Source: a virus. From it: 64,000 bases of DNA. Numbering within the stretch: position 1 is the first letter of the stretch; each line of letters begins with the position of its first letter. The stretch covers positions 18,498 to 82,497 of the IMG/VR virus record IMGVR_UViG_3300043419_000898; one strand, given 5' to 3'. A program made the position numbers and the translations under genes. Below the pieces are notes generated by a model. It was not told the origin of the DNA, ran no database searches, and was given only the letters and a program-made list of their open reading frames with translations. This document shows, in pieces, positions 1 through 64,000 of the stretch.

Positions 1-618
1 TATGCCATTGTTGCACAAGAACAAGCAATCGGTTACCGATGTATTAAAGTTATAAGCCGAACCTGTTGTTTGACCTTCAATATATAATCCAACATCGCCA
101 TAAAAAATACATTTACTTATTGTTGAATCTAGAGGATTATTAGCAGATGTAGCTAATCGCACAATCCCTCTAGCACCACCACTTTGCGCAGACCACGTTG
201 AAAACACGCAGTTTTGCAATGTTATATTTCTTGCACTTGTAAATTGCGTATAACCATTACCAACTATATGCACATTTTGTAACGTCACATAAGTTTTAGC
301 GCAGGTTAATATATTCCCAAATGTCGGAACAACATTGTCTGATGCAAAATTTGTCATCAAAACAATGTTTGGAGTTACTCCAGAAAATTGTGATGCGACA
401 GGGTCTCCAGAGATTACGAGCGTTTGACTAACTGATGGCGTAACCGTCACTGTAGGAGATTCTCGGTAGATACCGGGCGCAATATATAAATAATTCGCAC
501 CACTCGTTAAAACCATATTGGCTAATGCATAAGTAATAGTTTGCCACGCCTGATTTGCAGCTGAACCAGTGCCTGCGTTGGCATTATTGCCGTCTGTCCT
601 AACGTAATAAGTCGCCAT
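1..618 (-). CDS. Beta-helix tail fibre paralog 1 (truncated by window start)
   Basis: This is the N-terminal 206 codons of a protein that runs off the window. It begins MATYYVRTDG, the start shared by all seven fibre paralogs here, followed by a region poor in charge and rich in N, T, V, G (YLYIAPGIYRE, ISGDP, LQNVHIVG, ITLQNCVF) typical of right-handed parallel beta-helix (DUF1565/pectate-lyase-like) proteins. By family logic it is a virion-attached receptor-binding or glycan-binding protein. Its ATG overlaps the TAA of the 75-residue gene upstream (TAATG), so translation is probably coupled. Confidence 0.85.
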   Translation of the reverse strand, partial: MATYYVRTDGNNANAGTGSAANQAWQTITYALANMVLTSGANYLYIAPGIYRESPTVTVTPSVSQTLVISGDPVASQFSGVTPNIVLMTNFASDNVVPTFGNILTCAKTYVTLQNVHIVGNGYTQFTSARNITLQNCVFSTWSAQSGGARGIVRLATSANNPLDSTISKCIFYGDVGLYIEGQTTGSAYNFNTSVTDCLFLCNNGI

Positions 619-845
619 TATTCGGCATCTCCACTAATAATCTGTTGAGCCATAATCACTGCGAACTGTTGCACGATGCCATACTGAAACTGCTCATCCT
701 GCATCACCCACCAGACGTTGACCGATGTTCCATCATGTCCAAACGCTCCAAGGATGTTTCCAGCATCGTCTTCAATGTCACCAAATACACGCCAATCAGT
801 AGACGGTGCAGGTTCCTTTTCAATGCGGAAGTTTTGCAGGTTCAT
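618..845 (-). CDS. Small fibre-associated module protein (75 aa)
   Basis: This protein of unknown function starts MNLQNFRIEKE and contains DWRVFGDIEDDAGNILG and an aromatic stretch (VNVWWV, EQFQYG). It is homologous to both halves of the protein at 12515-12961 and more distantly to 6777-7067. Each copy lies immediately before a beta-helix fibre gene, so I infer a role in fibre assembly or attachment. Its ATG overlaps the stop of the 49-residue gene before it (ATGA), and its own stop overlaps the next start (TAATG). No enzyme motif is visible. Confidence 0.8.
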   Translation of the reverse strand: MNLQNFRIEKEPAPSTDWRVFGDIEDDAGNILGAFGHDGTSVNVWWVMQDEQFQYGIVQQFAVIMAQQIISGDAE

Positions 846-991
846 TTGCCCACCTTCAAAGCACTTGCCTGAACACCCTTGAAAGGCATCGTGAGGAACG
901 CCAGCACACTAGACACCGCAGCGGAGACTCCAGCCGCTACAGCCTTGCTCCCATATACCGCCATCACTGCTCCGTAGACCGTAGTATTCAT
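842..991 (-). CDS. 49-residue hydrophobic protein between fibre genes
   Basis: This short reading frame encodes about 49 residues starting MNTTVYGAVMAVYGSK, with one hydrophobic segment (VAAGVSAAVSSVLAFLTM) that could span a membrane. Support comes from perfect packing: its ATG overlaps the stop of the preceding fibre gene (TAATG) and its TGA overlaps the next ATG (ATGA), as for every gene pair in this stretch. It may be a relic or relative of the small membrane proteins at 12.9-13.9 kb. Function is unknown. Confidence 0.6.
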   Translation of the reverse strand: MNTTVYGAVMAVYGSKAVAAGVSAAVSSVLAFLTMPFKGVQASALKVGK

Positions 992-3015
992 TACCGTCTC
1001 CTAACCCTTAGCATCATAGGTCCATGTATAGCAGTATCAGCACCGCCATTATTGCGCCTTGCGTATACCTTGTAATCGCCAGCCGTAGTAGTCACTACAG
1101 TATCGAGAATAAACGTCATCTCACCGTTTGACTCATACTGAATTGTCGGCGTATAGGTAGATATAAGGTTCCCAGATGAGTACACCTCTACGGTACACGT
1201 AGCGGCTCCTATAGGCACTGCTGTGTTGTACGTATCAACTATCTGCAACTTTACAGTTGTTGATGTACCTTGGATGATATCTAGTTCACCGTTTGCACCG
1301 AGTTGGTCAGATATCAACTTGTAGCCGGGAGTACTGATAAGCATAGATGCTTGGTCAAACTCTACGGTCACATATGCACCGTTAGTGCCAGATGCACCCT
1401 TGATAGTAAACGATGCTGTAGTAGTGTTGGCGGCTATCATCGCATTAGGAATATCGAACCTATAAAGTCCCGGCATCCTAACTGCATCTACTTCACAGAA
1501 GCCACCAGATACCCACGCTCCAGTTGGTGTCTGAGCAACCAGCGGTACGGTCACTGTAGCACTGTTGTTTCTGACGTAGTAGCAAACTAAGTTAGGCGTG
1601 TCGAATGATATGCCCGTAACACCTAGGAAGACATAAGTTGACTGACTTTGCGAACCGGGTGTAGTCCTGAATGTCGTTGTCTGTCGTTCTGATGGTATGT
1701 ACTGTCCAATAGTAGATAGGTCAACTCTGTTAGCCATACCGACAGTTGGTGCGGAACCAGTTGGATATGCAGTGCCAAACGCATCTGTTGTGTATCTAAA
1801 TCTACGATGCTGGATAGTTCCAGCAGTGGATGGAGTAAGACCAGTACAAGTGAAGGATGTAGTTCCGGTGACTGTTGCTACAGTGTATGTTTGCAGAGCA
1901 GTGATGTTGCCGAGTGTAGTCAAGAATTGAATCTTGTCACCAACAACATAGACGTTTCCACCAAGCGGAATTTCGGCAGAACCAGCAGTGATTCCAACAG
2001 ATAGAGAGTTTGGAGTGCCGGATGAGATGAGGTTACTACCAAGGCGTGGTGCATACCAGTCGTTTACACCAAGACCAAATAGTCGTTCCATACCGTGAGA
2101 TAGTGTTGGGTTACATATAACATTATTACTACCTACCGCTGTATTGAGTGCTACATTTGCGTAACCACTTTGAATCATACTTGATTTGTTGTAATCCGCA
2201 TAAATAGCATTAGCGATATTTGCTTGACAGTAGTTAAATGTAATCTGTTGTGCGTAGTTGTTGTAGTATTTTGCTTGCAATGTTGCATCAGTTACACCGG
2301 ACACTTCTAAGCACCTGTGTACTTGGTGAAACGTATTATTAAATACAAGCGTATTTGCAGGAGTATATCCAGTTAAGAATATTGCCCCGTTTCCAGCACC
2401 ATTTGCGTTTCCACCACCGGTGAAATAATTGTTGGCAATGACTGTATTTGACTCTATTGCTGATGAGCCAGCATGAGTAACTTGTAATATCACACTACCT
2501 ACAGCCGTCCTGCATAAGACTATGTTGTCAGTGAAAATAAAATTTAATGCCACATTGTTTGGGCTGCCGATAGTGCCAACATTACTCCAACAAATAAATG
2601 CACATTGGTCTACAATCCAGTTTGTACAAGTAGTTGCACTAAAACCGGTGTTCCAGTTTTCAAACAACAACTTACGAAAAGTTAAAAAGTTCTTTGATGT
2701 AGCAGTAAGAGCAGTTCCACTATAGTTAACTTGTGCGTTATCAGCCGCCGTAGATGTAATACGGACTACACCCGGTGTGATGTCGCTAAACTGAGTACAC
2801 GTAGGGTCACCAAGTATGTTTGTCTGAACAGTAGCCGAAATCATAGCGACAGTCAACGTCTCGTTGTATCGACCCGGTGCAATGTAAACCGTATCACCGG
2901 ACGAGATACCAGCCGCTCCTAGTGCCTTCTGTATAGTCTGCCAAGCCTGAAGCCGACCGGGTCCTAAACCAGTGTTAGCATCACTACCATCGTTACGGAC
3001 ATAGTATGTAGGCAT
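991..3015 (-). CDS. Beta-helix tail fibre paralog 2 (674 aa)
   Basis: This is the longest of the paralogs. Residues 1-50 carry the shared start MPTYYVRNDGSDANTG and a VYIAPGRYNE motif. Residues ~50-340 are repetitive beta-helix sequence. Two beta-sandwich-like domains follow: one with STYVFLGVTGISF and GLYRFDIPNAM, and a last one with TTVKLQIVDTYNTAVPIG and GDYKVYARRN. The insert around residues 320-400 (VGDKIQFLT, YTVATVTGTTSFTCTG) is not seen in the other copies and resembles small phage carbohydrate-binding-like folds. Start and stop overlap the neighbours by TAATG. Predicted virion receptor-binding protein. Confidence 0.85.
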   Translation of the reverse strand: MPTYYVRNDGSDANTGLGPGRLQAWQTIQKALGAAGISSGDTVYIAPGRYNETLTVAMISATVQTNILGDPTCTQFSDITPGVVRITSTAADNAQVNYSGTALTATSKNFLTFRKLLFENWNTGFSATTCTNWIVDQCAFICWSNVGTIGSPNNVALNFIFTDNIVLCRTAVGSVILQVTHAGSSAIESNTVIANNYFTGGGNANGAGNGAIFLTGYTPANTLVFNNTFHQVHRCLEVSGVTDATLQAKYYNNYAQQITFNYCQANIANAIYADYNKSSMIQSGYANVALNTAVGSNNVICNPTLSHGMERLFGLGVNDWYAPRLGSNLISSGTPNSLSVGITAGSAEIPLGGNVYVVGDKIQFLTTLGNITALQTYTVATVTGTTSFTCTGLTPSTAGTIQHRRFRYTTDAFGTAYPTGSAPTVGMANRVDLSTIGQYIPSERQTTTFRTTPGSQSQSTYVFLGVTGISFDTPNLVCYYVRNNSATVTVPLVAQTPTGAWVSGGFCEVDAVRMPGLYRFDIPNAMIAANTTTASFTIKGASGTNGAYVTVEFDQASMLISTPGYKLISDQLGANGELDIIQGTSTTVKLQIVDTYNTAVPIGAATCTVEVYSSGNLISTYTPTIQYESNGEMTFILDTVVTTTAGDYKVYARRNNGGADTAIHGPMMLRVRRR

Positions 3016-4877
3016 TACAGTCTCCTAACCTTCAAAGCAAGCGGTCCATAAACAACACTATCTGAAGCACCAGCAGAGCGTACACAGTAAACATTGTAGT
3101 CGCCAGCAGTAGCCGTTACAGTGCTTGTAAGAACAAACGACAACTCACCGTTACCAGCATACTGAACAACCGGCGTATATGTTGCTACTAAGTTGTTGTT
3201 GCTATTGTAGACTTGCACAGAACATGTTGCAGTACCAATATTGACTGGAACATCATACATATCCAACAACTGAATCTTAGTGGTTACCGTAGAGTTCTGA
3301 TTGAGTTCAAGAATGCCGTTGTTTCCACTGTCTTCTGAGTACAACTTAAACTCATTGGTTGATACTAGTGATGATGTTGCTGGATTCTCGATGTTGACGT
3401 TTACGAATGCACCATTGAAAGCGTTAGCACCACGTAGCATGATAGACGCTGATTTAGCACCAGCAAGCATCACGTCGTTAGGGATGTCGAACTTATAAAC
3501 ACCGGGCATTGTTGTTGATGACACTTCGAACAAGCCACCAGATACCCAAGTAGAAGCGTTACCAGCAACTAGTGGGACGTATACGGTAGCACCATTGTCA
3601 CGAGCGTAGTAGCACGTCAAGTTAGGCGTTTGATAGTTTACGCCAGTGGAACCTAGGTAGACGTGTACTGAGACTCCAGTGGAGCCTGATGTGACTGTGA
3701 TTGTTTGGATTGCTCTGTCTAGAGGTACGTAGCCAGCAGTTGATGGGATAGTAGATACTTGCCTGTTATCCATATATCCAATAGTCGGATTTGCTTGATT
3801 CCAAATATTGTTACTGAAATCATATGTAGGCGTACTGAAATTACCAAATGTTGTATTCGCACCAGCACCAATTATCGCAGAACCAAGTAAAGGTGTGTAT
3901 GGTAAGTATTGATATACACTCTCCTTGTATCCTTCTTGTATATCAACTGGCATCGAGTTCAATGTTACGTTTCCAGTACCGGGTCCAAAACTGTTATTAC
4001 TTAAAACAAATCCTGCATTATATGATTGCTGAACTTGATTACTAAAGTCATTTGTAAATGTGTTTGTGACCGGAACACTTAATATTAAACAGTTCGTAAC
4101 CGTCATGGCTGGTCTACCACTCCATGCGTTGCAAGCAAAAATATAATTAGGTTGATTTCTGCCGGGGGCAAGTGTACAGTTCCAATAGTTTGACATATAT
4201 GTGTTATTGGAATTGGCTTTACTTGCTTGAAGATGATAGAAATTTGTAACAGTACCACCAGAGTTAGTGTGTGATGCTCTATCTGCATTTATACATGCAG
4301 TCATAAAACATGATGCAAATAAAACAGTACAAGCAACAGGGTAGTTTGCATTATTGAAATATGCTGGAAATTCAAATAAAGAACAACGCCTAAACGAAAC
4401 CGTCATAACTGGGCTTTCATTAATTTGTGTAAATGACGATTCCTTACAACCAGCATACACAACGCAATCATCAAAAAATACGGACGGACTACTAGTAAAT
4501 GTCATCCACCCGTCAAATCTAAGATTCCTGAACGTATAGAATCCCTTTGAAGAAAGCGTCAATACTGCGCCAGATGGAGCAGTGGCGTCATTCGTCAAGT
4601 TATTACTTATTCTGACAACACCGGCAGTGAGACCCGTTCCCCACGCAACTTGAGTTAGTGATGCATCACCACGAACATCAATATTCAATGACTGCAATGT
4701 AATAGTCGGAGATACATTCTCTCGATACACACCCGGTGCAATCCAAACTGTATCTCCGCCAACTGCTACAGATAACGCTTTGTTGACAGTCCTAAATGCA
4801 CCAGTGCCACTCGCATTAGTAGGTGCTAATCCTGTATTAGTATCGTTGCCATCAGGTCTTACATAATATGTAGGCAT
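3015..4877 (-). CDS. Beta-helix tail fibre paralog 3 (620 aa)
   Basis: It shares the N-terminus MPTYYVRPDGNDTNTG and VWIAPGVYRENV, a central beta-helix, and the two C-terminal sandwich domains (VHVYLGSTGVNYQTPNLTC; GVYKFDIPNDVM; ATCSVQVYNSNNNL). It is nearly identical to paralog 4 in its first ~60 residues and in the first sandwich domain, but the helix between differs, which suggests a recent duplication followed by diversification of the exposed part. It is coupled to its neighbours by TAATG overlaps. Confidence 0.85.
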   Translation of the reverse strand: MPTYYVRPDGNDTNTGLAPTNASGTGAFRTVNKALSVAVGGDTVWIAPGVYRENVSPTITLQSLNIDVRGDASLTQVAWGTGLTAGVVRISNNLTNDATAPSGAVLTLSSKGFYTFRNLRFDGWMTFTSSPSVFFDDCVVYAGCKESSFTQINESPVMTVSFRRCSLFEFPAYFNNANYPVACTVLFASCFMTACINADRASHTNSGGTVTNFYHLQASKANSNNTYMSNYWNCTLAPGRNQPNYIFACNAWSGRPAMTVTNCLILSVPVTNTFTNDFSNQVQQSYNAGFVLSNNSFGPGTGNVTLNSMPVDIQEGYKESVYQYLPYTPLLGSAIIGAGANTTFGNFSTPTYDFSNNIWNQANPTIGYMDNRQVSTIPSTAGYVPLDRAIQTITVTSGSTGVSVHVYLGSTGVNYQTPNLTCYYARDNGATVYVPLVAGNASTWVSGGLFEVSSTTMPGVYKFDIPNDVMLAGAKSASIMLRGANAFNGAFVNVNIENPATSSLVSTNEFKLYSEDSGNNGILELNQNSTVTTKIQLLDMYDVPVNIGTATCSVQVYNSNNNLVATYTPVVQYAGNGELSFVLTSTVTATAGDYNVYCVRSAGASDSVVYGPLALKVRRL

Positions 4878-6775
4878 TAGAGATTATTTACCTTTACAGC
4901 AAGCGGTCCAAATACGGCTCTGTCGGTAGTACCACCAGCACGTATTGCATACACGTTGTAGTTACCAGCCGTATTCGTAACAGTGCCGTCAATCACAAAG
5001 GTTACCGCACCGTTTGACGCATACTGCACAGTCGGCGTGTACGAACCTATCAGCACGTTAGCAGAAGAGTAAACTTCAACGGACATCGTTGATGAACCAA
5101 TGTTTACGGCAGTTCCGTTAGTATCTGCTATCTGACACTTGATTGTTGTTACTGTTCCTTTATTGACTGTAAGTACACCATCAGAACCAGCATATTCAGA
5201 CAACAACTTGTACCCAGTTGTAGATAAGTAAGCCGACTGAGCCGGTTGCTTGATATTGATGTTGACATACGCTCCGTTGAACGCATTAGCACCACGCAGC
5301 ATTATGGATGCAGTAGACGCACCAGAAGATATGACTTCGTTAGGTATGTCGAACTTGTATACACCGGGCATCGTTACGGCAGATACTTCGTAGAGGCTAC
5401 CAGAGACCCATGTAGAGGCGTTACCAGCAACTAGCGGTATGTTTACCGATGTGCCGTTATTACGTGCGTAGTAACAAGTAAGGTTAGGTGTCTGGAAGGT
5501 TACTCCGGTGGAGCCTAGGTAGACGTGTACTGACTTGCCGGTTTCAGCCGCTGTGACCGTGACTGTTTGGATAGAACGGTCTAAAGGTACGTAGCCACCT
5601 GCTCCCGGTACAGTTGCTATAACCCTGTTATCCATATACCCAACAGTTGGGTTAAGTTGATTCCACAGATTGTTAGAAAAGTCAGTTGTTGGTGTTGTCC
5701 ATGTTGTCGTACCAACTGTTACGGACTGTGTACCAGCACCTATGACTGGACTAGCCGGTAGTGGTGTATGTGGTACGTAGTTAAATACACCTTGACTGTA
5801 TCCGTCATTTATGTCTATTGGTGCATATTGAAGTGTGACAGAGTTAGCACCAGATGCAACACTAGACCGGGTTATGTTGATACCGTAATTGTAATTCTCA
5901 ACAATTCCTGAAGCCACAGACCTAAATGTAGCAGTAGTTGCAGTAGCAAGTATTAGGCAGTTGATTACTATGAAATTACCTGTCGTCCCACCAACGTTGT
6001 CATTCCATATGTACGAAGGAGTTGTGCGCCCCGGTAAAACAGTGCAGTTAAAGAAACGTACATGCGTAGTTCCCTGAGCACCTGCACCAGCCTCCATACT
6101 CCAATAAAAAGTACCAAGTACTGCTGGGCTTTCACAGACATAAAACAAGCAATCTACAAAAGACAGACGTTCATCAACACTTACATTTAACTGCGCACGA
6201 CCAAATCTCATAGGCACGTTACTGAACGTACATCGAAGGAATTCTATATTCCAAACATACCGGTCACCCAGATTGCTATATCCAAAAAATTCAGTAAGTT
6301 GACCATTCCCAGCAAACTGACAATCAGTAAATCTATGTCCTGAACCACGAGTGTTATCAGTCGTATCCCAAAATGCTACACATCTAAATGAGCCATCTAT
6401 GCGTATCTTTGAGAAGTCATAAAACCTTCTAAGTGTTGCATAGTTAGTACCTAAGTCTAATGTAACACCGGAAGGAGTTGATGAGTCGTTTGTTAGTTGG
6501 TTCGTAAGCCTAATCACACCAACGGTCAACCCAGAACCCCAAGGAACTTGAGTAAGCGTCGGGTCGCCTTTGACATATATGTAAGTGTTTTGAGCCGCAG
6601 TTGTAGGATAAACATTCTCCCTATACGTACCGGGAGCAATCCAAACCGTATCACCGCCAACCGCTACACTAAGTGCCTTGTTGACAGTCCTAAACGAACC
6701 AGTACCAGCGGCGTTAGTTGGAGCAGTGCCGACGTTTAGGTCGTTGCCGTCTGGTCTTACATAGTAAGTAGGCAT
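4877..6775 (-). CDS. Beta-helix tail fibre paralog 4 (632 aa)
   Basis: It begins MPTYYVRPDGNDLNVG and has the same three-part plan: conserved N-terminal ~60 residues (VWIAPGTYRENV), variable beta-helix to ~residue 360, then two sandwich domains (VHVYLGSTGVTFQTPNL, GVYKFDIPNEV; then TIKCQIADTNGTAVNIG). Sister of paralog 3. It directly follows the small module gene at 6777-7067 and begins a chain of coupled fibre genes reading towards position 1. Confidence 0.85.
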   Translation of the reverse strand: MPTYYVRPDGNDLNVGTAPTNAAGTGSFRTVNKALSVAVGGDTVWIAPGTYRENVYPTTAAQNTYIYVKGDPTLTQVPWGSGLTVGVIRLTNQLTNDSSTPSGVTLDLGTNYATLRRFYDFSKIRIDGSFRCVAFWDTTDNTRGSGHRFTDCQFAGNGQLTEFFGYSNLGDRYVWNIEFLRCTFSNVPMRFGRAQLNVSVDERLSFVDCLFYVCESPAVLGTFYWSMEAGAGAQGTTHVRFFNCTVLPGRTTPSYIWNDNVGGTTGNFIVINCLILATATTATFRSVASGIVENYNYGINITRSSVASGANSVTLQYAPIDINDGYSQGVFNYVPHTPLPASPVIGAGTQSVTVGTTTWTTPTTDFSNNLWNQLNPTVGYMDNRVIATVPGAGGYVPLDRSIQTVTVTAAETGKSVHVYLGSTGVTFQTPNLTCYYARNNGTSVNIPLVAGNASTWVSGSLYEVSAVTMPGVYKFDIPNEVISSGASTASIMLRGANAFNGAYVNINIKQPAQSAYLSTTGYKLLSEYAGSDGVLTVNKGTVTTIKCQIADTNGTAVNIGSSTMSVEVYSSANVLIGSYTPTVQYASNGAVTFVIDGTVTNTAGNYNVYAIRAGGTTDRAVFGPLAVKVNNL

Positions 6776-6776
6776 A

Positions 6777-7067
6777 CTAACCCTCCTGCGGTGGAACTGG
6801 GTTCAGGATAGCGTCAGCCATATGTTGAAGGAACATATCAACCCAGCCTGACTGCTTGTCCAATGGTTGTGTAGTAAAGAACTGAAACAACGAAGTACCT
6901 TGTGGCACTCCTTCAGCGTCTGGATTGTTGAATGTCCCTAAGATGTAGGCAGGGTCAGGATTTTGCGGGTCGTAAAACTCGCTGACAATATCTCCAAACA
7001 CTTTCCAGTCGTTTGTTTCTGGTACGTGTTCTTTTCGGATGTTTGCGAAACTGTTATTGAGACCCAT
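6777..7067 (-). CDS. Small fibre-associated module protein (96 aa)
   Basis: This is a divergent relative of the 75-residue modules: FANIRKEHVPETNDWKVFGD aligns with NFRIEKEPAPSTDWRVFGD of the gene at 618-845, with an insertion rich in D and P after it, and GTSLFQFF matches GTSVNVWW. It sits between fibre paralogs 5 and 4. No catalytic motif is seen. Its repeated placement before fibre genes is the only clue to its role. Confidence 0.8.
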   Translation of the reverse strand: MGLNNSFANIRKEHVPETNDWKVFGDIVSEFYDPQNPDPAYILGTFNNPDAEGVPQGTSLFQFFTTQPLDKQSGWVDMFLQHMADAILNPVPPQEG

Positions 7068-7084
7068 AGTAATTTAGTCTAACC

Positions 7085-8863
7085 TTATGGCGATAACACT
7101 TCAAGTTTCATACGACCAAAGACGTTTATCTCAGAACCTATCTGCCGTGAAATATTGATGGTGTACATACCAACAACATTAGTCACCGTAGCGTCTATAG
7201 CAAACGAGTATCTGCCGTCTTCAGCGTATTTAGCAGTACAAGGGTACGAGTCAACCAAGAAGCCAGCACTGTTGTAAGCATTAGCAGTAACGACTGTGCC
7301 TGTACCATCTACGCCTGTGCCGTACTGGTCAACCATCTTGAAGTCGATTGAGTGGATAGAACCCTTGAACAGTTTGAGGCGTTCGTCTGTGAGTACACCA
7401 TCTGCTTGTACGGTAAATGGACCCATACGTACTTGTGAACCAAGGATAGGTGGTTCTTGAATAACAACAACTGCACCGTTAGTTCCTGATGCACCTCTAA
7501 CCGTAACCACTGTCTGGGTGTATGCGGCAGATATTGCTGCGTTAGGTATGTCTAGTCGATACACGCCGGGTTGATTAGCCGCACTGACTTCTGCAAAACC
7601 TCCGGATACCCATGCGCCTGTTGTTGTTTGTGCTACTAGTGCAATAGATACTGGAGCGGCATCTTCCTTAGTGTAATAGGCTTGAAGACCGGCGGTTGTA
7701 GCAGTAAGACCTGTAGCACCTAAATATAGGTAGAGTGAGCGGGATGTTGAGCCAGCGGTGATACTGATTTGGGTAGTTTCATCTAAGTTAGGTAAGTATG
7801 TACCGATACCTGTGAGTGTTCTGTATTTTGCAACTCCAATATCAGGATTAGTGCCCCATGCTTGACCATACATATCGACAGTTGGTGCACCTGAAAGCAA
7901 TCCAGCAAGAGCATTGGGGCTGTTAAATGTATTTCCAAATATCTGTACTGGACCATAGCCTTGAAGTAGGCTTTGACCAAAATCCAGACCAGACCATGAT
8001 GCAACTGTTGTATTTGCACCTTGAGCCACATTTAGTCTATTATTAACACCGTAAACACGGTTAAAGTTTTCGGTTACACCTAAGTTTAGGTTAGATTGAA
8101 ACGCATATGTGCCTGTTGCATAAATTAGACAATTGTAAATATTTATAACTCCTGAGCCTGAAATATGAGCCTGCGAAGTCCTAAATGGTGTTGAACCCAT
8201 TAGTACACAGTTATAAATATTCACACCCGACAAAAGATAAGGATTGTATCCAGTATTTTGGTCTGTAAGAAAAATTGCGTTTTCACCTGTTAGGACACAA
8301 TCACTTAAAGCAAAACCAACATTTTGTGCTGACCCTAAATTCCTATAGTTGTATTGAATCCCGTTCACTGTCCCAGTGAAAACACTTTGCTTGACAACTG
8401 TATTGAAGTTTGAATTGGTAGTACCGCTAAACGTAAATGCCGATGTTGTTGCCGATGTACTAAAACATAAACACCTTTCAACCGTTAAATTAGTACTAGT
8501 TGCTATGTTTAATCCACCAATAATTAAGTCTCTGAATGTCAGGTTATTCTTACTTGTTCCAGTAATAGCGTCGGATGTTGACACAGTGTTGTCATTAATC
8601 GCTGGGGTAATTCTAACTTCACCTGCCGATACACCAACAAACTGTGAAGCAGTTGGGTTACCGTAGATATTCGTCGCTGATGCGTACGTGCCACCAATCG
8701 TAACTGTTTCCCTATACGTACCCGGTGCTATCCACAACGTGTCCCCACTAGTTATGCCACTTGCACTTAGTGCTTTTGCTATAGTTCGCCACGCTGTAGA
8801 TGCAGTTGAACCTAAGCCCGTATTAGCGTCGTTGCCATCCGGTCTTACATAATACGTAGCCAT
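7085..8863 (-). CDS. Beta-helix tail fibre paralog 5 (592 aa)
   Basis: It begins MATYYVRPDGNDANTGLG with LWIAPGTYRETV, followed by a beta-helix (~50-330) and the C-terminal sandwiches (LYLYLGATGLTATTAGLQAY; GVYRLDIPNAAIS; FKMVDQYGTGVDGTG). Its C-terminal half is close to paralog 6 (shared SVSIALVAQT and VVTVRGASGTNGAVV). Overlap with the gene upstream is TAATG. The fibre chain breaks after this gene, where the small module gene intervenes. Confidence 0.85.
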   Translation of the reverse strand: MATYYVRPDGNDANTGLGSTASTAWRTIAKALSASGITSGDTLWIAPGTYRETVTIGGTYASATNIYGNPTASQFVGVSAGEVRITPAINDNTVSTSDAITGTSKNNLTFRDLIIGGLNIATSTNLTVERCLCFSTSATTSAFTFSGTTNSNFNTVVKQSVFTGTVNGIQYNYRNLGSAQNVGFALSDCVLTGENAIFLTDQNTGYNPYLLSGVNIYNCVLMGSTPFRTSQAHISGSGVINIYNCLIYATGTYAFQSNLNLGVTENFNRVYGVNNRLNVAQGANTTVASWSGLDFGQSLLQGYGPVQIFGNTFNSPNALAGLLSGAPTVDMYGQAWGTNPDIGVAKYRTLTGIGTYLPNLDETTQISITAGSTSRSLYLYLGATGLTATTAGLQAYYTKEDAAPVSIALVAQTTTGAWVSGGFAEVSAANQPGVYRLDIPNAAISAAYTQTVVTVRGASGTNGAVVVIQEPPILGSQVRMGPFTVQADGVLTDERLKLFKGSIHSIDFKMVDQYGTGVDGTGTVVTANAYNSAGFLVDSYPCTAKYAEDGRYSFAIDATVTNVVGMYTINISRQIGSEINVFGRMKLEVLSP

Positions 8864-10686
8864 CAGTTAGCCCTCACCAAACATCTCAGCGGTCCAAACA
8901 CAACTATATTCCCACCAACCTGACGTGTAACAGTCACCGTATAGTGACCACTATTATCCGTTACCGTCGTATCCAAGTTGAACGAACAACGACCATCTAA
9001 CGCATAGGTTGGAGTACAAGTATACGTGTCTATCAACTGACTAGACGCATTGTAGATTTTAGCAGTAACACTAGCACCAGTAATATCTACACCACCACCG
9101 CTATTATCAACCAACTGAAGGTCTACAGGTGCTTGTACGCCTTTGAGTACTTCTAGTGGGTTGTCTGCACCCATATGGTTGGATATCAGTTTGTATGGAC
9201 CCATGTAGATTTGACTGCCACGTTCCGGTGGGTCTTGGATGGTTACGACTGCACCGTTTGTTCCAGATGCTCCTCTGACGGTCACGACTGTTTGGTTGTA
9301 TCCAGCGGATATAGCGGCATCTGGAATATCAAGTCTATAGATACCCGGCTGATTGATAGCACTGACTTCAGCAAATCCACCTGCTACCCATGCACCCGTT
9401 GGAGTCTGAGCGACTAGCGGTATTGATACTGGAATGCCGTCTTCTTTAGTGTAGTAGGCTTGTAATCCAGTTGTTGAAGTTGTTAAACCAGTAACGCCTA
9501 AGTAGACGTAGATTGAGCGTGATGTAGAACCCGCTTGCATAGACATAACAGAAGCGTTGCGTTCGGTTGGTTGGTAATAACTTGTGCCAGTCAACTGGAT
9601 TGATGTAAGTGCGCCTGCATCTGGGTCGGCTCCACCGTTGAACCAAGTCTGTCCAAATAGGTCTGTTGTCAACGCTCCAGTCGGGTCACCGAAGCCTATG
9701 TTAAGACTTCCCGGTAAAGCACTAAACCACGTCTGCTTTGCTGACAAACCGAACAATTGAGACATTCCAATATCAACCATAACAGGACCAACCGTGACGG
9801 TATTTGCACCAGTCGCCACACTACTAAGACTAGCCGTGCAACCTATGATGCGATTGTAGTCTTGAATATTCACTGTTGATGAACGTCCAGCAATACCTGT
9901 ACCACAGTTAGTAATGATGCAGTTTTGTACGTTAGTAGGGTATGTTGGATTACCACAATCAAAATTTATACCAATCACTGCTGATTGAATATAGCAGTTG
10001 TAGATATTGATTCCACCCGCTAGTAATCCTGCTCCTGTAGTTCGATAAAAACCTATTGCAGGAGTACTTGCAGTAACAGGGGAAGTGCCAACGAAAGCAC
10101 AGTCTTGAATTGTATACCCTAGAGACCAATCAGATGTATGATTTCCACCTACATCGGCATATATACCAGTACCACCAGTCATAAAAATACATCGTCTTAC
10201 TGTATTGTTTACAGTAATACCGGTATTGAATGAACTAACAATACCTTTTGATAATGTAAGGCTTGAACCAATAAATGCACAATTTTCAATAAGCCAATTA
10301 GTGCCAGCAAAGTTAGACAATATCGTTGCCGACCCATCAAAATACAAATAACTTATATTTATATAGTTTTTTCCACTACCAGAAATAATTGACCCAGATG
10401 GCGATGCAGTATCCGTTGTCAAGTAATTTGTGAGGCGGACAAGACCTTGTGGAACATTTGCAAACCGTGCTGCGGTCGGGTCTCCGATAATGTATGTAGC
10501 CGCTGTATACGTTCCACCTATCGTGATGTTTTCACGATACGTTCCCGGTGCGATGTAAACAGTATCGCCTGAACCAATACCAGTTGTACCAAGTGCCTTT
10601 TGAACTGTTCTCCACGCCTGAGCCGCACTGCTACCTAAACCCGTATTAGCGTCGTTCCCGTCAGGTCGAACATAGTAGGTAGCCAT
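8863..10686 (-). CDS. Beta-helix tail fibre paralog 6 (607 aa)
   Basis: It begins MATYYVRPDGNDANTGLGSS and has VYIAPGTYRENI, then a beta-helix with many short Asn/Cys turns (IYNCYIQSA, VQNCIITNC), then sandwich domains (IYVYLGVTGLTTST; GIYRLDIPDAAIS; VDLQLVDNSGGGVDITGA). It is coupled on both sides by TAATG. Like its siblings it is predicted to be a trimeric virion protein that contacts the cell surface. No endolytic catalytic residues can be assigned by eye. Confidence 0.85.
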   Translation of the reverse strand: MATYYVRPDGNDANTGLGSSAAQAWRTVQKALGTTGIGSGDTVYIAPGTYRENITIGGTYTAATYIIGDPTAARFANVPQGLVRLTNYLTTDTASPSGSIISGSGKNYINISYLYFDGSATILSNFAGTNWLIENCAFIGSSLTLSKGIVSSFNTGITVNNTVRRCIFMTGGTGIYADVGGNHTSDWSLGYTIQDCAFVGTSPVTASTPAIGFYRTTGAGLLAGGINIYNCYIQSAVIGINFDCGNPTYPTNVQNCIITNCGTGIAGRSSTVNIQDYNRIIGCTASLSSVATGANTVTVGPVMVDIGMSQLFGLSAKQTWFSALPGSLNIGFGDPTGALTTDLFGQTWFNGGADPDAGALTSIQLTGTSYYQPTERNASVMSMQAGSTSRSIYVYLGVTGLTTSTTGLQAYYTKEDGIPVSIPLVAQTPTGAWVAGGFAEVSAINQPGIYRLDIPDAAISAGYNQTVVTVRGASGTNGAVVTIQDPPERGSQIYMGPYKLISNHMGADNPLEVLKGVQAPVDLQLVDNSGGGVDITGASVTAKIYNASSQLIDTYTCTPTYALDGRCSFNLDTTVTDNSGHYTVTVTRQVGGNIVVFGPLRCLVRAN

Positions 10687-12515
10687 TAGTTAGCCCTCAC
10701 TATCATCTTCATAGGTCCAAACACCACTATGTTGCCACCTATCGTCCTAGTCAACGTCACGTTATACACACCAGCCGTATTCGTTACACTAGTCGTCAAC
10801 TGGAACGTACATCTACCATCAGCGGCGTATACAGGCACACAACTATACGTAGCAATCAACGAGCCTATAGCGTTGTACACCTTAGCCTCTACAGTCGCTC
10901 CTGAGATATCTACACCGTTTTCGTTAGCATCTACCAACTGAACAGATACAGGTGCTTGTACGCCTTGCACGATGTCTAATGGCTGGTCAGAACCTAGTCC
11001 ATCAGCGATGACTTTGAAAGGTCCAATATGCACGATGTTTCCTGCTATGCCTTGCATATTACAAGTAACAACTGCACCGTTCGTCGTGTTAGCACCACCT
11101 ACAAAGATGGTCACGTCATCAGCACCAAAGTCGAATGCGGCGTTAGGTACGTCTAGCCTGTATGTGCCACGAGCGTATGGAGCAGATACTTCACAGAAGC
11201 CACCAGAGACGTAAGAGCCAGTCGGTGTTTGTGCTACTACAGTGATAGGTACTGATGCTTGACCATTGCGTGTGTAGGACGCTGTGAGGTTTGTTGTTGT
11301 GTGTGTAAGACCAGTCGCTCCTAGGTAGAGGTAGAGAGAGCGAGAAGTTTCACCGGGCGCAATTGTGATGGTGCTGGAGTTGCGCTCTGTTGGGACGTAA
11401 CGACCTGTAGATACACTATCGGAATATTCAATCGCACCGATTGTTGGAGTAGATGGAGCAAGCCACGTTACACCATAGATATCAGTGGCAGGTGCGCCTG
11501 TTGATGTACCAGCGTTCTGCGATGCACTGCTTGAATGGTTAGCCCAGAATGGGAAGTTTCCCCACCCTGTGACCCGGCTTAGGTTGTAGTCAGGAGATAT
11601 AAACGCTCGAGTGGTTGACCCTGTTCCTGTTCCAACATTATTCCTAGGAGTGCCGCAATTAAAAATGTTATACGATTCAACTATTTGACCATTATTTGTA
11701 TTTGAAGTAATGCCAGTTGAAGTTTCAAAAATACAATTTCTGATTAATGTTGGATATGTTGTTGTTAGGTTATTGCCCGGATATGGAGCAATTCCAATAT
11801 ATCCTATAAACCTACAGTTTTGAACTGTAATTCCACCTAAAAACGCACCTCCAGAACTAAAAAACTGAAGACACGTGGATGGCGTATATACAGATGGATT
11901 TATAAAAACACAATCCTTAAAAGACGACTGTGAATCAAACGCAGATGTTAATTGACTACTACCAAGCGTAACCGGTGCAAGAAATATACACTTAGATACT
12001 GTAAATCCAGCAGTACTTTGTATTGGTGTAAGCCTTACAGCAAATGAAAAATCAACATTATTTGCTGGTGTGTAAAAACCACACGCTGTGACAACATTAG
12101 ATGTTCCAACAAACTGAAAGATAGTTCCATAAAGTGGGTCACCTCCAGTTCTGTAACCTGTTATATGTAAATTTTGCAATGTTACATATGATTTATTGAT
12201 TTCCAATACCCCAGATGAGTTAGCACTAGTATTTGTTACGTAGTTAGTTAACACTACAGGGCCAGCAGAAACACCGGTAAATTGTGACGCTGTAGGGTCA
12301 CCAGATATTGTAATTCGCTGTCCTTCTGATGTTGGGTTTGTAAATGCCGCTGTGACCGACTCACGATAAACACCGGGAGCAATATACAATGTGTCTCCGG
12401 GAGCAATCCCTGTTGCGCCGATGGCTTTTGTTATCGTCTGCCACGCCTGATTAGTAGCAGGACCAGTGCCAGCGTTTATGTCACTGCCATCAGTCCTGAC
12501 GTAATACGTTGCCAT
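10686..12515 (-). CDS. Beta-helix tail fibre paralog 7 (609 aa)
   Basis: This is the first fibre gene in transcription order. It begins MATYYVRTDGSDINAGTG (closest to paralog 1 at the start) and has LYIAPGVYRESV, a beta-helix with repeated FxxC/CxF turns, then sandwich domains (LYLYLGATGLTHTTTNL; GTYRLDVPNAAF; VSVQLVDANENGVDISGA). It follows the duplicated small module gene at 12515-12961 with a TAATG overlap. Confidence 0.85.
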   Translation of the reverse strand: MATYYVRTDGSDINAGTGPATNQAWQTITKAIGATGIAPGDTLYIAPGVYRESVTAAFTNPTSEGQRITISGDPTASQFTGVSAGPVVLTNYVTNTSANSSGVLEINKSYVTLQNLHITGYRTGGDPLYGTIFQFVGTSNVVTACGFYTPANNVDFSFAVRLTPIQSTAGFTVSKCIFLAPVTLGSSQLTSAFDSQSSFKDCVFINPSVYTPSTCLQFFSSGGAFLGGITVQNCRFIGYIGIAPYPGNNLTTTYPTLIRNCIFETSTGITSNTNNGQIVESYNIFNCGTPRNNVGTGTGSTTRAFISPDYNLSRVTGWGNFPFWANHSSSASQNAGTSTGAPATDIYGVTWLAPSTPTIGAIEYSDSVSTGRYVPTERNSSTITIAPGETSRSLYLYLGATGLTHTTTNLTASYTRNGQASVPITVVAQTPTGSYVSGGFCEVSAPYARGTYRLDVPNAAFDFGADDVTIFVGGANTTNGAVVTCNMQGIAGNIVHIGPFKVIADGLGSDQPLDIVQGVQAPVSVQLVDANENGVDISGATVEAKVYNAIGSLIATYSCVPVYAADGRCTFQLTTSVTNTAGVYNVTLTRTIGGNIVVFGPMKMIVRAN

Positions 12516-12961
12516 TACTCAGCCACACCTTGAATAATTTCATACGCCATCTGAATAGCGAACTGCATTACATACCCATACTGAAACTGCTCATCCTTAC
12601 TGAGCCAGAATTGGTTGATAGACGTGCCATCTTCACCGTACGTATCAAGCACGTTGCCTAAGTCATCTTCGATGTTGCCGAACACTAACCAGTCGTTGTT
12701 AGGCTCATCCTTGTCGATATGGAAGTCCTGTAGGTTGATACCGCTACGCCCTACCTTATCGGTTGCTATGACGATAGCAAACTGCTGTGAGATACCCAAC
12801 TGGAACGCATCATCCTGTCGGAACCACCACTGCATGACCGTAGTGCCATCTTCGCCAAACGTGCCAAGAAGATTACCGGCATCATCTTCAATATCGCCAA
12901 AGATAATCCAGTCACCGACGTTCTGTGGATACGGTTCTATACGAAAGTTTTGTAGGTTCAT
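12515..12961 (-). CDS. Duplicated fibre-associated module protein (148 aa, two repeats)
   Basis: The protein is an internal tandem duplication. Residues 1-~74 (MNLQNFRIEPYPQNVGDWII) and ~75-148 (INLQDFHIDKDEPNNDWLVF) are homologous, and each matches the single-copy module at 618-845. Shared landmarks are FGxIEDDxGNxLxTxGEDGT, a W-rich strand and a FQxGxxxQFAI segment. The start at 12961 is chosen because it forms ATGA with the upstream stop and aligns with the homologs. It could form a pseudodimer. Function unknown. Confidence 0.8.
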   Translation of the reverse strand: MNLQNFRIEPYPQNVGDWIIFGDIEDDAGNLLGTFGEDGTTVMQWWFRQDDAFQLGISQQFAIVIATDKVGRSGINLQDFHIDKDEPNNDWLVFGNIEDDLGNVLDTYGEDGTSINQFWLSKDEQFQYGYVMQFAIQMAYEIIQGVAE

Positions 12962-13245
12962 AGTTTCACTGCCTGCTTCCATCTCATTCTATGCCAAAAG
13001 AATGCCCATGAAAACAAACCCGCCAAGCCCATATTCAAGACGATTTCTGACCAAGCCGGTGTTGATAATGACAGTACGTTCATCAGTGCACCAGCGGCTA
13101 CAACAGCCAAAGATATCTTTATCCAACCACGAACAACGAAAGGCATACGGGTGATTGGATTACCCTCTGCTTGCAACATGGCTATAAAGCCTGTTATGGA
13201 TACTGCGATAATGCCAGACGCTACGGCATTAAGGAGTGTTGCCAT
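12958..13245 (-). CDS. Holin-like membrane protein (95 aa)
   Basis: Three hydrophobic segments are visible (~residues 5-23, 40-60, 66-85), the last ending in a basic tail (HRMRWKQAVKL). The segment RGWIKISLAVVAAGALMNVL and the size fit small phage membrane proteins found near holins. It overlaps the genes on both sides. Three consecutive membrane proteins between head and fibre genes suggest a lysis or envelope function, but no endolysin is in the window. Confidence 0.6.
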   Translation of the reverse strand: MATLLNAVASGIIAVSITGFIAMLQAEGNPITRMPFVVRGWIKISLAVVAAGALMNVLSLSTPAWSEIVLNMGLAGLFSWAFFWHRMRWKQAVKL

Positions 13246-13540
13246 CTTTCTCTACCTTCGTTGTTTTTAGTTGCAACTTCTCGGTAATCAGTTCGACTCC
13301 ACGTAGTCCAAGCGTACCCATCAAGAAACTCAGTCCAAGCATATACTTAGGCTCAGTTATCTTGAGCAAGTCAGCGATAATAGGTGTCAGGTAAGTAGCA
13401 CTAGCCGTACCAGACATAACTGCTATCACTAGACCGCCGATGTTCTTGTGACTTTGGCGTGAGACCCCAACGAGACTACCGAAAAATCCCGCTACAATCT
13501 GTTGTATCTCGTCTGAGCTCAGACCTCTATCAATTGACAT
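13229..13540 (-). CDS. Holin-like membrane protein (103 aa)
   Basis: It starts MSIDRGLSSDEIQQIVAGFF and has hydrophobic stretches around residues 35-55 and 64-82 (YMLGLSFLMGTLGLRGVELI) with a charged C-terminus. The length, two or three membrane spans and a charged tail are holin-like. The call is by character and context only. It overlaps both neighbours by about 10-17 bases. Confidence 0.55.
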   Translation of the reverse strand: MSIDRGLSSDEIQQIVAGFFGSLVGVSRQSHKNIGGLVIAVMSGTASATYLTPIIADLLKITEPKYMLGLSFLMGTLGLRGVELITEKLQLKTTKVEKDGNTP

Positions 13541-13886
13541 CTTCTGTATCCCGTGTCGCTTTATTACGGCTCAATACCGCTCCGACTGTGCTTATCTTCA
13601 TCTCATCTTCGAGTTGCTGAATAGCAGACTGCTTAGCACTCGCAAGTTGAAACGTTGGGGTGTCAGCATCCTGACGCATGAAGAAGGCGATACAGGCACT
13701 GATACACGCAGGTACACCACCTTGCAGTCCTTCAATACAAGACACTGTAAAGGCTTTCATGACCATACCGAACGATGCTGTGTCAGGGATATGTTGCGTC
13801 TTCCAACTAGCATCAAACTCAGGTCCAAAGCCAGCCATAAAGGCACCTAGTGCGACTAGGACAAGACGACCATAGGCTATGTTCAT
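13530..13886 (-). CDS. Membrane protein, possible holin or spanin partner (118 aa)
   Basis: An N-terminal hydrophobic segment (LVLVALGAFMAGFGPEF) and a central one (GVPACISACIAFFM) precede a soluble, helical C-terminus (FQLASAKQSAIQQLEDEMKI). Start and upstream stop form ATGA. It is the first of the three membrane proteins after the head-closure gene. No family is recognised. Confidence 0.55.
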   Translation of the reverse strand: MNIAYGRLVLVALGAFMAGFGPEFDASWKTQHIPDTASFGMVMKAFTVSCIEGLQGGVPACISACIAFFMRQDADTPTFQLASAKQSAIQQLEDEMKISTVGAVLSRNKATRDTEDVN

Positions 13887-14281
13887 AGGGCATCAACTCC
13901 GTTATCAACAACGACATCTCCCTTTGCTATCAAAAGGATTGCATCTGACCTACCGTAGTCAACTGAGGTGATATTGAAGACACGAGACCTCATCGCCCCA
14001 TTAGTCACTTTTACTCTGTCCTTGGGCAATACAGAGGTTTCTACGGGCATATAAATCGTCCAGTCGCTTCTTGCCTGTAGTACTCCGCCTTCCAAAGTCT
14101 CAGCACCGTCGTCGAAGACTATACGGGCTTTTGTTGTTTGTGTGATTCTCCAGTCAGATGTGATTCCACCCATGCCGTCAGATTGCGGTAAGTCACGCAA
14201 AATCTGCACATCCGTAGAGCAAGCACGGCGTGTCATCTCGGCACGTATAGGCGACATAGCATCTGGATTAATCATATACAA
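13883..14281 (-). CDS. Head-closure (stopper) protein
   Basis: The 132-residue protein has the layout of phage head-closure/head-tail joining proteins (SPP1 gp16-like): a line such as QSDGMGGITSDWRITQTTKA followed by short beta strands (WTIYMPVETSVLPKDRVKV). In the virion it would sit under the adaptor ring and close the portal channel. It comes directly after the adaptor gene in transcription order, separated by a terminator-containing gap. Confidence 0.65.
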   Translation of the reverse strand: MYMINPDAMSPIRAEMTRRACSTDVQILRDLPQSDGMGGITSDWRITQTTKARIVFDDGAETLEGGVLQARSDWTIYMPVETSVLPKDRVKVTNGAMRSRVFNITSVDYGRSDAILLIAKGDVVVDNGVDAL

Positions 14282-14325
14282 AGATGTTGTACATAAATGA
14301 TTGTCAGGAATCTATGATTGTTGCG

Positions 14326-14354
14326 TTGACAAGACTTAATGACGGCTGTATGAT
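14326..14354 (+). promoter_or_regulatory. Sigma-70-type promoter facing against the head genes
   Basis: TTGACA at 14326-14331 and TATGAT at 14349-14354 are separated by exactly 17 bases. It points along the plus strand, opposite to the flanking head genes, and no plus-strand gene follows. A rho-independent terminator lies ~30 bases after the expected start. Confidence 0.65.
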
Positions 14355-14360
14355 TCCGCT

Positions 14361-14410
14361 GAGTGTGTTCGAGCGAAAAGCAGAAGACCAACCTTTCGGT
14401 TGGTCTTTTT
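14361..14410 (+). ncRNA. Putative ~50-nt small RNA in the adaptor/stopper gap
   Basis: A promoter with a one-base departure from consensus is followed at 14384-14407 by a 10-bp perfect hairpin (AAGACCAACC/GGTTGGTCTT, 4-base loop) and a run of five T. Transcription would start near 14361 and stop near 14410. Alternatively the hairpin only terminates the minus-strand head operon and the promoter is fortuitous. Confidence 0.45.
14384..14410. terminator. Terminator hairpin after the adaptor gene
   Basis: Arms 14384-14393 and 14398-14407 pair perfectly around TTTC. The T run is better on the plus strand (14406-14410). On the minus strand a weaker TTCTGCTTTT follows, so it may act in both directions. 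Confidence 0.7.
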
Positions 14411-14412
14411 GT

Positions 14413-14889
14413 TTAGAAGATGTTGTACGGTCGATATCGTTCGGCAGTCTTCATACAGTTGTCATACAACTGATTCATCTTGATATCTACAGAACCATCA
14501 GTAGAGTCAGCAAACTCAGTACATCGTTGAGCCTTTAGTAGCCAACCACGCCAAGCGGCTCGCTTGATATCGTAACGCTCAGTCCAAGCGGCTCCATCGT
14601 CAGCCCACTCACATGTGCCATCAGTTTGGAGTTTTCCTTTGTATGGGTTTGTTGTCCAAGATGGCTCAGTTGCCCCTGTAATACCGGGGACAACACATAC
14701 ATAGATTCTGCCCGAGCGTGTAGCAGGAAATACTATGTCATCTACATCGTATGCGGTTTCTGGTTCCCAGAGTAGTCCACGCCTACTCTCATCTACAAGA
14801 GCAAGCAGGTCATCGGAAGACAGTGTTGGTTGTCTTTCCGCACTGCACATACGTGCCAAGTCTAATGCTATTTCTTCTCTTGTTTTCAT
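14413..14889 (-). CDS. Head-tail adaptor (connector) protein
   Basis: The 158-residue protein opens with helices (TREEIALDLARMC, PTLSSDDLLALVDESRR) typical of adaptors of the HK97 gp6/SPP1 gp15 type. Between residues ~38 and ~100 a small beta domain is inserted (ETAYDVDDIVFPATRSGRIY, ITGATEPSW) of the kind often found appended to phage virion proteins. The C-terminus returns to helix (AAWRGWLLKAQRCTEFADST). It would bind the portal ring. Confidence 0.65.
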   Translation of the reverse strand: MKTREEIALDLARMCSAERQPTLSSDDLLALVDESRRGLLWEPETAYDVDDIVFPATRSGRIYVCVVPGITGATEPSWTTNPYKGKLQTDGTCEWADDGAAWTERYDIKRAAWRGWLLKAQRCTEFADSTDGSVDIKMNQLYDNCMKTAERYRPYNIF

Positions 14890-14900
14890 AGTTGCCTATC

Positions 14901-14985
14901 AAAAAAGTGACCCGGCTGTTTGAGCATATACAGAGGCTTGCCGGGTTCTTTGACGAAGACTAGGTGGATGGTTAGTCCACCTAGT
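14901..14985 (-). terminator. Two hairpins after the decoration gene
   Basis: The first (14959-14985) is a perfect 9-bp stem without a T run. The second (14909-14946) has ACCCGGC/GCCGGGT arms with a long loop and six T on the minus strand (A run at 14901-14906). Together they probably lower read-through from capsid genes into the adaptor gene. Confidence 0.55.
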
Positions 14986-14995
14986 AATTTACCGA

Positions 14996-15430
14996 TTACA
15001 GAATTACTTCGTAACCAGTTGCACCACGGGTAGCAGCCGTAAACGGTGCTTCCTTTGCACGGCTGAGTACACAGGTAACAGCGGCAAGCAGACCTGTCGA
15101 AGTGCCAGCGAGTGAGAAGCGAAGATAACGACGACGCTTGCGTACATCCAACTGATAGATGTACAACTTGCCGTTGTCAGTTGTTGCAGTGATAGCTGCG
15201 ACGTTTGACGTGCCAGCAACGTCAACCCACGTGGAGTTGTCATCAGATTCCTGAAGTTTCAGTCCACCGATTGCAACCGTTGTAGAGATGACACCAGCCT
15301 GAACATAGATAGAAGCCCAGTCGAACTTCGTACCAGTCTGCACGGTGTCAACAGCCGTACCGGTAACAGTTGCGGTAACTGCTACTGGTGCAAGCATTTC
15401 GATGACTTTTGCATCCATGAGTTTAATCAT
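14996..15430 (-). CDS. Decoration-like capsid protein
   Basis: The 144-residue, beta-rich, Thr/Val/Ala-rich protein has the segment IGGLKLQESDDNSTWVDVAG, common in phage surface proteins encoded right after the major capsid gene. RKRRRYLRFSLAGTS then follows. Position and composition suggest a head decoration or capsid-accessory protein. It has a strong ribosome site (GAGGAG) just after a hairpin at 15443-15468. Confidence 0.6.
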   Translation of the reverse strand: MIKLMDAKVIEMLAPVAVTATVTGTAVDTVQTGTKFDWASIYVQAGVISTTVAIGGLKLQESDDNSTWVDVAGTSNVAAITATTDNGKLYIYQLDVRKRRRYLRFSLAGTSTGLLAAVTCVLSRAKEAPFTAATRGATGYEVIL

Positions 15431-15442
15431 GTTGTTTCTCCT

Positions 15443-15468
15443 CTAGAGGGGTTTCTCAACCCCTCTAG
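15443..15468 (-). promoter_or_regulatory. Intercistronic hairpin between capsid and decoration genes
   Basis: A perfect 11-bp stem (CTAGAGGGGTT/AACCCCTCTAG, 4-base loop) with no T run ends right at the GAGG ribosome site of the decoration gene. It resembles an RNA-stability or processing hairpin rather than a terminator. Confidence 0.6.
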
Positions 15469-15482
15469 TATTTCAGTGATTA

Positions 15483-16844
15483 CTACGAAGCAGCAGTAAT
15501 CAGACCAACGATAGGACCGGGCTGGCGGTTAGCCGCTACGGACGAAGCGTTTCCAACGTCATGGACGTTGATATCGTAACGCTGTGTACCACGGAGCGTC
15601 AACTCATCAGTCGTGAAGGCAGCATGCTCGGAGAGAGCAAGCGTAACGTCACGGCGGTCACCAAGCATGGAGCCAAGGCGAAGGTCGCCAAGGAGACAAC
15701 ATACCTGTGAGTTAGCCTCATCCTTAGGCATGACCTGTGCAAACTCCACTGGGTAACCCATGAAGTACTGGCGTGGGATGCCGTTGATGATTTCGGTCGA
15801 AGTAACACCACCGGTTGCTTCAGCCAACTTACACATGACCTCATGGTAGAAGGAACGATGAACAATCCATCGTGCACCAGCACCGTCAGCGTACTGTGGA
15901 AGACGACCGATGACCTTGCGGAAGTCGGAAAGAATCAACTCGGAGTAAGCGTTTCCGGTTCCAACAACGAGACCAGCGATGTTACCGATGGTGCCATCAA
16001 GACCCTTGAGTTTTTCACGGACACCAACGATACCACCGTATGTGGAGGTGCCGTCACCGTTGAAACCAGCGTTGTCTTCAGCGTTTGCAAATGCATATGC
16101 GATTTCGTCGGAAACCGTGTTTGCAATTTCAATCGTGGAGTCTTCGTTGAGTTCAGCAGTCAACTTAGCAATAACGCCAAGTTTCTTGGTTACCAAGCGA
16201 ACACGGTCCCAGTTGAGTTCGGACTCGTTGATGGTTGCGCCTTCTCCAACGTAGAAAGCGGTAAGACCACCACGGCGACGTGGGCGGGACTGAGTATCGG
16301 ACGTCATTGGGACAACACGAGTCAGGCGGCGGAATACACCGTACTGCTCACGAAGGTCGATGAGGTCGTTGAGGAACTCTTCAGGAACAAGGAATCCACC
16401 AACTTCGTTCTCGAACTCGTTGTGACCCTTGATTTCAATACCACGCTCACGGCACCATGATGCAGCCTTAGCGTTTCCAGCAGGTCCACCAAGGAACCAC
16501 TGTCCAAAGCGGTATGCCTTGAGTGCTCGCTCTTGCTGAGTAGCACCAGCAAAGTTGGTGACACGGTTGCCAGCAGGGAGGCGGATAGCCTTAAGTGCAT
16601 CTGCTTCAGCACGGTCGGAAACCGACTTGGTTGCTGGCTCAGGCTTAGGTGCTTCATATGGAAGAGCACTTGTCTCAGAGATGGTACGTAGGGATTTGAT
16701 ACGAGCGGCAATGCCTTCGTTCTCTTCAATCAGCGTAGCAGCATCTGCTGGGTCAAGGTTCATGTCTGCGAGAATAGCCTGAGCGGTTGCCTTGTTGGCT
16801 TCCATCTTGGACTCAAGCGAGTTGATACGGGAAATAATATCCAT
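15483..16844 (-). CDS. Major capsid protein, HK97 fold
   Basis: The 453-residue protein has an N-terminal helical ~100-residue region (delta/scaffold-like, IISRINSLESKMEANKATAQ) followed by the typical capsid core start GGFLVPEEFLNDLIDLREQY and the E-loop/P-domain region (FNGDGTSTYGGIVGVREKL). A C-terminal A-domain-like stretch (RRDVTLALSEHAAFTTDELT) follows. The N-terminal part is probably removed by the protease encoded just upstream. The ribosome site AAAGGTAGAG precedes the ATG. Confidence 0.9.
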   Translation of the reverse strand: MDIISRINSLESKMEANKATAQAILADMNLDPADAATLIEENEGIAARIKSLRTISETSALPYEAPKPEPATKSVSDRAEADALKAIRLPAGNRVTNFAGATQQERALKAYRFGQWFLGGPAGNAKAASWCRERGIEIKGHNEFENEVGGFLVPEEFLNDLIDLREQYGVFRRLTRVVPMTSDTQSRPRRRGGLTAFYVGEGATINESELNWDRVRLVTKKLGVIAKLTAELNEDSTIEIANTVSDEIAYAFANAEDNAGFNGDGTSTYGGIVGVREKLKGLDGTIGNIAGLVVGTGNAYSELILSDFRKVIGRLPQYADGAGARWIVHRSFYHEVMCKLAEATGGVTSTEIINGIPRQYFMGYPVEFAQVMPKDEANSQVCCLLGDLRLGSMLGDRRDVTLALSEHAAFTTDELTLRGTQRYDINVHDVGNASSVAANRQPGPIVGLITAAS

Positions 16845-16856
16845 ATCTCTACCTTT

Positions 16857-18437
16857 CTAGATTTGCATTCTCTGTGCGAGAAGTTTGCGGGTTAGTTCAT
16901 CTCGAACACGACGAGCTTCCTCATCGTCATACGATTTGACATCCTCTTGAACTGGTTCTTCTGTTGCTTCTTCTGCTGGTGCTTCTGCATCAACAACTTC
17001 TACTTCTTCGGAAACCACTTCTTCAGCGGTTTCAGCAACAACCTCTCCAGTTGCTGCTGGCTCAGCGTCATCGGTTGTTTGTTCAACAACTTCTTCCACT
17101 GATTGGACATCTGCTGACTTAACGTCAACTTCGTCCATTTCGGCTTCTTCCACTGCATCGCACAGTGCCTTCCACCCATGGGATGCAAGCATTTTTGCTT
17201 CCCGGCGAGAAAGACTGAGTGCTTCACGCACCCGTCGCTCGAATTCAGTAACGCTCGTTGGTTTTGACTTAGAGAACAGGACGTTCATCTCATGAACTTC
17301 CTTCATAGGTCTCTTCTTCTTACCCATGTAACCAACAAGCATTTGACCAAATGAATCAACATTACTCATCAATGCCGAGTGATATTGGTCAATATCATCT
17401 TCTTCAACTTCACCATCGTTCAATGCACTAAGCATTTCCTGATAAGCCATCATCAAGTGTGACAGAATCAAAGAAAGAGTTGCAGGACTAATCTCTGGAC
17501 CTTCGTTCTCATCTTCCATGTCTGGCTGCATTGGCATACCCGGTTGCATCGGCATGTCATCTTTAGCCATAGCCATGCATGTTGGACAGTCTTCGTTTGA
17601 ACCAAGAACATCTCCACATGTTGGGCACATACTCTTCATGCGATGTGTGATGCATCCCTTACAGGTCATATTCGACCCGATTACACCTTTACACATGGGA
17701 CATTCAGAATCTAACTTAAATGCTGACTGTCGCTTCTTCTTTGGACCACACATGTCAATGTTGCTGTTCATTGAATAACTATCCACCATATCTTCATCCA
17801 TTTTTCGCTTACGTTTTGGCATCCAACTGTATGTATTAATCTCAGGCATTGACATACGCATCTTCGGCTTTATGGATGGCAATGGCATCATGTTAGGGAT
17901 ACCGCATTTTGCTTCATTAGGTGTAATCAATGGTGCGAAGTCAGAAAGTGACTTTGCGAAAGCCAAGTTACGTGGTTCAGCAGGACGTGGTGTAAGACTT
18001 GCTTCAGCAAGTGGCCATACAGTCAGAAGGTTTGTATCTTCATTGTATGACTTTTCACGAACAACAAGGTGACCAGCCGCACCAGAAGAGAATCCAAGGC
18101 GTCCCTCAACAGCGAGACGCTTAATCATCTCACGGTACTGGTCAGAAACCTGAATCTGACCTTCATACCAAAGACCGGCTTCTTTGACAACGATACGTCC
18201 AGTCCCGACTGCCTTCTTGCCAATGACTGGGTCCATGCCATGAGCATAGTAAAGGTTCATTGGAACCGAGTCACCAATCTTCATCGGGCGTCCAAAGTCA
18301 CACTGAGGTGAAAAGACATCACCCTCTAGGTCTTGTCCACCGAAACGGACAAGGTACCCACGGACTTTACCGTCGGTCGTTGCTTTCACTTCGTCGCCGA
18401 AGCGAATCACGATTTCGTTGTCGTTATCTACTGACAT
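16857..18437 (-). CDS. Prohead protease with zinc-knuckle insert and acidic tail
   Basis: Residues 1-160 are an HK97 gp4-type (U35) prohead protease: GYLVRFGGQDLEGDVFSP, likely catalytic His66 in NLYYAHGMDP and Ser117/118 in GRLGFSSGA. Residues ~246-287 hold eight cysteines as two CxxC-x9-CxxC knuckles (CPMC, CKGC, CPTC, CPTC). The last ~130 residues are highly acidic and helical, then basic (RRVRDELTRKLLAQRM), as in scaffold domains fused to proteases. At 526 residues it is much longer than simple family members. The knuckle insert is unusual. Confidence 0.85.
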   Translation of the reverse strand: MSVDNDNEIVIRFGDEVKATTDGKVRGYLVRFGGQDLEGDVFSPQCDFGRPMKIGDSVPMNLYYAHGMDPVIGKKAVGTGRIVVKEAGLWYEGQIQVSDQYREMIKRLAVEGRLGFSSGAAGHLVVREKSYNEDTNLLTVWPLAEASLTPRPAEPRNLAFAKSLSDFAPLITPNEAKCGIPNMMPLPSIKPKMRMSMPEINTYSWMPKRKRKMDEDMVDSYSMNSNIDMCGPKKKRQSAFKLDSECPMCKGVIGSNMTCKGCITHRMKSMCPTCGDVLGSNEDCPTCMAMAKDDMPMQPGMPMQPDMEDENEGPEISPATLSLILSHLMMAYQEMLSALNDGEVEEDDIDQYHSALMSNVDSFGQMLVGYMGKKKRPMKEVHEMNVLFSKSKPTSVTEFERRVREALSLSRREAKMLASHGWKALCDAVEEAEMDEVDVKSADVQSVEEVVEQTTDDAEPAATGEVVAETAEEVVSEEVEVVDAEAPAEEATEEPVQEDVKSYDDEEARRVRDELTRKLLAQRMQI

Positions 18438-18462
18438 AGTCTTTTCATATCCTCTGCAAACG

Positions 18463-19359
18463 TCACGCTTGTTTCGAATCGCCTTCGTCTACAGTTAGTA
18501 ATACATTTAGTGAATCACCTTTCAACCACTTCGCATACTTGTCGTCACCAAGGACGGCTTTTGCTTCGTATGTTGGCAGCAATTCAAACATCTCATCTGC
18601 TGACATGATGCCTTTGACATCATTCACAGCAACATCTGTATAAAACAACGGAACACACTTGCAGTCACTTCCGTGAACAACAAACGAGTTAGTCAGATTA
18701 ATATCTGTTCCGTGTACAAACCAGCATTCTGCTTTTGTCGTCACATCGCAAGGGCTTACAGTCATACATTTGACTTGTTTGTCCCGTACGGTCAATCTAA
18801 CGACATCAACAAATAGGTTTTCTACAGACTTTTCGAACAGATTTATTATGTCAGACATAAACATCTCGTCTGCGTCATAAATAGCCGACATGAGCAAATC
18901 TGGACGTGCGTTGTATGATTTACCAATCTGATTTCTTTGTGAATCAACGATATCGGATATCGCACATTCCATTTGATAGTCAAAATCAGAAGTGAATAAC
19001 TGGCTCAACATTGAGTCTATTTCTTCGTCACTGACCAGCGTTTTACCGTTCAGGACTTCCGAACTTTCGTTCAGTTCTTCCACAATCATCTTGACAAAGG
19101 TTGCCTTAGTTTCATCAAACTTGTCAAGCATCAACGATGCGGTCATCAATGTCACAGTGTGTAGACGGCGATGCAGGATAGCAAGCGTCGTTTCATCTGC
19201 ACCACTCATCTTGACCATTGAGCCGATGGACTCTAGCGTCTTTCGTTGTTTCTTGTATTTCTCTTGCAGTGACTCAACCGCTTTTTTCATGCTTGACTTG
19301 TACTCACGGCGGAGTTCCGTCATGATTAAAAGCGATTCATCAAGGGACTCTAAACTCAT
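18463..19359 (-). CDS. MuF-like head morphogenesis protein
   Basis: The 298-residue protein is helical for ~180 residues and then has a C-terminal domain with HGSDCKCVPLFYTDVAV and MFELLPTYEAKAVLGDDKYA, reminiscent of the C-terminal domain of phage Mu F-type minor head proteins. It lies between portal and protease, the usual MuF position. ATG and the portal stop overlap as ATGA. Several Cys (CMTVSPC, CWFVHG, CKC) could bind metal. Confidence 0.6.
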   Translation of the reverse strand: MSLESLDESLLIMTELRREYKSSMKKAVESLQEKYKKQRKTLESIGSMVKMSGADETTLAILHRRLHTVTLMTASLMLDKFDETKATFVKMIVEELNESSEVLNGKTLVSDEEIDSMLSQLFTSDFDYQMECAISDIVDSQRNQIGKSYNARPDLLMSAIYDADEMFMSDIINLFEKSVENLFVDVVRLTVRDKQVKCMTVSPCDVTTKAECWFVHGTDINLTNSFVVHGSDCKCVPLFYTDVAVNDVKGIMSADEMFELLPTYEAKAVLGDDKYAKWLKGDSLNVLLTVDEGDSKQA

Positions 19360-21125
19360 TTGCCTTCACGCTCCCTCATGATGCGGTCACGTATCTTCTT
19401 GCTCCAAGAAGCACCAGCATCACCGCCCCACAAGTCCCAAGCAACTCTACCCTTTGACGGGAATCCATCTTCACCGCTATTGAAACCAGTTGCTTGTTTA
19501 TCTACTTCATGGCGACTGAAGAATGAGTACATGCGAAGCACTGTGCTATCCGATAAGTTCTCACCATTGACCAACTGGTTAGCACGTGTCAAACCTACGA
19601 GAGTGCCACCACCCTTGCCTTCTTTCTTCCATTGAAGAGCACGTCTGGCAGCGGACTGCATACCAGACGTGGGTTTATGACCGTCTGATTTGACTTCCTC
19701 CGCTACTATTTCTGTAGCCTTTTGTTCTGGCTGGTTTTCTGTAGGTGCGGGAACCGGTTGCGGTTCTGGCGTTGGTTGTTCTGGTGTTTCGGCTGGGATG
19801 GCGTTTGCTTCAACGCCCACTCCAGTCTGTGAGTTGATGCCTTCATCTTCACTTCGTGCAACCTCTCCAATCATCTTTCGGGCTTCAGCCTTGTCGATGA
19901 TTCCAGCAGCATACAAGGTTGTTGCTCGCTGTACACGAAGGGTTTCGTCTTCTTGCAGGGCAGGTACTTCAGTGTTGTCAAATGCAACAATGTCGTCGTC
20001 TTGCAGGTCAGTGTATTCAGGCACCATAGCCATCGTGATTTGGGCACAGAGTTGTTCCTGTAGAGGAATCATTCCGTCTTCCCAAGCAGCACGACGTGCT
20101 TCAGCATAGTTGGAGTAAGTGTTACGCTCAAGTCCAGCACCAAGACCAAGAACCATACAGTTCAAGCCAAGTGCGGAAGCAATACGCTCTTCAGGCTTAC
20201 GTCGAAGGTCATCCAGACTTAGTTCTGATGGAGAGAGCGACATACGGCTCACTGAGTAAGGAGCAGTTGATACGGCGATACCACCTGCATTGTCACCGCA
20301 GAAGTCTTCTTGCAGACGCTTCTTTAGAACACGTGCATCTTCTTCCATGATTTCAACCATCATGTCGCCAGAAGAAGGTCCAACCATCATCGATGGCATA
20401 GCGTTGTTCTTCAGAAGCGAATAACTAACAGTTGAACTCTGGTTATCAGCGGCTACTTCTTTTAGTACAGAGGCTATCGTAGAGCGTCCTACACGGATGT
20501 CGTTAGGGTCACGCAGATACCGCCAATGAATGATGTCTTCTGACGGGATGTCATACTGCACACCATCGACCATGTAGATGTATTCCTTGACGACAAGCTC
20601 AGGCTCGCCTTTAGGTGTAATCATGTCGCAAGGAAGAAATTGTAGGTAAACAACTTCACTACGTCGTCCACCCTTACGAACCTTACGTGCATAGGCGTTG
20701 CCTTGCAGTTTTAGGTCTTGTGTAATCCAACCATAGAATGTGTTTGCTGGTACGCCGGGACTTGGGTTTCGCAGAAGGTCAAGAAGTGGATGTGTATCAA
20801 TGATTTCAAACTTGTCAGACTTTGTGTCTTGGACGTTTCGTTGAATCACCAACTTGCCGACGTTCAGGTTGCGGATGTACCAGTCAAGACCGATGGCAAT
20901 AATAGAGTTAAGTCCAAGGTCACCGGCTTCTTTAGCCCAGTCCAACTTACTCGATGGCAGTTTAGTTGTGATGATGCTTTCAAGCCCACCATTGCCAGCA
21001 CGTGCAACAGCACGAGTTCGGTTTCGTGGTTGTGGTGCTTCAGCATTAGGGCGAAGAGCAACTTTAACAGCATCTTGACCCGTCAGGGCTGACCAAGCGT
21101 CAGAGAAACGGCTTAACAAGCCCAT
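19356..21125 (-). CDS. Portal protein, HK97 type, with C-terminal extra domain
   Basis: Residues ~70-400 have the HK97-type portal layout (GLDWYIRNLNVGKLVIQRNV; PSPGVPANTFYGWITQDLKL; IIHWRYLRDPNDIRVGRS; ERIASALGLN). After a Pro/Glu-rich linker (~430-480), residues ~490-589 form a separate domain (GMQSAARRALQWKKEGKGGG; RMYSFFSRHEVDK; VAWDLWGGDAGASWSKKIRD). That domain is known as an add-on to head proteins of many actinobacterial phages; its role is unclear. The portal forms the DNA entry ring. Confidence 0.85.
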   Translation of the reverse strand: MGLLSRFSDAWSALTGQDAVKVALRPNAEAPQPRNRTRAVARAGNGGLESIITTKLPSSKLDWAKEAGDLGLNSIIAIGLDWYIRNLNVGKLVIQRNVQDTKSDKFEIIDTHPLLDLLRNPSPGVPANTFYGWITQDLKLQGNAYARKVRKGGRRSEVVYLQFLPCDMITPKGEPELVVKEYIYMVDGVQYDIPSEDIIHWRYLRDPNDIRVGRSTIASVLKEVAADNQSSTVSYSLLKNNAMPSMMVGPSSGDMMVEIMEEDARVLKKRLQEDFCGDNAGGIAVSTAPYSVSRMSLSPSELSLDDLRRKPEERIASALGLNCMVLGLGAGLERNTYSNYAEARRAAWEDGMIPLQEQLCAQITMAMVPEYTDLQDDDIVAFDNTEVPALQEDETLRVQRATTLYAAGIIDKAEARKMIGEVARSEDEGINSQTGVGVEANAIPAETPEQPTPEPQPVPAPTENQPEQKATEIVAEEVKSDGHKPTSGMQSAARRALQWKKEGKGGGTLVGLTRANQLVNGENLSDSTVLRMYSFFSRHEVDKQATGFNSGEDGFPSKGRVAWDLWGGDAGASWSKKIRDRIMREREGK

Positions 21126-21349
21126 CTATTGAATTCCTTCCGCATGAGTTCATCCGTCTTCGCCGACAAAAACTTTATACGCCGGGAAGCATCACGCATC
21201 TTCACTATAATGGGTTTTGCTTCATCAGTCGTCAACTGTACACAATATCCACGATTACACAAATAGGTAAAGCAGTCAAACTTTACCAACTGACCATCAA
21301 CATTTGCTGTTAAATCATAGCCTTCTAGTTGTTTGTCATTTGCATTCAT
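21113..21349 (-). CDS. Small protein upstream of portal (78 aa)
   Basis: Unrecognised. It reads GYDLTANVDGQLVKFDCFTY then a basic helical C-terminus (RRIKFLSAKTDELMRKEF). It overlaps the portal start by ~13 bases and is first in the virion operon. It may help portal expression or be a small structural protein. Confidence 0.6.
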   Translation of the reverse strand: MNANDKQLEGYDLTANVDGQLVKFDCFTYLCNRGYCVQLTTDEAKPIIVKMRDASRRIKFLSAKTDELMRKEFNRWAC

Positions 21350-21401
21350 CTCGTTTTATCACCAGTGTCAACAGTACAGGTATTTGATTGTACAATGTCC
21401 C

Positions 21402-21656
21402 ATGCTGTTCTCATCATACAAACGACTTACACGGGTCAACGGCTTTCATAGGTTCTGGTATCTGAAGGCGGATGTTTGTACCTACGAAGGCATCTGCGTC
21501 AACTGCGGTAGACGCATCACTGTCAACATCGACCTACATGATGACATCTACAAAACAGACGATGTTATGACCGCTATGACAGAGCACTGCCATAAGACAA
21601 AAATAGATGGCTGGAATCGAAATGATATTTGGGATGATGTTGACAAAGTAGAATAG
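21402..21656 (+). CDS. Small zinc-binding protein (84 aa), probably leaderless
   Basis: The start at 21402 is chosen because a -10 box TACAAT (21391-21396) lies five bases before the ATG. This leaves no room for a leader, as in many other units here. The protein has a CTYEGICVNCGR knuckle and later EHCHK, giving a C..C..C.C/H set that likely binds zinc. It resembles small Cys-rich actinophage proteins, but function is unknown. It lies in the divergent gap between virion and terminase operons. Confidence 0.6.
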   Translation: MLFSSYKRLTRVNGFHRFWYLKADVCTYEGICVNCGRRITVNIDLHDDIYKTDDVMTAMTEHCHKTKIDGWNRNDIWDDVDKVE

Positions 21657-21668
21657 TGGTAGTAACAT
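21640..21668 (+). promoter_or_regulatory. Promoter of the terminase operon, leaderless
   Basis: TTGACA 21640-21645, 17-base spacer, TAACAT 21663-21668, then six bases and the ATG at 21675. The expected transcription start is at or next to the A of the start codon, and there is no ribosome site. Confidence 0.75.
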
Positions 21669-21674
21669 AGGCAC

Positions 21675-22427
21675 ATGAACCCACGTGAAATGTCTATCAA
21701 AATGTGGAAGGCAGTGATGTCCGACCTTGCACGTCTCTCCGGTATCGAGATGGATGAAATGGATGCGAAGGAGTACACCAACGCTCTTCGTCCACTCCAG
21801 CAAGCCATCATCAATCAGCGTCTCAGTGAGACAAAACAACCTTTGAATGACGAGAGTCCAGAAGTCTGGAAGTTGCGATACTGGATTCGAAATCAAAAGT
21901 ATCGACCCAACTACGAAGAGGTTGCCAACAAAGTCTTAGATGTACTTGGTATGCCGAAGACTCACGGCGTACCGGGACACGTCATTGATGCACAGAAGGT
22001 TTATCGTGCAGAGCCATTGCCTCCATCACGTCAGTTGTCCGACAAAAACTACGACTTGTTTAGTTGGACTGAAGAACTGAAGCCTTCGGGCGATGATAGC
22101 CGTGACGAGATTGTTGCAAAAATGCTCACGACAGTTGAGGGTATCTATGGCTCAGCAGAAGCAGTCAACGTAGCCAAGTCCATCAATGCCAACAACATGC
22201 TTATCCGTGCTGAAGAAGAGGAAATGCTTCAAGCGGTTCTTGAGAAGATACCTGCTGAAGAGCGTGACACTTGGATTAACAAGGCTGGTGGCTTCGGAAA
22301 CAAGAGGCACTTCGTCAAGTTAGGAGTCGCTCGTGAGGCACTTGCTCAGTACACAAAGTCAAATCGAACAGCGAACTCTGAACAAGGTATGGCGGTCTGG
22401 AGAAAACGCTGGGGAAAACCAGCATAG
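21675..22427 (+). CDS. Unknown protein at head of terminase operon (250 aa)
   Basis: No family is recognised. The N-terminal ~60 residues are helical, the middle has VANKVLDVLGMPKTHGVPGH, and the C-terminus has a basic stretch (GNKRHFVKLGVAREALAQYT; WRKRWGKPA). Translation probably starts on a leaderless mRNA. First gene of a coupled operon that ends with TerS and TerL, so a packaging or DNA-binding role is possible. Confidence 0.7.
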   Translation: MNPREMSIKMWKAVMSDLARLSGIEMDEMDAKEYTNALRPLQQAIINQRLSETKQPLNDESPEVWKLRYWIRNQKYRPNYEEVANKVLDVLGMPKTHGVPGHVIDAQKVYRAEPLPPSRQLSDKNYDLFSWTEELKPSGDDSRDEIVAKMLTTVEGIYGSAEAVNVAKSINANNMLIRAEEEEMLQAVLEKIPAEERDTWINKAGGFGNKRHFVKLGVAREALAQYTKSNRTANSEQGMAVWRKRWGKPA

Positions 22428-22436
22428 GAGCGTGAG

Positions 22437-22793
22437 ATGTTTGAGCAAGTAACGTATTTAACTTTCGGTGTGACCGTAGCGTCATCTATCTTCATCGGTA
22501 TGGTGCTTGGGTATCAACTTAAGTACATGGGTGAGCAGAAGTCAGATGACATAGTTCCTGCTGGGACAAAGGTTAGGTTCATGACACGAGCCGGTCACTA
22601 CTCATATGGAATTGTTCTTGAAGACTTTGTTGAGACAAAGAGTAAGTTCATCGTCGTTCGAAACGTAGAGTGGAAGATGAACGAGTCAAGTGTTGAGGCA
22701 CATGAAGGATACAGAATCTTCCCTATCCGTATCAAAGAAGGCGTGACACTACTCGGCACCGGTGAATGGACAACCGAAGACTACCTTGGTTAA
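22437..22793 (+). CDS. Membrane-anchored protein (118 aa)
   Basis: One N-terminal transmembrane helix (YLTFGVTVASSIFIGMVLGY) is followed by a soluble ~90-residue domain starting at a SH3-like strand (VPAGTKVRFMTRAGHYSYGI). Function unknown. It has a ribosome site (GGAGCGTGAG) before the ATG. Confidence 0.65.
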   Translation: MFEQVTYLTFGVTVASSIFIGMVLGYQLKYMGEQKSDDIVPAGTKVRFMTRAGHYSYGIVLEDFVETKSKFIVVRNVEWKMNESSVEAHEGYRIFPIRIKEGVTLLGTGEWTTEDYLG

Positions 22794-23382
22794 ACGACTC
22801 ACCGTTGCAACAGAAGATGTAGATGTTGCATTACTTAAACAGCACCCAAGAAACGTCAATCAAGGCGACTTGGGTGCTGTCATTTCGTCTATCCAAACTA
22901 ATGGCTTCTACGGTCGCCTAATCGTCAACAGGCGTAACAATCACGTCCTAGCGGGGAATCATCGTCTGATGGCGGCAAAGTCGCTACAGATGGAAACTGT
23001 GCCCGTAGAGTGGGTTGATGTTGATGAAGACGCAGAGATTCGCATCTTACTTGCAGACAACCGTACGACTAGGTTGGGTCTTGATGACAACGTCGCATTA
23101 ACTGCCTTACTTGCCGAGTTGGCGAACACAGAAAAGCAGTTAGACGGTACAGGCTATGACTTTGACGACTTGAATAATTTCATATCAGACATAGCAAGAG
23201 AAGAACTTCAACTAACAACAGACACCTATGACAAACTAGTCCCACGGATAGCACATCAAGGTCAGACGTGGGAATTAGGCGACACGCTTTTAGTTGTTGG
23301 TTTCAATGAAGAAGACTGTGACCGATTGATAGTCACTTGGGAAAAACTAACTAAAGGAAAGGCAGTTCTGAAAGATGGATGA
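22762..23382 (+). CDS. ParB-like nuclease-domain protein
   Basis: Residues ~20-110 match the ParB/Srx N-terminal fold: LLKQHPRNVNQGDLGAVISS, VNRRNNHVLAGNHRLMAAK, VEWVDVDEDAEIRILLADNR. Phages often encode such proteins beside terminase genes, sometimes fused to methyltransferases. Here it stands alone with a short C-terminal domain. The ATG at 22762 overlaps the previous gene by 32 bases; a TTG at 22786 overlapping the upstream stop is the main alternative start. Confidence 0.75.
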   Translation: MNGQPKTTLVKRLTVATEDVDVALLKQHPRNVNQGDLGAVISSIQTNGFYGRLIVNRRNNHVLAGNHRLMAAKSLQMETVPVEWVDVDEDAEIRILLADNRTTRLGLDDNVALTALLAELANTEKQLDGTGYDFDDLNNFISDIAREELQLTTDTYDKLVPRIAHQGQTWELGDTLLVVGFNEEDCDRLIVTWEKLTKGKAVLKDG

Positions 23383-23953
23383 AGATGAAGTCACACCAAT
23401 AGACTTATCTGTTCCTGAGAGCCGAGACTCTATCAGGGAACAACTTACCGCTCCGCTATTTGACGAGTATCACGCCAGACGTAAAGCACTCGTCAGTAGT
23501 GCTAGACCAGATGGTCACGCATACGGCGGAAACCCACTCTCTATTGACGATGAAAAGATGAAGGTTATACTTGACGCTATCCTTGCAGGTGCTTCGCACT
23601 CAGTAGCGGCTCAGGTAGCAGGTGTGCCTGTAAGGCGATTGAAAGACTGGATTCAGCGTGGAGAGAGCGGTGACCTAAACGTACCTACGGAGCTTGTAGA
23701 GTTTGCACGTCGTGTACGCATGGCTGAGAGCCGTGGAGAGTTAGGTTTGATAGTTCGCATCCGTCGTGCTGCGGAAGAGAACTGGGGTGCTGCTGCGTGG
23801 CTTCTTGAACGCAGACATAGCAAGCGTTGGGGCAAGAAAACTCAAGTTGATGTGAGGCAGATGACAGATGAGCAAATTACAAGACTCCTTACGGCAGAAG
23901 CTGATGGAGGAAGCGATACGGCGGGGCTTGAGGATTCCGGGGACGACGAGTGA
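23375..23953 (+). CDS. terS: Terminase small subunit
   Basis: The 192-residue protein has a helix-turn-helix region (AGASHSVAAQVAGVPVRRLK then WIQRG) and the helical segment AAEENWGAAAWLLERRHSKR followed by WGKKTQVDV, which is typical of small terminases. It recognises phage DNA for packaging and hands it to TerL. The acidic C-terminus overlaps the TerL start by ~86 bases. Confidence 0.8.
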   Translation: MDEDEVTPIDLSVPESRDSIREQLTAPLFDEYHARRKALVSSARPDGHAYGGNPLSIDDEKMKVILDAILAGASHSVAAQVAGVPVRRLKDWIQRGESGDLNVPTELVEFARRVRMAESRGELGLIVRIRRAAEENWGAAAWLLERRHSKRWGKKTQVDVRQMTDEQITRLLTAEADGGSDTAGLEDSGDDE

Positions 23954-25319
23954 TATCTACAACCCTTACAAGGATGGTGTTGAGAAAGGCTCGATGGAGT
24001 CCTTTCATGAGTATCTAAAACTTACACTCCCAAAGGGATGGACTGCTGAACCAGCACACATCAAACTCATCGCTGAGCATCTCGATGCAGTAGACCGTGG
24101 ACAGATTGACCGTTTGGCAATCTCAATGCCCCCTAGACATGGCAAAACCGAGACCACTACTGTCCGTTACGGTGCATATGCGTTCGAAAGAAATCCTAGG
24201 GACAACGTCCTTGTAACCGCATACAACGAACGTATTGCACGTCGTTTTAGCCGTAAGGCAAGAGCGATTGTGGAAGCAAGACGTCAACTCATGACTAGCA
24301 GTCGTGCTGCAGACGAATGGGGCATGCCAGAAGGCGGCACATTTATGAGCCGTGGTGTTGGTTCTCCTCCTACTGGTGTAGGTTTTAAGAGAATCATCAT
24401 TGACGACCCTATCCGCCGACGTGAGGACGCTGAAAGCGTAAACCTGCGTGAGAAGGCTTGGGACTGGTTCACTGACGATATCTATACTCGTTTGGAGCCG
24501 GGTGGGGCAATGATTATCGTTGCTACTCGATGGCATCACGACGACATCATCAGCCGTGCCATTGACTCTGAGGCTAACAAGTGGGTTGTTCTAAAACTCC
24601 CTGCAATCGCAGAAGAGGCTGACCAGTTAGGACGACAACCGGGTGAGTCACTTTGGCCAGAGCGTTACTCCGTGGAAGACTTGATGCGTATCAAAGCCGT
24701 CATGCTTCAGAACGAAGGTGAGTACGGCTGGCAAGCGTTGTATCAACAGTCACCAACCCAGCGTTCTGGTGCGATGATACGCCAAGACCGAATCTCTGCA
24801 TTCCAAGAACTACCACTTTCGGTGGGACGGTTCCGACGTGTTGTACGTGCTTGGGACTTGGCATCTACTCGTGGTGCTGGAGACTACACCGTTGGAGTCA
24901 AGGGTGCTCTTGATAACATCGGACGCTTCTGGATACTCGATGTAGTTATCGGTCAATTCGACGTTGATGAGCGTGACAACATCATCTACAGAACTGCTGA
25001 GATGGATGGTAAGGATGTCACTATACGGCTTCCACAAGACCCAGCACAGGCAGGAAAGAGTCAAGCCAGATACTTACTCAGAATGCTTCATGGATACCGT
25101 GTAAGCATCCAAAGTCCATCTGGAAACAAGACGCTAAGGGCTGAACCGTTTGCGGCTCAGGTAAACAACTTTAACGTCAATATGATAGCCGCCGCATGGA
25201 ATACACCTGTTCTCGATGAGTTCAGACAATTTCCTATGGGGCGGCATGATGACATCGTTGATGCAGCAGTTGACTGCTATGACGAATGTACAAAAAAGAG
25301 GACTATGTCTTTCGCTTAG
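23868..25319 (+). CDS. terL: Terminase large subunit
   Basis: The ATPase domain has Walker A MPPRHGKTE (~residues 87-95), Walker B RIIIDDP (~175-181) and the coupling motif VATRWHHDD (~218-226). The nuclease domain starts with AWDLASTRGAGDY (Asp ~330) and ends with GRHDDIVDA (~460-468). Full length at 483 residues. The first 29 codons overlap terS; a later ATG at 23904 (MEEAIRRGL) is possible. It drives DNA packaging and cuts the concatemer. Confidence 0.93.
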   Translation: MSKLQDSLRQKLMEEAIRRGLRIPGTTSDIYNPYKDGVEKGSMESFHEYLKLTLPKGWTAEPAHIKLIAEHLDAVDRGQIDRLAISMPPRHGKTETTTVRYGAYAFERNPRDNVLVTAYNERIARRFSRKARAIVEARRQLMTSSRAADEWGMPEGGTFMSRGVGSPPTGVGFKRIIIDDPIRRREDAESVNLREKAWDWFTDDIYTRLEPGGAMIIVATRWHHDDIISRAIDSEANKWVVLKLPAIAEEADQLGRQPGESLWPERYSVEDLMRIKAVMLQNEGEYGWQALYQQSPTQRSGAMIRQDRISAFQELPLSVGRFRRVVRAWDLASTRGAGDYTVGVKGALDNIGRFWILDVVIGQFDVDERDNIIYRTAEMDGKDVTIRLPQDPAQAGKSQARYLLRMLHGYRVSIQSPSGNKTLRAEPFAAQVNNFNVNMIAAAWNTPVLDEFRQFPMGRHDDIVDAAVDCYDECTKKRTMSFA

Positions 25320-25525
25320 TAAGCGTTATCAGACAAGTACTTACGCAATGCATCTACGCACGATTCGGCTGTCACCTTGGTGTTTTGTTTCGTGCGTAGG
25401 TTTGTAATTAGGAAGTGGTCTTTCTTCTGATTCCAAGCAAGTCCTGCCTTGGCTGCATAACTGAACACAGATTTGTCATCCACAAACTGCAATAAATCCA
25501 TTTCGGCAATGTTGCCTATCTTCAT
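25316..25525 (-). CDS. Small unknown protein (69 aa)
   Basis: Last gene of the minus-strand replication/recombination operon, meeting TerL tail to tail with a 4-base overlap. The sequence (SVFSYAAKAGLAWNQKKDHF then TVTAESCVDALRKYL) looks helical. No family is recognised. Confidence 0.6.
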   Translation of the reverse strand: MKIGNIAEMDLLQFVDDKSVFSYAAKAGLAWNQKKDHFLITNLRTKQNTKVTAESCVDALRKYLSDNAY

Positions 25526-26091
25526 TCAATCACCATTAATTCTTTGTTATTTGATGCATCTTCAGTCGGTGCATCGGACGCCCATTCCATCATATGTGCC
25601 GCCATAGCGTCAATCTTTGCGATTGTGTTTGCATGGGCTACATTCCGCTTTGTCTCGTGCTTCTTCGGAGTGCTGATACCGTTCATCCATTTGTTGAGCA
25701 CTGCAAGACGCCACGCTCCGACTAGTATAGGTTTTGACTTGTGCTCCTGAGCCGATAGGCAACTACGCCAATGGCTCCTGATAGGGTCTTCGTCAGCCTC
25801 ACAAAGCAACTTCTCAGCAGTCTGGATGCACTGGGTCTCATTATCAACAGTAAGCCCAACGATAGTAAAAGAACCATCTTCAAAGTACATCAGTCCTGAA
25901 TCTATCAACTCGTATGCATGTTCTTTAGTGACCGCACACGTGAGCATGATTTCAAGCATCTTTTGCTTCGACACTTGACCAAGCGTTCGATTTGACCGTG
26001 ACCAACATTCGGATGCAATCAAAAGGTATCGTGCAGAAGCACTAATACTTCCAAGCCGACTATCAGTGAACCAGCCATAAACTAATCTCAC
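25522..26091 (-). CDS. Replication-initiator-like unknown protein (189 aa)
   Basis: It opens RLVYGWFTDSRLGSISASAR and YLLIASECWSRSNRTLG. Starts of this kind, followed by short helices (LEIMLTCAVTKEHAYELIDS), resemble winged-helix phage replication proteins, but the match is weak. It lies in the nucleotide and recombination operon, overlapping both neighbours by ATGA-type junctions. Confidence 0.55.
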   Translation of the reverse strand: MRLVYGWFTDSRLGSISASARYLLIASECWSRSNRTLGQVSKQKMLEIMLTCAVTKEHAYELIDSGLMYFEDGSFTIVGLTVDNETQCIQTAEKLLCEADEDPIRSHWRSCLSAQEHKSKPILVGAWRLAVLNKWMNGISTPKKHETKRNVAHANTIAKIDAMAAHMMEWASDAPTEDASNNKELMVIE

Positions 26092-26474
26092 GTCTTCTTC
26101 CCACCGTCGTAAGGTTTCGCTATCCCCTTATCTACTAGATACTGATTTAGCGTAGCCCCGTCCTTCCCATAGACTTTGGCTAAGATGCGACCATACTTAT
26201 CAGGTTTGTCGCTTAGTGTTTCGAATGTAACATAGGTTATAGACTCTGTCAACTGCTTTTTTGAAATAGTGTTTTCTTTTAACCAGTCGGTCGTAACCTG
26301 TTTTGCGTACTTGCCTTCATCGGTCTTGATTTCAGGTGTGTCCAGTTCTGCAAGGCGGAGTTTCCGCTGCCCTAAAAGGACGTTAAATCCAAGGTCGATG
26401 TCAACTTCGATAGTATCCCCGTCAACAACTCGTATAAGCCTTCCACGGTACGTGTAGAGGCTCACAGAGTCCAC
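26088..26474 (-). CDS. Staphylococcal-nuclease-like (thermonuclease) protein
   Basis: The core motifs are present: RVVDGDTIEVDID, then RLAELDTPEI with the catalytic Arg and Glu, and KYGRILAKVY with the second Arg; ends NQYLVDKGIAKPYDGG. At 128 residues it is a single SNase domain with no signal peptide, so it would act on DNA inside the cell. It cleaves nucleic acid with calcium in known homologs. Confidence 0.85.
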   Translation of the reverse strand: MDSVSLYTYRGRLIRVVDGDTIEVDIDLGFNVLLGQRKLRLAELDTPEIKTDEGKYAKQVTTDWLKENTISKKQLTESITYVTFETLSDKPDKYGRILAKVYGKDGATLNQYLVDKGIAKPYDGGKKT

Positions 26475-27094
26475 TCCAATGCCTTAGCAGTAATAGGAAA
26501 ATGCTTGATGAAAATCTCTTTGACTTGCTTGGCTAGTTCTTCGTGTTCACCCTGAGCATCCTTGTTTGCACGGGCTTCAATGTAGTGAATCCAAGAGCGG
26601 ATGTTTCCATTTGCATAGATGTGTGTAGGTGCACAGATAGGCAGTACTGAACGAGCACATTCTTTGGCTACGCCTTGCTCAAGAAGATAGTCGTAGACTT
26701 CTTGTTGTTTTTCAAAGAGCTCGGCAATCTTTTCTTTGGCAATGTCTTTCTCGGCACAATCTTCCCAAGGATTACTCGCTTGACGATTCTTTGCGTCTTG
26801 GAGTCTTAGGTCTGGTAGTTCTATCTCTTCAGTAACCTTTGCATAACGCTGGCTGAACTCTTGGATTCGGATAGAACTATGTCTTGCAAACTGTGCTGAG
26901 ATGTCACGGCGAGTATGTATGTCAAGACACATATTGCACATCTCAAAGATAGACCAATGCTTCTTTCGGATGCAGTAAGCAATCAGCCTGTCTGGTGGTG
27001 CATTTTGGTTGTCTGGGTTCGACACACGTGCCATCTTGGCAATCTTTATCTCTGCGTCTGGTGTCAACCAAACAACGCTAACCGATGAACTCAT
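26462..27094 (-). CDS. thyX: Flavin-dependent thymidylate synthase
   Basis: ThyX methylates dUMP with FAD and methylene-tetrahydrofolate. The signature region is FARHSSIRIQEFSQRY, and the C-terminal NGNIRSWIHYIEAR is typical. In this signature the third residue of the usual RHR is Ser (RHS) and the next conserved Ser is Arg, so the motif is a variant. Length (210) fits phage ThyX. It supplies dTMP for phage DNA. Confidence 0.88.
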   Translation of the reverse strand: MSSSVSVVWLTPDAEIKIAKMARVSNPDNQNAPPDRLIAYCIRKKHWSIFEMCNMCLDIHTRRDISAQFARHSSIRIQEFSQRYAKVTEEIELPDLRLQDAKNRQASNPWEDCAEKDIAKEKIAELFEKQQEVYDYLLEQGVAKECARSVLPICAPTHIYANGNIRSWIHYIEARANKDAQGEHEELAKQVKEIFIKHFPITAKALEWTL

Positions 27095-27329
27095 TTTCGT
27101 AGTATTTCCTATGGACGTTATTCACGACGTTGGTTTTTTGCTTTGCGTCAAGACAGTACCAGTCAACTCCAAACATGGCAAACGACTCACGCTTGCATAG
27201 AATTGTGAGCCGTTCGTCATTTGTAAGTGGAGAAGTGACTATATCGTAGTCACTTTTGCAGGTTTGTGTCCGATATGACCAAAGTGCTAAAAACTCTGAT
27301 TCACTGAGTGTCATTACTTTCAGACTCAA
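27078..27329 (-). CDS. Small unknown protein (83 aa)
   Basis: Unrecognised. Contains ESFAMFGVDWYCLDAKQKTN and an acidic/aromatic C-terminus. It overlaps ThyX and the nuclease gene at both ends, so it is translated in the same operon. Confidence 0.6.
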   Translation of the reverse strand: MSLKVMTLSESEFLALWSYRTQTCKSDYDIVTSPLTNDERLTILCKRESFAMFGVDWYCLDAKQKTNVVNNVHRKYYENEFIG

Positions 27330-27789
27330 AAGGCGAGACTTTGATATCTAGATAATCACAAATACGCTTGGCTGCGTCATGCCACGTATAGCACACAGCC
27401 CAAGCGTATTCTGCTTCACATTCAGATAGGATTTCTTTGAAGTTCTTCTGTTCGTTTGTTAGACGATTTTTACCAGCCTTCATCTCTATCCACATTCCAA
27501 GGTACACAAGTTCTCCATCTAAGAACTTAGGATGAGGAATGAAGATATCCCAGACTCCTGCCTTCTGACCTTCTCGTTTCATGTTTACCGCAGTGGTTTT
27601 ACTGCGATACCCGCCATTCGGTACAGCAAAGATTCCTCTAAGCTTCGGATGGCGGGGTTCGTTGTACTTTATCCAGTTGAACAGGTTGACCTGTTCGTCA
27701 TGCTCAGGATTCTGTCGCTTGGACTTTACGTGGACGACCCCTAGGTCTTCCAGTAGGGATATACGTCGCTTTCTTCTCAGGTCGGTCAT
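27301..27789 (-). CDS. VRR-NUC domain nuclease
   Basis: The PD-(D/E)XK core of the VRR-NUC family is visible: EHDEQVNLFNWIK, GIFAVPNGGYRS, GQKAGVWDIFIP and the catalytic MWIEMKAGKNRLTNEQKNF. Such phage proteins are proposed junction or flap nucleases. The start at 27789 (MTDLRRKRR) has an AAGAGG ribosome site and still overlaps the upstream gene by 86 bases; a further ATG at 27819 is possible. Confidence 0.83.
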   Translation of the reverse strand: MTDLRRKRRISLLEDLGVVHVKSKRQNPEHDEQVNLFNWIKYNEPRHPKLRGIFAVPNGGYRSKTTAVNMKREGQKAGVWDIFIPHPKFLDGELVYLGMWIEMKAGKNRLTNEQKNFKEILSECEAEYAWAVCYTWHDAAKRICDYLDIKVSPFESESNDTQ

Positions 27790-28102
27790 TGACAGCCTCT
27801 TGCCATAGATTACGCTCACTCATGAACCGCTTGAGCGACTCAATCGTTACGTAAGTGTATCTGTCTTTGCCTTCAGACTTCACAAACTCTAAACGACCCT
27901 TACCGTTGAGTACATAAACACGTGCACGGCTGATACCAAGGATTTCTTGTGCAAGAGGCAGTGGGACAGAACCAAGGTCACGTCCCTGTTCAATACGAAT
28001 ATTTCCCTGCAACTTCATACGCTGAATGGCTCGCTCGATGGCTTGCTCAACTAACTCATCTGTGTATACATTAACCGGCAACTTCTTGCTCCTTACTATC
28101 AA
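27704..28102 (-). CDS. HTH protein with C-terminal AT-hook
   Basis: A MerR/Xis-like helix-turn-helix region is suggested by LPLAQEILGISRARVYVLNG and LEFVKSEGKDRYTYVTIESL. The tail contains GRPRGRPRK, a classical AT-hook that binds the minor groove of AT-rich DNA. It is likely a DNA-binding regulator or architectural protein. The last 29 codons overlap the VRR-NUC gene in another frame. Confidence 0.7.
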   Translation of the reverse strand: MIVRSKKLPVNVYTDELVEQAIERAIQRMKLQGNIRIEQGRDLGSVPLPLAQEILGISRARVYVLNGKGRLEFVKSEGKDRYTYVTIESLKRFMSERNLWQEAVNDRPEKKATYIPTGRPRGRPRKVQATES

Positions 28103-28661
28103 TAATCAATGCTTCTAAAGCAACGATGGCTTTGTTCCAGCCCTCAGGACTTACATCCTTGGAACCAACTAACTTCTCAAACAACTCAGCACGTTCGGCT
28201 GTTGTGTGATTTTCGCCGAGATAAGCACGTGCCATGTCACCAAAGATTTTTGCAGGTGATGGCGCACTAGGTGCTTGAGCCTTTGGCTTAGGTTGGTTGA
28301 TAGGTGCATCTACGATGCGTGGATTAGGCGAACTAACATCAACTTCATCGAACTCTGGTGCGAATTGCGTTCCATAACCCAAGATTCCGAGAGCACGTCC
28401 GATAGAGCCAGTCTCAGCCTTTTCCATGTAGTCAGCAAAACCACGAGCGTCTTCCATCTTCGTGCCTTCGGCTACAACGATGCCATTCTCGTTTGCGATG
28501 ATTGCCTTGAAAACTGCGTACTTTTGCTCAATATTCAGGTCAACAATCTGTGTCCGAATGCTCCAATCAGGATGCTCTTGACGGAACCAAACTAGACGCC
28601 ACTTGACCTCCAAGTAGGCTTTACCCTTCAGATTCATCAAGTGGTCATTTGGATTAAACAT
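28071..28661 (-). CDS. Probable single-strand annealing protein
   Basis: Residues 1-100 (FNPNDHLMNLKGKAYLEVKW; RLVWFRQEHPDWSIRTQIVD; DYMEKAETGSIGRALGILGY) match a phage family related in pattern to Rad52/ERF-type annealing proteins. A Pro/Ala linker and a small C-terminal helical domain follow. First gene of its operon, with promoter at 28691-28719. With the YqaJ exonuclease and SSB it would form a recombination set. Confidence 0.6.
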   Translation of the reverse strand: MFNPNDHLMNLKGKAYLEVKWRLVWFRQEHPDWSIRTQIVDLNIEQKYAVFKAIIANENGIVVAEGTKMEDARGFADYMEKAETGSIGRALGILGYGTQFAPEFDEVDVSSPNPRIVDAPINQPKPKAQAPSAPSPAKIFGDMARAYLGENHTTAERAELFEKLVGSKDVSPEGWNKAIVALEALIIDSKEQEVAG

Positions 28662-28690
28662 AACTTCCCTCCCTCAGTTGAGTTGACATA

Positions 28691-28719
28691 TAGTATCTCC
28701 CTAACTACGTTTTGTCAAG
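28691..28719 (-). promoter_or_regulatory. Promoter of the minus-strand recombination/ThyX operon
   Basis: On the minus strand TTGACA (28714-28719), 17-base spacer, TACTAT (28691-28696), then a leader with a GAGGGAGGG ribosome site before the ATG at 28661. Confidence 0.75.
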
Positions 28720-28724
28720 ATTAC

Positions 28725-28930
28725 AAAAAGATTTCTTTTTCTATAGACAGATTGAGAAAGTGGTGGTATCACGCACGTGCGCCTACGTCGTACGCGAATA
28801 GTTACGTATAGATTTGCAATACGTTTCTGACTAAATCATTAGGTATTTGTTGTTTGTAATTACATAAACAACTACTACGTATAGATTTGCAATACGTATT
28901 GCAAATCCACGTGCGTACGGAAAATTACAC
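28725..28930. other. Candidate origin or operator region with repeats and palindrome
   Basis: This 200-base gap between divergent promoters holds a 21-bp direct repeat (28804-28824 and 28877-28897), a perfect 24-bp palindrome (28884-28907, centre between 28895 and 28896) and GC-rich inverted patches (CACGCACGTGCG, CCACGTGCGTACGG). The flanking genes are an annealing protein and SSB. No gene is seen in it. Confidence 0.55.
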
Positions 28931-28960
28931 TTGACATGTTGGCAATGATGGTTGTAACAT
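28931..28960 (+). promoter_or_regulatory. Promoter of the ssb operon
   Basis: TTGACA 28931-28936, 18-base spacer, TAACAT 28955-28960, and GAGG at 28969-28972 as ribosome site for the ATG at 28979. Confidence 0.75.
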
Positions 28961-28978
28961 GACGACCTGAGGTGAAAC

Positions 28979-29425
28979 ATGAATGTTGTTTGTTTAGTGG
29001 GTCGTGTCGTCGCTGACCCTGAAGTAAAAACACTATCGTCGGGTTCTATCGTCGCCAGCATGCGTATTGCTGTTGACCGTCCGGTCGCAAAAGATGCAGA
29101 AGTGACCGCTGACTTTATCAGCCTGAGTGCTTTTGGTAAGACTGCCGAGTTTGCGTCTAAGTACATCACGAAGGGTCAGAAGATTTCCGTTCAAGGTCGT
29201 CTTCAAATCCGTGACTACACGGACAAGGACGGCAACAAGCGAACTGCAGCTGAAGTGCTGGTTAATGACCTCCGTGGCGTAGACCGACCCTCTGGAGGCG
29301 GAAATGCACAAGGTGGCGTAAACTACCAGCCAAATGGAAATCGGTTCCAGAATAAGGCACAGAACGCCACACAGCGGGTTTCCCGCCCATTTGATGAACC
29401 TATCACTGACCCATTTGCGGAGTAG
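28979..29425 (+). CDS. ssb: Single-stranded DNA-binding protein
   Basis: The OB-fold is clear: MNVVCLVGRVVADPEVKTL, ASMRIAVDRP, DFISLSAFGKTAEFASKYIT, KGQKISVQGRLQIRDYTDKD. A Gly/Asn/Gln-rich linker leads to an acidic tip ending DPFAE, the usual partner-binding tail of SSBs. It coats ssDNA in replication and recombination. Confidence 0.92.
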   Translation: MNVVCLVGRVVADPEVKTLSSGSIVASMRIAVDRPVAKDAEVTADFISLSAFGKTAEFASKYITKGQKISVQGRLQIRDYTDKDGNKRTAAEVLVNDLRGVDRPSGGGNAQGGVNYQPNGNRFQNKAQNATQRVSRPFDEPITDPFAE

Positions 29426-29431
29426 TTATAG

Positions 29432-29698
29432 ATGAATCCATTTCGAAAGATGTATATGGATGCGGCACGTGCTAAGGGAGCGTCACACAGTGACGTTCTC
29501 TTTGTGCTTCAACGGTCAGGATATGACTCTATGACCTATCACGCATTTATGATGAGACTGAACCGGGGTACGATTGACCAGCAATTTGTCAACACATTAG
29601 CCCTGATTGTTGATGTTGATGCTGCTCAACTTTACACAGAAGCGTCAACAAGATACGAGTTTTACAAGAGCCGATATGCCAATAGCGATAATCCTTAA
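29432..29698 (+). CDS. Small helical protein after ssb (88 aa)
   Basis: Sequence such as MYMDAARAKGASHSDVLFVL and HAFMMRLNRGTIDQQFVNTL resembles a lambda-repressor-like helical bundle and may bind DNA. No exact family is recognised. It overlaps the next gene by ~22 bases. Confidence 0.6.
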   Translation: MNPFRKMYMDAARAKGASHSDVLFVLQRSGYDSMTYHAFMMRLNRGTIDQQFVNTLALIVDVDAAQLYTEASTRYEFYKSRYANSDNP

Positions 29699-30641
29699 TA
29701 ACCAATCCGTAGGTAAGAACTGCCCTGAGATAGCAGCAGTACGCAGTGGAAACGTAGAGCAAAACGTCATAGGTGAAGCGTGGGTTATAAAGCCCGAAAA
29801 CATCACTTCTGTATGGCGTCCTGAGTGTGAAGTATGGGAAGTAGCCATACAAGGCGAAGGCACATATGCTGGCTCACACAAGGTCAAGTATCTACGTCAG
29901 GCAAGTGACATTCAACTGAATCAGTTAGGTGTCTACACTGCTGGCGTGACAGGTTCTGACTACGGAGGAACCAAAGTTGTCAAAGATACAGGCTACGTAG
30001 TAGGTGCAAGCCCTGCGATAAACATAAGTGCTGAGAATGCTGCAATCAGATGCGACAGTGGAAGTTCTGGGACTATCACTGCATATAAGTCAAAGATACA
30101 CATTGACGAAAACACAAACATCATCCTTCATGCAACTGACTGCACAATTACCGCTTCTAGTGGAACTATATTTGCGGAAAACTCTAAAGTCACTGCTACA
30201 GGTCAAACAATCGTCAATTGCGTGAACTGTACTGTAGAAGCACATGACTCAGTGGCTGTAAAGTCATCTGGTTCTAAGTTGCAGGTTGACGGCAATGTTT
30301 TTGTTAATCCAAATTCATGCGTTGTTGTAGCCAAGTGTCAAAGCATTATTAGTTGCAATGATAACAAGGTAAAAGTCACTGCATCTGAAAGTGTTATCTG
30401 TATTGTGAACGACATCGAGCAAGCACACGCCACAGGCTCTATGGCTGAGTCATTTGCGAAGCAGAAGTTCATCTTGAGTGATAACGCCATAGTTGTATCA
30501 AGGACGCTAGGTGACTACGTGTGGACGCCTACAGGCAAGTACTACGCATCTGCAATCAAGGGTGCACCACAAGACTTACCTAAATCAACTGGACGCCCAA
30601 GAAAACAACCAAGACCTGAAGATGAGGTTGCACTAGACTAA
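29676..30641 (+). CDS. Beta-helix (bactofilin-like) protein with AT-hook-like tail
   Basis: Residues ~115-270 are short repeats (SGTITAYKSKIHIDENTNII; CTITASSGTIFAENSKVTAT; CTVEAHDSVAVKSSGSKLQV) that predict a right-handed beta-helix like polymer-forming cytoskeletal proteins. The C-terminus has GRPRKQPRPED, close to an AT-hook. The repeats keep regularly placed Cys (NCVNC). It is odd to find this between ssb and a DNA methyltransferase. The start at 29676 (MPIAII) avoids a long overlap. Confidence 0.65.
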   Translation: MPIAIILNNQSVGKNCPEIAAVRSGNVEQNVIGEAWVIKPENITSVWRPECEVWEVAIQGEGTYAGSHKVKYLRQASDIQLNQLGVYTAGVTGSDYGGTKVVKDTGYVVGASPAINISAENAAIRCDSGSSGTITAYKSKIHIDENTNIILHATDCTITASSGTIFAENSKVTATGQTIVNCVNCTVEAHDSVAVKSSGSKLQVDGNVFVNPNSCVVVAKCQSIISCNDNKVKVTASESVICIVNDIEQAHATGSMAESFAKQKFILSDNAIVVSRTLGDYVWTPTGKYYASAIKGAPQDLPKSTGRPRKQPRPEDEVALD

Positions 30642-31084
30642 TGGCTTCCAGACAACCACGCAAAGCAGTTTATGTTGCAGTGTTCTTAGACGGCTCAGAG
30701 CCAAACAAAGTCTATACACGGTTTGAAAATGCCAACCGTACTCACTATGGCAATGACAATGTAGAAATCTATCGTCACAAAGTATTAGAAGATGGGGATT
30801 ATACTTGTGTGCCAAATGAAGACAGTTCGAAGCAGGCAAAGCGATACGTTAGCGAAGATGTAAAGCAACGCCAATCTGAATACATGAAGGAGCACTATAG
30901 ACGATATGTCTACTTAGCCTTCAATGAAGCAACAGGCGAGTATCGTGACTTTACACGCAAGCAAAACTGCATCATATTCTGTAGTTCAAACTCTGAGTAC
31001 ATTCCGTATCTGATGCTAAGAACAGATTGGGATGAACATGGTCAGTTGTTCGATGAAACAATAATCGATATGAGCCAGACATAA
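30641..31084 (+). CDS. Unknown protein (147 aa)
   Basis: Basic N-terminus (ASRQPRKAVYVAVFLDGSEP) then mixed alpha/beta (KVYTRFENANRTHYGNDNVE; YVSEDVKQRQSEYMKEHYRR). Coupled to the gene before it by a one-base overlap. The stop lies inside the terminator hairpin at 31072-31098. No family recognised. Confidence 0.65.
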   Translation: MASRQPRKAVYVAVFLDGSEPNKVYTRFENANRTHYGNDNVEIYRHKVLEDGDYTCVPNEDSSKQAKRYVSEDVKQRQSEYMKEHYRRYVYLAFNEATGEYRDFTRKQNCIIFCSSNSEYIPYLMLRTDWDEHGQLFDETIIDMSQT

Positions 31085-31098
31085 TGTCTGGCTCTTTT
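31072..31098 (+). terminator. Terminator of the ssb operon
   Basis: Stem GAGCCAGAC/GTCTGGCTC (31072-31080 and 31085-31093) and a T run to 31097. It overlaps the end of the preceding coding sequence. Confidence 0.8.
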
Positions 31099-31134
31099 GT
31101 TTGCATACCTCACTGATATACTTGACCCATTGAC

Positions 31135-31707
31135 ATGAACTTACCAGATAAAAAATACGACGTTGTCTTGATGGACCCACCTTGGTACTACGGTAACAAG
31201 ACTGGTATGGCTGCGGCTGAAAAGCATTACCGAACCATGAAGGATGACGACCTAATGGCTCTTGATGTCCCATCGTTACTAAAGCCTACGTCAGTAGTTT
31301 TCTGTTGGGCTACGGGTCCACGCCTTGACTTTGCTATGCAACTCATGGCTCACTGGAATCTGCATTATCGCTGCATGGCTTTTGTATGGGTAAAGACTAC
31401 GAAAGCGGGTGTGCCGTACGGAGCTAGGGGCATACGACCAACAATAGTAAAACCAACAACTGAGTTCGTGTTGGCATGCTCACCTATGAGGAAAGGACGA
31501 CCTATGCAACCACAAGACCTAACTGTCCCACAAGTCCTTATGGCGTCTCCCATGGAGCACTCACGCAAGCCAGAAGATATCCACGAACGTATTGACCGTT
31601 TGTATCCCGATGCAACAAAGCTGGAGATGTTTGCTAGGCGTCCATATAAGAACTGGGACATATGGGGAAATGAAGTTGGTTATATAAGCGAAGAGGCTCC
31701 TGAATAG
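31135..31707 (+). CDS. MT-A70-family adenine methyltransferase
   Basis: The catalytic DPPW motif is in DVVLMDPPWYYGNKTG (~residues 10-22). Further family landmarks are HYRTMKDDDLMAL, SVVFCWATGPRLDFAMQLM, FVWVKTTKAG and KLEMFARRPYKNWDIWGNE. At 190 residues it is a compact phage-type enzyme that makes N6-methyladenine in DNA, probably against host restriction. Alone in its unit between two terminators. Confidence 0.88.
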   Translation: MNLPDKKYDVVLMDPPWYYGNKTGMAAAEKHYRTMKDDDLMALDVPSLLKPTSVVFCWATGPRLDFAMQLMAHWNLHYRCMAFVWVKTTKAGVPYGARGIRPTIVKPTTEFVLACSPMRKGRPMQPQDLTVPQVLMASPMEHSRKPEDIHERIDRLYPDATKLEMFARRPYKNWDIWGNEVGYISEEAPE

Positions 31708-31716
31708 GAGCCTCTT
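31691..31716. terminator. Bidirectional terminator between convergent genes
   Basis: Stem AAGAGGCTCCT/AGGAGCCTCTT at 31691-31701 and 31706-31716, with T run on the plus strand and A run mirrored for the minus strand. It serves the methyltransferase gene and the gene at 31718-32122. Confidence 0.85.
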
Positions 31717-31717
31717 T

Positions 31718-32122
31718 TTACTTACGGATTGGTTTGTTCCAGTCAGGGTCTTCATAGAACATACGACGTCCAACGTAGAAGACTTGACCAATATCTCCTG
31801 CACCTTCGGCTCTCCATGTTCCATCAGGATGCCTGATGATACTTACAATTTCACCTTTGGTGTCACGTACCATCTTGGCAACTCCGCCCTTCATAAGAAC
31901 TTTATCTGACTGGATGGTCAGTTTAGAGAAACCAGTCTTCAAGTTGACTGGATACTTCTTGATTACAGTGTATGGAATAAGGTCAGTATAAAGAACTTCC
32001 GTAACACCTGAAAAACGGTCGGCAGTGAATGGACCAGACTCTTTTACGAGTGCAATATTTCGTGCTGAACCGTAATAATCTTCAGCCCATTCATAAACTG
32101 GTTTGACCTTAGGGATTGTCAT
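31718..32122 (-). CDS. Unknown protein (134 aa)
   Basis: Beta-rich with KLTIQSDKVLMKGGVAKMVR and a C-terminal RRMFYEDPDWNKPIR. Overlaps the exonuclease start by ATGA, so it may be a partner of recombination, but no family is recognised. Confidence 0.6.
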   Translation of the reverse strand: MTIPKVKPVYEWAEDYYGSARNIALVKESGPFTADRFSGVTEVLYTDLIPYTVIKKYPVNLKTGFSKLTIQSDKVLMKGGVAKMVRDTKGEIVSIIRHPDGTWRAEGAGDIGQVFYVGRRMFYEDPDWNKPIRK

Positions 32123-32766
32123 TCGCTAAAACTCTTTTCAATAACTTCACACCAAGTTCTATCTACTGCATCTGCCAGAGCCTGTTGGGTTTGTTTGTCA
32201 GCGGTTATCTTGACTAAGAATGGACCGCCTCCCCACTCGGCTACAGTAATACTCTTGACTGAAAGTTCCTCTTCAAATTGCTTAGTGCCAACATTGTCGT
32301 GAAAAAGAATGAGGTGCATTTCATCTATTCCCAAGACGAGTAGTTGGTACTGCATTTGATTGTACACAGACTGAGGAATGGACTTACTGTTTTTATAGTC
32401 AGAAACGTATCTAAATCCACATTTACATTCGATGGCATACACTGAGCCATCTTCTGCAATATGCAGTCCATCAAGCGATACACGACGCCAAGGGTGCTCC
32501 ACTGACTGTATGCACTCAGGCTCAAACTTCATCTGCAACTTATCTTCAGCTATGGCACGTGCGTATGGTTCAAGAATATGACCAAGCTGCATAGCCTGTG
32601 TTGATGGACTACTTGCCATGTCAACAGCCTGAAGTTTTTCACTGATGAATCTAGCCTTACTACCGGGCATCAATAGACGCCCGGCTTCAGTGGCAGTTAT
32701 TCCGCCTTTACGCCAGTTCAGCCACTCTTCTGTGCCTTGCTCCATGGCAACTACCGTGAACTTCAT
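32119..32766 (-). CDS. YqaJ-type (lambda exonuclease-like) recombination nuclease
   Basis: Motifs in order: QGTEEWLNWRKGGITATEA, QLGHILEPYARAIAE, RVSLDGLHIAEDGSVYAIEC with the catalytic Asp and Glu-x-Lys (ECKC), and VYNQMQYQLLVLGIDEMHLI. These are the core of YqaJ viral recombinases, which resect DNA ends for an annealing partner. Length 215 is normal. Confidence 0.85.
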   Translation of the reverse strand: MKFTVVAMEQGTEEWLNWRKGGITATEAGRLLMPGSKARFISEKLQAVDMASSPSTQAMQLGHILEPYARAIAEDKLQMKFEPECIQSVEHPWRRVSLDGLHIAEDGSVYAIECKCGFRYVSDYKNSKSIPQSVYNQMQYQLLVLGIDEMHLILFHDNVGTKQFEEELSVKSITVAEWGGGPFLVKITADKQTQQALADAVDRTWCEVIEKSFSE

Positions 32767-33017
32767 ACGCCTACTGCTTCCCTTAATTTTGCCATCACTG
32801 ACGTGTTTTCCTGAGGTAGAACCTTGTTCAGTGTGACTATAAGGTCAACAATGTCACCTACTGTCTGGAAAAGACGGTCGTCTATGGAGTCCATATGAAC
32901 GATGCCGTCACGGACGTTTCTTGTTTCATCGTACTGTGCTAGTTCAATGAAACGTGCTCTTTGAGCATTTACGCTGAATCTGATGTTATTTAGGTCTTCT
33001 ACGTAACCACGTAGCAT
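32763..33017 (-). CDS. Small unknown protein (84 aa)
   Basis: The helical sequence MLRGYVEDLNNIRFSVNAQR and QTVGDIVDLIVTLNKVLP could form a coiled coil. I use the ATG at 33017, which lies just beyond the previous stop; longer forms would overlap that gene by over 100 bases. Coupled by ATGA to the exonuclease. Function unknown. Confidence 0.55.
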   Translation of the reverse strand: MLRGYVEDLNNIRFSVNAQRARFIELAQYDETRNVRDGIVHMDSIDDRLFQTVGDIVDLIVTLNKVLPQENTSVMAKLREAVGV

Positions 33018-33024
33018 CTGTACA

Positions 33025-33342
33025 TCAGCCGCTGATAGGCTTGTCCGATTCTTGTTTGACTTCTTCAACTTCTTCCCCTTTGAACGTGTGTTTGACGCCA
33101 GCCTTCCACTGCTTGTCAATGCCAGCAACGGCGTCACTGAAGTCCTTCCACGAGTCAAACTTAGCGTCAACAATGAACGTCACGACACGTGTGTCTTCAC
33201 CGTCAATACCGACGCAGTCTACATAGAAGATGACCGACTTTTCCTTGCTGGCTTTTATTCCAGTCAAAGCAAACCAGCCTTCAGTTAAACCCTGCTGCAC
33301 AGCCGCAGTCACGACTTGCTCATGTAATTGCTTGTATGTCAT
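33025..33342 (-). CDS. Unknown protein (105 aa)
   Basis: Looks like a compact alpha/beta domain (EGWFALTGIKASKEKSVIFY; SWKDFSDAVAGIDKQWKAG) with an acidic tail (GEEVEEVKQESDKP). First gene of the exonuclease operon. A minus-strand promoter TTGACA-N17-TATAAA lies ~30-60 bases upstream (about 33380-33415). Confidence 0.6.
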   Translation of the reverse strand: MTYKQLHEQVVTAAVQQGLTEGWFALTGIKASKEKSVIFYVDCVGIDGEDTRVVTFIVDAKFDSWKDFSDAVAGIDKQWKAGVKHTFKGEEVEEVKQESDKPISG

Positions 33343-33522
33343 GCATTCATTCTAGAACGCTTCATAACACCGAGCAATGAACACTTTATATTAGATAGTC
33401 TTCAGTTTGTCAATAGTAAAAAACACAAATAAAATAAATAAAAAACAACTTGTACGTTTTGATTTACCGTGGTTATAATGTAACCGACGGAAGTCAAACA
33501 CTAAAAGGAAGGGTAAAAAACA

Positions 33523-33708
33523 TTGGCTAAAGTAAAAACAGCAACAACAGAGACGCTTTCTATCGTCTTGTCTGGTGATGCAGTCGAAGAAGCAGTAGCA
33601 GCCCGTGATACATTGACCAAGAAGCTCGGATTTGTTCCGACTTGGCGTCAGGTTGTTTCACTGACTCTCAATCAGTTCAACAAGATTCAGCGCACAGAAT
33701 CTGAATAA
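33523..33708 (+). CDS. Small ribbon-helix-helix-like protein (61 aa)
   Basis: Starts with TTG and has a good ribosome site (AAGGAAGGG). The pattern TETLSIVLSGDAVEEAVAAR followed by PTWRQVVSLTLNQFNKIQ (beta strand, helix, turn, helix) suggests a CopG/Arc-type DNA-binding fold. It is first in the accessory array and could regulate it. Promoter TTGTAC-N18-TATAAT lies upstream (~33445-33480). Confidence 0.55.
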   Translation: MAKVKTATTETLSIVLSGDAVEEAVAARDTLTKKLGFVPTWRQVVSLTLNQFNKIQRTESE

Positions 33709-33721
33709 AGGTAGGCTACTG

Positions 33722-33994
33722 GTGCAAGAACAACCTCAGTTCAGCATATGGCGTGTCATAACAAGGGCATTTGTAGTGGTTATAGGCTTAGTGATGTTGC
33801 CTGTAATCTTAGTGCTCGCATTGATATCAATAACAATGTCTATCTTTGGAGTGGTACTCGCCGAACTAGGTAAGTTGTTATTGGTGCCAACGAACGACAT
33901 GGTGTGTGCCATCTTTGCACCTCATCAAAGTCAGTTGTTCCGTGTGTCTGGTCAAACAGAAATCACAGAACGTACAGACGAAGACCAAGAGTAG
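33722..33994 (+). CDS. Two-span membrane protein (90 aa)
   Basis: GTG start. Two adjacent hydrophobic segments (AFVVVIGLVMLPVILVLALI; SITMSIFGVVLAELGKLLLV) followed by a soluble tail ending in acidic residues. Function unknown. Confidence 0.6.
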   Translation: MQEQPQFSIWRVITRAFVVVIGLVMLPVILVLALISITMSIFGVVLAELGKLLLVPTNDMVCAIFAPHQSQLFRVSGQTEITERTDEDQE

Positions 33995-34089
33995 TCAACA
34001 CTAAAGTCGCCCCATACTGCGTGGTTATCGCTACGCTGTGTGGGGCATAGTTGTCTCTAGTGGTCATACAATAATGATGGAGAGCAAGC

Positions 34090-34392
34090 ATGACATTCAC
34101 TGAGATTTCCGATTTTGTCGCCAACGGACGAACTGTATACAGAACGTCTGAGCCTGAGCAGATGTACTTCATCTTTTCTGGTCGTATTGCAAACGTCGTT
34201 ATCTTTACTGCTGATACTGAGTATCTTCCTGAGCCGGGTAACGGATACTGCGTGTATACGCACGATGTAGAAGGAGTTGAGTACAAGATTATTGACGACT
34301 GGGTAATCTCAACTGACATGCTTGGTGCTGATGACTGGGAAGTTGTGCCAGATATGTCCATTGAATGGGGAGATAGAAATTCTGAGCGATGA
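34090..34392 (+). CDS. Tad2-like (DUF2829) protein 1
   Basis: MTFTEISDFVANGRTVYRTS at the start and MLGADDWEVV near the end match the two ends of DUF2829/Tad2-type domains (helix with an MTFxEA..L..G..V.R motif; closing DDWEV). The 100 residues are within family length. Tad2 of other phages binds the Thoeris signal gcADPR; whether this copy does is unknown. Ribosome site GGAG. Starts the coupled Tad2-like run. Confidence 0.65.
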   Translation: MTFTEISDFVANGRTVYRTSEPEQMYFIFSGRIANVVIFTADTEYLPEPGNGYCVYTHDVEGVEYKIIDDWVISTDMLGADDWEVVPDMSIEWGDRNSER

Positions 34393-35021
34393 CATTCAAA
34401 GACATATTGCCACACCTTGAGTTAGGCTTATTCTGTCGTCGTAGGTCAGACTTGAATTACTACTACTTTATCTACGACGGAAAGAACTACAACTATCAAG
34501 TGGGGCTTGAGCCTGAAAATGGAAAGCCAGCACTTGGAAACGGATATAGAATTTCATCTAAGCCGGTAGTTGTCAACGGCTATTGTGGGTACACCTTAGA
34601 TGACTGGGAGCCTAACGAGCTCGACATGAGTGTGTCTGACTGGGAGGTTCCAGCGGTTGACCTTTTGCTACCTGAAGTAGTAATGGAGAAACAAGAAGTG
34701 GCACCAGTGGAAATCAAGAGGCTTGACACAAGCAAGCCGATATCAAAGCGACCACCACGGCAAAGAGAGCCAAAGAGCAACATAGACTTTGATGTAGCAC
34801 TTCTTCACCTAAAGAAGGGTGGCATCACTGAAGTGCCAACATACGAGCAAGGCGACATACTCGCTGTTCAGTACCAACTATTCAACAACATTACACTGAT
34901 GACTCGCAAGCGGTTATACGACAAAGTCTATGACGCATGGGTGCCATATCAGTGGCAAGCAAAAGACTTTGCCTGTATTGATTACAGGCTACTGAAAGCA
35001 AAGGATAAGAATGACTCCTAG
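34389..35021 (+). CDS. Two-domain protein with N-terminal Tad2-like domain (210 aa)
   Basis: Residues 1-~98 are Tad2-like (MTFKDILPHLELGLFCRRRS; ELDMSVSDWEVP). A basic linker (SKPISKRPPRQREPKSN) leads to a second ~70-residue domain (ALLHLKKGGITEVPTYEQGD; FACIDYRLLKAK) that may be a second, diverged copy. Coupled by ATGA to the gene before. Confidence 0.6.
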   Translation: MTFKDILPHLELGLFCRRRSDLNYYYFIYDGKNYNYQVGLEPENGKPALGNGYRISSKPVVVNGYCGYTLDDWEPNELDMSVSDWEVPAVDLLLPEVVMEKQEVAPVEIKRLDTSKPISKRPPRQREPKSNIDFDVALLHLKKGGITEVPTYEQGDILAVQYQLFNNITLMTRKRLYDKVYDAWVPYQWQAKDFACIDYRLLKAKDKNDS

Positions 35022-35259
35022 AAAACGATACATCTACATGCTGAAGGCTGATGGTCAAAACGACAATCGTGTCTTTTACATCACAACAAAAGCAAAGTAT
35101 GTTATCTGTGAGATGCTAAAGAAGGGTGCTACTGAAGTCACCGTACTGCGAGCAGAACACGATGAGTTTAAGGCAAATCCTAACTGCGAAATGGAAGTAG
35201 TCACTGTGTGCGACAAGGTTTGGTGGAACGACTACTTGCAAGGAAAACGTGGATGGTAA
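35011..35259 (+). CDS. Unknown protein (82 aa)
   Basis: A basic alpha/beta protein (RYIYMLKADGQNDNRVFYIT; YVICEMLKKGATEVTVLRAE) with no clear Tad2 ends. Overlaps both neighbours. Function unknown. Confidence 0.6.
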   Translation: MTPRKRYIYMLKADGQNDNRVFYITTKAKYVICEMLKKGATEVTVLRAEHDEFKANPNCEMEVVTVCDKVWWNDYLQGKRGW

Positions 35260-35645
35260 TCAACCTTTTGCCGACTGGTCACAAAGAGCAGTTCAGAGAG
35301 TCTTTTGTTTCTGAGGTAATCAGTGCCCTAAGAGAGCCTAATGAGACAACACATGAAGTCTATCTAGGTGACTACTACCTAAAAGTAGATAAGAAGTTCA
35401 TCACTGACATCGACTCAACAGATAAGAACTGGGAGCACGGTGTAATCAACTACGAGTTTGGATACACAGACAACAGCATTGAAGTGAATCCTATCAAGGG
35501 GCGTTTTGTTGGCGTAACTTTAATCTTTGCTGCACATCCGGAAATCATGATTGCTGATAGGTTTGACTACATCTACACACGATTAATCAACAACGTGTTG
35601 ACACAGGCAGAAGCAAAAGAATATTACGACGAACTTGACTACTAG
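35253..35645 (+). CDS. Unknown protein (130 aa)
   Basis: I use the ATG at 35253, which overlaps the preceding stop (ATGGTAA). The protein is acidic with a beta-rich middle (HEVYLGDYYLKVDKKFITDI; GRFVGVTLIFAAHPEIMIAD) and helical C-terminus. No family recognised. Confidence 0.6.
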   Translation: MVINLLPTGHKEQFRESFVSEVISALREPNETTHEVYLGDYYLKVDKKFITDIDSTDKNWEHGVINYEFGYTDNSIEVNPIKGRFVGVTLIFAAHPEIMIADRFDYIYTRLINNVLTQAEAKEYYDELDY

Positions 35646-35648
35646 TAG

Positions 35649-35677
35649 TTGACAAAGTACATGATAAGTGGTAAAAC
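35649..35677 (+). promoter_or_regulatory. Promoter with leaderless start inside the plus-strand array
   Basis: TTGACA 35649-35654, 17-base spacer, TAAAAC 35672-35677, then six bases to the ATG at 35684. Same geometry as at 21675 and in the 44-64 kb array. Confidence 0.7.
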
Positions 35678-35683
35678 ACTTAC

Positions 35684-35953
35684 ATGGAAAACAATAAGAA
35701 TAATGCACCACTTTGGTTTATCGGTGGGCTACTTTTAGGCGGTACTCCGATATTCCCATTTGCGTTCGGTTGCCTTGGATTGGTTTCAGTAATAGTCGTA
35801 TTTTCTATTGGTTCTGTTCTAAGTGCTCTGACTTATGCAGTAGTGCTGCACTGGAAGACGCTTTTGTTGTTTGTGATATTTGGCTCAGTATTCGCACTTC
35901 TCGGATACATGTACATGCTAGAGGAGAAGAAGAAGCGTGAAAATAAGGGCTAA
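35684..35953 (+). CDS. Membrane protein (89 aa), leaderless
   Basis: Three hydrophobic segments (PLWFIGGLLLGGTPIFPFAF; LVSVIVVFSIGSVLSALTY; TLLLFVIFGSVFALLGYMYM) and a basic C-terminus (EEKKKRENKG). Translation likely begins at the mRNA 5' end. Function unknown. Confidence 0.65.
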   Translation: MENNKNNAPLWFIGGLLLGGTPIFPFAFGCLGLVSVIVVFSIGSVLSALTYAVVLHWKTLLLFVIFGSVFALLGYMYMLEEKKKRENKG

Positions 35954-36272
35954 CTATATTGACGTCACATGTGACCAGTATGTTGCTTGCCACATGTTGG
36001 TCATGTTCTACGAAACAAACGTCGTATCAGACTTCATCAAAATCACCGTATCTGACGTGCTTTCAAACGATGTGGGCATGGAACCGTTGGTTATGTATCC
36101 ATCTATTGACGATGAGGCTTGTACGTACAAAGTACGGATGATTCTTCGTGGCGTTGAAGAAATCAAAGTTTATCCATACGACATGCTTCATAAGATGTTG
36201 AATAATCGTCTAATACCTTTTTGGATGACCGAGATTGACAAGTGTGTAGCGTCCATGAAGGGGCTAAACTGA
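35937..36272 (+). CDS. Unknown protein (111 aa)
   Basis: GTG start with a GAGGAGAAG ribosome site inside the previous gene. Mixed alpha/beta (KIRANYIDVTCDQYVACHML; YKVRMILRGVEEIKVYPYDM). Not clearly Tad2-like. The stop overlaps the next ATG (TGATG). Confidence 0.55.
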   Translation: MKIRANYIDVTCDQYVACHMLVMFYETNVVSDFIKITVSDVLSNDVGMEPLVMYPSIDDEACTYKVRMILRGVEEIKVYPYDMLHKMLNNRLIPFWMTEIDKCVASMKGLN

Positions 36273-36514
36273 TGACGCTTGAAGAAGCACTCTTCTGGAT
36301 GCGTGATGGTAAAGCCGTTGTTTCCAAGAAGATGATGATGAAGTTCAAAATGGAGAGACGTCCAGTCAACCTAGGAGGCTCTACAAAGACATACTGGTTC
36401 ATAGAGTTTCAGCACATGAATACTAAGTTTCCAGAAGAATGGATACGGTGGCATAGTGCAAATGATGACTTCTTCGACTTGATAAACGACGATACGTGGG
36501 AGTTAGTACCATGA
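36272..36514 (+). CDS. Tad2-like (DUF2829) protein 2
   Basis: MTLEEALFWMRDGKAVVSKK at the start and LINDDTWELVP at the end fit the family. The middle (RPVNLGGSTKTYWFIEFQHM) is unlike the others, so the ligand pocket probably differs. Coupled at both ends (TGATG, ATGA). Confidence 0.65.
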   Translation: MTLEEALFWMRDGKAVVSKKMMMKFKMERRPVNLGGSTKTYWFIEFQHMNTKFPEEWIRWHSANDDFFDLINDDTWELVP

Positions 36515-36702
36515 CAATCAATGATGCACTGCCGTTGCTTGATGAGAGAAAAATCATCTGTACGGCTTCACATCGTTTCAGGAAGAGCCGAATTGGCTAC
36601 GAGTGGACGAACGTAGGTGAGCCAGATATCTGGTGGCCAGTACAAGCAAAACTTGAGTTCATAGACATAACCGATGATTGGGTTTTAGAGGTAACAGAAT
36701 GA
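36511..36702 (+). CDS. Tad2-like (DUF2829) protein 3
   Basis: A short copy (63 aa): MTINDALPLLDERKIICTAS at the start and FIDITDDWVLEV at the end. Near the lower size limit for the fold, so possibly a minimal or decayed copy. Coupled by ATGA on both sides. Confidence 0.6.
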   Translation: MTINDALPLLDERKIICTASHRFRKSRIGYEWTNVGEPDIWWPVQAKLEFIDITDDWVLEVTE

Positions 36703-36974
36703 CATTTCCAGAAGCACTAGCACACTTACTTGACTACAGAGTAATGCAACGAGTTGATGATGGCCAGACATTCAACTTCTGGTTCAACAAAGATACCGGA
36801 AGCGGCATGTACGAAGAAGATGAGTTTATGTTTGCAAGCATGTGGTTTGTTTCTATTGACGACTTTACTGACGAAAACTGGGAGTTTACAGATAAAGCAA
36901 CAGAAGCACGTATCAAAGAGAAGTATAGTGCGAATCACAAGTATGTAAAAGGCATTGGCTTAGCACGTAAGTAA
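36699..36974 (+). CDS. Tad2-like (DUF2829) protein 4
   Basis: MTFPEALAHLLDYRVMQRVD at the start and DDFTDENWEF after ~65 residues match the family, with a basic ~25-residue C-terminal extension (RIKEKYSANHKYVKGIGLAR). Last gene before a terminator at 36991-37020. Confidence 0.6.
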   Translation: MTFPEALAHLLDYRVMQRVDDGQTFNFWFNKDTGSGMYEEDEFMFASMWFVSIDDFTDENWEFTDKATEARIKEKYSANHKYVKGIGLARK

Positions 36975-36990
36975 GCCAATTAACGAAATG

Positions 36991-37020
36991 TAGGCACCAT
37001 GAAAATGGTGTCTTTTTTTA
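36991..37020 (+). terminator. Terminator within the plus-strand array
   Basis: Stem GGCACCAT/ATGGTGTC (36993-37000 and 37005-37012), then seven T. Confidence 0.85.
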
Positions 37021-37029
37021 TTTGTACTA

Positions 37030-37058
37030 TTTACAATCTGACAACAAGGATGTATAGT
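37030..37058 (+). promoter_or_regulatory. Promoter with leaderless start before Tad2-like protein 5
   Basis: TTTACA 37030-37035, 17-base spacer, TATAGT 37053-37058, six bases, ATG at 37065. Confidence 0.7.
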
Positions 37059-37064
37059 GACTAC

Positions 37065-37256
37065 ATGAGATTTGCTGAAGTTATAGATGCTTTGATAAAT
37101 GGGAAGAAGGTTAGACGGGCTTCTTGGCAGCAAGTAGGCGGATGTGTCACGTGTGACTTTACACAGATGACCATCTCCATTGGCGGTGTTGACAGTCCAT
37201 TCAGCCTAAACACAATTTCTTTACTTGCTGATGACTGGGAGGTGCTTGATGACTAG
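37065..37256 (+). CDS. Tad2-like (DUF2829) protein 5, leaderless
   Basis: One of the clearest copies: MRFAEVIDALINGKKVRRAS then W, and LLADDWEVLDD at the end (63 aa). The start is fixed by the promoter geometry. It heads a new sub-operon. Confidence 0.75.
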   Translation: MRFAEVIDALINGKKVRRASWQQVGGCVTCDFTQMTISIGGVDSPFSLNTISLLADDWEVLDD

Positions 37257-37593
37257 TCAAGAGTTAGTGGATTGTTTGCTTGATGGCAAAACGTTGACTC
37301 ATTCTTTCTTTGGAAGGAACGGTCGTGTTCACATATTGAACGTAGCAGAAGAGCACGATGCTTACCAACGTCTTGTTGTTGTTTATAGGGATGGAGAGAT
37401 TGGCTGGAATCGACAGACTTATAAAGAGACGCTTGAACGCTCAAAGTTAGAGAACTTCTTAAAGCACATCTACATAGACACACTGAACATATACCGTGAT
37501 AACACGCTTATGATGCCAGAGCAGTATCAACTATTCAAGAAAGCATATAACGAGTCAGATTGGTCAATCTGGGAGCCTACAGATGAAGTTTAG
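37249..37593 (+). CDS. Tad2-like (DUF2829) protein 6, extended (114 aa)
   Basis: MTSQELVDCLLDGKTLTHSF at the start and NESDWSIWEPTDEV at the end, with ~40 extra residues between (TYKETLERSKLENFLKHIYI) that look helical. Overlaps its neighbours. A plausible but less certain family member. Confidence 0.5.
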   Translation: MTSQELVDCLLDGKTLTHSFFGRNGRVHILNVAEEHDAYQRLVVVYRDGEIGWNRQTYKETLERSKLENFLKHIYIDTLNIYRDNTLMMPEQYQLFKKAYNESDWSIWEPTDEV

Positions 37594-37849
37594 AGCAAAG
37601 CCTTCTGGCTGCAAGTACTTGTCAAAAAGAGACCAAGAAGCAATACGGTTCTGCATGAACTACTTCAGGGAGAATCCAACAGAACTTTCATGCACGTTGT
37701 ACGAAGTGCTTGAAGATGGTACTGAGCAGATAGTCGGAAATATCGCAAACCCTGAGTTTGAAAAACTGGAAGAAGACGTCGTAAGACTCATGTCTATCTA
37801 TACGCACTTCAAGAAAAAGGGTGAGCCTACACCAGAGATGTGGCAATAA
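37583..37849 (+). CDS. Unknown protein (88 aa)
   Basis: Helical start (YLSKRDQEAIRFCMNYF), short strands (CTLYEVLEDGTEQIVGNIAN) and a helical end. Lies in the array between Tad2-like genes. Unrecognised. Confidence 0.55.
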   Translation: MKFRAKPSGCKYLSKRDQEAIRFCMNYFRENPTELSCTLYEVLEDGTEQIVGNIANPEFEKLEEDVVRLMSIYTHFKKKGEPTPEMWQ

Positions 37850-37850
37850 G

Positions 37851-38042
37851 ATGCTTTTCAGCACATTAACAGACTTGCAGAACGTAGTGTTAGGACTACC
37901 TCAGTATGCAACTGAGCCTCCTAAATGGTTTATACATAGGGAGCATTACGCCTTGATTATAAAGTCACAGTACAAGTATGCAAAGGCTATTCGCAAAGCC
38001 AAGGCACGTAAAAAGCGTATCAATTCGAAGTGTGGAAGGTAA
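37851..38042 (+). CDS. Small basic protein (63 aa)
   Basis: The C-terminal half is very basic (YKYAKAIRKAKARKKRINSK), suggesting nucleic-acid binding. It starts one base after the previous stop. Function unknown. Confidence 0.55.
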   Translation: MLFSTLTDLQNVVLGLPQYATEPPKWFIHREHYALIIKSQYKYAKAIRKAKARKKRINSKCGR

Positions 38043-38045
38043 TCA

Positions 38046-38279
38046 ATGACTGGACTTGAAGCACTTGAATTATTGCGGAATAGCGACACTAAAGTCAAAC
38101 GTGCCGAATGGAGAAGTGATGAATACCTAAGAGCATATGGCAACGGTCAGGGTATATGTCCATCATTAGGCTACCACCGTAAACGGGGAGAGGACTGTTA
38201 CTATCCAGAGGATGCTGTTACTTTAACCGATGACATTTTAAACGACTTTACAGCAGACGATTGGGAGGCAGTGGAATGA
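38046..38279 (+). CDS. Tad2-like (DUF2829) protein 7
   Basis: MTGLEALELLRNSDTKVKRA then EW at the start and LNDFTADDWEAVE at the end. The middle has a Cys/Tyr-rich loop (GICPSLGYHRKRGEDCYYPE). Confidence 0.7.
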   Translation: MTGLEALELLRNSDTKVKRAEWRSDEYLRAYGNGQGICPSLGYHRKRGEDCYYPEDAVTLTDDILNDFTADDWEAVE

Positions 38280-38497
38280 CAATACACGAAATAAGCCCAT
38301 CTGTTTCCAAAGGCTTTCCATTTAAACGTGATGTCTGGCCACAAAAGCTTTACTACTACTACGACAGAGATGACCAGTGGTTTATCCAAGTTAACTCAGA
38401 GACTGGATGCGAAATCATCATGTACACACTTGACCTAAATCTTGAAGACTTGATGGCTACTGACTGGAGTGTTGACGAGTGGGAGGTAGAAGAATGA
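38276..38497 (+). CDS. Tad2-like (DUF2829) protein 8
   Basis: MTIHEISPSVSKGFPFKRDV then W at the start and TDWSVDEWEVEE at the end, a duplicated closing motif. Aromatic strand LYYYYDRDDQWF in the middle. ATGA coupling both sides. Confidence 0.65.
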   Translation: MTIHEISPSVSKGFPFKRDVWPQKLYYYYDRDDQWFIQVNSETGCEIIMYTLDLNLEDLMATDWSVDEWEVEE

Positions 38498-38703
38498 GTG
38501 GAGTGGAGGCACTAGCCTTAGCCAAGCACGGCATGAAGGTAACTTGTCACAACTGGTACGACAAAGATAATCCTTGGGACTACTCCGCATGGATTGAAGA
38601 AGGATGTATAGTGAATAGCCCGTACGAAGGTATGAGTGCATACGACGCCACAAACGCCTTTCTGGCAGACCTACTACATCAAGAATGGGAAGTACTTGAG
38701 TAA
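38494..38703 (+). CDS. Tad2-like (DUF2829) protein 9
   Basis: MSGVEALALAKHGMKVTCHN then WYD at the start and LLHQEWEVLE at the end, 69 residues. Its stop overlaps the next ATG (TAATG). Confidence 0.65.
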   Translation: MSGVEALALAKHGMKVTCHNWYDKDNPWDYSAWIEEGCIVNSPYEGMSAYDATNAFLADLLHQEWEVLE

Positions 38704-39032
38704 TGGAGCACGACTCATACAAGTGGATTATGGAGCAGTATCCAAAGACATCTGAAACGCTGGTCTTTGAGAGAGTCTGTGATGCACTACATGCACGTAA
38801 GTCATATGACAGAACGCTAGACACAGACGAAGACATCGTCAAGGTTGCAATCAAAGTCAGCCCTATTTCAAAGCAAGTGCGGGTAGGCATTAAGTTCAAA
38901 AACCCAGATGTCTGGATAAGTGACGCTGCCCCTACGGAGCCGTATAAGTATTCATACATGTATATGGGACTTCTGGAGAGCATTATTTGCTCTTATCAAT
39001 TGTGCAAGAAGTTTGACGCTGAACAACTATGA
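38703..39032 (+). CDS. Unknown protein (109 aa)
   Basis: Helical start (YKWIMEQYPKTSETLVFERV) then strands (VKVAIKVSPISKQVRVGIKF). No Tad2 ends. Overlaps the next gene by ATGA. Confidence 0.55.
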   Translation: MEHDSYKWIMEQYPKTSETLVFERVCDALHARKSYDRTLDTDEDIVKVAIKVSPISKQVRVGIKFKNPDVWISDAAPTEPYKYSYMYMGLLESIICSYQLCKKFDAEQL

Positions 39033-39331
39033 AGATAACACTCAAACACCGTGTGTACACGCACGACGACGGCACTAAAACAGACGTCTATGACCCAGAG
39101 GTTGAGGGCAAAGATGTAGGAATGCTCGTCCATGGGTTTAAGTTGGACTATGAAGTCTGGCGTCCACTAGGCTCTGAACTGGAATTCGTCATAAGGAAAC
39201 TAGTACGTGACGAAGAGAACCCACGACAGTATTTGACAGACGAAAATCTCAAGCCACTCAACGTTGATGTGCATATGCATGTCAAGTCAGTGACCATAGA
39301 GTTTGAAGAAATTTATCCACCAACTGGATAG
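39029..39331 (+). CDS. Unknown protein (100 aa)
   Basis: Beta-rich (KITLKHRVYTHDDGTKTDVY; NVDVHMHVKSVTIEFEEIYP), last gene before the tRNA. Unrecognised. Confidence 0.55.
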   Translation: MKITLKHRVYTHDDGTKTDVYDPEVEGKDVGMLVHGFKLDYEVWRPLGSELEFVIRKLVRDEENPRQYLTDENLKPLNVDVHMHVKSVTIEFEEIYPPTG

Positions 39332-39380
39332 ATATTATCCACCAGTTTCCTGACTGACCGTTTGAAAATTAACTTGTACT

Positions 39381-39399
39381 AGATATCCTTTGGACATCT
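39381..39399 (+). promoter_or_regulatory. Leader hairpin of the AGAT...ATCTTTAGG type
   Basis: AGATATCC/GGACATCT stem with a three-base loop, followed by TTTAGGGGG. Four similar elements occur at 39998-40015, 40854-40871, 40892-40909 and 42778-42794. Here it precedes the tRNA. Confidence 0.5.
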
Positions 39400-39434
39400 T
39401 TAGGGGGTATGAGTAATGTCGGTTAGGATTTTTT

Positions 39435-39506
39435 GGGCAGTTAGCTCAACGGTTGAGCAGCAAACTCATAATTTGTTGGTTAGGGGTTCGAATCCCTTAC
39501 TGCCCA
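39435..39506 (+). tRNA. tRNA with CAT anticodon (Met or lysidine-type Ile)
   Basis: The cloverleaf can be drawn: acceptor GGGCAGT (39435-39441) with ACTGCCC (39499-39505), D stem GCTC/GAGC, anticodon stem GCAAA/TTTGT with loop CTCATAA (anticodon 39467-39469), T stem AGGGG/CCCTT with TTCGAAT loop, discriminator A at 39506. CCA is not encoded. Met versus Ile2 cannot be decided by eye. Confidence 0.93.
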
Positions 39507-39571
39507 TAGATGTTTGAAAGACATCTTCCATACGATACAATAGGACTTCCATTACAAAACTCCTTACTCTA

Positions 39572-39610
39572 AACCCAGATGCATCTCCCGCATCTGGGTT
39601 CTTTTTTTTT
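39572..39610 (+). terminator. Terminator after the tRNA
   Basis: An 11-bp perfect stem (39572-39582 with 39590-39600) and nine T. Confidence 0.9.
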
Positions 39611-39705
39611 GTGGTAGGATGAAATTGCCACCGAAAGGTGAGCATTTGAACGAAAGACCAGAGAAATCTGGGCTACGTCCGACAAACACATACTCTGCAA
39701 ACAGA
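39611..39705 (+). other. Gene-free stretch between two terminators
   Basis: About 95 bases between strong plus-strand terminators, containing a GCCACC-GAAA-GGTGAG hairpin (~39627-39643). No ORF is seen. It could specify a small RNA, but no convincing promoter is visible. Confidence 0.3.
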
Positions 39706-39735
39706 AAGACCAGTTCTCCAGACTGGTCTTTTTTG
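39706..39735 (+). terminator. Second terminator before Tad2-like protein 10
   Basis: Stem AGACCAGT/ACTGGTCT (39707-39714 and 39722-39729) and six T. Confidence 0.85.
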
Positions 39736-39746
39736 TTAGGTGACCT

Positions 39747-39983
39747 ATGACCGGTGAAGAAGTACTACCACTCTTACGTAAAGGCAAACTGATGAGGCGA
39801 AAAGCATGGAGTCCAAAGCTGCATGTCTTCATGAGGCAGATGGGTGATACCTACTACCTATTCGCTCAAGGGGCTGATGTCTTTGACCTTATGGACGACA
39901 AAATCAAACTGTCCGACTTCTTCTATGACGACTGGGAAATATATGTTGATATAGTTGACAACAGTAAGCCATCAGATGTATAA
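39747..39983 (+). CDS. Tad2-like (DUF2829) protein 10
   Basis: A clear copy: MTGEEVLPLLRKGKLMRRKA then WSPK at the start and LSDFFYDDWEIYVD near the end (78 aa). The promoter of the next unit lies in its last codons. Confidence 0.72.
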   Translation: MTGEEVLPLLRKGKLMRRKAWSPKLHVFMRQMGDTYYLFAQGADVFDLMDDKIKLSDFFYDDWEIYVDIVDNSKPSDV

Positions 39984-39984
39984 T
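39955..39984 (+). promoter_or_regulatory. Promoter for the 40.0 kb sub-operon
   Basis: TTGACA 39955-39960, 18-base spacer, TATAAT 39979-39984. The mRNA would start just before the hairpin at 39998-40015, which is followed by the AGGAG ribosome site of the ATG at 40028. Confidence 0.75.
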
Positions 39985-40027
39985 TTACTCAATGGGTAGA
40001 TACTCAAGAGTATCTTTAGGAGTAAGT

Positions 40028-40246
40028 ATGCTGGATATGTCGTTTGACCCTATATGGGCATTGAAGCAAGGGTATACAGTTGTTACTGAGTATCCAAACA
40101 ACACGTCATTTCACTACAAAATCATCGACGGGAAGTTAAAGTCGAAATGCACTTTCTATGTAGATGACTTCTGGAAAGATGCTGGTTATTTCGTACTTGG
40201 TGTAGACGTTAAGTGCTCACTTATCCCACCGGAGCCACCAATTTGA
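40028..40246 (+). CDS. Diverged Tad2-like protein 11 (72 aa)
   Basis: MLDMSFDPIWALKQGYTVVT has the spacing of the family's opening helix (A..L..GY.V), but the closing DDW motif is weak (DDFWKDAGYFVLGVD). Start chosen by TTTAGGAG eight bases upstream. Membership is uncertain. Confidence 0.5.
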   Translation: MLDMSFDPIWALKQGYTVVTEYPNNTSFHYKIIDGKLKSKCTFYVDDFWKDAGYFVLGVDVKCSLIPPEPPI

Positions 40247-40464
40247 CAGTAGATACAGCAATCAAAAGTATCCTTGAGGGACATCGAGTAATCAACGACT
40301 CAAGCATGAGTTTTACTGAGATTCACTACGACAAAGAGTCTAAGTACTTCATATACTCCATCCAAGGGGTTGAGTCCATGAGGGATAGGAAGTTAATGCT
40401 GGCGTTATCTGATTTAAAAAGTAAGGACTGGAAGATAGTTGACATTCGGACAAGCACTACATAG
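40242..40464 (+). CDS. Tad2-like (DUF2829) protein 12
   Basis: Starts at a TTG overlapping the previous stop. TVDTAIKSILEGHRVINDSS opens and LKSKDWKIVD closes the domain. Confidence 0.6.
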
Positions 40465-40654
40465 TTTGAAAAAAGGTTTCACTGTGACTCGTACATACGT
40501 TGAGTCCGACGCTGTTGTTGTTGTGTTTTGTAAATTCACAAACAACCAAAGACTGGTTAGAAAGAAAGTCACAAGTAGACATCAGTCCGACTGGAGGCTT
40601 TCTGGTTGGTCACTCAAGGATATGTCCGCAACTGACTGGATAGTCGCTGGATGA
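40439..40654 (+). CDS. Tad2-like (DUF2829) protein 13
   Basis: TTG start (MTFGQALHSLKKGFTVTRTY) inside the previous gene's last codons and MSATDWIVAG at the end. The middle is basic (NNQRLVRKKVTSRHQ). Confidence 0.65.
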   Translation: MTFGQALHSLKKGFTVTRTYVESDAVVVVFCKFTNNQRLVRKKVTSRHQSDWRLSGWSLKDMSATDWIVAG

Positions 40655-40833
40655 CAGCCACAGAGGCTTATGACTGGGTTATATCTGGCGGCAAAGTTAG
40701 ACATGCTACTTGGTCTATGGACACATACGCTTTCCTACATCATGGAGTAGTCAGTTATACGGATGGAACGTATCTGACAACTTGTCCGCCGTTTGAATTC
40801 TTTTCAAATAACTGGCAGATATATACAAAGTAG
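40651..40833 (+). CDS. Tad2-like (DUF2829) protein 14
   Basis: A short copy (60 aa): MTATEAYDWVISGGKVRHAT then W at the start and FFSNNWQIYTK at the end. Coupled by ATGA. Confidence 0.65.
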   Translation: MTATEAYDWVISGGKVRHATWSMDTYAFLHHGVVSYTDGTYLTTCPPFEFFSNNWQIYTK

Positions 40834-40925
40834 GATACACTTATCATGAACGTAGATGCCTTATAGCATCTTTAGGAAAGTAAGGGAAGATAGATATCCA
40901 AGGATATCTTTGAAGGGAAAACAAC

Positions 40926-41303
40926 ATGGACTTTGTAACGATTATCGGTTTGACGTTTGGGCATTGGTTTGCTGACTTTGTGTTGCAGACACGTAAGATT
41001 GCAGAAACCAAGTCAAAGAGTTTTCGGTCGCTGTTTACTCACGTAGCCTTGTATACAGCCGCACTTGCTTGTGTGATGGTGCCTATCCTTATCCGACAGT
41101 ATGACTGGAGGTTGATTGTGTCTTTCATCCTTCTCAATGGTTTCTGCCATCTGGTCACTGACTTTGGAACATCTAAGATGTCAGCCGCCGCATACAAGGA
41201 CGAAGACAAGAGCCAGTTCTGGCAAATCATCGGCTTTGACCAGTCTATCCACTGGAGTCACTTACTGATTACTTACTTTGGCTTCTTCGTATGGGGTAAC
41301 TAG
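40926..41303 (+). CDS. DUF3307-like membrane protein (125 aa)
   Basis: The motif GHWFADFVLQTRKIAETKS and LNGFCHLVTDFGTSKM fit DUF3307 proteins, which have several membrane helices with conserved His/Asp. Hydrophobic stretches follow (HVALYTAALACVMVPILI; HLLITYFGFFVWG). Phages often carry this family; its role is unknown. Two leader hairpins (40854-40871, 40892-40909) precede it. Confidence 0.75.
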   Translation: MDFVTIIGLTFGHWFADFVLQTRKIAETKSKSFRSLFTHVALYTAALACVMVPILIRQYDWRLIVSFILLNGFCHLVTDFGTSKMSAAAYKDEDKSQFWQIIGFDQSIHWSHLLITYFGFFVWGN

Positions 41304-41304
41304 T

Positions 41305-41766
41305 ATGTGGGATAACAGTAAGCGAGTGAAACCATCCTATGAAGAGATATACCAACGAACAACAAAAGACGTTCTTGACTTAGTAGTCTCTCTTAGAGAG
41401 AAGCGTTACTCGTTTGACCGGATAGCCGGATACCTACATGAGAATGGTTATCAATCACCTCATGCTAAGTGGAATCCACATACGCTTAGTCGGCTGATGA
41501 AGATTCACGGGTTAGAGGAAAAGCAACTTTACAAGGTGCCAGACTACCGGCATATCAATGAGATACTTGAACTAAAAGAGTCGGGTATGTCTTTTAGGGA
41601 TATTGTTTCCCATCTAAACAATACCGGCAAGCGTAGACCGAGTGGTTTACCGTTTTGTGTCCATAGGCTTAGGGTTTACATACGGCAGTATCACATACTG
41701 AAAGAAAGGTATGGGGCTGAGATGGACAAGTACACCGTAGCGAGAGAGGAAGAAGATGACATTTGA
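41305..41766 (+). CDS. DNA-binding protein with recombinase-like repeats (153 aa)
   Basis: Two similar segments, REKRYSFDRIAGYLHENGYQ and KESGMSFRDIVSHLNNTGKR, each followed by a specificity-like stretch (SPHAKWNPHTLSRLM; RPSGLPFCVHRLRVYI). This resembles the DNA-binding 'recombinase' helix-turn-helix repeats of serine recombinases, without a catalytic domain. Likely a regulator. Confidence 0.6.
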   Translation: MWDNSKRVKPSYEEIYQRTTKDVLDLVVSLREKRYSFDRIAGYLHENGYQSPHAKWNPHTLSRLMKIHGLEEKQLYKVPDYRHINEILELKESGMSFRDIVSHLNNTGKRRPSGLPFCVHRLRVYIRQYHILKERYGAEMDKYTVAREEEDDI

Positions 41767-42007
41767 AGAAGCAGTCAAAGCCATGGATAACGGGGCTTTT
41801 GTTCGAAGGGCTGGTTGGTCTAAGAACATCAAGTTGTATGCCGCGTATCCAGCAGAAGAAGATGCTGAGCCGATAAACAATAAGCGGCATATCTTTGCAC
41901 AGATTGACTCATACGAGCCAGAGTATGCCATATTTCGGTTATCCGATATCTATGGCGATGACTGGTACGTAGTAAACGACGACAACACTACAGACGACGA
42001 GTTATAG
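41756..42007 (+). CDS. Tad2-like (DUF2829) protein 15
   Basis: The most typical copy: MTFEEAVKAMDNGAFVRRAG then WSKN, IKLYAAYP strand, and DIYGDDWYVVNDD at the end. It overlaps the preceding regulator gene by ATGA-like coupling. Confidence 0.8.
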   Translation: MTFEEAVKAMDNGAFVRRAGWSKNIKLYAAYPAEEDAEPINNKRHIFAQIDSYEPEYAIFRLSDIYGDDWYVVNDDNTTDDEL

Positions 42008-42015
42008 GAGACAAC

Positions 42016-42306
42016 ATGAAAAAGACGTGGGAAGAGAAGTTCGATGCGGCTTGTCAGTATAGTTACAATGACTTAATCATTGATGGTCAATGTACATATC
42101 CAGAGGCACTTATCAACGGATATAGAGCCATCATTGAAATGGTCACGACTGAGAAAGCTTGCAGTTTCTCGTACAACTGTGGCGGTTGGCATATCTTCTA
42201 CACAAGGAAAAAGAAGAAGTTTTCTCCTAAGGAAGAGTTCTTGCTGGAAGTTATCAAGAGTGCCAAACATGGTTACTCTAGTTACGACACGGAGGATTAT
42301 AGATGA
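42016..42306 (+). CDS. Unknown protein (96 aa)
   Basis: Basic, aromatic (SFSYNCGGWHIFYTRKKKKF) with helical ends (EEFLLEVIKSAKHGY). Has a GGAGACAAC ribosome site. Unrecognised. Confidence 0.55.
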   Translation: MKKTWEEKFDAACQYSYNDLIIDGQCTYPEALINGYRAIIEMVTTEKACSFSYNCGGWHIFYTRKKKKFSPKEEFLLEVIKSAKHGYSSYDTEDYR

Positions 42307-42503
42307 CGTTTGGTCAGATTTACGGGTTAGTCAAAAAGGGACGCTGGTTTGGTCGTAGTAGCCAACCAAAGAGTCGGACATGCATGGTAGCGGATACATT
42401 CCTTATCCACGACTTGTCGGAAGATGGAAGCATCATCAAGTGGAATGTTCTTTCACTAACAACAGAAGACATGATGGCTGATGACTGGGAAGTCTACAGT
42501 TAA
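42303..42503 (+). CDS. Tad2-like (DUF2829) protein 16
   Basis: MTFGQIYGLVKKGRWFGRSS at the start and TTEDMMADDWEVYS at the end, 66 aa. Coupled by ATGA. Confidence 0.72.
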   Translation: MTFGQIYGLVKKGRWFGRSSQPKSRTCMVADTFLIHDLSEDGSIIKWNVLSLTTEDMMADDWEVYS

Positions 42504-42744
42504 CGATAATCAGTTCAAGAGACACATAACGCTTCTCTGTAAACGGCTTGATAAGGGCTACACCATAGAGTGTGCTTACGTGAAGTCACGTACAGCCAAC
42601 ATGGCTGCTAACGGTCGTAACAGAGAGGCGTTACGCTTGCATATCAAGTACTGCGAGAAGCGTGGTCTTGACTGGGAGAAGTACTGGAAAGGTGACCCGT
42701 ACTTTACCAAGAGCATTAGTATCCGTGACTATGGTAGTTTGTAA
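42481..42744 (+). CDS. Unknown basic protein (87 aa)
   Basis: Basic, helical (FKRHITLLCKRLDKGYTIEC; REALRLHIKYCEKRGLDWEK). The ATG at 42481 overlaps the previous gene by 22 bases; no better start is seen. Confidence 0.5.
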   Translation: MTGKSTVNDNQFKRHITLLCKRLDKGYTIECAYVKSRTANMAANGRNREALRLHIKYCEKRGLDWEKYWKGDPYFTKSISIRDYGSL

Positions 42745-42823
42745 TGTTTACATTGTAATGAGTGTAGTCACCAGAACAGATGCTTGTCGCATCTTTGGGA
42801 TTTATGATAATGGGAGTTAGTGA

Positions 42824-43216
42824 ATGTTTGAAAGCGTGAGTGAACATCCGTCTAATTGGCAAGCAGTTGGGTCATACGAAGAAGTGGTAGCGGGTATCAA
42901 GAATGTAGTCGGCGATGTGGAGAACATTGGCGTATTCGCTGAGATATATCCATGCATCTTTGAGATGGCTGATAAAGATGTCGTAGATGGCTGGTGTTCC
43001 ATTGATAAGGTGGCGTTTGCCGCCGCTATAGGCTTCTATACGGCTACTGCTGTTCAGTCGCTATACAAGACGGTATCGCATCGGATGATATCGGCGATAA
43101 CGGTAGCACCGGTCATCGACTTGATGCAAGCCGGACTATTACGAGTAGAGGCTGATGCCGTTTACCTACGGCATGTAGATGGCATTGAGTTGATACCGGA
43201 ATCTCCTTATGAATGA
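42824..43216 (+). CDS. Unknown protein (130 aa)
   Basis: Starts after a leader hairpin (42778-42794) and a GGGAG ribosome site. Mostly helical (GSYEEVVAGIKNVVGDVENI; ISAITVAPVIDLMQAGLLRV), with a winged-helix-like end. First of three genes ending in a repressor-like gene. Confidence 0.6.
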   Translation: MFESVSEHPSNWQAVGSYEEVVAGIKNVVGDVENIGVFAEIYPCIFEMADKDVVDGWCSIDKVAFAAAIGFYTATAVQSLYKTVSHRMISAITVAPVIDLMQAGLLRVEADAVYLRHVDGIELIPESPYE

Positions 43217-43643
43217 TAGGGAAGATTATTCACAGTACACAAAAGGTCTGAAGTCTTACAAGACTCACGGACGGATACAGTTACCACCACACGATGACTC
43301 GTTACTGCGTGACTACTGTGCGAAGAAGAGGCTTCTAAACGGCTGGACATACGCTTACGTCGGTAGGCAAGTATTGCAACGTAACGGTAAGCCATACTCA
43401 CGGATGAACATCTATAACTGGGTCACTGGTCGGATTAAGTTTGGACCAACGTACTCCTACAAGATGGCAGAAGCATTTCGTGTGCATCCTATATACGCCG
43501 CGTTTCTCATGAAGCGGTTTCCAGACTACGAGTTAATCGATGAGTATCCGGAAGAGGCGGAAGTAGTTCACTTCATGCTAGATGCTATGAGACGGTTTGG
43601 TTTCAAGGTAGATAAAGGGGATAAGAAGTATGAGATTATCTGA
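43209..43643 (+). CDS. Probable DNA-binding protein (144 aa)
   Basis: The middle (GWTYAYVGRQVLQRNGKPYS then RMNIYNWVTGRIKFGPTYSY) reads as a helix-turn-helix of the repressor type with an unusually long turn. It lies directly before an XRE gene, so it may act in the same switch. Confidence 0.5.
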   Translation: MNDREDYSQYTKGLKSYKTHGRIQLPPHDDSLLRDYCAKKRLLNGWTYAYVGRQVLQRNGKPYSRMNIYNWVTGRIKFGPTYSYKMAEAFRVHPIYAAFLMKRFPDYELIDEYPEEAEVVHFMLDAMRRFGFKVDKGDKKYEII

Positions 43644-43923
43644 TTTCATAAGGCGGCGACGCAAAGAACTAAACATGACGCAGAAGCAACTAGCCAAGGA
43701 AGTAGGACAGAATCCCGGCTGGATATGCATGTTAGAGTCTGGTCTAAGGATGCCGGGAGCAGTCACTATGCCCATACTTTCCGCTGCCTTAGAGGTGCCA
43801 GAGGCTATGCTATCGATTATGTCTGGTCATTCACCGGTTACCGACTTCAAGGACGACCTAACCATCGAGCAGCTTGAGGCAGCAGTGAAAGAGTTTGTTG
43901 CTAAAGTGGGTGCTGATATTTAG
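43630..43923 (+). CDS. XRE-family repressor-like protein (97 aa)
   Basis: The N-terminal HTH is clear: LSDFIRRRRKELNMTQKQLA then KEVGQNPGWICMLESGLR. The C-terminus is acidic and helical and may mediate dimerisation. It sits at the junction of the plus- and minus-strand arrays and is a candidate regulator of the palindromes found downstream. Confidence 0.8.
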   Translation: MRLSDFIRRRRKELNMTQKQLAKEVGQNPGWICMLESGLRMPGAVTMPILSAALEVPEAMLSIMSGHSPVTDFKDDLTIEQLEAAVKEFVAKVGADI

Positions 43924-44025
43924 CAGGACTGGACTGCCATCGTCATGTCGTTTGCTGGTAAAGCCACGACTCATCAGTCCTGTGGTGGTTCTGGTTGTTT
44001 GATTAATCAACAAAGTATAGGCAAA

Positions 44026-44052
44026 AGAAAAGCCGGTATTTCTACCGGCTTG
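44026..44052. terminator. Terminator between convergent arrays
   Basis: Stem AAGCCGGTA/TACCGGCTT (44030-44038 and 44043-44051), with a T-rich side on the minus strand (CTTTTCTTTTG). Gap 43924-44076 holds nothing else but a CAGGACT...AGTCCTG inverted repeat. Confidence 0.75.
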
Positions 44053-44076
44053 ATGCCTACGATGGAATGGTGCTGA

Positions 44077-44409
44077 CTAGTCAGCGTATATACGCTGACC
44101 TTTTAGCGTATACAAAACGCTATTTCCTAGCGTGATGTAGGCATTGAATTCATAGCACATATTAGAGCCTTGCACGTGCACAGAGTCGATGCCATGCATC
44201 AAGGCTTCGGATGCAAGAGCGAAACCGAATTCGGTTTCAGTTTGAAACCACTTGATTTCGTTACCGTCACGGCTTCCACCAAAGTACTTGATGGTATTGG
44301 CTTCGTTTACGATGGAAGTAGGATTATCTTTGTAATCCATTGTTTCAGCACGTACGATGCCATCGGCATATCCGGCTTTTGCGATAAGTGTAAGAAGAAG
44401 TGATTTCAT
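44077..44409 (-). CDS. Unknown protein (110 aa), GGGAACC class
   Basis: Starts MKSLLLTLIAKAGYADGIVR and has a small alpha/beta domain (GGSRDGNEIKWFQTETEFGF). GGGAACC lies ~8 bases before the ATG. Second gene of a two-gene unit with the 39-residue membrane protein. Confidence 0.65.
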   Translation of the reverse strand: MKSLLLTLIAKAGYADGIVRAETMDYKDNPTSIVNEANTIKYFGGSRDGNEIKWFQTETEFGFALASEALMHGIDSVHVQGSNMCYEFNAYITLGNSVLYTLKGQRIYAD

Positions 44410-44431
44410 TTTGGTAGGTTCCCTCTTGTGA

Positions 44432-44551
44432 TTACTTGACTAGATTGCCAAGTGTAACGATAACAGCGACGATGATAGAGAAGGACAAAAGTCCACCGAT
44501 GATAAGAGCAAGGTTGATTGCTTCGGCTTTTGTTGTTTGTGGAAGTTCCAT
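44432..44551 (-). CDS. 39-residue single-span membrane protein, leaderless
   Basis: MELPQTTKAEAINLALIIGG is followed by a hydrophobic helix (LLSFSIIVAVIVTLGNLVK). The promoter is TTGCAT-N17-TAGTAT at 44558-44586, six bases from the ATG. A close paralog is at 45265-45381; both stand before a GGGAACC gene. Confidence 0.7.
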   Translation of the reverse strand: MELPQTTKAEAINLALIIGGLLSFSIIVAVIVTLGNLVK

Positions 44552-44662
44552 GCCTCAATACTACAGCAGATTGTATACGTATGCAAGACATTTTCCAGAT
44601 ATATTTTCCTATCCTAAATGCCTTATTTGCATCAGTTTGCCTACCATGCATAGCATTTATGA

Positions 44663-44790
44663 AATGCCTCTGTAGGCTCAAATTTGGCGATTCTACGGAC
44701 TTTGTATACGTTATGGCATAACTTATCGATTTGACGTCAAAACGGCTCTATTTAGGCAAATCTAAGAGTCCGCCCAATGCAGGCTTTGAA
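44663..44790. repeat. ~100-bp intergenic repeat, copy a
   Basis: Begins ATGCCTCTGTAGGCTCAAAT and ends near ACGGCTCTATTTAGGCAAAT, then CCGCCCAATGCAGG. Related copies lie at ~45528-45650, 46260-46385 and 50761-50855, with a partial copy at ~59315-59346. The ends are imperfect inverted repeats (TGCCT..ATAG / CTAT..AGGCA). No ORF. Confidence 0.6.
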
Positions 44791-45001
44791 GTAGCGTTAC
44801 TGACAGTCACCATTCATGGTGACGTATAGTCACATCGGACTTTACAGGAGTTAGTTGCGTAGTCAACAATTGATAAATCAACTACTTGTGGCAACTACTC
44901 AAATAACCTGCCGTAGCTGCTAGGTGTGACTATTAGTCACATGCCAGTGATAAACAAAAGCCGGATGATTTCTCATCCGGCTTGATGCAACCGTGGTAGG
45001 T

Positions 45002-45241
45002 TTACTCGGTTATGTAATCCGAGTAATTCCAAACCTTGACTTTGTAGGTTTGACCCTTGAAGTTTGTCAATTGCCAAACCTCATTGAGTCCCCAAACCTT
45101 GATAAGTTTCGCACTTATCAATTCTGGATGCATGATATCCAAGCCGAATTCACGGCTGTAGAAAATCTCGATACGAGCCTTATTAAGGCTTGCCTCACGG
45201 GTGAGGCTTTCAGCGAGTGCGATTTCTTGTGTCTTAGTCAT
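45002..45241 (-). CDS. Unknown protein (79 aa), GGGAACC class
   Basis: Helical start (MTKTQEIALAESLTREASLN) and strands (GQTYKVKVWNYSDYITE). It resembles the protein at 47184-47396 in its last strands (W-V/QL..G.T.KV). Second gene of a unit with 45265-45381; terminator at 44956-44985. Confidence 0.65.
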   Translation of the reverse strand: MTKTQEIALAESLTREASLNKARIEIFYSREFGLDIMHPELISAKLIKVWGLNEVWQLTNFKGQTYKVKVWNYSDYITE

Positions 45242-45264
45242 TTTTGGTTCCCTATACTTTCCGA

Positions 45265-45381
45265 TTACTTTACGAGATTTCCAAGCGTTATCAGAACGCC
45301 TACGATGATTGCAAAGGATGTAAATCCGCCGACGATGAGTGCAAGGTTGATTACTTCAGCCTTAGTGGTTTGAGGTTGCAT
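45265..45381 (-). CDS. 38-residue single-span membrane protein, leaderless
   Basis: A paralog of the 39-residue protein at 44432-44551 (MQPQTTKAEVINLALIVGG; GVLITLGNLVK). Promoter TTGACA-N18-TAGTAT at 45388-45417 with six bases to the ATG. The duplication includes gene order, so the two-gene unit was copied as a whole. Confidence 0.7.
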   Translation of the reverse strand: MQPQTTKAEVINLALIVGGFTSFAIIVGVLITLGNLVK

Positions 45382-45527
45382 GTAAAGATACTACAGCCAA
45401 GCGTTAGAGAATGTCAATAGGGTATTTGCATATTCAACAAAAATAGTTTTGCATATCCTAAAAATAGTTTGAAGGTATACAAATGCCATCATTTCCGCCT
45501 ATAAACCGATGAGCCTATAGGATTTGG

Positions 45528-45650
45528 ATATACCGCTGTAGGCTCAAATTTGGCGATTCTAGCGGGTTTGTATACGTTATTGGATAGTTTATCGGTTTGG
45601 TTACAAAACGAGCGTATTTAGGCAAATTCGGAAGTTTGCCCGCCGCAGGC
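45528..45650. repeat. ~100-bp intergenic repeat, copy b
   Basis: GCTGTAGGCTCAAATTTGGC at the left and GTATTTAGGCAAATTC at the right, followed by GCCCGCCGCAGG. Copy of the repeat at 44663. It fills the otherwise gene-free stretch 45382-45857, with GTGAC palindromes and GTTG/CAAC motifs next to it. Confidence 0.55.
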
Positions 45651-45857
45651 TTCGAGTCGCCGATACTGACAGTCACCATGTAAGGTGACGCACAGTCACA
45701 CCACGGTTGACAGGATAGTTGTTGCTAAATCAATAGTTGCATAATCAACTAAACGACAGACAACAGAAAAAGTCCTGCCGTACGGCTGGTAGTTGCATAA
45801 TCAACAAACGCTTGACATAAGTAAACCGGATGATTTCTCATCCGGTTTGACTATTAA

Positions 45858-46193
45858 CTAATCTTCGCCTTCGTCTTCGGTGTCTTCGTCGTCGTCTTCG
45901 TCGTCGTCTTCGGATATCCAAAGTGCATCATATGCATTTCCATACGCTTTGGCATCCATTTGCATCATTTCGTTTGCACACTCAGCAGATACCTTTAGAG
46001 TATCTGCAAGTTTACTGATGCTGATTTCAGTACCAGTAAATCCATTAGCGTCAAAAATGCGATAGATGTGAGCCGATGTATTTCTGGCATCACGTGATGC
46101 CAATTTCATAATGCCATTTCTGGTAGCAACAAAGTCACCGGAGTACAAGCGAGTCAGTGCCGAATCGGTCGGCATCGGTAGTAAGGTTCCCAT
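45858..46193 (-). CDS. Unknown protein (111 aa) with acidic tail, leaderless
   Basis: A possible DNA-binding helical domain (NTSAHIYRIFDANGFTGTEI; SISKLADTLKVSAECANEMM) and a strictly acidic tail of ~18 D/E. Starts MGT, so GGGAACC overlaps codons 2-3. Promoter TTGCGT-N16-TAATAT at 46200-46227. Terminator 45822-45850. The acidic tail could mimic DNA. Confidence 0.65.
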   Translation of the reverse strand: MGTLLPMPTDSALTRLYSGDFVATRNGIMKLASRDARNTSAHIYRIFDANGFTGTEISISKLADTLKVSAECANEMMQMDAKAYGNAYDALWISEDDDEDDDEDTEDEGED

Positions 46194-46259
46194 GCATCAA
46201 TATTACCATTTTGTCACCTTGACGCAAGTAAATATATGGTACGTATACAAAAATAGTTA

Positions 46260-46385
46260 ATGCCTCTATAGGCTCAAATTTGGCTATTCTAGACACTTAT
46301 CATGCCAGATGAGTTATGTATCGGACGGTATGCAAAACGGCTCTATTTAGGCAATGTGGAGGTTCCGCCCAATGCAGGGCTTTGG
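46260..46385. repeat. ~100-bp intergenic repeat, copy c
   Basis: ATGCCTCTATAGGCTCAAAT at the left, ACGGCTCTATTTAGGCAATG at the right, then CCGCCCAATGCAGGG. It fills most of the gene-free stretch 46194-46553 together with two GTGAC-N5-GTCAC palindromes and a CAGG-N20-CCTG element (46440-46469). Confidence 0.6.
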
Positions 46386-46553
46386 AGTAAGGTGACTGGT
46401 AGTCACCGTGTAAGGTGACCTATAGTCACGTGCTAGATAGCAGGACTACTGCTGAGTATGGCAGCCTGTAGGTAGTTGATTTTGCAACGATAGGATGGCA
46501 TAAGTAAACCGGCTGGACATCCAGCCGGTTGGAGTCTACGTAGTGGTGGTGAC

Positions 46554-46913
46554 CTACTTGGAGTAGGTCATCGTACCGTGAAAGTCTACGTACAAGTCGG
46601 TGGTGTCCATCACAACGTGAAAGCCTACCGTGATATGCTGGACGCTTTCAGTCATGTCTACCGACATGTCTATGGACTTGACATTTCCATTTGATGCACA
46701 GACGTTTACCAATTCCACAACGTCGGTGATGTCATACGACTTGTGATTTGTTATCATGCCATCCACTACAGTAGTGGATGTGTAGTAGCAGAAATTTGCC
46801 ATTTTGGCTACGTTGTGGACGCTATTTTGCGTCATCTGAAGTATTCCAGATGTGTAGGTGATGTCGCCTTGTACAGCGATGTCAGAGGCGATGATAGCAG
46901 ATAAGATTGTCAT
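46554..46913 (-). CDS. Unknown protein (119 aa), GGGAACC class with leader hairpin
   Basis: Beta-rich, Thr/Val/Met-rich (GDITYTSGILQMTQNSVHNV; VDFHGTMTYSK). Promoter TTGCGA-N16-TAACAT at 46960-46987; the leader has a GTGTAGG/CCTACAC hairpin (46936-46955) and then GGGAACC (46919-46925). Terminator 46504-46532. Family not recognised. Confidence 0.65.
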   Translation of the reverse strand: MTILSAIIASDIAVQGDITYTSGILQMTQNSVHNVAKMANFCYYTSTTVVDGMITNHKSYDITDVVELVNVCASNGNVKSIDMSVDMTESVQHITVGFHVVMDTTDLYVDFHGTMTYSK

Positions 46914-47183
46914 TTGTCGGTTCCCTATTAAGTCAGTGTAGGTCGTTTCCTACACCACTATGTTACCACTTTGTCTACCTATCGCAAATAAATAGTCGGA
47001 CTATTTTTGCCATTTACCAGTGATAGGCATGGTGACTATTAGTCACGTAGCAGATGGCAGGAACGGCTCACAGTATGGCAGCCTGTAGCAGTCGGTCGGT
47101 CGTTGCATAATCAACAAAGCCGTGACATAAATAAACCGGTTGGATTTCTCCAACCGGTTGTATGCCTACGTAGTGGATGTGGA

Positions 47184-47396
47184 TTAGAAATCCAAGTCTA
47201 CATCCGTTTTCGCAATTACCTTGACGGTACGACCGCTCTGGAGCGTCACGCTCCAGACTTCGGTATCACCCTTTGTACGGATGATTTTCGCATCCACCAT
47301 ATCGGTAAACGTGGCATACGTCATATTGGACGTACGTGACACAAGAATGTCCATGCGGATATCCGCTCCGGTGGTGGTGGTGGTAAATGTTGTCAT
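47184..47396 (-). CDS. Unknown protein (70 aa), GGGAACC class
   Basis: Start at 47396 is set by GGGAACC seven bases before. MTTFTTTTTGADIRMDILVS then TFTDMVDAKIIRTKGDTEVW and VTLQSGRTVKVIAKTDVD. Second gene of a unit with 47414-47665; terminator 47132-47160. Confidence 0.65.
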   Translation of the reverse strand: MTTFTTTTTGADIRMDILVSRTSNMTYATFTDMVDAKIIRTKGDTEVWSVTLQSGRTVKVIAKTDVDLDF

Positions 47397-47413
47397 TTTT
47401 GGTTCCCTTTCCT

Positions 47414-47665
47414 TCAAACAAAGAATGTCATTTTGACATTTGCATTTTCACACTTGATGTGCGAAACGTTTCCTTCAACGGTGAAAACGGTTACAACGTT
47501 GGACATTGCAACCCAAGCGGTGAATTCATCCGCCGTGCTATCTTCAGATGCCGATACTACACCACGGCGGATGGTATCGAATGTGATTTCCATATCGGCA
47601 TTTGCCATGGCATGGAAGTCGCAATTGTAGCAGAAGACATTTTTGAGGTTCACGGTAGTATTCAC
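47414..47665 (-). CDS. Unknown protein (83 aa), leaderless GTG start
   Basis: -10 box TATAAT at 47672-47677 lies six bases before a GTG (MNTTVNLKNVFCYNCDFHAM). A CYNC...H...KC set could bind zinc. Heads a two-gene unit. The -35 is weak (TTGTAA, 15-base spacer). Confidence 0.6.
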   Translation of the reverse strand: MNTTVNLKNVFCYNCDFHAMANADMEITFDTIRRGVVSASEDSTADEFTAWVAMSNVVTVFTVEGNVSHIKCENANVKMTFFV

Positions 47666-47938
47666 GACGTTATTATATCAAGAATGTCACGTTTACAAGG
47701 GCATTTCGGAGCCAAGTACAAAAAATAAACCAACTATTTTTTCACCATTTACCAGTGATAGGTATGGTGACTAAACGTCACATATTTCCTTGAAAATGCA
47801 ACTATCAGCGTTACGATTACAGGAAAGTCAGTCGTGGTGGCAGCCTGCCGTCGTCTGTTGTTTGTTGATTATGCAACGATAAGTTGACATGAAAAAACCG
47901 GCTGGATTTCCAACCGGTTGGATACGACGAAGTGGATA

Positions 47939-48124
47939 CTATCCGGTTAATCGAACCATCAACAAATCCAGCATGATGGCATATTCAAAAATGTCGCCGA
48001 TTATGATATCTGCCATGGTGGCATAGGCGTTCATTTTGACAAACCATGCATCGGCTATGAACGCTAGTGGTGTGCCGGTGGCTATGCCAGCACAGAGGTA
48101 TTTTTGGTCAATGTTCATTTTCAT
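47939..48124 (-). CDS. Small protein (61 aa), possible membrane association
   Basis: Start at 48124 has GGAG five bases upstream (MKMNIDQKYLCAGIATGTPL). Hydrophobic stretches (AFIADAWFVKMNAYATMADI) are moderate. Coupled to the membrane protein gene upstream. Terminator 47896-47921. Confidence 0.55.
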   Translation of the reverse strand: MKMNIDQKYLCAGIATGTPLAFIADAWFVKMNAYATMADIIIGDIFEYAIMLDLLMVRLTG

Positions 48125-48133
48125 ATACTCCAA

Positions 48134-48298
48134 TTATCCGGCATAGTGCCGGATAAGACATACTGCAAGTACTACGACGAAGCCGACCATGTATAGCACC
48201 ATACCGGCAAGTATGACAGCAAAAACAGAGGCGGCGAATGGCGACATGACACGGCTGTAGTCAACGTCGGTGGTGGTGGTGGTTTGTTTGGTTCCCAT
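48134..48298 (-). CDS. 54-residue membrane protein, leaderless
   Basis: MGTKQTTTTTDVDYSRVM then two hydrophobic segments (PFAASVFAVILAGMVLYM; GFVVVLAVCLI). TATAAT at 48306-48311 is seven bases before the ATG. A run of five ACC codons follows the start. Confidence 0.6.
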   Translation of the reverse strand: MGTKQTTTTTDVDYSRVMSPFAASVFAVILAGMVLYMVGFVVVLAVCLIRHYAG

Positions 48299-48455
48299 GC
48301 CTATCATTATACTGGATTGTCAACGTATCGCTAATTTATTTACGTAATAAATGCGAACTGTTGCAAAATCAACAAACGGCTTCTCCGACAGGTTTAGCTC
48401 GGTGAGAACTAACCTGCCATGACAGATACAAGCCGGGATTTCTCCCGGCTTATTT

Positions 48456-48728
48456 TTAGTTGATGTCTAAAACAACCGTTTTGTGGATAACACCATTACT
48501 AGTAGCATCCATTACTACCGAATCATCATTTACACAAATAACCCAAAGGTAGTGGTCAAACCGTGTGATTGTCACCGCCTCACCGGTTTTGTTGAATTTG
48601 CGTACGGCTGACGTGGCTTTAGTTTCATACAAATCAGCGAAACTAGGACGTGTACGTTCACTAGCATGATGGAAAAATTCATTTGATGCCGTCAAGGTGG
48701 TGGCTGACAAAGTTACTAATTTTTTCAT
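48456..48728 (-). CDS. Unknown protein (90 aa), GGGAACC class
   Basis: MKKLVTLSATTLTASNEFFH, then VRKFNKTGEAVTITRFDHYL. Promoter -10 TAATAT 48747-48752; GGGAACC 48732-48738. Terminator 48430-48452. Unrecognised. Confidence 0.62.
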   Translation of the reverse strand: MKKLVTLSATTLTASNEFFHHASERTRPSFADLYETKATSAVRKFNKTGEAVTITRFDHYLWVICVNDDSVVMDATSNGVIHKTVVLDIN

Positions 48729-48989
48729 AGTGGTTCCCTCACCTAAATATTACCATACTTTGTCAATGTGTAACACATTTTGGAGCCGGTTATGAAAATA
48801 TAGTTTTGACCATTTACCAGTGAGAAGTTGATTATGCAACAAACGGCTTCTCCGACAGGTTCGGCTCAGTGGATGGCAGCCTGTCAAGCCGGGATGTGAC
48901 CTACAGTCACCATGCAAACATTTGTTTGCATTTTCCCAGTGATAGACACGAAAAACCGGCTAGATTTCTCTAACCGGTTGGGTTGTTAC

Positions 48990-49307
48990 TTACTTGGAAC
49001 GTGCTGGCCACGTGCCATACCGGATAACACCGGCATCGATGTACATAACACCGGTGAACGTGTCATCGGTAGTACCATCGCGGAATTCCTTGAATGCTAC
49101 GTTCATCCGAACCATTCTTTGCCCTTGCTGTGTGCCATGCACGATGCCACGTGCTACGCTACCGTCGCCTAAGATAGCGGACGCTTGACGGATGCCGAAT
49201 TGTTCGAACAGCATTTTTTCCGCTTGCTTTACAGCGATGGCATTTGCCGCGACGGAGTCGGAGGACGTGTCTACCGTGTCCCAACCGGTTGGTGTAGTGT
49301 TTTCCAT
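48990..49307 (-). CDS. MENTT-class protein (105 aa), leaderless
   Basis: Start at MENTT, five bases after TACCAT (49313-49318), -35 TTGCAT (49335-49340). The first ~23 residues (MENTTPTGWDTVDTSSDSVA) are nearly shared with the genes at 51021 and 55034, while the rest differs (AVKQAEKMLFEQFGIRQASA). Confidence 0.7.
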   Translation of the reverse strand: MENTTPTGWDTVDTSSDSVAANAIAVKQAEKMLFEQFGIRQASAILGDGSVARGIVHGTQQGQRMVRMNVAFKEFRDGTTDDTFTGVMYIDAGVIRYGTWPARSK

Positions 49308-49563
49308 ACCTAATGGTATCACCTATTGTCACCTATGCAAACTATTTATCGGATATATTTTCGGCAGTTTACCAGTGAAATTTCAAATTCATGGTGACAG
49401 ATAGTCACGGCTAGCTTCTCCGACAGGCTGCCATCCCTACTGTAAGTCCTGCCAAGCCGGGATGTGACGGATAGTCACGTGTGACTTTTGGTCACATCAA
49501 AATCGAAATGTGACTGGAAGTCACCTATCAGGCATAATGCCCAATGCAGGGGTGCTGTCACCA

Positions 49564-49574
49564 CCCCCCCCCCC
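49564..49574. repeat. Poly-C tract (11 C) after a gene end
   Basis: Plus-strand C run (G run in the transcript) 17 bases after the stop of the gene at 49592-49825. Similar tracts lie at 52400-52408 (9), 55477-55485 (9), 58433-58442 (10) and 62121-62127 (7), each after a minus-strand stop and next to TGCAGG. Confidence 0.75.
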
Positions 49575-49591
49575 GCTGGTACCCGCTCCGA

Positions 49592-49825
49592 CTAGTCACC
49601 GTAGTGGAATTCATACAAACATTCGGAACAAATGTTCCGCTCTTCCGTACGAACAATTTCGCCGGTGTAGTCATGTTTGTGGATTTGGCACTCGTATACA
49701 TCATTGCCTAATCCGTCATTGCATTTATCGCAACCGTAGCGGGTGAAATGACGCTCTTCGGCGTTCTGCATGGTGACATTTGCACCGGACATTTCGAGCG
49801 ATTCGATGTACTCTTCCCAAGTCAT
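49592..49825 (-). CDS. Zinc-finger-like protein (77 aa), GGGAACC class
   Basis: Cys/His pairs are spaced as CDKC, CQIHKH and CSEC, a likely zinc-binding set. Start MTWEEYIESLEMSGANVTMQ. Promoter TTGACT-N16-TATTAT at 49863-49890. Followed by a poly-G transcript tract instead of a clear terminator. Confidence 0.68.
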   Translation of the reverse strand: MTWEEYIESLEMSGANVTMQNAEERHFTRYGCDKCNDGLGNDVYECQIHKHDYTGEIVRTEERNICSECLYEFHYGD

Positions 49826-50008
49826 TTTCGTGGTTCCCTTCATAGCACTTGGCTACACTAGAATAATACCATGTTGGTAGACAAAGTCAATGTGAAAAAT
49901 TACCATTGAATATGCAACAACTGGAACAGCAGGATAGATTCCTAGTTTCACAACCTGCCTATAGGTCAAGAAAAAACCGGCTGGATGGTTTCCAACCGGT
50001 TTGATGTA

Positions 50009-50242
50009 TTAGGCTCCGAAACCGAGCCTTTTTCGCCACGTTGGGGCATTTTTTGGGTCTTGACGGTACCGGAGCTCGGCACTGCAATAGTGGATTTCAT
50101 CGGTGTAGTATCCGATGTTTGGATTATCCGGTTGGAGCCGGATAACTTGCTGACAGTCGGCAATTATGTGCCGGAGCGAGTGAAGGCAATTGTGTACCAG
50201 ATTCCGCTGATACTCGGTGTGGTTCATTTGTTTGGTTCCCAT
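50009..50242 (-). CDS. Unknown protein (77 aa), leaderless MGT class
   Basis: MGTKQMNHTEYQRNLVHNCL then helices (LRHIIADCQQVIRLQPDN; YYTDEIHYCSAELRYRQDPK). Promoter TTGCAA-N17-TAAATT at 50249-50277. Terminator 49972-50003. Confidence 0.65.
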   Translation of the reverse strand: MGTKQMNHTEYQRNLVHNCLHSLRHIIADCQQVIRLQPDNPNIGYYTDEIHYCSAELRYRQDPKNAPTWRKRLGFGA

Positions 50243-50401
50243 GCATCTAATTTACCACCACTTTGTATACGTTGCAAATGTATTTTGTTGTTAGAGAATA
50301 ACTATTGAATATGCAACTACATTGAGCAGATGGCAGGACTACCGAGTGGGAGTCAAGCCTGTCACAAGACAAAAAGAAAACCGGGATTTCTCCCGGCTTG
50401 A

Positions 50402-50659
50402 TTAGTCTTCGATTTCTCTTGGTATGCATATACACGCATTGACCAATTCTCTTTCCGACATCATACGCACCACGTAATTTGACATGGTGATTTCACCGGC
50501 GTCGGCACCATCAGAGTATTGAGTCGCCTTGATGGTGATATCTCGACCCATAAACATTTCCGTACCTACGTTACGGAGCAACGCTGGTACCGTGGCAACG
50601 AATTTGCCATTGACGGTGAAGTTGTACGTACCACTGAGGTACTCTTTGGTGTTTCTCAT
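50402..50659 (-). CDS. Unknown protein (85 aa), leaderless
   Basis: MRNTKEYLSGTYNFTVNGKF then a beta domain (GRDITIKATQYSDGADAGEI). Promoter TTGACA-N17-TAGGAT at 50666-50694, ATAGGC, ATG. Codons 2-4 (AGA AAC ACC) echo the MENTT start. Terminator 50378-50400. Confidence 0.68.
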   Translation of the reverse strand: MRNTKEYLSGTYNFTVNGKFVATVPALLRNVGTEMFMGRDITIKATQYSDGADAGEITMSNYVVRMMSERELVNACICIPREIED

Positions 50660-50760
50660 GCCTATATCCTAGGGCATGAATTAGACTTTGTCAACACCTA
50701 TTTTGAAAATAGTTTTATAGGCATACGGTACAAATTTGCTACCACGGCTCAAATGCAACA

Positions 50761-50855
50761 ATGCCTCTATTTGTCCAAATTTGGCGATTCTAGCCACTTA
50801 TCATGCGATATTGAGTAAAGTATCATCGAGCATCAAAAACGGCTCTATTTGGGCA
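50761..50855. repeat. ~100-bp intergenic repeat, copy d
   Basis: ATGCCTCTATTTGTCCAAAT at the left and ACGGCTCTATTTGGGCATTT at the right. It occupies part of the gene-free stretch 50660-51020, which also has a CAGG-N20-CCTG element and a double terminator (50952-51012). The CCCAATGCAGG part is missing here. Confidence 0.55.
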
Positions 50856-51020
50856 TTTCAGAGCGTTAGTCAAAACGTGTCTGTTGTTTGTTTGATTATT
50901 CAACTATGGCAGGGCTAGTCACCACTCAGTAAGCCTGTCGTCAGGCAAAAAGAAAAGCCGGGATTGCTCCCGGCAGCTGCCTACGATGTAGAGCTGGGAT
51001 TTCTCCCAGCTCATTTCCTA

Positions 51021-51251
51021 CTAAAGGTAAAGCGACTTTTTGGTTGGCTCCAACCATTCTTCACGGAGCATAAAGGCAGCCATTTTCAAGCTACCCAAGC
51101 TCTTTTCATCGCAATCACGGATTTGGTCCATAAGCATTTCGACAGCTTCCAGAGCAATTTCAAGCCGCTTTTCGGTGATTGTCGCATTGGCGGCGATAGA
51201 GTCGGACGATGTATCGACTGAAGTCCAGCCGTTTGGTGTAGTGTTTTCCAT
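51021..51251 (-). CDS. MENTT-class protein (76 aa), leaderless
   Basis: Begins MENTTPNGWTSVDTSSDSIA and continues with helices (EALEAVEM-like LEIALEAVEMLMDQI; SLKMAAFMLREEWLEP). Promoter TTGACA-N17-TAAGAT at 51258-51286, ATAGAC, ATG. Double terminator at 50952-51012. Confidence 0.7.
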   Translation of the reverse strand: MENTTPNGWTSVDTSSDSIAANATITEKRLEIALEAVEMLMDQIRDCDEKSLGSLKMAAFMLREEWLEPTKKSLYL

Positions 51252-51401
51252 GTCTATATCTTACGGCATGAAATAGAGAATGTCAACAACTATTTTACAT
51301 TTGTTTTTAGAGCTACTAGCAGCTGCCAACGGCAGGTTCGGTGGCTGGTAGTAAGTCCTGTTGTGAGGCAAAAGAAAAGCCGGGATTCCTCCCGGCTTGC
51401 A

Positions 51402-51623
51402 TTACGATTTATGAGTAGCGATTATTTTTTCTGCTATCCAATCCCAATTTATATCATCAAGCATATCCAGCAGATAATCATACTTTGGGGATTCATCCAT
51501 AAAGTAATCGTGTGCCACCGACATTGCCTCACCACCATTGAATCCGTCTCCTGAGGACTCCCATTGTGCGACAAATCCATCATAAACGGTATCTAGTACT
51601 AGTTCAGTTTCAGCGTTTATCAT
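51402..51623 (-). CDS. Unknown acidic protein (73 aa), GGGAACC class
   Basis: Acidic and aromatic (VYDGFVAQWESSGDGFNGGE; YDYLLDMLDDINWDWIAEKI). Promoter TTGCAG-N16-TATAAT at 51644-51671. Terminator 51376-51400. Its charge could suit an inhibitor that mimics DNA, but this is speculation. Confidence 0.62.
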   Translation of the reverse strand: MINAETELVLDTVYDGFVAQWESSGDGFNGGEAMSVAHDYFMDESPKYDYLLDMLDDINWDWIAEKIIATHKS

Positions 51624-51850
51624 CTTGGTTCCCTTTCACAATTATTATACCACTTTGTCAACTATCTGCAAGAAAATATATCAACTATTTTTTGACTGAA
51701 ATAAAGACAGGTTCGAAGACTGGTAGTCAGTCCTGCCACAAGGGGGTGTGACGGATAGTCACCATGCAAACATTTGTTTGTTTTCCCAGTGATAGACATG
51801 AAAAAACCACTGGCTGATTTTAGCCAGTGGTGTAGCCTACGATAAAGGGA

Positions 51851-52099
51851 TTAGGCTAACTCTAGAGCCTTCTCCGTGAGTGCCCAACCGTACTTACCGC
51901 CTTCTGGGTCGAAGTCGATTAGTCCAGCGTCCTGAGCACCAGACATAACGCCAGCGGTACGCTCATTGCTCCAGCCGGTGACCTTGGCTACCATTTCGGC
52001 ACTAAACCACGAGTGGTTATCGAGCATCAATTGTGCCGCGGTCTCGTACGGGCTATCGGCGATTACGACTTCTACCAAACGCTTCTGAAATTCTGTCAT
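51851..52099 (-). CDS. Winged-helix-like protein (82 aa), GGGAACC class
   Basis: The pattern FSAEMVAKVTGWSNERTAGV then MSGAQDAGLIDFDPEGGKYG and WALTEKA reads as helix-turn-helix plus wing. Promoter TTGACT-N17-TATTAT at 52144-52172; leader with GTAGG...CCTAC hairpin. Terminator 51804-51832. Possible regulator of the array. Confidence 0.65.
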   Translation of the reverse strand: MTEFQKRLVEVVIADSPYETAAQLMLDNHSWFSAEMVAKVTGWSNERTAGVMSGAQDAGLIDFDPEGGKYGWALTEKALELA

Positions 52100-52232
52100 T
52101 GTGGTTCCCTCAGTAGGTTAGGTTGTTTCCTACCTACACTATGATAATATGCTATAACGTAGACAAAGTCAAGAAAATAAATGGCATATTGGCAAAATAT
52201 TTTTGACCATTTACCAGTGAAAAATCAATCTC

Positions 52233-52362
52233 ATGGTGACTTCTAGTCACGGGAGTCTTTGACAGGTTTGGCTACTAGTAGTCAGTCCTGCCGATGTGAC
52301 TGTCCGTCACGTGTGACCCAGCGTCACGGAGGTGACTATCAGTCACGGTGACTAGCCGTCAC
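52233..52362. repeat. Cluster of five GTGAC-N5-GTCAC palindromes
   Basis: Copies at 52233-52247, 52296-52310, 52313-52327, 52332-52346 and 52348-52362, the last four almost end to end. More than 20 copies occur in gaps between 44.8 and 62.1 kb (for example 46389-46430, 49392-49510, 55376, 58333, 62010-62047). Exact 15-bp geometry suggests a protein-binding site. Gap 52100-52442 holds no gene. Confidence 0.75.
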
Positions 52363-52442
52363 CATGTGCACTCTGCCCAATACAGGTGTCATGCGTCCAC
52401 CCCCCCCCTCCACGCCGCCAGCCAAAGAAAAGAAAACCGGGA

Positions 52443-52658
52443 TTACTCCCGGTTAGCCGCCACTTCGTTGCACGTGGCACAATCGTTGCAGATTTCTTCG
52501 TCTGCTATCCAATCATCTTCCCAGACCCAATCACCGCATTGTGTACACTGCATGGTACTAGGCTCCGCACCATAGCAATCATCATCCATATCATCTGCCA
52601 TCATCTCAGCATCCAGCCACGGTGCGATATTCGACTCCAGCATCCATTCTTCGTCCAT
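52443..52658 (-). CDS. Acidic zinc-ribbon-like protein (71 aa), GGGAACC class
   Basis: CTQCG...CNDCATC forms a zinc-ribbon pattern after a very acidic half (EMMADDMDDDCYGAEPS). Start at 52658 set by GGGAACC 52662-52668. Promoter TTGACA-N17-TATATT at 52686-52714. Terminator 52433-52457 overlaps the last codons; a poly-C tract lies at 52400-52408. Confidence 0.65.
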   Translation of the reverse strand: MDEEWMLESNIAPWLDAEMMADDMDDDCYGAEPSTMQCTQCGDWVWEDDWIADEEICNDCATCNEVAANRE

Positions 52659-52823
52659 TTTGGTTCCCTTCCTTCCTACATCAATAATATACCGTACATA
52701 GTAGACAATGTCAAGCAAATACATGAAAATACTTTGGTTGCATAATCAACAAACAACAGAGATGGCAGGATAGATGCCTACCTATAAGTCCTGCCATAAG
52801 GCATAAAAAAAGAGCCTTTCGGC

Positions 52824-53132
52824 TCATGCGAACATTTCGTCATACTCCATAGTGATTGCCTCTTCCCATAGCAGATTGACGTGATGGCGAAGCATCATAC
52901 TTCCTACATACTCAGTCACTACCAGATTGACGTTCCACTGTGCATCACCGTGCAATTCCGCCATCGTGTCATGCACCTCTTCACCGAATGCTTTGATAGC
53001 ACACATAATGATTTGCTTTTCATCTGCATCCAGAGGCGTATCAATGTTGATAGCGTGTGACCAGACTGCACGGTCTTCCATTGTGGAGGCGTCAAGTGCA
53101 CCGCAGATTACGAAGTGTAGTGTATTTCCCAT
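52824..53132 (-). CDS. Unknown protein (102 aa), leaderless
   Basis: MGNTLHFVICGALDASTMED then a mixed domain (QWNVNLVVTEYVGSMMLRHH). Promoter TTGACA-N16-TAAGAT at 53139-53166, ATAGGC, ATG. Terminator 52804-52828 ends inside the stop region. Confidence 0.66.
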   Translation of the reverse strand: MGNTLHFVICGALDASTMEDRAVWSHAINIDTPLDADEKQIIMCAIKAFGEEVHDTMAELHGDAQWNVNLVVTEYVGSMMLRHHVNLLWEEAITMEYDEMFA

Positions 53133-53241
53133 GCCTATATCTTATCATACTTTGTATACGTGTCAAGAAGTATTTTACTTGAATGTGCAACTACCTGAGA
53201 TGGCAGGAGTTGCACGATAGATGGCAGCCTGTAAGCCTCCA

Positions 53242-53400
53242 TCACTCCTCCCTTCCCTTGTGCTTTGCCTTCCGGCTGTACGTCCGTTTGTTGTCGTACA
53301 CCATCGATTTCTGCCACGGGCGGTCACTAGCCGGTATGCGTGATTTGTTGGCTGTACGGGCATTCTGGAGCTCTCTGTCGGTTAGTTTAATCGTTTTCAT
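53242..53400 (-). CDS. Small basic protein (52 aa), GGGAACC class
   Basis: MKTIKLTDRELQNARTANKS then DNKRTYSRKAKHKGREE. The basic NKRTYSRKxKHK tail is like small proteins of actinobacterial phages. GGGAACC precedes the ATG by three bases. It shares a transcript with 53451-53672, with a hairpin (53418-53442) between them. Confidence 0.62.
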   Translation of the reverse strand: MKTIKLTDRELQNARTANKSRIPASDRPWQKSMVYDNKRTYSRKAKHKGREE

Positions 53401-53450
53401 TGGTTCCCTTTCAAAGATAGAGCCGGTATTTCTACCGGCTCATTGAGTGA

Positions 53451-53672
53451 TTACGCTACGTTGATGTTTCCGTGCTTGACACAGAGTGCATCGTAGATTT
53501 CTCTACCGTTTTCAGTAAGGGATTCGTATCCCTTGTGAAGTGGTGAGATACGAAACTGCATTCGGTGCAACCTTCCGAAAATCCGGTAGATTGGGCAATT
53601 CATGCCACCATGCCAATCACTTGCGAACGCATGGTACGCTTCGCAGATATCAAACCTATCAAAATTCGTCAT
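53451..53672 (-). CDS. Small phage protein of the YHAFASDWHGG type (73 aa)
   Basis: The signature EAYHAFASDWHGGMNCPIYR then HKGYESLTENGREIYDALC is a family I associate with small accessory genes of actinobacteriophages, function unknown. Promoter TTGCGT-N17-TACATT at 53698-53726; GGGAACC 53678-53684. Confidence 0.68.
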   Translation of the reverse strand: MTNFDRFDICEAYHAFASDWHGGMNCPIYRIFGRLHRMQFRISPLHKGYESLTENGREIYDALCVKHGNINVA

Positions 53673-53787
53673 AACTTGGTTCCCTTCCGACACTGTTAAT
53701 GTACCATGCCTAGTAGACAAACGCAAATAAATAGTCAAACTATTTTTGTTGTTTATGCAACTAAATAACCTGTCATCAGACAAAGGG

Positions 53788-53812
53788 AAAGCCGGGATTT
53801 CTCCCGGCTTTC
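53788..53812 (-). terminator. Terminator after the 54-residue membrane protein
   Basis: Stem AAGCCGGGA/TCCCGGCTT with TTTC loop on the plus strand. It follows directly the GAACCAA-loop hairpin at 53815-53833. Confidence 0.8.
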
Positions 53813-53814
53813 AT

Positions 53815-53833
53815 TCTAGGGAACCAACCTAGA
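53815..53833 (-). ncRNA. Anti-GGGAACC hairpin 1 (3' end of an mRNA)
   Basis: In the transcript a 6-bp stem UCUAGG/CCUAGA closes a seven-base loop UUGGUUC; together with the next two bases this gives UUGGUUCCC, the exact complement of GGGAACCAA found before many start codons here. It overlaps the stop codon of the 54-residue gene and lies two bases from a terminator. Function is inferred. Confidence 0.5.
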
Positions 53834-53993
53834 AAACTCTAGGGATTAAGGTTCCGATGTAGATTAGCACTACCGCTATACCTAGGTACGCTCTATCTTT
53901 GCGATGCATAGCACCAAATAACAAAGCCAACAAAAGCATTCCAAAGATACCGCTGAAACTTACTAACCTTGACAAATCTTCTATGATTATCAT
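53829..53993 (-). CDS. 54-residue membrane protein
   Basis: MIIIEDLSRLVSFSGIFGML then LLALLFGAMHRKDRAYLG and a second span (IAVVLIYIGTLIPRVF). Leader has GGAAAGGGATAGGGAAG instead of GGGAACC. Promoter TTGCGT-N17-TATATT at 54020-54048. Confidence 0.62.
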   Translation of the reverse strand: MIIIEDLSRLVSFSGIFGMLLLALLFGAMHRKDRAYLGIAVVLIYIGTLIPRVF

Positions 53994-54151
53994 CTTCCCT
54001 ATCCCTTTCCTACACTACTAATATATCACCACTTTGTATACTACGCAAGGCATTTATCAAACTATTTTCAGAGACCACCGATGGCAGGAGCTGTACCACG
54101 TATGGCAGCCTGTGCAGAGGCATAAAAAAAGGAGCCTTTCGGCTCCTACTC

Positions 54152-54472
54152 CTACCTAGTGCTCAGTTCAAGCACCTTGCCGAGATACTCGGTATCTTTT
54201 TTCAGTGCCTTTGCAACCTTGCCGATTTCGGGATACATCTCACGGTAGTGTGACGGCTCACATTCCAGCAGAAAATCACCGAATACGTTTTCTGCATCCG
54301 ATACCCAATTAGATACCGTTTGGGTTTCGTCGGCACAGTCGTACAAGTCACGCCAATCGAAATCTGCTAGACATCCAACGGGTACACCACAGATACGATT
54401 CGAGATGTAGTTTACGAGTGCCATCCATTGGCGATAAGTCAAAGCGACTTTTTTACGGGTAGTGTTTTCCAT
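54152..54472 (-). CDS. MENTT-class protein (106 aa), leaderless
   Basis: MENTTRKKVALTYRQWMALV, helical, with a Cys/Trp segment (GVPVGCLADFDWRDLYDCAD). Promoter TTGACT-N16-TAATAT at 54479-54506, ATAGAC, ATG. Terminator 54124-54150 (GGAGCC stem). Confidence 0.68.
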   Translation of the reverse strand: MENTTRKKVALTYRQWMALVNYISNRICGVPVGCLADFDWRDLYDCADETQTVSNWVSDAENVFGDFLLECEPSHYREMYPEIGKVAKALKKDTEYLGKVLELSTR

Positions 54473-54629
54473 GTCTATATATTACCATACTGGTATACAA
54501 AGTCAAGGAAATGACAAAACTATTTTTCGGTTGCATAATCAACTACTTTGACCGAGATGGCAGGATAGATGACCTACGGTAGAGCCTGTCGTATGGCAAA
54601 AAGAAAACCGGGATTTCTCCCGGTTCGCT

Positions 54630-54836
54630 TTACATCGCTCTAACTTTCCCTATCCATTCGGCTACTTGCTCAAATGAAAGGTATCCATGCACATCATCTT
54701 GAACGATACCGTCTTTCATGACTGCTATCTCAAATAACCCTTGGTCGGCACCATATGAGATTCCCGGCTGGCAGATGATGGATATCGTGTATCCATTTGG
54801 AAATGTGATTTTCTTTTCGTAAAACGTTGGTGTCAT
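54630..54836 (-). CDS. Unknown protein (68 aa), GGGAACC class
   Basis: MTPTFYEKKITFPNGYTISI then GLFEIAVMKDGIVQDDVHGY and LSFEQVAEWIGKVRA. Promoter TTGACA-N17-TATTAT at 54881-54909; leader hairpin TGTAGG...CCTACA. Terminator 54602-54626. Confidence 0.66.
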   Translation of the reverse strand: MTPTFYEKKITFPNGYTISIICQPGISYGADQGLFEIAVMKDGIVQDDVHGYLSFEQVAEWIGKVRAM

Positions 54837-55033
54837 TTTGGTTCCCCTTGTAGGCTAGGCTACTTCCTTCCTACATCTATATAATACCGTACCTAGTATA
54901 CAATGTCAAGAAAATAGTCAAAGTATTTTTGTTGTTTATGCAACTACTTACAACAGATGACAGGTTTAGAGCTGAGTATGGCAGCCTGTGAGGAGGCAAA
55001 AGAAAAGCCGGGATTTCTCCCGGCTAGTGCCTC

Positions 55034-55264
55034 CTAGTTGAAGTTGAATGGTGCCTTCTGGATGTTCTCTAGGCTTTCCCGTAGGATTCGCACGTAAATG
55101 GTGAACCTAGGGTCATTTATCACCTCAAGTGTATTAAGTGCGGATTGTGCGATTTGAAGTGTAGCACCATACTTTTGCGATGGATGCATTGCATCCAATT
55201 CTACGCTAGTGCTATCAGACGACGTGTCGATGGTATCCCATCCGTTTGGTGTAGTGTTTTCCAT
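55034..55264 (-). CDS. MENTT-class protein (76 aa), leaderless
   Basis: MENTTPNGWDTIDTSSDSTS shares its first 18 residues with the genes at 48990 and 51021; then unrelated helices (ALNTLEVINDPRFTIYVRIL). Promoter TTGACA-N17-TAACAT at 55271-55299, ATATGT, ATG. Terminator 55000-55024. Confidence 0.7.
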   Translation of the reverse strand: MENTTPNGWDTIDTSSDSTSVELDAMHPSQKYGATLQIAQSALNTLEVINDPRFTIYVRILRESLENIQKAPFNFN

Positions 55265-55485
55265 ACATATATGTTACAAGGACTTTGTATATATGTCAAG
55301 GAATATGTCAAACTATTTTCAGCGACCGAACTTGGCAGGAAAGTGAACCTAGGTACAGTCCTGTGATACGGGATGTGACTGTCCGTCACCATGCTGACTA
55401 TCAGTCACGTGGCATGACATCAAAAAAGCCCCTCCGGATGGAAGGGCTTTGCTCATTGCAGGTCGTCTGGGTTGCACCCCCCCCC

Positions 55486-55749
55486 TTAGCGGAGGGAGAG
55501 GTATTTCCCGTGTGTGATTTGTCCGGTCTCTACGAGCTCGTGGACGTATTTGGCGATGTCACGAGCATCCCATTTGTAGAACCCGGCTTCGATATCGGAC
55601 ATCACGCCTTCGGTGTTAGCGTAGTAGACTTCCATAGTCTCATCTGCATCCATCACGAGAACGGATGCTTCACCGCGCTCATTTGACATATTGACGTAGT
55701 ATTCGGTGTATCCGATACCGTCACGATTTGGTGCGTTTACGAGTGGCAT
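55486..55749 (-). CDS. Unknown protein (87 aa)
   Basis: MPLVNAPNRDGIGYTEYYVN, acidic (VLVMDADETMEVYYANTEGV) and helical end (YKWDARDIAKYVHELVETGQ). The ribosome site is AAGGAAGGG with GGGTAC replacing GGGAACC. A GTG at 55770 near the -10 is a possible alternative start. Promoter 55775-55802. Nine G follow the stop codon directly in the transcript. Confidence 0.62.
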   Translation of the reverse strand: MPLVNAPNRDGIGYTEYYVNMSNERGEASVLVMDADETMEVYYANTEGVMSDIEAGFYKWDARDIAKYVHELVETGQITHGKYLSLR

Positions 55750-55911
55750 TTCTTTGTACCCTTCCTTCACATATATATTACCATACTTTGTATACGTGTC
55801 AAGAAAATATGTGAACTATTTTTACTTGCATAATCAACAACAGGACTGTCACTAGGTATGGCGGCCTGTAAGATGGCAAAAAAAGAGCCGGGATTTCTCC
55901 CGGCTTTCGCC

Positions 55912-56103
55912 TTACTCCTTGTCGAAGCCGTCAAACCAAGGACCCATGCGACGGGTTCGGGCTTTCCCGGTAGCATTGGTGCACGTACTGGACGACGTCT
56001 GCGGGTCGCTACAATGTGCCTTCGCTTCTTCAAGCGTCAAACCACGCTTGATGGTGCGTCGTCCGCCTTCGAAGTACATCCGGATAATCTTGTAAGTGGT
56101 CAT
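55912..56103 (-). CDS. Actinophage-type YKIIRMY protein (63 aa), GGGAACC class
   Basis: MTTYKIIRMYFEGGRRTIKR then GLTLEEAKAHCSDPQTSSST and RTRRMGPWFDGFDKE. I recognise this pattern as a small protein common in actinobacteriophages; its function is not known. It is the best single clue to the host group. Promoter TTGCAT-N16-TAATAT at 56149-56176. Terminator 55880-55906. Confidence 0.78.
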   Translation of the reverse strand: MTTYKIIRMYFEGGRRTIKRGLTLEEAKAHCSDPQTSSSTCTNATGKARTRRMGPWFDGFDKE

Positions 56104-56196
56104 TTTTGGTTCCCTTTGTAGGCTAGGTTGCTTCCTTCCTACACCTATATATTACCACACTTTGTCACCTATGCAAGAAAATATATAAACTATTTT

Positions 56197-56460
56197 TCAA
56201 GCGTCCGAGATGACAGGTTCCATCATCGGCAGCCACTCTTGTTCTAACCACTTCATAAGCTGCTTGTAATCCACTCCCGTATACACAGCTCTACCATCGG
56301 TGAACAGCGTGACCTTACGACGGTTCCTGTAAGGGTAGAGGCTGACTCCTACCGTCATTCCTAGGCTATACGCTAGGTTTACAAGCTTGGTGAACAAAGT
56401 CCCGTCAAGCGTGAAAAAGCCTCTAGATTCGTCATCTAGAGGCTTGTAGAGGCTACTCAA
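56197..56460 (-). CDS. Unknown protein (87 aa) containing a terminator hairpin
   Basis: TTG start overlapping the upstream stop (TATTGAG). MTVGVSLYPYRNRRKVTLFT and YKQLMKWLEQEWLPMMEP look like real protein. A perfect hairpin with T run (56418-56446) lies in codons ~5-14 and would stop most transcripts from the gene before. Its 3' end overlaps one half of a CAGG element. Confidence 0.5.
   Translation of the reverse strand: MSSLYKPLDDESRGFFTLDGTLFTKLVNLAYSLGMTVGVSLYPYRNRRKVTLFTDGRAVYTGVDYKQLMKWLEQEWLPMMEPVISDA
56418..56446 (-). terminator. Intrinsic terminator inside a coding start
   Basis: Minus-strand stem AAGCCTCTAGAT/ATCTAGAGGCTT followed by five T, located within the first codons of the gene at 56197-56460. 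Confidence 0.7.
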
Positions 56461-56822
56461 TACGATGGTCGGAAGATACCAGCGGTAGCATTGGCGGTAC
56501 CACGTGCATCATGCTCTGCATCACGATTTTCGATTTCTACCCAATAAAGGTAGTCATTGAACATTTCATACGTCATTTTCCGTGGATGTCCAACGATGCA
56601 AACAAGATTGTCATTTTCCGTAAAGTGATTTTCATCTTCCAGCGAATCAACGATATCACCATCAACGAAGATTTTAGGCACCATATTGGCATCATGGTCT
56701 GCAAGTACAAGCCATTCTTCTGTTGCATCAACAGAATCGATGTACTTGAAGGAATAGCCATTTACCAGCAAATCCCGCACCTCAGCCCTATCCATTTTCA
56801 CGTAGTCATTAAAATTAATCAT
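56457..56822 (-). CDS. Unknown protein (121 aa), GGGAACC class
   Basis: MINFNDYVKMDRAEVRDLLV then VDATEEWLVLADHDANMVPK and PRKMTYEMFNDYLYWVEIEN. Start fixed by GGGAACC. Promoter TTGACA-N17-TATATT at 56850-56878. Unrecognised. Confidence 0.65.
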   Translation of the reverse strand: MINFNDYVKMDRAEVRDLLVNGYSFKYIDSVDATEEWLVLADHDANMVPKIFVDGDIVDSLEDENHFTENDNLVCIVGHPRKMTYEMFNDYLYWVEIENRDAEHDARGTANATAGIFRPSY

Positions 56823-57015
56823 CTTGGTTCCCTTCCCTTTCACATCAATAATATATCGTACCTAGTAGACAATGTCAAGAAAATAGATGGACTATTTTTC
56901 CGTTGACTAATCAACTAAACGGAGAACGGCAGGAGTGACTCACAGTCACCAAGCCTGTCATAAGGCAAAAATAAAGGGGAACCGACTTGGCTCCCCTTGT
57001 GCTAAGTTGGACGCT

Positions 57016-57246
57016 CTATTCGAACGTCACGAAGCCTACCATACACGCTCCCGACGGCTTGAAGGTGAGCGTATCACCGATATTTTCGGTATAGCACCGA
57101 ACGTTAGTCAAGCCTAACTCAGCCTTGACCTTACGCATGATTTGCGACTGAGTCGCATTGTCAGCGATTTCGAACTTACCACGCTGAACCCAACTGTAGT
57201 TTGCTTCACCAGCAAACGTATCTGTCAACTCAAATCGTACTGTCAT
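57016..57246 (-). CDS. Unknown protein (76 aa), GGGAACC class
   Basis: MTVRFELTDTFAGEANYSWV, NATQSQIMRKVKAELGLTNV, GDTLTFKPSGACMVGFVTFE. Looks like a compact alpha/beta fold. Promoter TTGACT-N17-TATATT at 57291-57319; leader hairpin GTGGAT...ATCCAC. The terminator (56975-56999) contains GGTTCCCC in its stem. Confidence 0.66.
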   Translation of the reverse strand: MTVRFELTDTFAGEANYSWVQRGKFEIADNATQSQIMRKVKAELGLTNVRCYTENIGDTLTFKPSGACMVGFVTFE

Positions 57247-57437
57247 TTTGGTTCCCCTTGTGGATTAGGTTGATTCCTATCCACATCAATAATATACACC
57301 ATGCGGTAGACAAAGTCAAGGAAATAGGCAAACTATTTTCAGTTGATTAGTCAACTACTTTTGGCTTGATGGCAGGACTACCACTCAGTATGGCAGCCTG
57401 TAAGATGGCAAAAAAAGGAGCCTTTCGGCTCCTCCTC

Positions 57438-57701
57438 CTACCCTTCGTCTTCGTCTTCGTCTTCGATTTCGTTTGCTTCGTTTATCGCATTTGCAATTTC
57501 TTCGAAGTCTACCGCACTGATGTACGTTTCGATGATGTCATTGTAGAGCGAACCCGGTTCCACTCCAGCCGGTGCCATATCACGCACCATATCTTCCACT
57601 GCATCCGCCGATACCTTGGAATCTTCGCCGATGAATGCATCCATGATGTGGAGCGAACAATTCCACGTTTCGTAATTCGCCCAACCGTTGTAAGTGCTCA
57701 T
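57438..57701 (-). CDS. YNGW...TW-type small phage protein (87 aa)
   Basis: MSTYNGWANYETWNCSLHIM is the signature of a widespread small phage family of unknown function; an acidic tail follows (EIEDEDEDEG). Paralog at 59907-60176. Promoter TTGCAC-N17-TATTAT at 57745-57773. Terminator 57410-57434. Confidence 0.75.
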   Translation of the reverse strand: MSTYNGWANYETWNCSLHIMDAFIGEDSKVSADAVEDMVRDMAPAGVEPGSLYNDIIETYISAVDFEEIANAINEANEIEDEDEDEG

Positions 57702-57960
57702 TTTGGTTCCCTTAGTAGATTAGGTTGCTTCCTACCTACACCATAATAATAGCATAGTGGTAGACAAAGTGCAAGGTGTATTTTTAGTATTTACTTATTA
57801 GTTGTTTGTATTTGATTCAGCAACTAACTCTTACAGGATTGACCAGTAGTCAACAGTCCTGCTACACTCAACTGCTAGGTGGTTCTCCAGCTACCTAAGC
57901 ATCATAACAACTACCAACCAAGTGGGGAAGGGGCACTAGATGGTGCCCCTTTTTAGTTGT

Positions 57961-58230
57961 CTACTTGACTTCGTTGTAAACCTTGTAGACTTCACCACCG
58001 TGGTTATAGAGAAACTTACAGATGATGTGGAGATTTGTTGCACTCCACCTATCCGCACGATTCATGCTATCCATTAGGTCATTTCGTAGGACTGCATCCA
58101 AGAAACCACCCAACATCAAAATGGTGCGGTACTGCACAAAGCGTTCGAACGCTTCGATGTAGGAACCGATGCAAGCGTACTCATTACGGGTTTCTTCGCT
58201 GATGTTCAGCGGGTTAGTAGTGTTTTCCAT
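57961..58230 (-). CDS. MENTT-class protein (89 aa), leaderless
   Basis: MENTTNPLNISEETRNEYAC then helices (YIEAFERFVQYRTILMLGGF; LHIICKFLYNHGGEVYKVY). TACTAT at 58236-58241 lies five bases before the ATG; the -35 is weak (CTGGCA). Terminator 57926-57955. Confidence 0.67.
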   Translation of the reverse strand: MENTTNPLNISEETRNEYACIGSYIEAFERFVQYRTILMLGGFLDAVLRNDLMDSMNRADRWSATNLHIICKFLYNHGGEVYKVYNEVK

Positions 58231-58460
58231 ACCTAATAGTATCATAGTTGACAAAGTCTGCCAGCATCCTAGGACATTTATTTTCAGGCAGAAGTTGACA
58301 GGCTCGGAGCCTACCTATCAGTCCTGCCAATGTGACTTCTGGTCACCATGATGACTATCCGTCACATCCACACACAACAAAAAAACCTAGGCTTTCACCT
58401 AGGCTTTGCACATTGCAGGGCGTGAGTCTCCGCCCCCCCCCCTCCCCGCCGTGGAGCCTC

Positions 58461-58724
58461 CTACAGTTCAAGTACCGTGTAGGAATACTCCTCCTCATTG
58501 TCAAGCCGTACGGTGAGCGACACATCGCCGTATACGGCACCCTCAAAGAGGATTTCGTATGTCATGCCATACCGTGAAAGGTACTCGTGCACAGATGATG
58601 CCAATTCATCGTATGTGTTAGAGTCTACGGAGCCGACAACCTTGAGTGGTTGACCTTCTCCAACTTCACCGGGAACGCCTTCGAAGATTTCGATTACTAG
58701 GAATCGTGATGTAGTGTTTTCCAT
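58461..58724 (-). CDS. MENTT-class protein (87 aa), leaderless
   Basis: MENTTSRFLVIEIFEGVPGE then YDELASSVHEYLSRYGMTYE and a beta end. Promoter TTGGCA-N16-TAATAT at 58731-58758. Poly-C tract (58433-58442) and terminator (58380-58408) follow. Confidence 0.68.
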   Translation of the reverse strand: MENTTSRFLVIEIFEGVPGEVGEGQPLKVVGSVDSNTYDELASSVHEYLSRYGMTYEILFEGAVYGDVSLTVRLDNEEEYSYTVLEL

Positions 58725-58862
58725 ACCTATATATTATCACACTTTGTCAATGTGCCAAGAACTATTTTAGTTGATTATTCACTGTACAGCGATAACAGGA
58801 TATTCAGTGAATAAGGCATCCTGTAAGGAGGTAAAAGAAAAGGAGCCTTTCGGCTCCTCCTC

Positions 58863-59126
58863 TTATCCTACGACTTCGCTGATTTGGTCAGCATAGCACC
58901 AACGCATACCGTTGCACGGTACATCTATCGGCTTGATGGTAAAGATAGCGAGCTCTTGGCTCAGGTCAACCTTATTGACCGTTTGACCATACTTGATACG
59001 CTGGTTGCCAGTGGCTTCGATTTCTACCACGACTGCACGGCTGGCTGGCTCCATGCCAAAGCAACCGCTCCACATAACGATGTCGCCGATTTTGACCATT
59101 CGGCTGATGGTAGTAGTGTTTTCCAT
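58863..59126 (-). CDS. MENTT-class protein (87 aa), leaderless
   Basis: MENTTTISRMVKIGDIVMWS reads as a small beta barrel (KIGDIVMWSGCFGMEPASRA; VVVEIEATGNQRIKYGQ), like SH3-type domains. Promoter TTGACA-N17-TAAGAT at 59133-59161. Terminator 58834-58860. Confidence 0.68.
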   Translation of the reverse strand: MENTTTISRMVKIGDIVMWSGCFGMEPASRAVVVEIEATGNQRIKYGQTVNKVDLSQELAIFTIKPIDVPCNGMRWCYADQISEVVG

Positions 59127-59217
59127 GCCTATATCTTACACCACTTTGTATACTATGTCAAGCGCATTTTGTTGTTTATTTTAGACAGCTCTGATTTCCT
59201 GTGATAGTTCAAATAGG

Positions 59218-59249
59218 GAAAGAGGAGGCAGATTGCTCTGCCTCCTCTT
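59218..59249 (-). terminator. Terminator of the putative anti-GGGAACC small RNA
   Basis: An 11-bp stem GAGGAGGCAGA/TCTGCCTCCTC around TTGC. The T run is short (CTCTTTCCC) on the minus strand. Confidence 0.6.
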
Positions 59250-59300
59250 CAGTCGGGAACCAACCGACAATCGTTTGCCGAGCTGCGATGCTCTAGGCTT
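59218..59300 (-). ncRNA. Putative small RNA with anti-GGGAACC loop
   Basis: A minus-strand promoter (TTGGCA 59330-59335, 17 bases, TATAAC 59307-59312) would give an ~83-nt RNA: a GCC/GAGC-GCTC/GGC hairpin, then a 5-bp stem GUCGG/CCGAC with loop UUGGUUC (59252-59268), then the terminator. Loop and following bases read UUGGUUCCC, complementary to GGGAACCAA. No ORF lies here. Compare the hairpin at 53815-53833, which has the same loop but a different stem. Confidence 0.5.
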
Positions 59301-59306
59301 ATAAAG

Positions 59307-59335
59307 GTTATATCGTATAGGCTCATATTTGCCAA
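59307..59335 (-). promoter_or_regulatory. Promoter of the putative small RNA
   Basis: TTGGCA and TATAAC with a 17-base spacer on the minus strand, within a partial copy of the ~100-bp repeat (GGCTCATATTTGCCAAATCT). Confidence 0.5.
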
Positions 59336-59351
59336 ATCTAGAGGCTAAAAG

Positions 59352-59421
59352 ATAGGAGGCTAACTATGAGCGGATTAGCCTCCTATAGAGTCCCTACGGA
59401 AACACCACCAACCGTAGGGAC
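59352..59421 (-). terminator. Two hairpins after the gene at 59430-59705
   Basis: GTCCCTACGG/CCGTAGGGAC (59390-59399 and 59412-59421) and AGGAGGCTAA/TTAGCCTCCT (~59353-59383). Neither has a long T run, but they isolate the small RNA from the gene upstream. The gap 59127-59429 has no ORF. Confidence 0.5.
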
Positions 59422-59429
59422 ATTGCATA

Positions 59430-59705
59430 CTAGCGTTTGGCTAGTAAGTCTGCGTACCCGACAATCATCGTGTCGATGTACGGGTCATTGCAGATTTCAT
59501 CAACAATGACATCGTCGGTGTTCTCTTGTACAGCGACTCCGAACCAGTGGCGAAGTTCGCTGATTTGTACAGCGGTAAGGTCTTCGACTGCTGTATTTAC
59601 CAAGTCGATACCCAACTCATTCTTGATACCTTCAAGGTGAGTTTCCGTCAATGTTCCGTGCATCTGGAAGTTGATGCTAACGCTTCCCGTGAGTGTAAAC
59701 TCCAT
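59430..59705 (-). CDS. Unknown protein (91 aa)
   Basis: MEFTLTGSVSINFQMHGTLT then GIKNELGIDLVNTAVEDLTA. GGGAACC lies farther than usual from the ATG (about 13 bases). Promoter TTGACA-N17-TATATT at 59760-59788; leader hairpin TGTAGG...CCTACA. Confidence 0.63.
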   Translation of the reverse strand: MEFTLTGSVSINFQMHGTLTETHLEGIKNELGIDLVNTAVEDLTAVQISELRHWFGVAVQENTDDVIVDEICNDPYIDTMIVGYADLLAKR

Positions 59706-59906
59706 AGTGTTTTTCCGGTTCCCTATCTGTAGGCTAGGCTTGTTCCTTCCTACACAACTAATATACCCTATACGGTAGACAATGTCAAGAAAATAGACAA
59801 ACTATTTTTAGTTGCATAGTCAACAATCTACAACGGCTGACAGGTGAGACTAGTAGTCACTAAGCCTGTAGCAAGCCAAAAAAAGGAGCCTTTCGGCTCC
59901 TATCCA

Positions 59907-60176
59907 CTACCCTTCCTCTCCTTCCTCTTCGTCCTTCTCCCGGTCTTCGTTGATGTGCTGTACCACCTCATGCCAATTCACGGAGGCGATGTGCTGATTT
60001 ACGAGCCATTGAGCGTACTCGCTTTCAGAGGTGCCTATCCACTCCGCTACCAATTCCTCCGCCGTCTCCCGCTCCATGTCGGCTTTGGCTTCGCTTGCCA
60101 CCTCAATTAGAGCATCGCCAAAGGCGAGCATAACGTGCCAAGTGTCCCAGTTCGTCCATCCGTTGTATCCACTCAT
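59907..60176 (-). CDS. YNGW...TW-type small phage protein (89 aa)
   Basis: MSGYNGWTNWDTWHVMLAFG, paralog of the protein at 57438-57701, also with an acidic tail (EDREKDEEEGEEG). Promoter TTGCAC-N17-TATATT at 60223-60251. Terminator 59880-59905. Confidence 0.75.
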   Translation of the reverse strand: MSGYNGWTNWDTWHVMLAFGDALIEVASEAKADMERETAEELVAEWIGTSESEYAQWLVNQHIASVNWHEVVQHINEDREKDEEEGEEG

Positions 60177-60379
60177 TGTCGGTTCCCTCAGTAGGCTAGG
60201 CTTGCTTCCTTCCTACATCATTAATATACATCATAGGTTGACAATGTGCAAGCGAATTGCCAAAAATAAATGAAGAATGTTTGTTGACAAATCAACAAGC
60301 TGGAACGGCTTTACAGGCTTAGAAGGTAAGCAGCTCTCCTGCCATCAAGCAAAAGAAAAGGAGCCTTTCGGCTCCATCT

Positions 60380-60592
60380 CTACTCCTTGTTGAAGTCCTT
60401 CGCTACTTCACTCCAGAGAGCGTCGTGTTTGGTAATGAACTTGTAGTATTCATCCCGTAGCAACCGGATGAGCTCGGTTTTGTCTACCTTTTCATCGTAC
60501 TCTACGTCATTCAAGACACGTGCAACGTTGAATGCGTGCTTTACGGCGATGTCCGCTTTGCGGGCTTCATACTTCTCTGTAGTGTTTTCCAT
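60380..60592 (-). CDS. MENTT-class protein (70 aa), leaderless
   Basis: MENTTEKYEARKADIAVKHA, a helical charged protein (TELIRLLRDEYYKFITKHDA). Similar in pattern to the next gene (A..R..IAV.A then DE..DAL...Y.K..D.L), so the two may be paralogs. Promoter 60599-60627. Terminator 60355-60378. Confidence 0.66.
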   Translation of the reverse strand: MENTTEKYEARKADIAVKHAFNVARVLNDVEYDEKVDKTELIRLLRDEYYKFITKHDALWSEVAKDFNKE

Positions 60593-60635
60593 GTCTATAT
60601 CTTACCTTTACTTTGTCAATGTGTCAAGTCTTTTT

Positions 60636-60890
60636 TCAACTATTTTGAAAATAAGTCTCATAAGTGTCTTTGTGACCCGTTGCCTTTTCATACAAGTCAT
60701 CCGACCGCTTTGTGTAGCGGTTCCATGTGGCAACAAGAGCGTCAAGCATCTCATCCCGTTGGATTTCCTTGTTTACGGACGCTCTGCACAGCAAGAGGTA
60801 CATTTCGCCTACGGCATCCACAGCGATGTTTTCACGCTCTGCTGTGTACTCTGCCATTGTCAACGGTTGGGTTTGTGTAGTGTTTTCCAT
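60636..60890 (-). CDS. MENTT-class protein (84 aa), leaderless
   Basis: MENTTQTQPLTMAEYTAERE, helical (IQRDEMLDALVATWNRYTKR). Promoter TTGACA-N17-TAAGAT at 60897-60925. No terminator separates it from the next gene, whose promoter begins a few bases after its stop. Confidence 0.66.
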   Translation of the reverse strand: MENTTQTQPLTMAEYTAERENIAVDAVGEMYLLLCRASVNKEIQRDEMLDALVATWNRYTKRSDDLYEKATGHKDTYETYFQNS

Positions 60891-61060
60891 GTCTATATCT
60901 TACAGTACTTTGTATACCATGTCAAGAAGTTTTTCAAGTATTTTCAAAGCACTTTTAGCAGGAGTTGCTACCAGCATACTAACCTGCCATCAAGCAACCA
61001 AGAGAGCCGGGACGCTGAAGACATCCCGGCTCTCTCTATCACCGCACCACCGGTGACTTC

Positions 61061-61399
61061 CTATATCTTGAAAGCCATTGAAAGTTCCATGCATTTCCGG
61101 CTTGACTCATTGAGTTCAACGTTTCCGTTGAAGTGTGCCGGTTGGCTCTTGGTGATAGTCCATTGCTGGAGTCTCCCATTTGCCTTGCTCTCAGCCTCTA
61201 CGGTTACCGTACGACCGTAATTCGACTCTACGTGACCGTATGCGATGTGTCCGTTTTCGAAGGCGTATCGGCTCGCATATCCCACCATGTCAACATGCCA
61301 CGCTACATCAACATCCATGATGTCGATGATTTGAGGCGTCGGGTACTCGCTCGTGGTGAGCATGAAGACAACTTTCGTTGTTAGTGTAGTGTTTTCCAT
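61061..61399 (-). CDS. MENTT-class protein (112 aa), leaderless
   Basis: MENTTLTTKVVFMLTTSEYP then a beta-rich domain (GHVESNYGRTVTVEAESKAN; RLQQWTITKSQPAHFNGNVE). Promoter TTGACA-N17-TAAGAT at 61406-61434. Terminator 61000-61037. Confidence 0.67.
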   Translation of the reverse strand: MENTTLTTKVVFMLTTSEYPTPQIIDIMDVDVAWHVDMVGYASRYAFENGHIAYGHVESNYGRTVTVEAESKANGRLQQWTITKSQPAHFNGNVELNESSRKCMELSMAFKI

Positions 61400-61567
61400 G
61401 TCTATATCTTACAGCACATTGTCAACGTTGTCAAGAAAATAGTTAGTTGATTAGTCAAGTAGATATCTTGCAGATATCTTTGCACAGCTGCCAGAAGTTT
61501 TACAGGCTCAGTAGGTAGTAGCCAAGCCTGTAGCCAGCAACAAAAAAGGAGCCTTTCGGCTCCCTTC

Positions 61568-61903
61568 TCAGAATGACCAGTCGTAGTAGTAGTCCCTACT
61601 GCCGAAGCGAACGATGCGGAAGTTCGTTCCCTTGACCTTCCATTTGCCATCCTTCCGGAAGGTGACTACCACCTTGTGTCCGTTTGGATTTGGCTCGACT
61701 ACCCAGCTCTGGTGCCCGAAGTCAACATTCTCCGCTGCCTTGACGCTATCCCGTTGAAGCGTGACAGTCTTACCAGACTTCGAAACTTCGACTACCGTGT
61801 AGACTTCACGGTCTGTGTAACAGTACTCCGTTGCACCATCGCCGACCTCTGGTGTCTTGCATCCGACACGCTCTACCAACCGATTGATTAGACTTCCTTG
61901 CAT
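61568..61903 (-). CDS. Unknown beta-rich protein (111 aa), GGGAACC class
   Basis: MQGSLINRLVERVGCKTPEV, TDREVYTVVEVSKSGKTVTL, GHKVVVTFRKDGKWKVKGTN, RIVRFGSRDYYYDWSF. Start fixed by GGGAACC. Promoter TTGACA-N17-TATATT at 61930-61958. Terminator 61540-61564. Confidence 0.66.
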   Translation of the reverse strand: MQGSLINRLVERVGCKTPEVGDGATEYCYTDREVYTVVEVSKSGKTVTLQRDSVKAAENVDFGHQSWVVEPNPNGHKVVVTFRKDGKWKVKGTNFRIVRFGSRDYYYDWSF

Positions 61904-62139
61904 ATTGGTTCCCTCTTCCTTACACAACTAATATATCCTACTTTGTCAACGGTGTCAAGAAAATAGTTGAAGTATTTTCAGCCGACGGATTTCACAGGAG
62001 TAGACGGGATGTGACTTTCCGTCACCTGACTGGTGACTATCCGTCACATGAAAGGCAAAAAGAAAACCACACAACCGTTAGGCTACGTGGTTTGCACAAT
62101 GCAGGTATGCGGACTTCGCACCCCCCCTCAGCCGGACGC

Positions 62140-62388
62140 CTACACCCCTTCGGTGTAAGCATCACATTCGACAAGGATTTTGTCGATGATGTATGCGGCT
62201 TGGAAGACATCGACGCTATGGTCGCTATCCGCTTCCAGTTCTGCGATGCAAGGTCCACCCTCAAGGTGGTTAGCAGAACATGCGTTGTGCCCTTCACAGC
62301 AAGAGTAGAACATGTACTCTGGTACTTGCTCATAGATGTGGAAACGGATGTACTCAGCGGTGCCGTAGGTAACTTGTGTAGTGTTCAT
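62140..62388 (-). CDS. Small Cys-rich protein (82 aa), leaderless MNTT start
   Basis: MNTTQVTYGTAEYIRFHIYE then FYSCCEGHNACSANHLEGGP, with several Cys/His that could bind zinc, and a helical end. Promoter TTGACA-N17-TAATAT at 62395-62423, ATAGGC, ATG. Poly-C tract 62121-62127 and terminator 62062-62093 follow. Confidence 0.66.
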   Translation of the reverse strand: MNTTQVTYGTAEYIRFHIYEQVPEYMFYSCCEGHNACSANHLEGGPCIAELEADSDHSVDVFQAAYIIDKILVECDAYTEGV

Positions 62389-62569
62389 GCCTATATATTA
62401 CAGCACTTTGTCAACGTTGTCAAGTAGTTTTTTGTTGTTTGTTTATTATTCTTACAACCAAGTACTGGAGAAGTATTACAGGATAGATGCTTAGGTATCT
62501 GACCTGTAATCATGGGTAAAAAGATGCCTTTCGGCATCTGTAAGACAAAAGGAGCCTTTCGGCTCCTCC

Positions 62570-63046
62570 TTACTCAAACGCTGGTGTCTTGTACAGCGTG
62601 TTGATTCGCTGCCACCAGTCTAGGACTCGGTACGTCCACCACTGAGGGTCACAGATAACCTTGAGGTCATCCGGCTCGTTGGCACTGAAGTTGATTTGAG
62701 CCTTGCGAGCGAGTAGGCTACCTTCCTCCAGCTGACTACCCCATACGGTGTCGTAGAACGCCTTACGGAGGCTTTCCTCCGAGTAGTTGACGTCTACCAG
62801 CATCTGGCTTGCCACGGAGTAATCGGTGACACCGTGCTCCTTTTCAAGGGCGTCCACTGCCGTGTTGAACAACTTCTGTCCTAACTTGTGCAAGTCGAAC
62901 AAGATGTCTTTGTTGGTTGCACCGTCGATGAACAACCCATTGAGTGCGAGATAACTCAGCATCTCAAAACAGTCGCTTTCGAAGGCGGCAAGCTCTGGAT
63001 TTTCCATAGCCCAGCGGATACGTGCGTGTTTTTCTTCGTTCGTCAT
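62570..63046 (-). CDS. Unknown helical protein (158 aa)
   Basis: MTNEEKHARIRWAMENPELA, largely helical, with an aromatic end (DPQWWTYRVLDWWQRI). Largest gene of the array. GGGGAAC before its ATG lies inside the last codons of the gene upstream, so they are co-transcribed. Two terminators follow (62519-62568). Confidence 0.68.
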   Translation of the reverse strand: MTNEEKHARIRWAMENPELAAFESDCFEMLSYLALNGLFIDGATNKDILFDLHKLGQKLFNTAVDALEKEHGVTDYSVASQMLVDVNYSEESLRKAFYDTVWGSQLEEGSLLARKAQINFSANEPDDLKVICDPQWWTYRVLDWWQRINTLYKTPAFE

Positions 63047-63047
63047 T

Positions 63048-63338
63048 CTAGTTCCCCTCTCCTACAATCAGAAGCCCTATGGCTTCACCCTTCACCCAGC
63101 CACCCTCTGGTACGTCAACAACGATTTTGTTGTCGTAAATGATGAACTGGACATCGTCCACGCTATCGCAATCGTGCAATAGCAGATTGTTGAATTCCCA
63201 GACTTCGTAGAATTCATCGGCATACTTTGTAGCGGTGCCATTCAGACTAGCACGGTCACGGATTACTAGACTCTTGCCCTCAGTCTTGAGGTGTCGCTCA
63301 ACTCGCTTCAGATACTCGGTCAGTTCGTATTTATACAT
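63048..63338 (-). CDS. Unknown protein (96 aa), GGGAACC class
   Basis: MYKYELTEYLKRVERHLKTE then EFYEVWEFNNLLLHDCDSVD and IVVDVPEGGWVKGEAIGLLI. Promoter TTGACA-N17-TATAGT at 63362-63390. Stops one base before the next gene's ATG. Confidence 0.66.
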   Translation of the reverse strand: MYKYELTEYLKRVERHLKTEGKSLVIRDRASLNGTATKYADEFYEVWEFNNLLLHDCDSVDDVQFIIYDNKIVVDVPEGGWVKGEAIGLLIVGEGN

Positions 63339-63398
63339 CGTGGTTCCCTTCCTACATCAATACTATACACTATACATGATACTTTGTCAAGTACTATT

Positions 63399-63629
63399 TT
63401 AACTATTTTCAAGCACACGGAACATGATTTCTCCGCCCCATCCGTCATCGAAGACAATGGTCAAGTCGTCTTCGTCTGGCTCACAAACGATGTTCTCAGC
63501 GTTGCCACCAATAAGGTTGACCATGTAGAACTTGGCAAGGCGTGTCAACCGTGCGGCATCCATGCCTTCAGTGCGAGAGGTAACTACCTCTGTGTCGATG
63601 TCCGTTCCCGATATCTCAACTTGTGTCAT
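63399..63629 (-). CDS. Unknown acidic protein (76 aa), GGGAACC class
   Basis: MTQVEISGTDIDTEVVTSRT, helix (DAARLTRLAKFYMVNLIGG), and an acidic end (CEPDEDDLTIVFDDGWGGEI). Promoter TTGACA-N17-TAACAT at 63654-63682. No terminator separates it from the next unit. Confidence 0.66.
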   Translation of the reverse strand: MTQVEISGTDIDTEVVTSRTEGMDAARLTRLAKFYMVNLIGGNAENIVCEPDEDDLTIVFDDGWGGEIMFRVLENS

Positions 63630-63685
63630 CTTTGGTTCCCTTCCTACACCACTATGTTACAACCTATCCCGTACTTTGTCAACAC

Positions 63686-63952
63686 CTATTTTACAATAAA
63701 TGTGACTTCGATAAGTTGTGGCACCGTCATCTCCCAGAGCATCCTTCCCTTGACGGTATATACCCCATCCTTGAGGGTGATACCGTCGAACTGGTACCCC
63801 TTTATGCTCGATGTACGGAGCAAGCTACGAACGCCGTAGACGTTCACAAAAGAATTAATGTCGATAAGGCTCTGAGCCGTTGACGTCTTGAAGTTGACGA
63901 CTTTGTAACGACTCTGGTCTCTTGTTAGGTCGTCTAGTATCTTTGCACTCAT
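63686..63952 (-). CDS. Unknown protein (88 aa), GGGAACC class
   Basis: MSAKILDDLTRDQSRYKVVN, then SIKGYQFDGITLKDGVYTVK. GGGGAACC precedes the ATG. The likely promoter is TTGACG (63992-63997) with a 17-base spacer that contains seven C on the minus strand and a poor -10 (AGTCTA). Confidence 0.6.
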   Translation of the reverse strand: MSAKILDDLTRDQSRYKVVNFKTSTAQSLIDINSFVNVYGVRSLLRTSSIKGYQFDGITLKDGVYTVKGRMLWEMTVPQLIEVTFIVK

Positions 63953-64000
63953 GTCGGTTCCCCTTGTGTAGACTCAGGGGGGGAAAGGTTGCGTCAATCC

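Follow-up and report, generated by a model that had tools for sequence, protein, structure and literature searches.

A bank of divergent Tad2-like genes in an uncultivated phage, with a possible role in counter-defence

Thirteen of 17 small genes clustered in one phage genome can be assigned firmly, on profile scores, to the DUF2829/Tad2 family (PF11195), and all of them have lost or altered the loop motifs of the canonical family. The genome is an 82.5-kb IMG/VR record of an uncultivated bacterial virus, and the window is the stretch of 64,000 nucleotides from it that was analysed. Bacteria make many nucleotide alarm molecules, which phages answer with sponge proteins described mostly singly so far. 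That the cluster serves counter-defence by sequestration, as a bank of Tad2-fold proteins in which each subfamily binds a different host nucleotide-type immune signal, we believe and doubt in roughly equal measure.

Layout of the bank

The first-pass annotation had claimed about 17 small ORFs, and every one was found at or near the position given for it, on the + strand between 34090 and 42503 of the window, with its frame open. Its description of these genes as mostly chained by ATGA was overstated, as a 4-nt overlap start occurs in eight of the 17 (seven ATGA and one TTGA). The run of copies is interrupted by about ten unrelated small genes (interleaved ORFans), one tRNA-Met and two terminators, and the bank looks like several short operons on the + strand. 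The bank of a related phage, L032, also holds a tRNA-Met, which there lies between E and F. The copies (A to Q) and the signals among them are listed by position; scores from the family HMM were obtained with the copy concerned left out of the model.

34090..34392, +: copy A, Tad2-like, 100 aa; PF11195 24.8 bits; L032 orthologue 66% identity, dN/dS 0.16
34389..35021, +: copy B, 210 aa, N-terminal Tad2-like domain and second domain; PF11195 19.4 bits; ATGA overlap with A
36272..36514, +: copy C, 80 aa, probable divergent member; no Pfam match; hhalign 89%, N-terminal motif
36511..36702, +: copy D, 63 aa, probable divergent member; hhalign 83%, N-terminal motif; orthologue 54%, dN/dS 0.31
36699..36974, +: copy E, Tad2-like, 91 aa; family HMM 17.1 bits
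36992..37013, +: terminator-like hairpin between E and F (scan); hairpin and T run at the same place in L032
37030..37058, +: promoter-like site TTTACA-17-TATAGT, 6 nt upstream of the F ATG; L032 has a similar, equally spaced site
37065..37256, +: copy F, Tad2-like, 63 aa; PF11195 33.7 bits; best-matching copies belong to other phages
37249..37593, +: copy G, possible member, 114 aa; hhalign 50%; HMM 9.4 bits; 1/2000 shuffles
38046..38279, +: copy H, Tad2-like, 77 aa; PF11195 20.1 bits
38276..38497, +: copy I, Tad2-like, 73 aa; PF11195 20.2 bits; nearest relative in phage L258, E 3e-10
38494..38703, +: copy J, Tad2-like, 69 aa; family HMM 21.6 bits; nearest relative in L258, E 6e-6
39434..39507, +: tRNA-Met (CAT) within the bank (ARAGORN)
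39572..39600, +: strong terminator-like hairpin, 11 bp, T9 (scan)
39747..39983, +: copy K, Tad2-like, 78 aa; PF11195 25.2 bits
39955..39984, +: promoter-like site, 12/12 consensus, TTGACA-18-TATAAT (scan)
40028..40246, +: copy L, 72 aa, small family of its own associated with arrays; without profile support; homologue in a second array, 31%, E 2e-4
40243..40464, +: copy M, Tad2-like, TTG start, 73 aa; family HMM 21.4 bits
40439..40654, +: copy N, Tad2-like, TTG start, 71 aa; PF11195 30.0 bits
40651..40833, +: copy O, Tad2-like, 60 aa; family HMM 19.6 bits
41756..42007, +: copy P, Tad2-like, 83 aa; PF11195 37.1 bits; AF2 pLDDT 84.5; Foldseek top matches SPO1 Tad2
42303..42503, +: copy Q, Tad2-like, 66 aa; PF11195 25.1 bits

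Family membership and fold

With Pfam alone, nine copies match PF11195 at E<0.002; at the 25-bit cut-off of that model F, K, N, P and Q stand above and A just below. A family HMM built on the copies positive in Pfam plus relatives from elsewhere, with J, M, O and E left out, added these four copies at E 1e-5 to 3e-4 (Z=1000) and 17-22 bits, where the best of 9000 shuffled decoys reached 13.9 bits and the best of 113 other genes in the phage 7.3 bits. By these scores the firm members are A, B, E, F, H, I, J, K, M, N, O, P and Q, and the profile check against PF11195, which would have told against the proposed DUF2829/Tad2 identity had most copies fallen outside, placed the majority inside the family. 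That identity held less well for the other four copies. C and D align with the family only at the N-terminal motif (hhalign 89% and 83%), with C outscoring all 2000 of its own shuffles, and both are probable members; G is a marginal, possible one. The profile test gave no family match for L, and C, D and G likewise did not match over the whole domain. For E together with its orthologue hhalign gave 99%, from a profile that already included E. The second domain of copy B aligned with copy N at 34 bits (E 5e-5), but the orthologue of that domain scored nothing in the HMM; copy B may carry two Tad2-like domains.

The family relationship was recovered in the reverse direction as well. A profile of array-type copies only (from the window, two phage relatives and the Klebsiella P184 array) found every solved Tad2/AcrIIA7, including 8kbi (E 1e-10), SPO1 Gp34.65 (3e-7), ModTad2 (1e-7) and SptTad2 (1e-6). 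A profile was required for this, and a phmmer search of the PDB with copy P singly gave no match. Two copies were modelled with AF2. The best PDB match of the copy P model was the gcADPR-bound SPO1 Tad2 (probability 1.00, TM 0.67-0.75), followed by ModTad2 with hisADPR and AcrIIA7 with cADPR/cGG, but the copy C model gave no Tad2 match. A Tad2 fold for most copies is supported.

Divergence between copies and arrays in other phages

Pairwise identity among the copies has a median of 26% and long repeats are absent, so recent local duplication was rejected as their origin. The GWNGK and SQxD loop motifs are near-invariant in 122 canonical proteins, a comparison set chosen partly by these same motifs, whereas every array copy has lost or altered them; among 13 copies G20 is kept in one, and N22, G23 and Q73 in none. 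Loops b1-b2 and b4-a3, described as forming the pocket (PMC12043709), differ strongly among copies, while G13, R18, D75, D80 and W81 are mostly retained. Most copies lack the greater part of the b2-b3 region, the place at which dinucleotides bind in longer Tad2s.

SPO1 Tad2 (gp34.65 of a Bacillus phage, PF11195) shares with the array the fold of copy P, the N-terminal motif, the terminal D-x-x-x-x-D-W and its size. However, it keeps GWNGK and SQTD, and the loops of an SPO1-type gcADPR sponge (GWNGK and W-x-x-SQ-x-D) are not found in the bank. The ligand of SPO1 Tad2 is gcADPR and that of ModTad2, from a Myroides prophage, is His-ADPR (PMC13299392), while cyclic dinucleotides are bound by other Tad2s (PMC12043709), such as HgmTad2 and SptTad2, and 3'3'-cGAMP is not bound by SPO1 Tad2 (PMC11722364). 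The fold thus changes ligand within the family to which the array belongs. ModTad2, HgmTad2/SptTad2 and AcrIIA7 have each been described as single genes, and in those that bind dinucleotides the b2-b3 region is longer than in the array copies. Canonical Tad2 is itself usually single, with one copy in 47 of 50 records and two in the other three.

Six copies could be tested in L032, where they keep the same order and frame and are 46-84% identical to their orthologues (84% for copy C). The differences fall mostly at third codon positions (23/14/51 over the three positions in A, 12/11/44 in C), and dN/dS is 0.16-0.31 where measurable, which in these sequence comparisons indicates purifying constraint on all six. 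Hypervariability of the pocket loops between orthologues was sought and not seen, the loops being about as conserved as the rest.

A second large array was found in a 166-kb phage (IMGVR_UViG_3300027193_000501 / 3300027320_000006), which has about 11 Tad2-like domains, most of them in tandem. It holds the closest relatives of F, H, I, J and L, which are nearer to its copies than to their own neighbours, and the homologue of L sits within that array. The two phages are otherwise dissimilar over the 51 kb compared, and the 166-kb phage has a three-domain Tad2-like protein of its own. Several copies of the bank therefore appear to be old subfamilies common to other phages rather than recent duplicates. 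Smaller sets of four to five non-canonical Tad2-like genes, mostly tandem, occur in Lactobacillus phages Iacchus and Bacchae, where an extra C-terminal domain is fused to the Tad2-like domain, and in Klebsiella phage vB_KpnP_P184, which has one canonical Tad2 besides its array. These have gone unremarked although the phages are described.

The first-pass annotation knew of no described phage with an array this large. This stands within what was searched, and the second IMG/VR array must now be set beside it; the literature searched, a set outside which the original Tad2 paper falls, describes no large array of Tad2 genes. The junction pattern DWE-V/I then MTFxEA occurs at 34 places in 2.9 million viral contigs, and scoring against PF11195 left Klebsiella P184 alone among these as an array. 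No DNA-level match to the array was found among described phages. As scan queries, copy P gave no relative, copy C only a relative already known and a recombinase-like neighbour gene no match; an alignment of all 17 copies was too diverse for the collection scan.

Possible roles of the bank

If the bank acts against immune signalling, the 13 firm and two or three probable or possible divergent Tad2-fold copies would form a set in which each subfamily sequesters a different host-made nucleotide-type signal, and the phage would thereby tolerate more than one signalling defence, or defences that change (of the TIR/Thoeris type, the CBASS type or a related one). In that case the copies would bind small molecules, with differing specificities and with immune signals as their targets. 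The panel of sponges first proposed from the sequence fits the subfamilies shared across dissimilar phages, the purifying constraint on the tested copies and the differing proposed pocket loops. It does not follow by homology that the copies are gcADPR sponges, or that they bind gcADPR at all, since none of them has kept the canonical loop motifs intact. A stronger form, in which a dozen Tad2-fold proteins from old subfamilies moving between unrelated phages form a multi-target or combinatorial repertoire, in which every protein, or every mixed tetramer, neutralises an immune signal of its own and some of these signals are undiscovered, we consider improbable. Were it true, new signalling molecules could be sought with the array copies as bait. 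A dozen loop-diverged Tad2-fold proteins in one phage, with subfamilies common to a second, would demonstrate that phages maintain repertoires of sponges, and the individual subfamilies could then serve directly as reagents to learn which signals they capture, whether already known or new. If the copies do not bind signals, the assumed family function would need revising, since phage genes are being given anti-Thoeris annotations on the strength of the Tad2 domain alone.

It is rather unlikely, but deserves real weight, that the Tad2 fold serves as a general small binding scaffold and that the targets of most copies during takeover are host proteins, or small metabolites of another kind, instead of immune signals. 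The loss or alteration of canonical ligand motifs in every copy would agree with this, as would the interleaved ORFans, the fused domain of the Lactobacillus phages and the annotation of AcrIIA7, a solved family member, as a type II CRISPR-Cas inhibitor, although a 2026 review (PMC13131331) counts AcrIIA7 among the anti-CRISPRs for which reports of activity conflict. However, most solved relatives in the PDB either are sponges for nucleotides or had nucleotides in their crystals, and a protein target is known for none of the array copies.

Tad2 is a tetramer whose pockets are built from protomers of different dimers. Co-translated paralogues might therefore co-assemble into mixed tetramers with combinatorial pockets, which we regard as quite improbable. 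The a1 helix, described as the tetramer contact (PMC12043709), is among the best-kept parts in all copies, eight genes have overlapping starts and the related array encodes a three-domain protein; yet the conservation of a1 residues could be merely that of the core, and the low identity between copies may block mixing. That the copies are drifting clutter, left over from the duplication of a single sponge and doing little, is very hard to believe despite the very low pairwise identity and lost motifs, given 17 open frames, the order, frame and mainly third-position changes kept in L032, and subfamilies shared by distant phages. The reading of the bank as a set of sponges for different signals is the one we prefer.

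As a separate observation, a helix-Gly-strand mini-motif was present in three of 18 non-Tad2 neighbours against 0.5 expected (p=0.01), a weak signal on which we make no claim. One of its three carriers is the second domain of copy B.

Family membership and fold of the bank

All 17 small plus-strand ORFs (copies A to Q) that the first-pass annotation had described as a bank of about 17 Tad2-like genes exist in the window; the bank is real, and the count has been corrected to 13 firm copies. Nine copies (A, B, F, H, I, K, N, P and Q) matched PF11195 (Tad2-like, formerly DUF2829) in Pfam at E <0.002, with F, K, N, P and Q above the 25-bit cut-off and A slightly below it. A family HMM was built from these nine copies, the copies of two relatives and those of described phages, and was scored against every gene in the region, with 113 other genes from the same phage and 9000 shuffled decoys for comparison. 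Copies J, M, O and E, which are absent from the model, reached 17-22 bits, compared with 13.9 for the top decoy and 7.3 for the top other gene. On this profile evidence the 13 copies are firmly assigned to the Tad2-like family.

The HMM was extended with relatives from a second array before C, G, D and L were rescored. C obtained 10.8 bits (0/2000 of its own shuffles matching or beating it), G 9.4 bits (1/2000), D 6.3 bits (11/2000) and L 3.2 bits (47/2000), and hhalign gave probabilities of 89% for C, 83% for D, 50% for G and 4% for L. C and D are probable family members, G is a possible one, and L lies outside the family by profile. A homologue of L sits between Tad2-like genes of the second array (E 2e-4), which groups L with banks of this kind. 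B has a second domain similar to copy N (E 5e-5), although the orthologue of that domain gave no score in the HMM.

As an independent test, a profile of array-type copies only (alignment A2, made without any canonical Tad2) was searched against the PDB. All solved Tad2/AcrIIA7 chains were recovered at E 1e-10 to 1e-6, the next match being at 0.11. AlphaFold2, run on copy P together with 21 other array-type sequences, modelled P with a pLDDT of 84.5 and the order a-b-b-b-a-b. In Foldseek the first 23 PDB matches of this model were all Tad2/AcrIIA7, headed by SPO1 Tad2 with 1''-3' gcADPR (TM 0.67-0.75). The fold is shown, as a model, for one copy, P, and on sequence grounds is presumably shared by the remaining firm copies. 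The model of copy C (pLDDT 86) had best PDB and viral structure matches other than Tad2.

Layout of the bank and related banks

Features within the bank are as follows.
34090-42503, plus strand: copies A to Q
36,992 and 39,572: terminator-like hairpins
37,030 and 39,955: promoter-like sites, that at 39,955 matching 12/12 of the consensus
39434-39507: tRNA-Met (CAT)
40926-41303 and 41305-41766: DUF3307 protein, and small protein similar to a portion of serine recombinases (PF07508)

Among the 17 genes, eight have their start codon in a 4-nt overlap (7 ATGA, 1 TTGA). Because the terminator-like hairpins and promoter-like sites split the bank, it does not have the appearance of one operon. The terminator-promoter pair ahead of F recurs in L032, a related phage contig of 24.8 kb (IMGVR_UViG_3300009183_000346). 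At the promoter-like site before F (window 37030-37065; L032 ~19500-19541) the -10 ends 6 nt upstream of the ATG in both phages, a short spacing that suggests a leaderless transcript. The tRNA-Met (CAT) of L032 (19393-19465) is also inside the bank at a different place, and this shift could point to a hot spot of insertion or recombination.

L032 retains the order A and B, four unrelated genes, then C to F, up to the contig end, and each of its copies is closest to its own syntenic partner in the window. Identities of the six orthologues range from 46% (E) to 84% (C), with changes chiefly at third codon positions; among A-F, dN/dS is 0.16 for A, 0.20 for F and 0.31 for D, dS being saturated for the other copies. 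Between orthologues, the proposed pocket loops show about the same conservation as the remaining sequence; each copy retains its own version.

The bank is a large, recurrent set of diverged Tad2-fold genes. Across 50 viral records with canonical Tad2 (SPO1-like proteins with GWNGK and SQxD loop motifs), PF11195 matched once in 47 and twice in 3; the same search of the window phage gave 8 matches, and the phage's own profile, into which these sequences had gone, gave 13. Lactobacillus phages Iacchus and Bacchae carry 4-5 Tad2-like genes and Klebsiella phage P184 carries 5, most of them tandem, non-canonical and annotated as hypothetical proteins. In P184 (L042, 535-3063) an AIG-containing motif is found at differing positions in Tad2-like genes and several unrelated neighbours, and may represent either a DNA element embedded in them or a mini-motif that they have in common.

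When copy F was used as the seed of a scan, a second large bank came to light, in IMGVR_UViG_3300027193_000501 (166 kb) and also in 3300027320_000006. Each record has 12 PF11195 match pieces, most inside 2.5 kb, corresponding to ~11 domains, and the bank contains a single 232-aa protein with three Tad2-like domains (L258, a stretch of this phage, 3820-4518). Over the 51 kb compared, proteins of the 166-kb phage matching the window phage are mostly bank members. Copy I matched second-bank copies at E 3e-10 and 6e-8, and the best matches of F, J and H were at 1e-6, 6e-6 and 2e-4. For all four, these matches (32-52 bits, versus 27 bits for the best of 3400 shuffled queries) beat every copy in their own phage, therefore the subfamilies either predate the banks or pass from one phage to another.

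Pocket loops and predicted function

The gcADPR pocket is described as being formed by loops b1-b2 and b4-a3 (PMC12043709). Core residues are retained among the 13 copies (G13 11/13, R18 10/13, D75 10/13, W81 13/13), while the two motifs on the described pocket loops, placed from SPO1 numbering and from what the review describes rather than from structure coordinates, are lost or altered (G20 1/13, W21 7/13, N22 0/13, G23 0/13, Q73 0/13). The canonical reference (122 proteins from 160 loci) was partly chosen by patterns spanning the GWNGK/SQ motifs, which overstates canonical invariance and leaves the absence from the array unaffected.

Tested Tad2 family members sequester nucleotide immune signals (PMC12043709, PMC13299392), and the ligand differs among them: gcADPR for SPO1 Tad2 (PMC12043709, PMC13299392), His-ADPR for a Myroides prophage Tad2 (PMC13299392) and cyclic dinucleotides for others (PMC12043709). 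Subfamilies that keep a common fold but differ in their loops, and that are under constraint and exchangeable, are consistent with a repertoire against several immune signals. Where bacteria guard signal pools, as in Panoptes (PMC12657218), this would lessen dependence on any single sponge. We give an even chance to the copies being such a predicted sponge repertoire, and go no higher because every copy has lost or altered the canonical loop motifs and the ligands are putative. The same altered loops on a retained core could belong to a scaffold for binding in general, whose targets are not signals, a less likely alternative when set beside the nucleotide ligands of tested relatives. That the copies form mixed tetramers is unlikely. 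Drift, beside the low dN/dS of A, F and D, is highly improbable as an account of the bank. The 'anti-Thoeris' label should be carried over to bank copies on binding data and not on family membership.

The phage and its other gene sets

The IMG/VR record is 82,497 bp long, the window covering bases 18,498-82,497. It is a tailed phage, with major head protein and portal matched in PHROG and a terminase related, at ~41%, to the terminases in Bradyrhizobium phage BDU-MI-1 and Acetobacter phage phiAO1. Many small genes lie on the plus strand at 33.5-43.9 kb, flanked at both ends by minus-strand genes.

The structural region (window 1-12515, genome 17322-31012, minus strand) contains ~7 paralogous genes with the common start M-x-TYYVR-x-DG-x-D, which may encode tail-spike-like proteins in tandem; the single one searched against PHROGs had no match. 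At least 9 unrelated small genes (window 48990-61399, minus strand) all begin with MENTT at the N-terminus, as though copies of a translation-start cassette had been placed ahead of different genes. One MENTT-starting product (window 54152-54472) is 43% identical over 107 aa to a protein of the 166-kb phage, which is otherwise dissimilar (L267, another stretch of it, 17322-17660).
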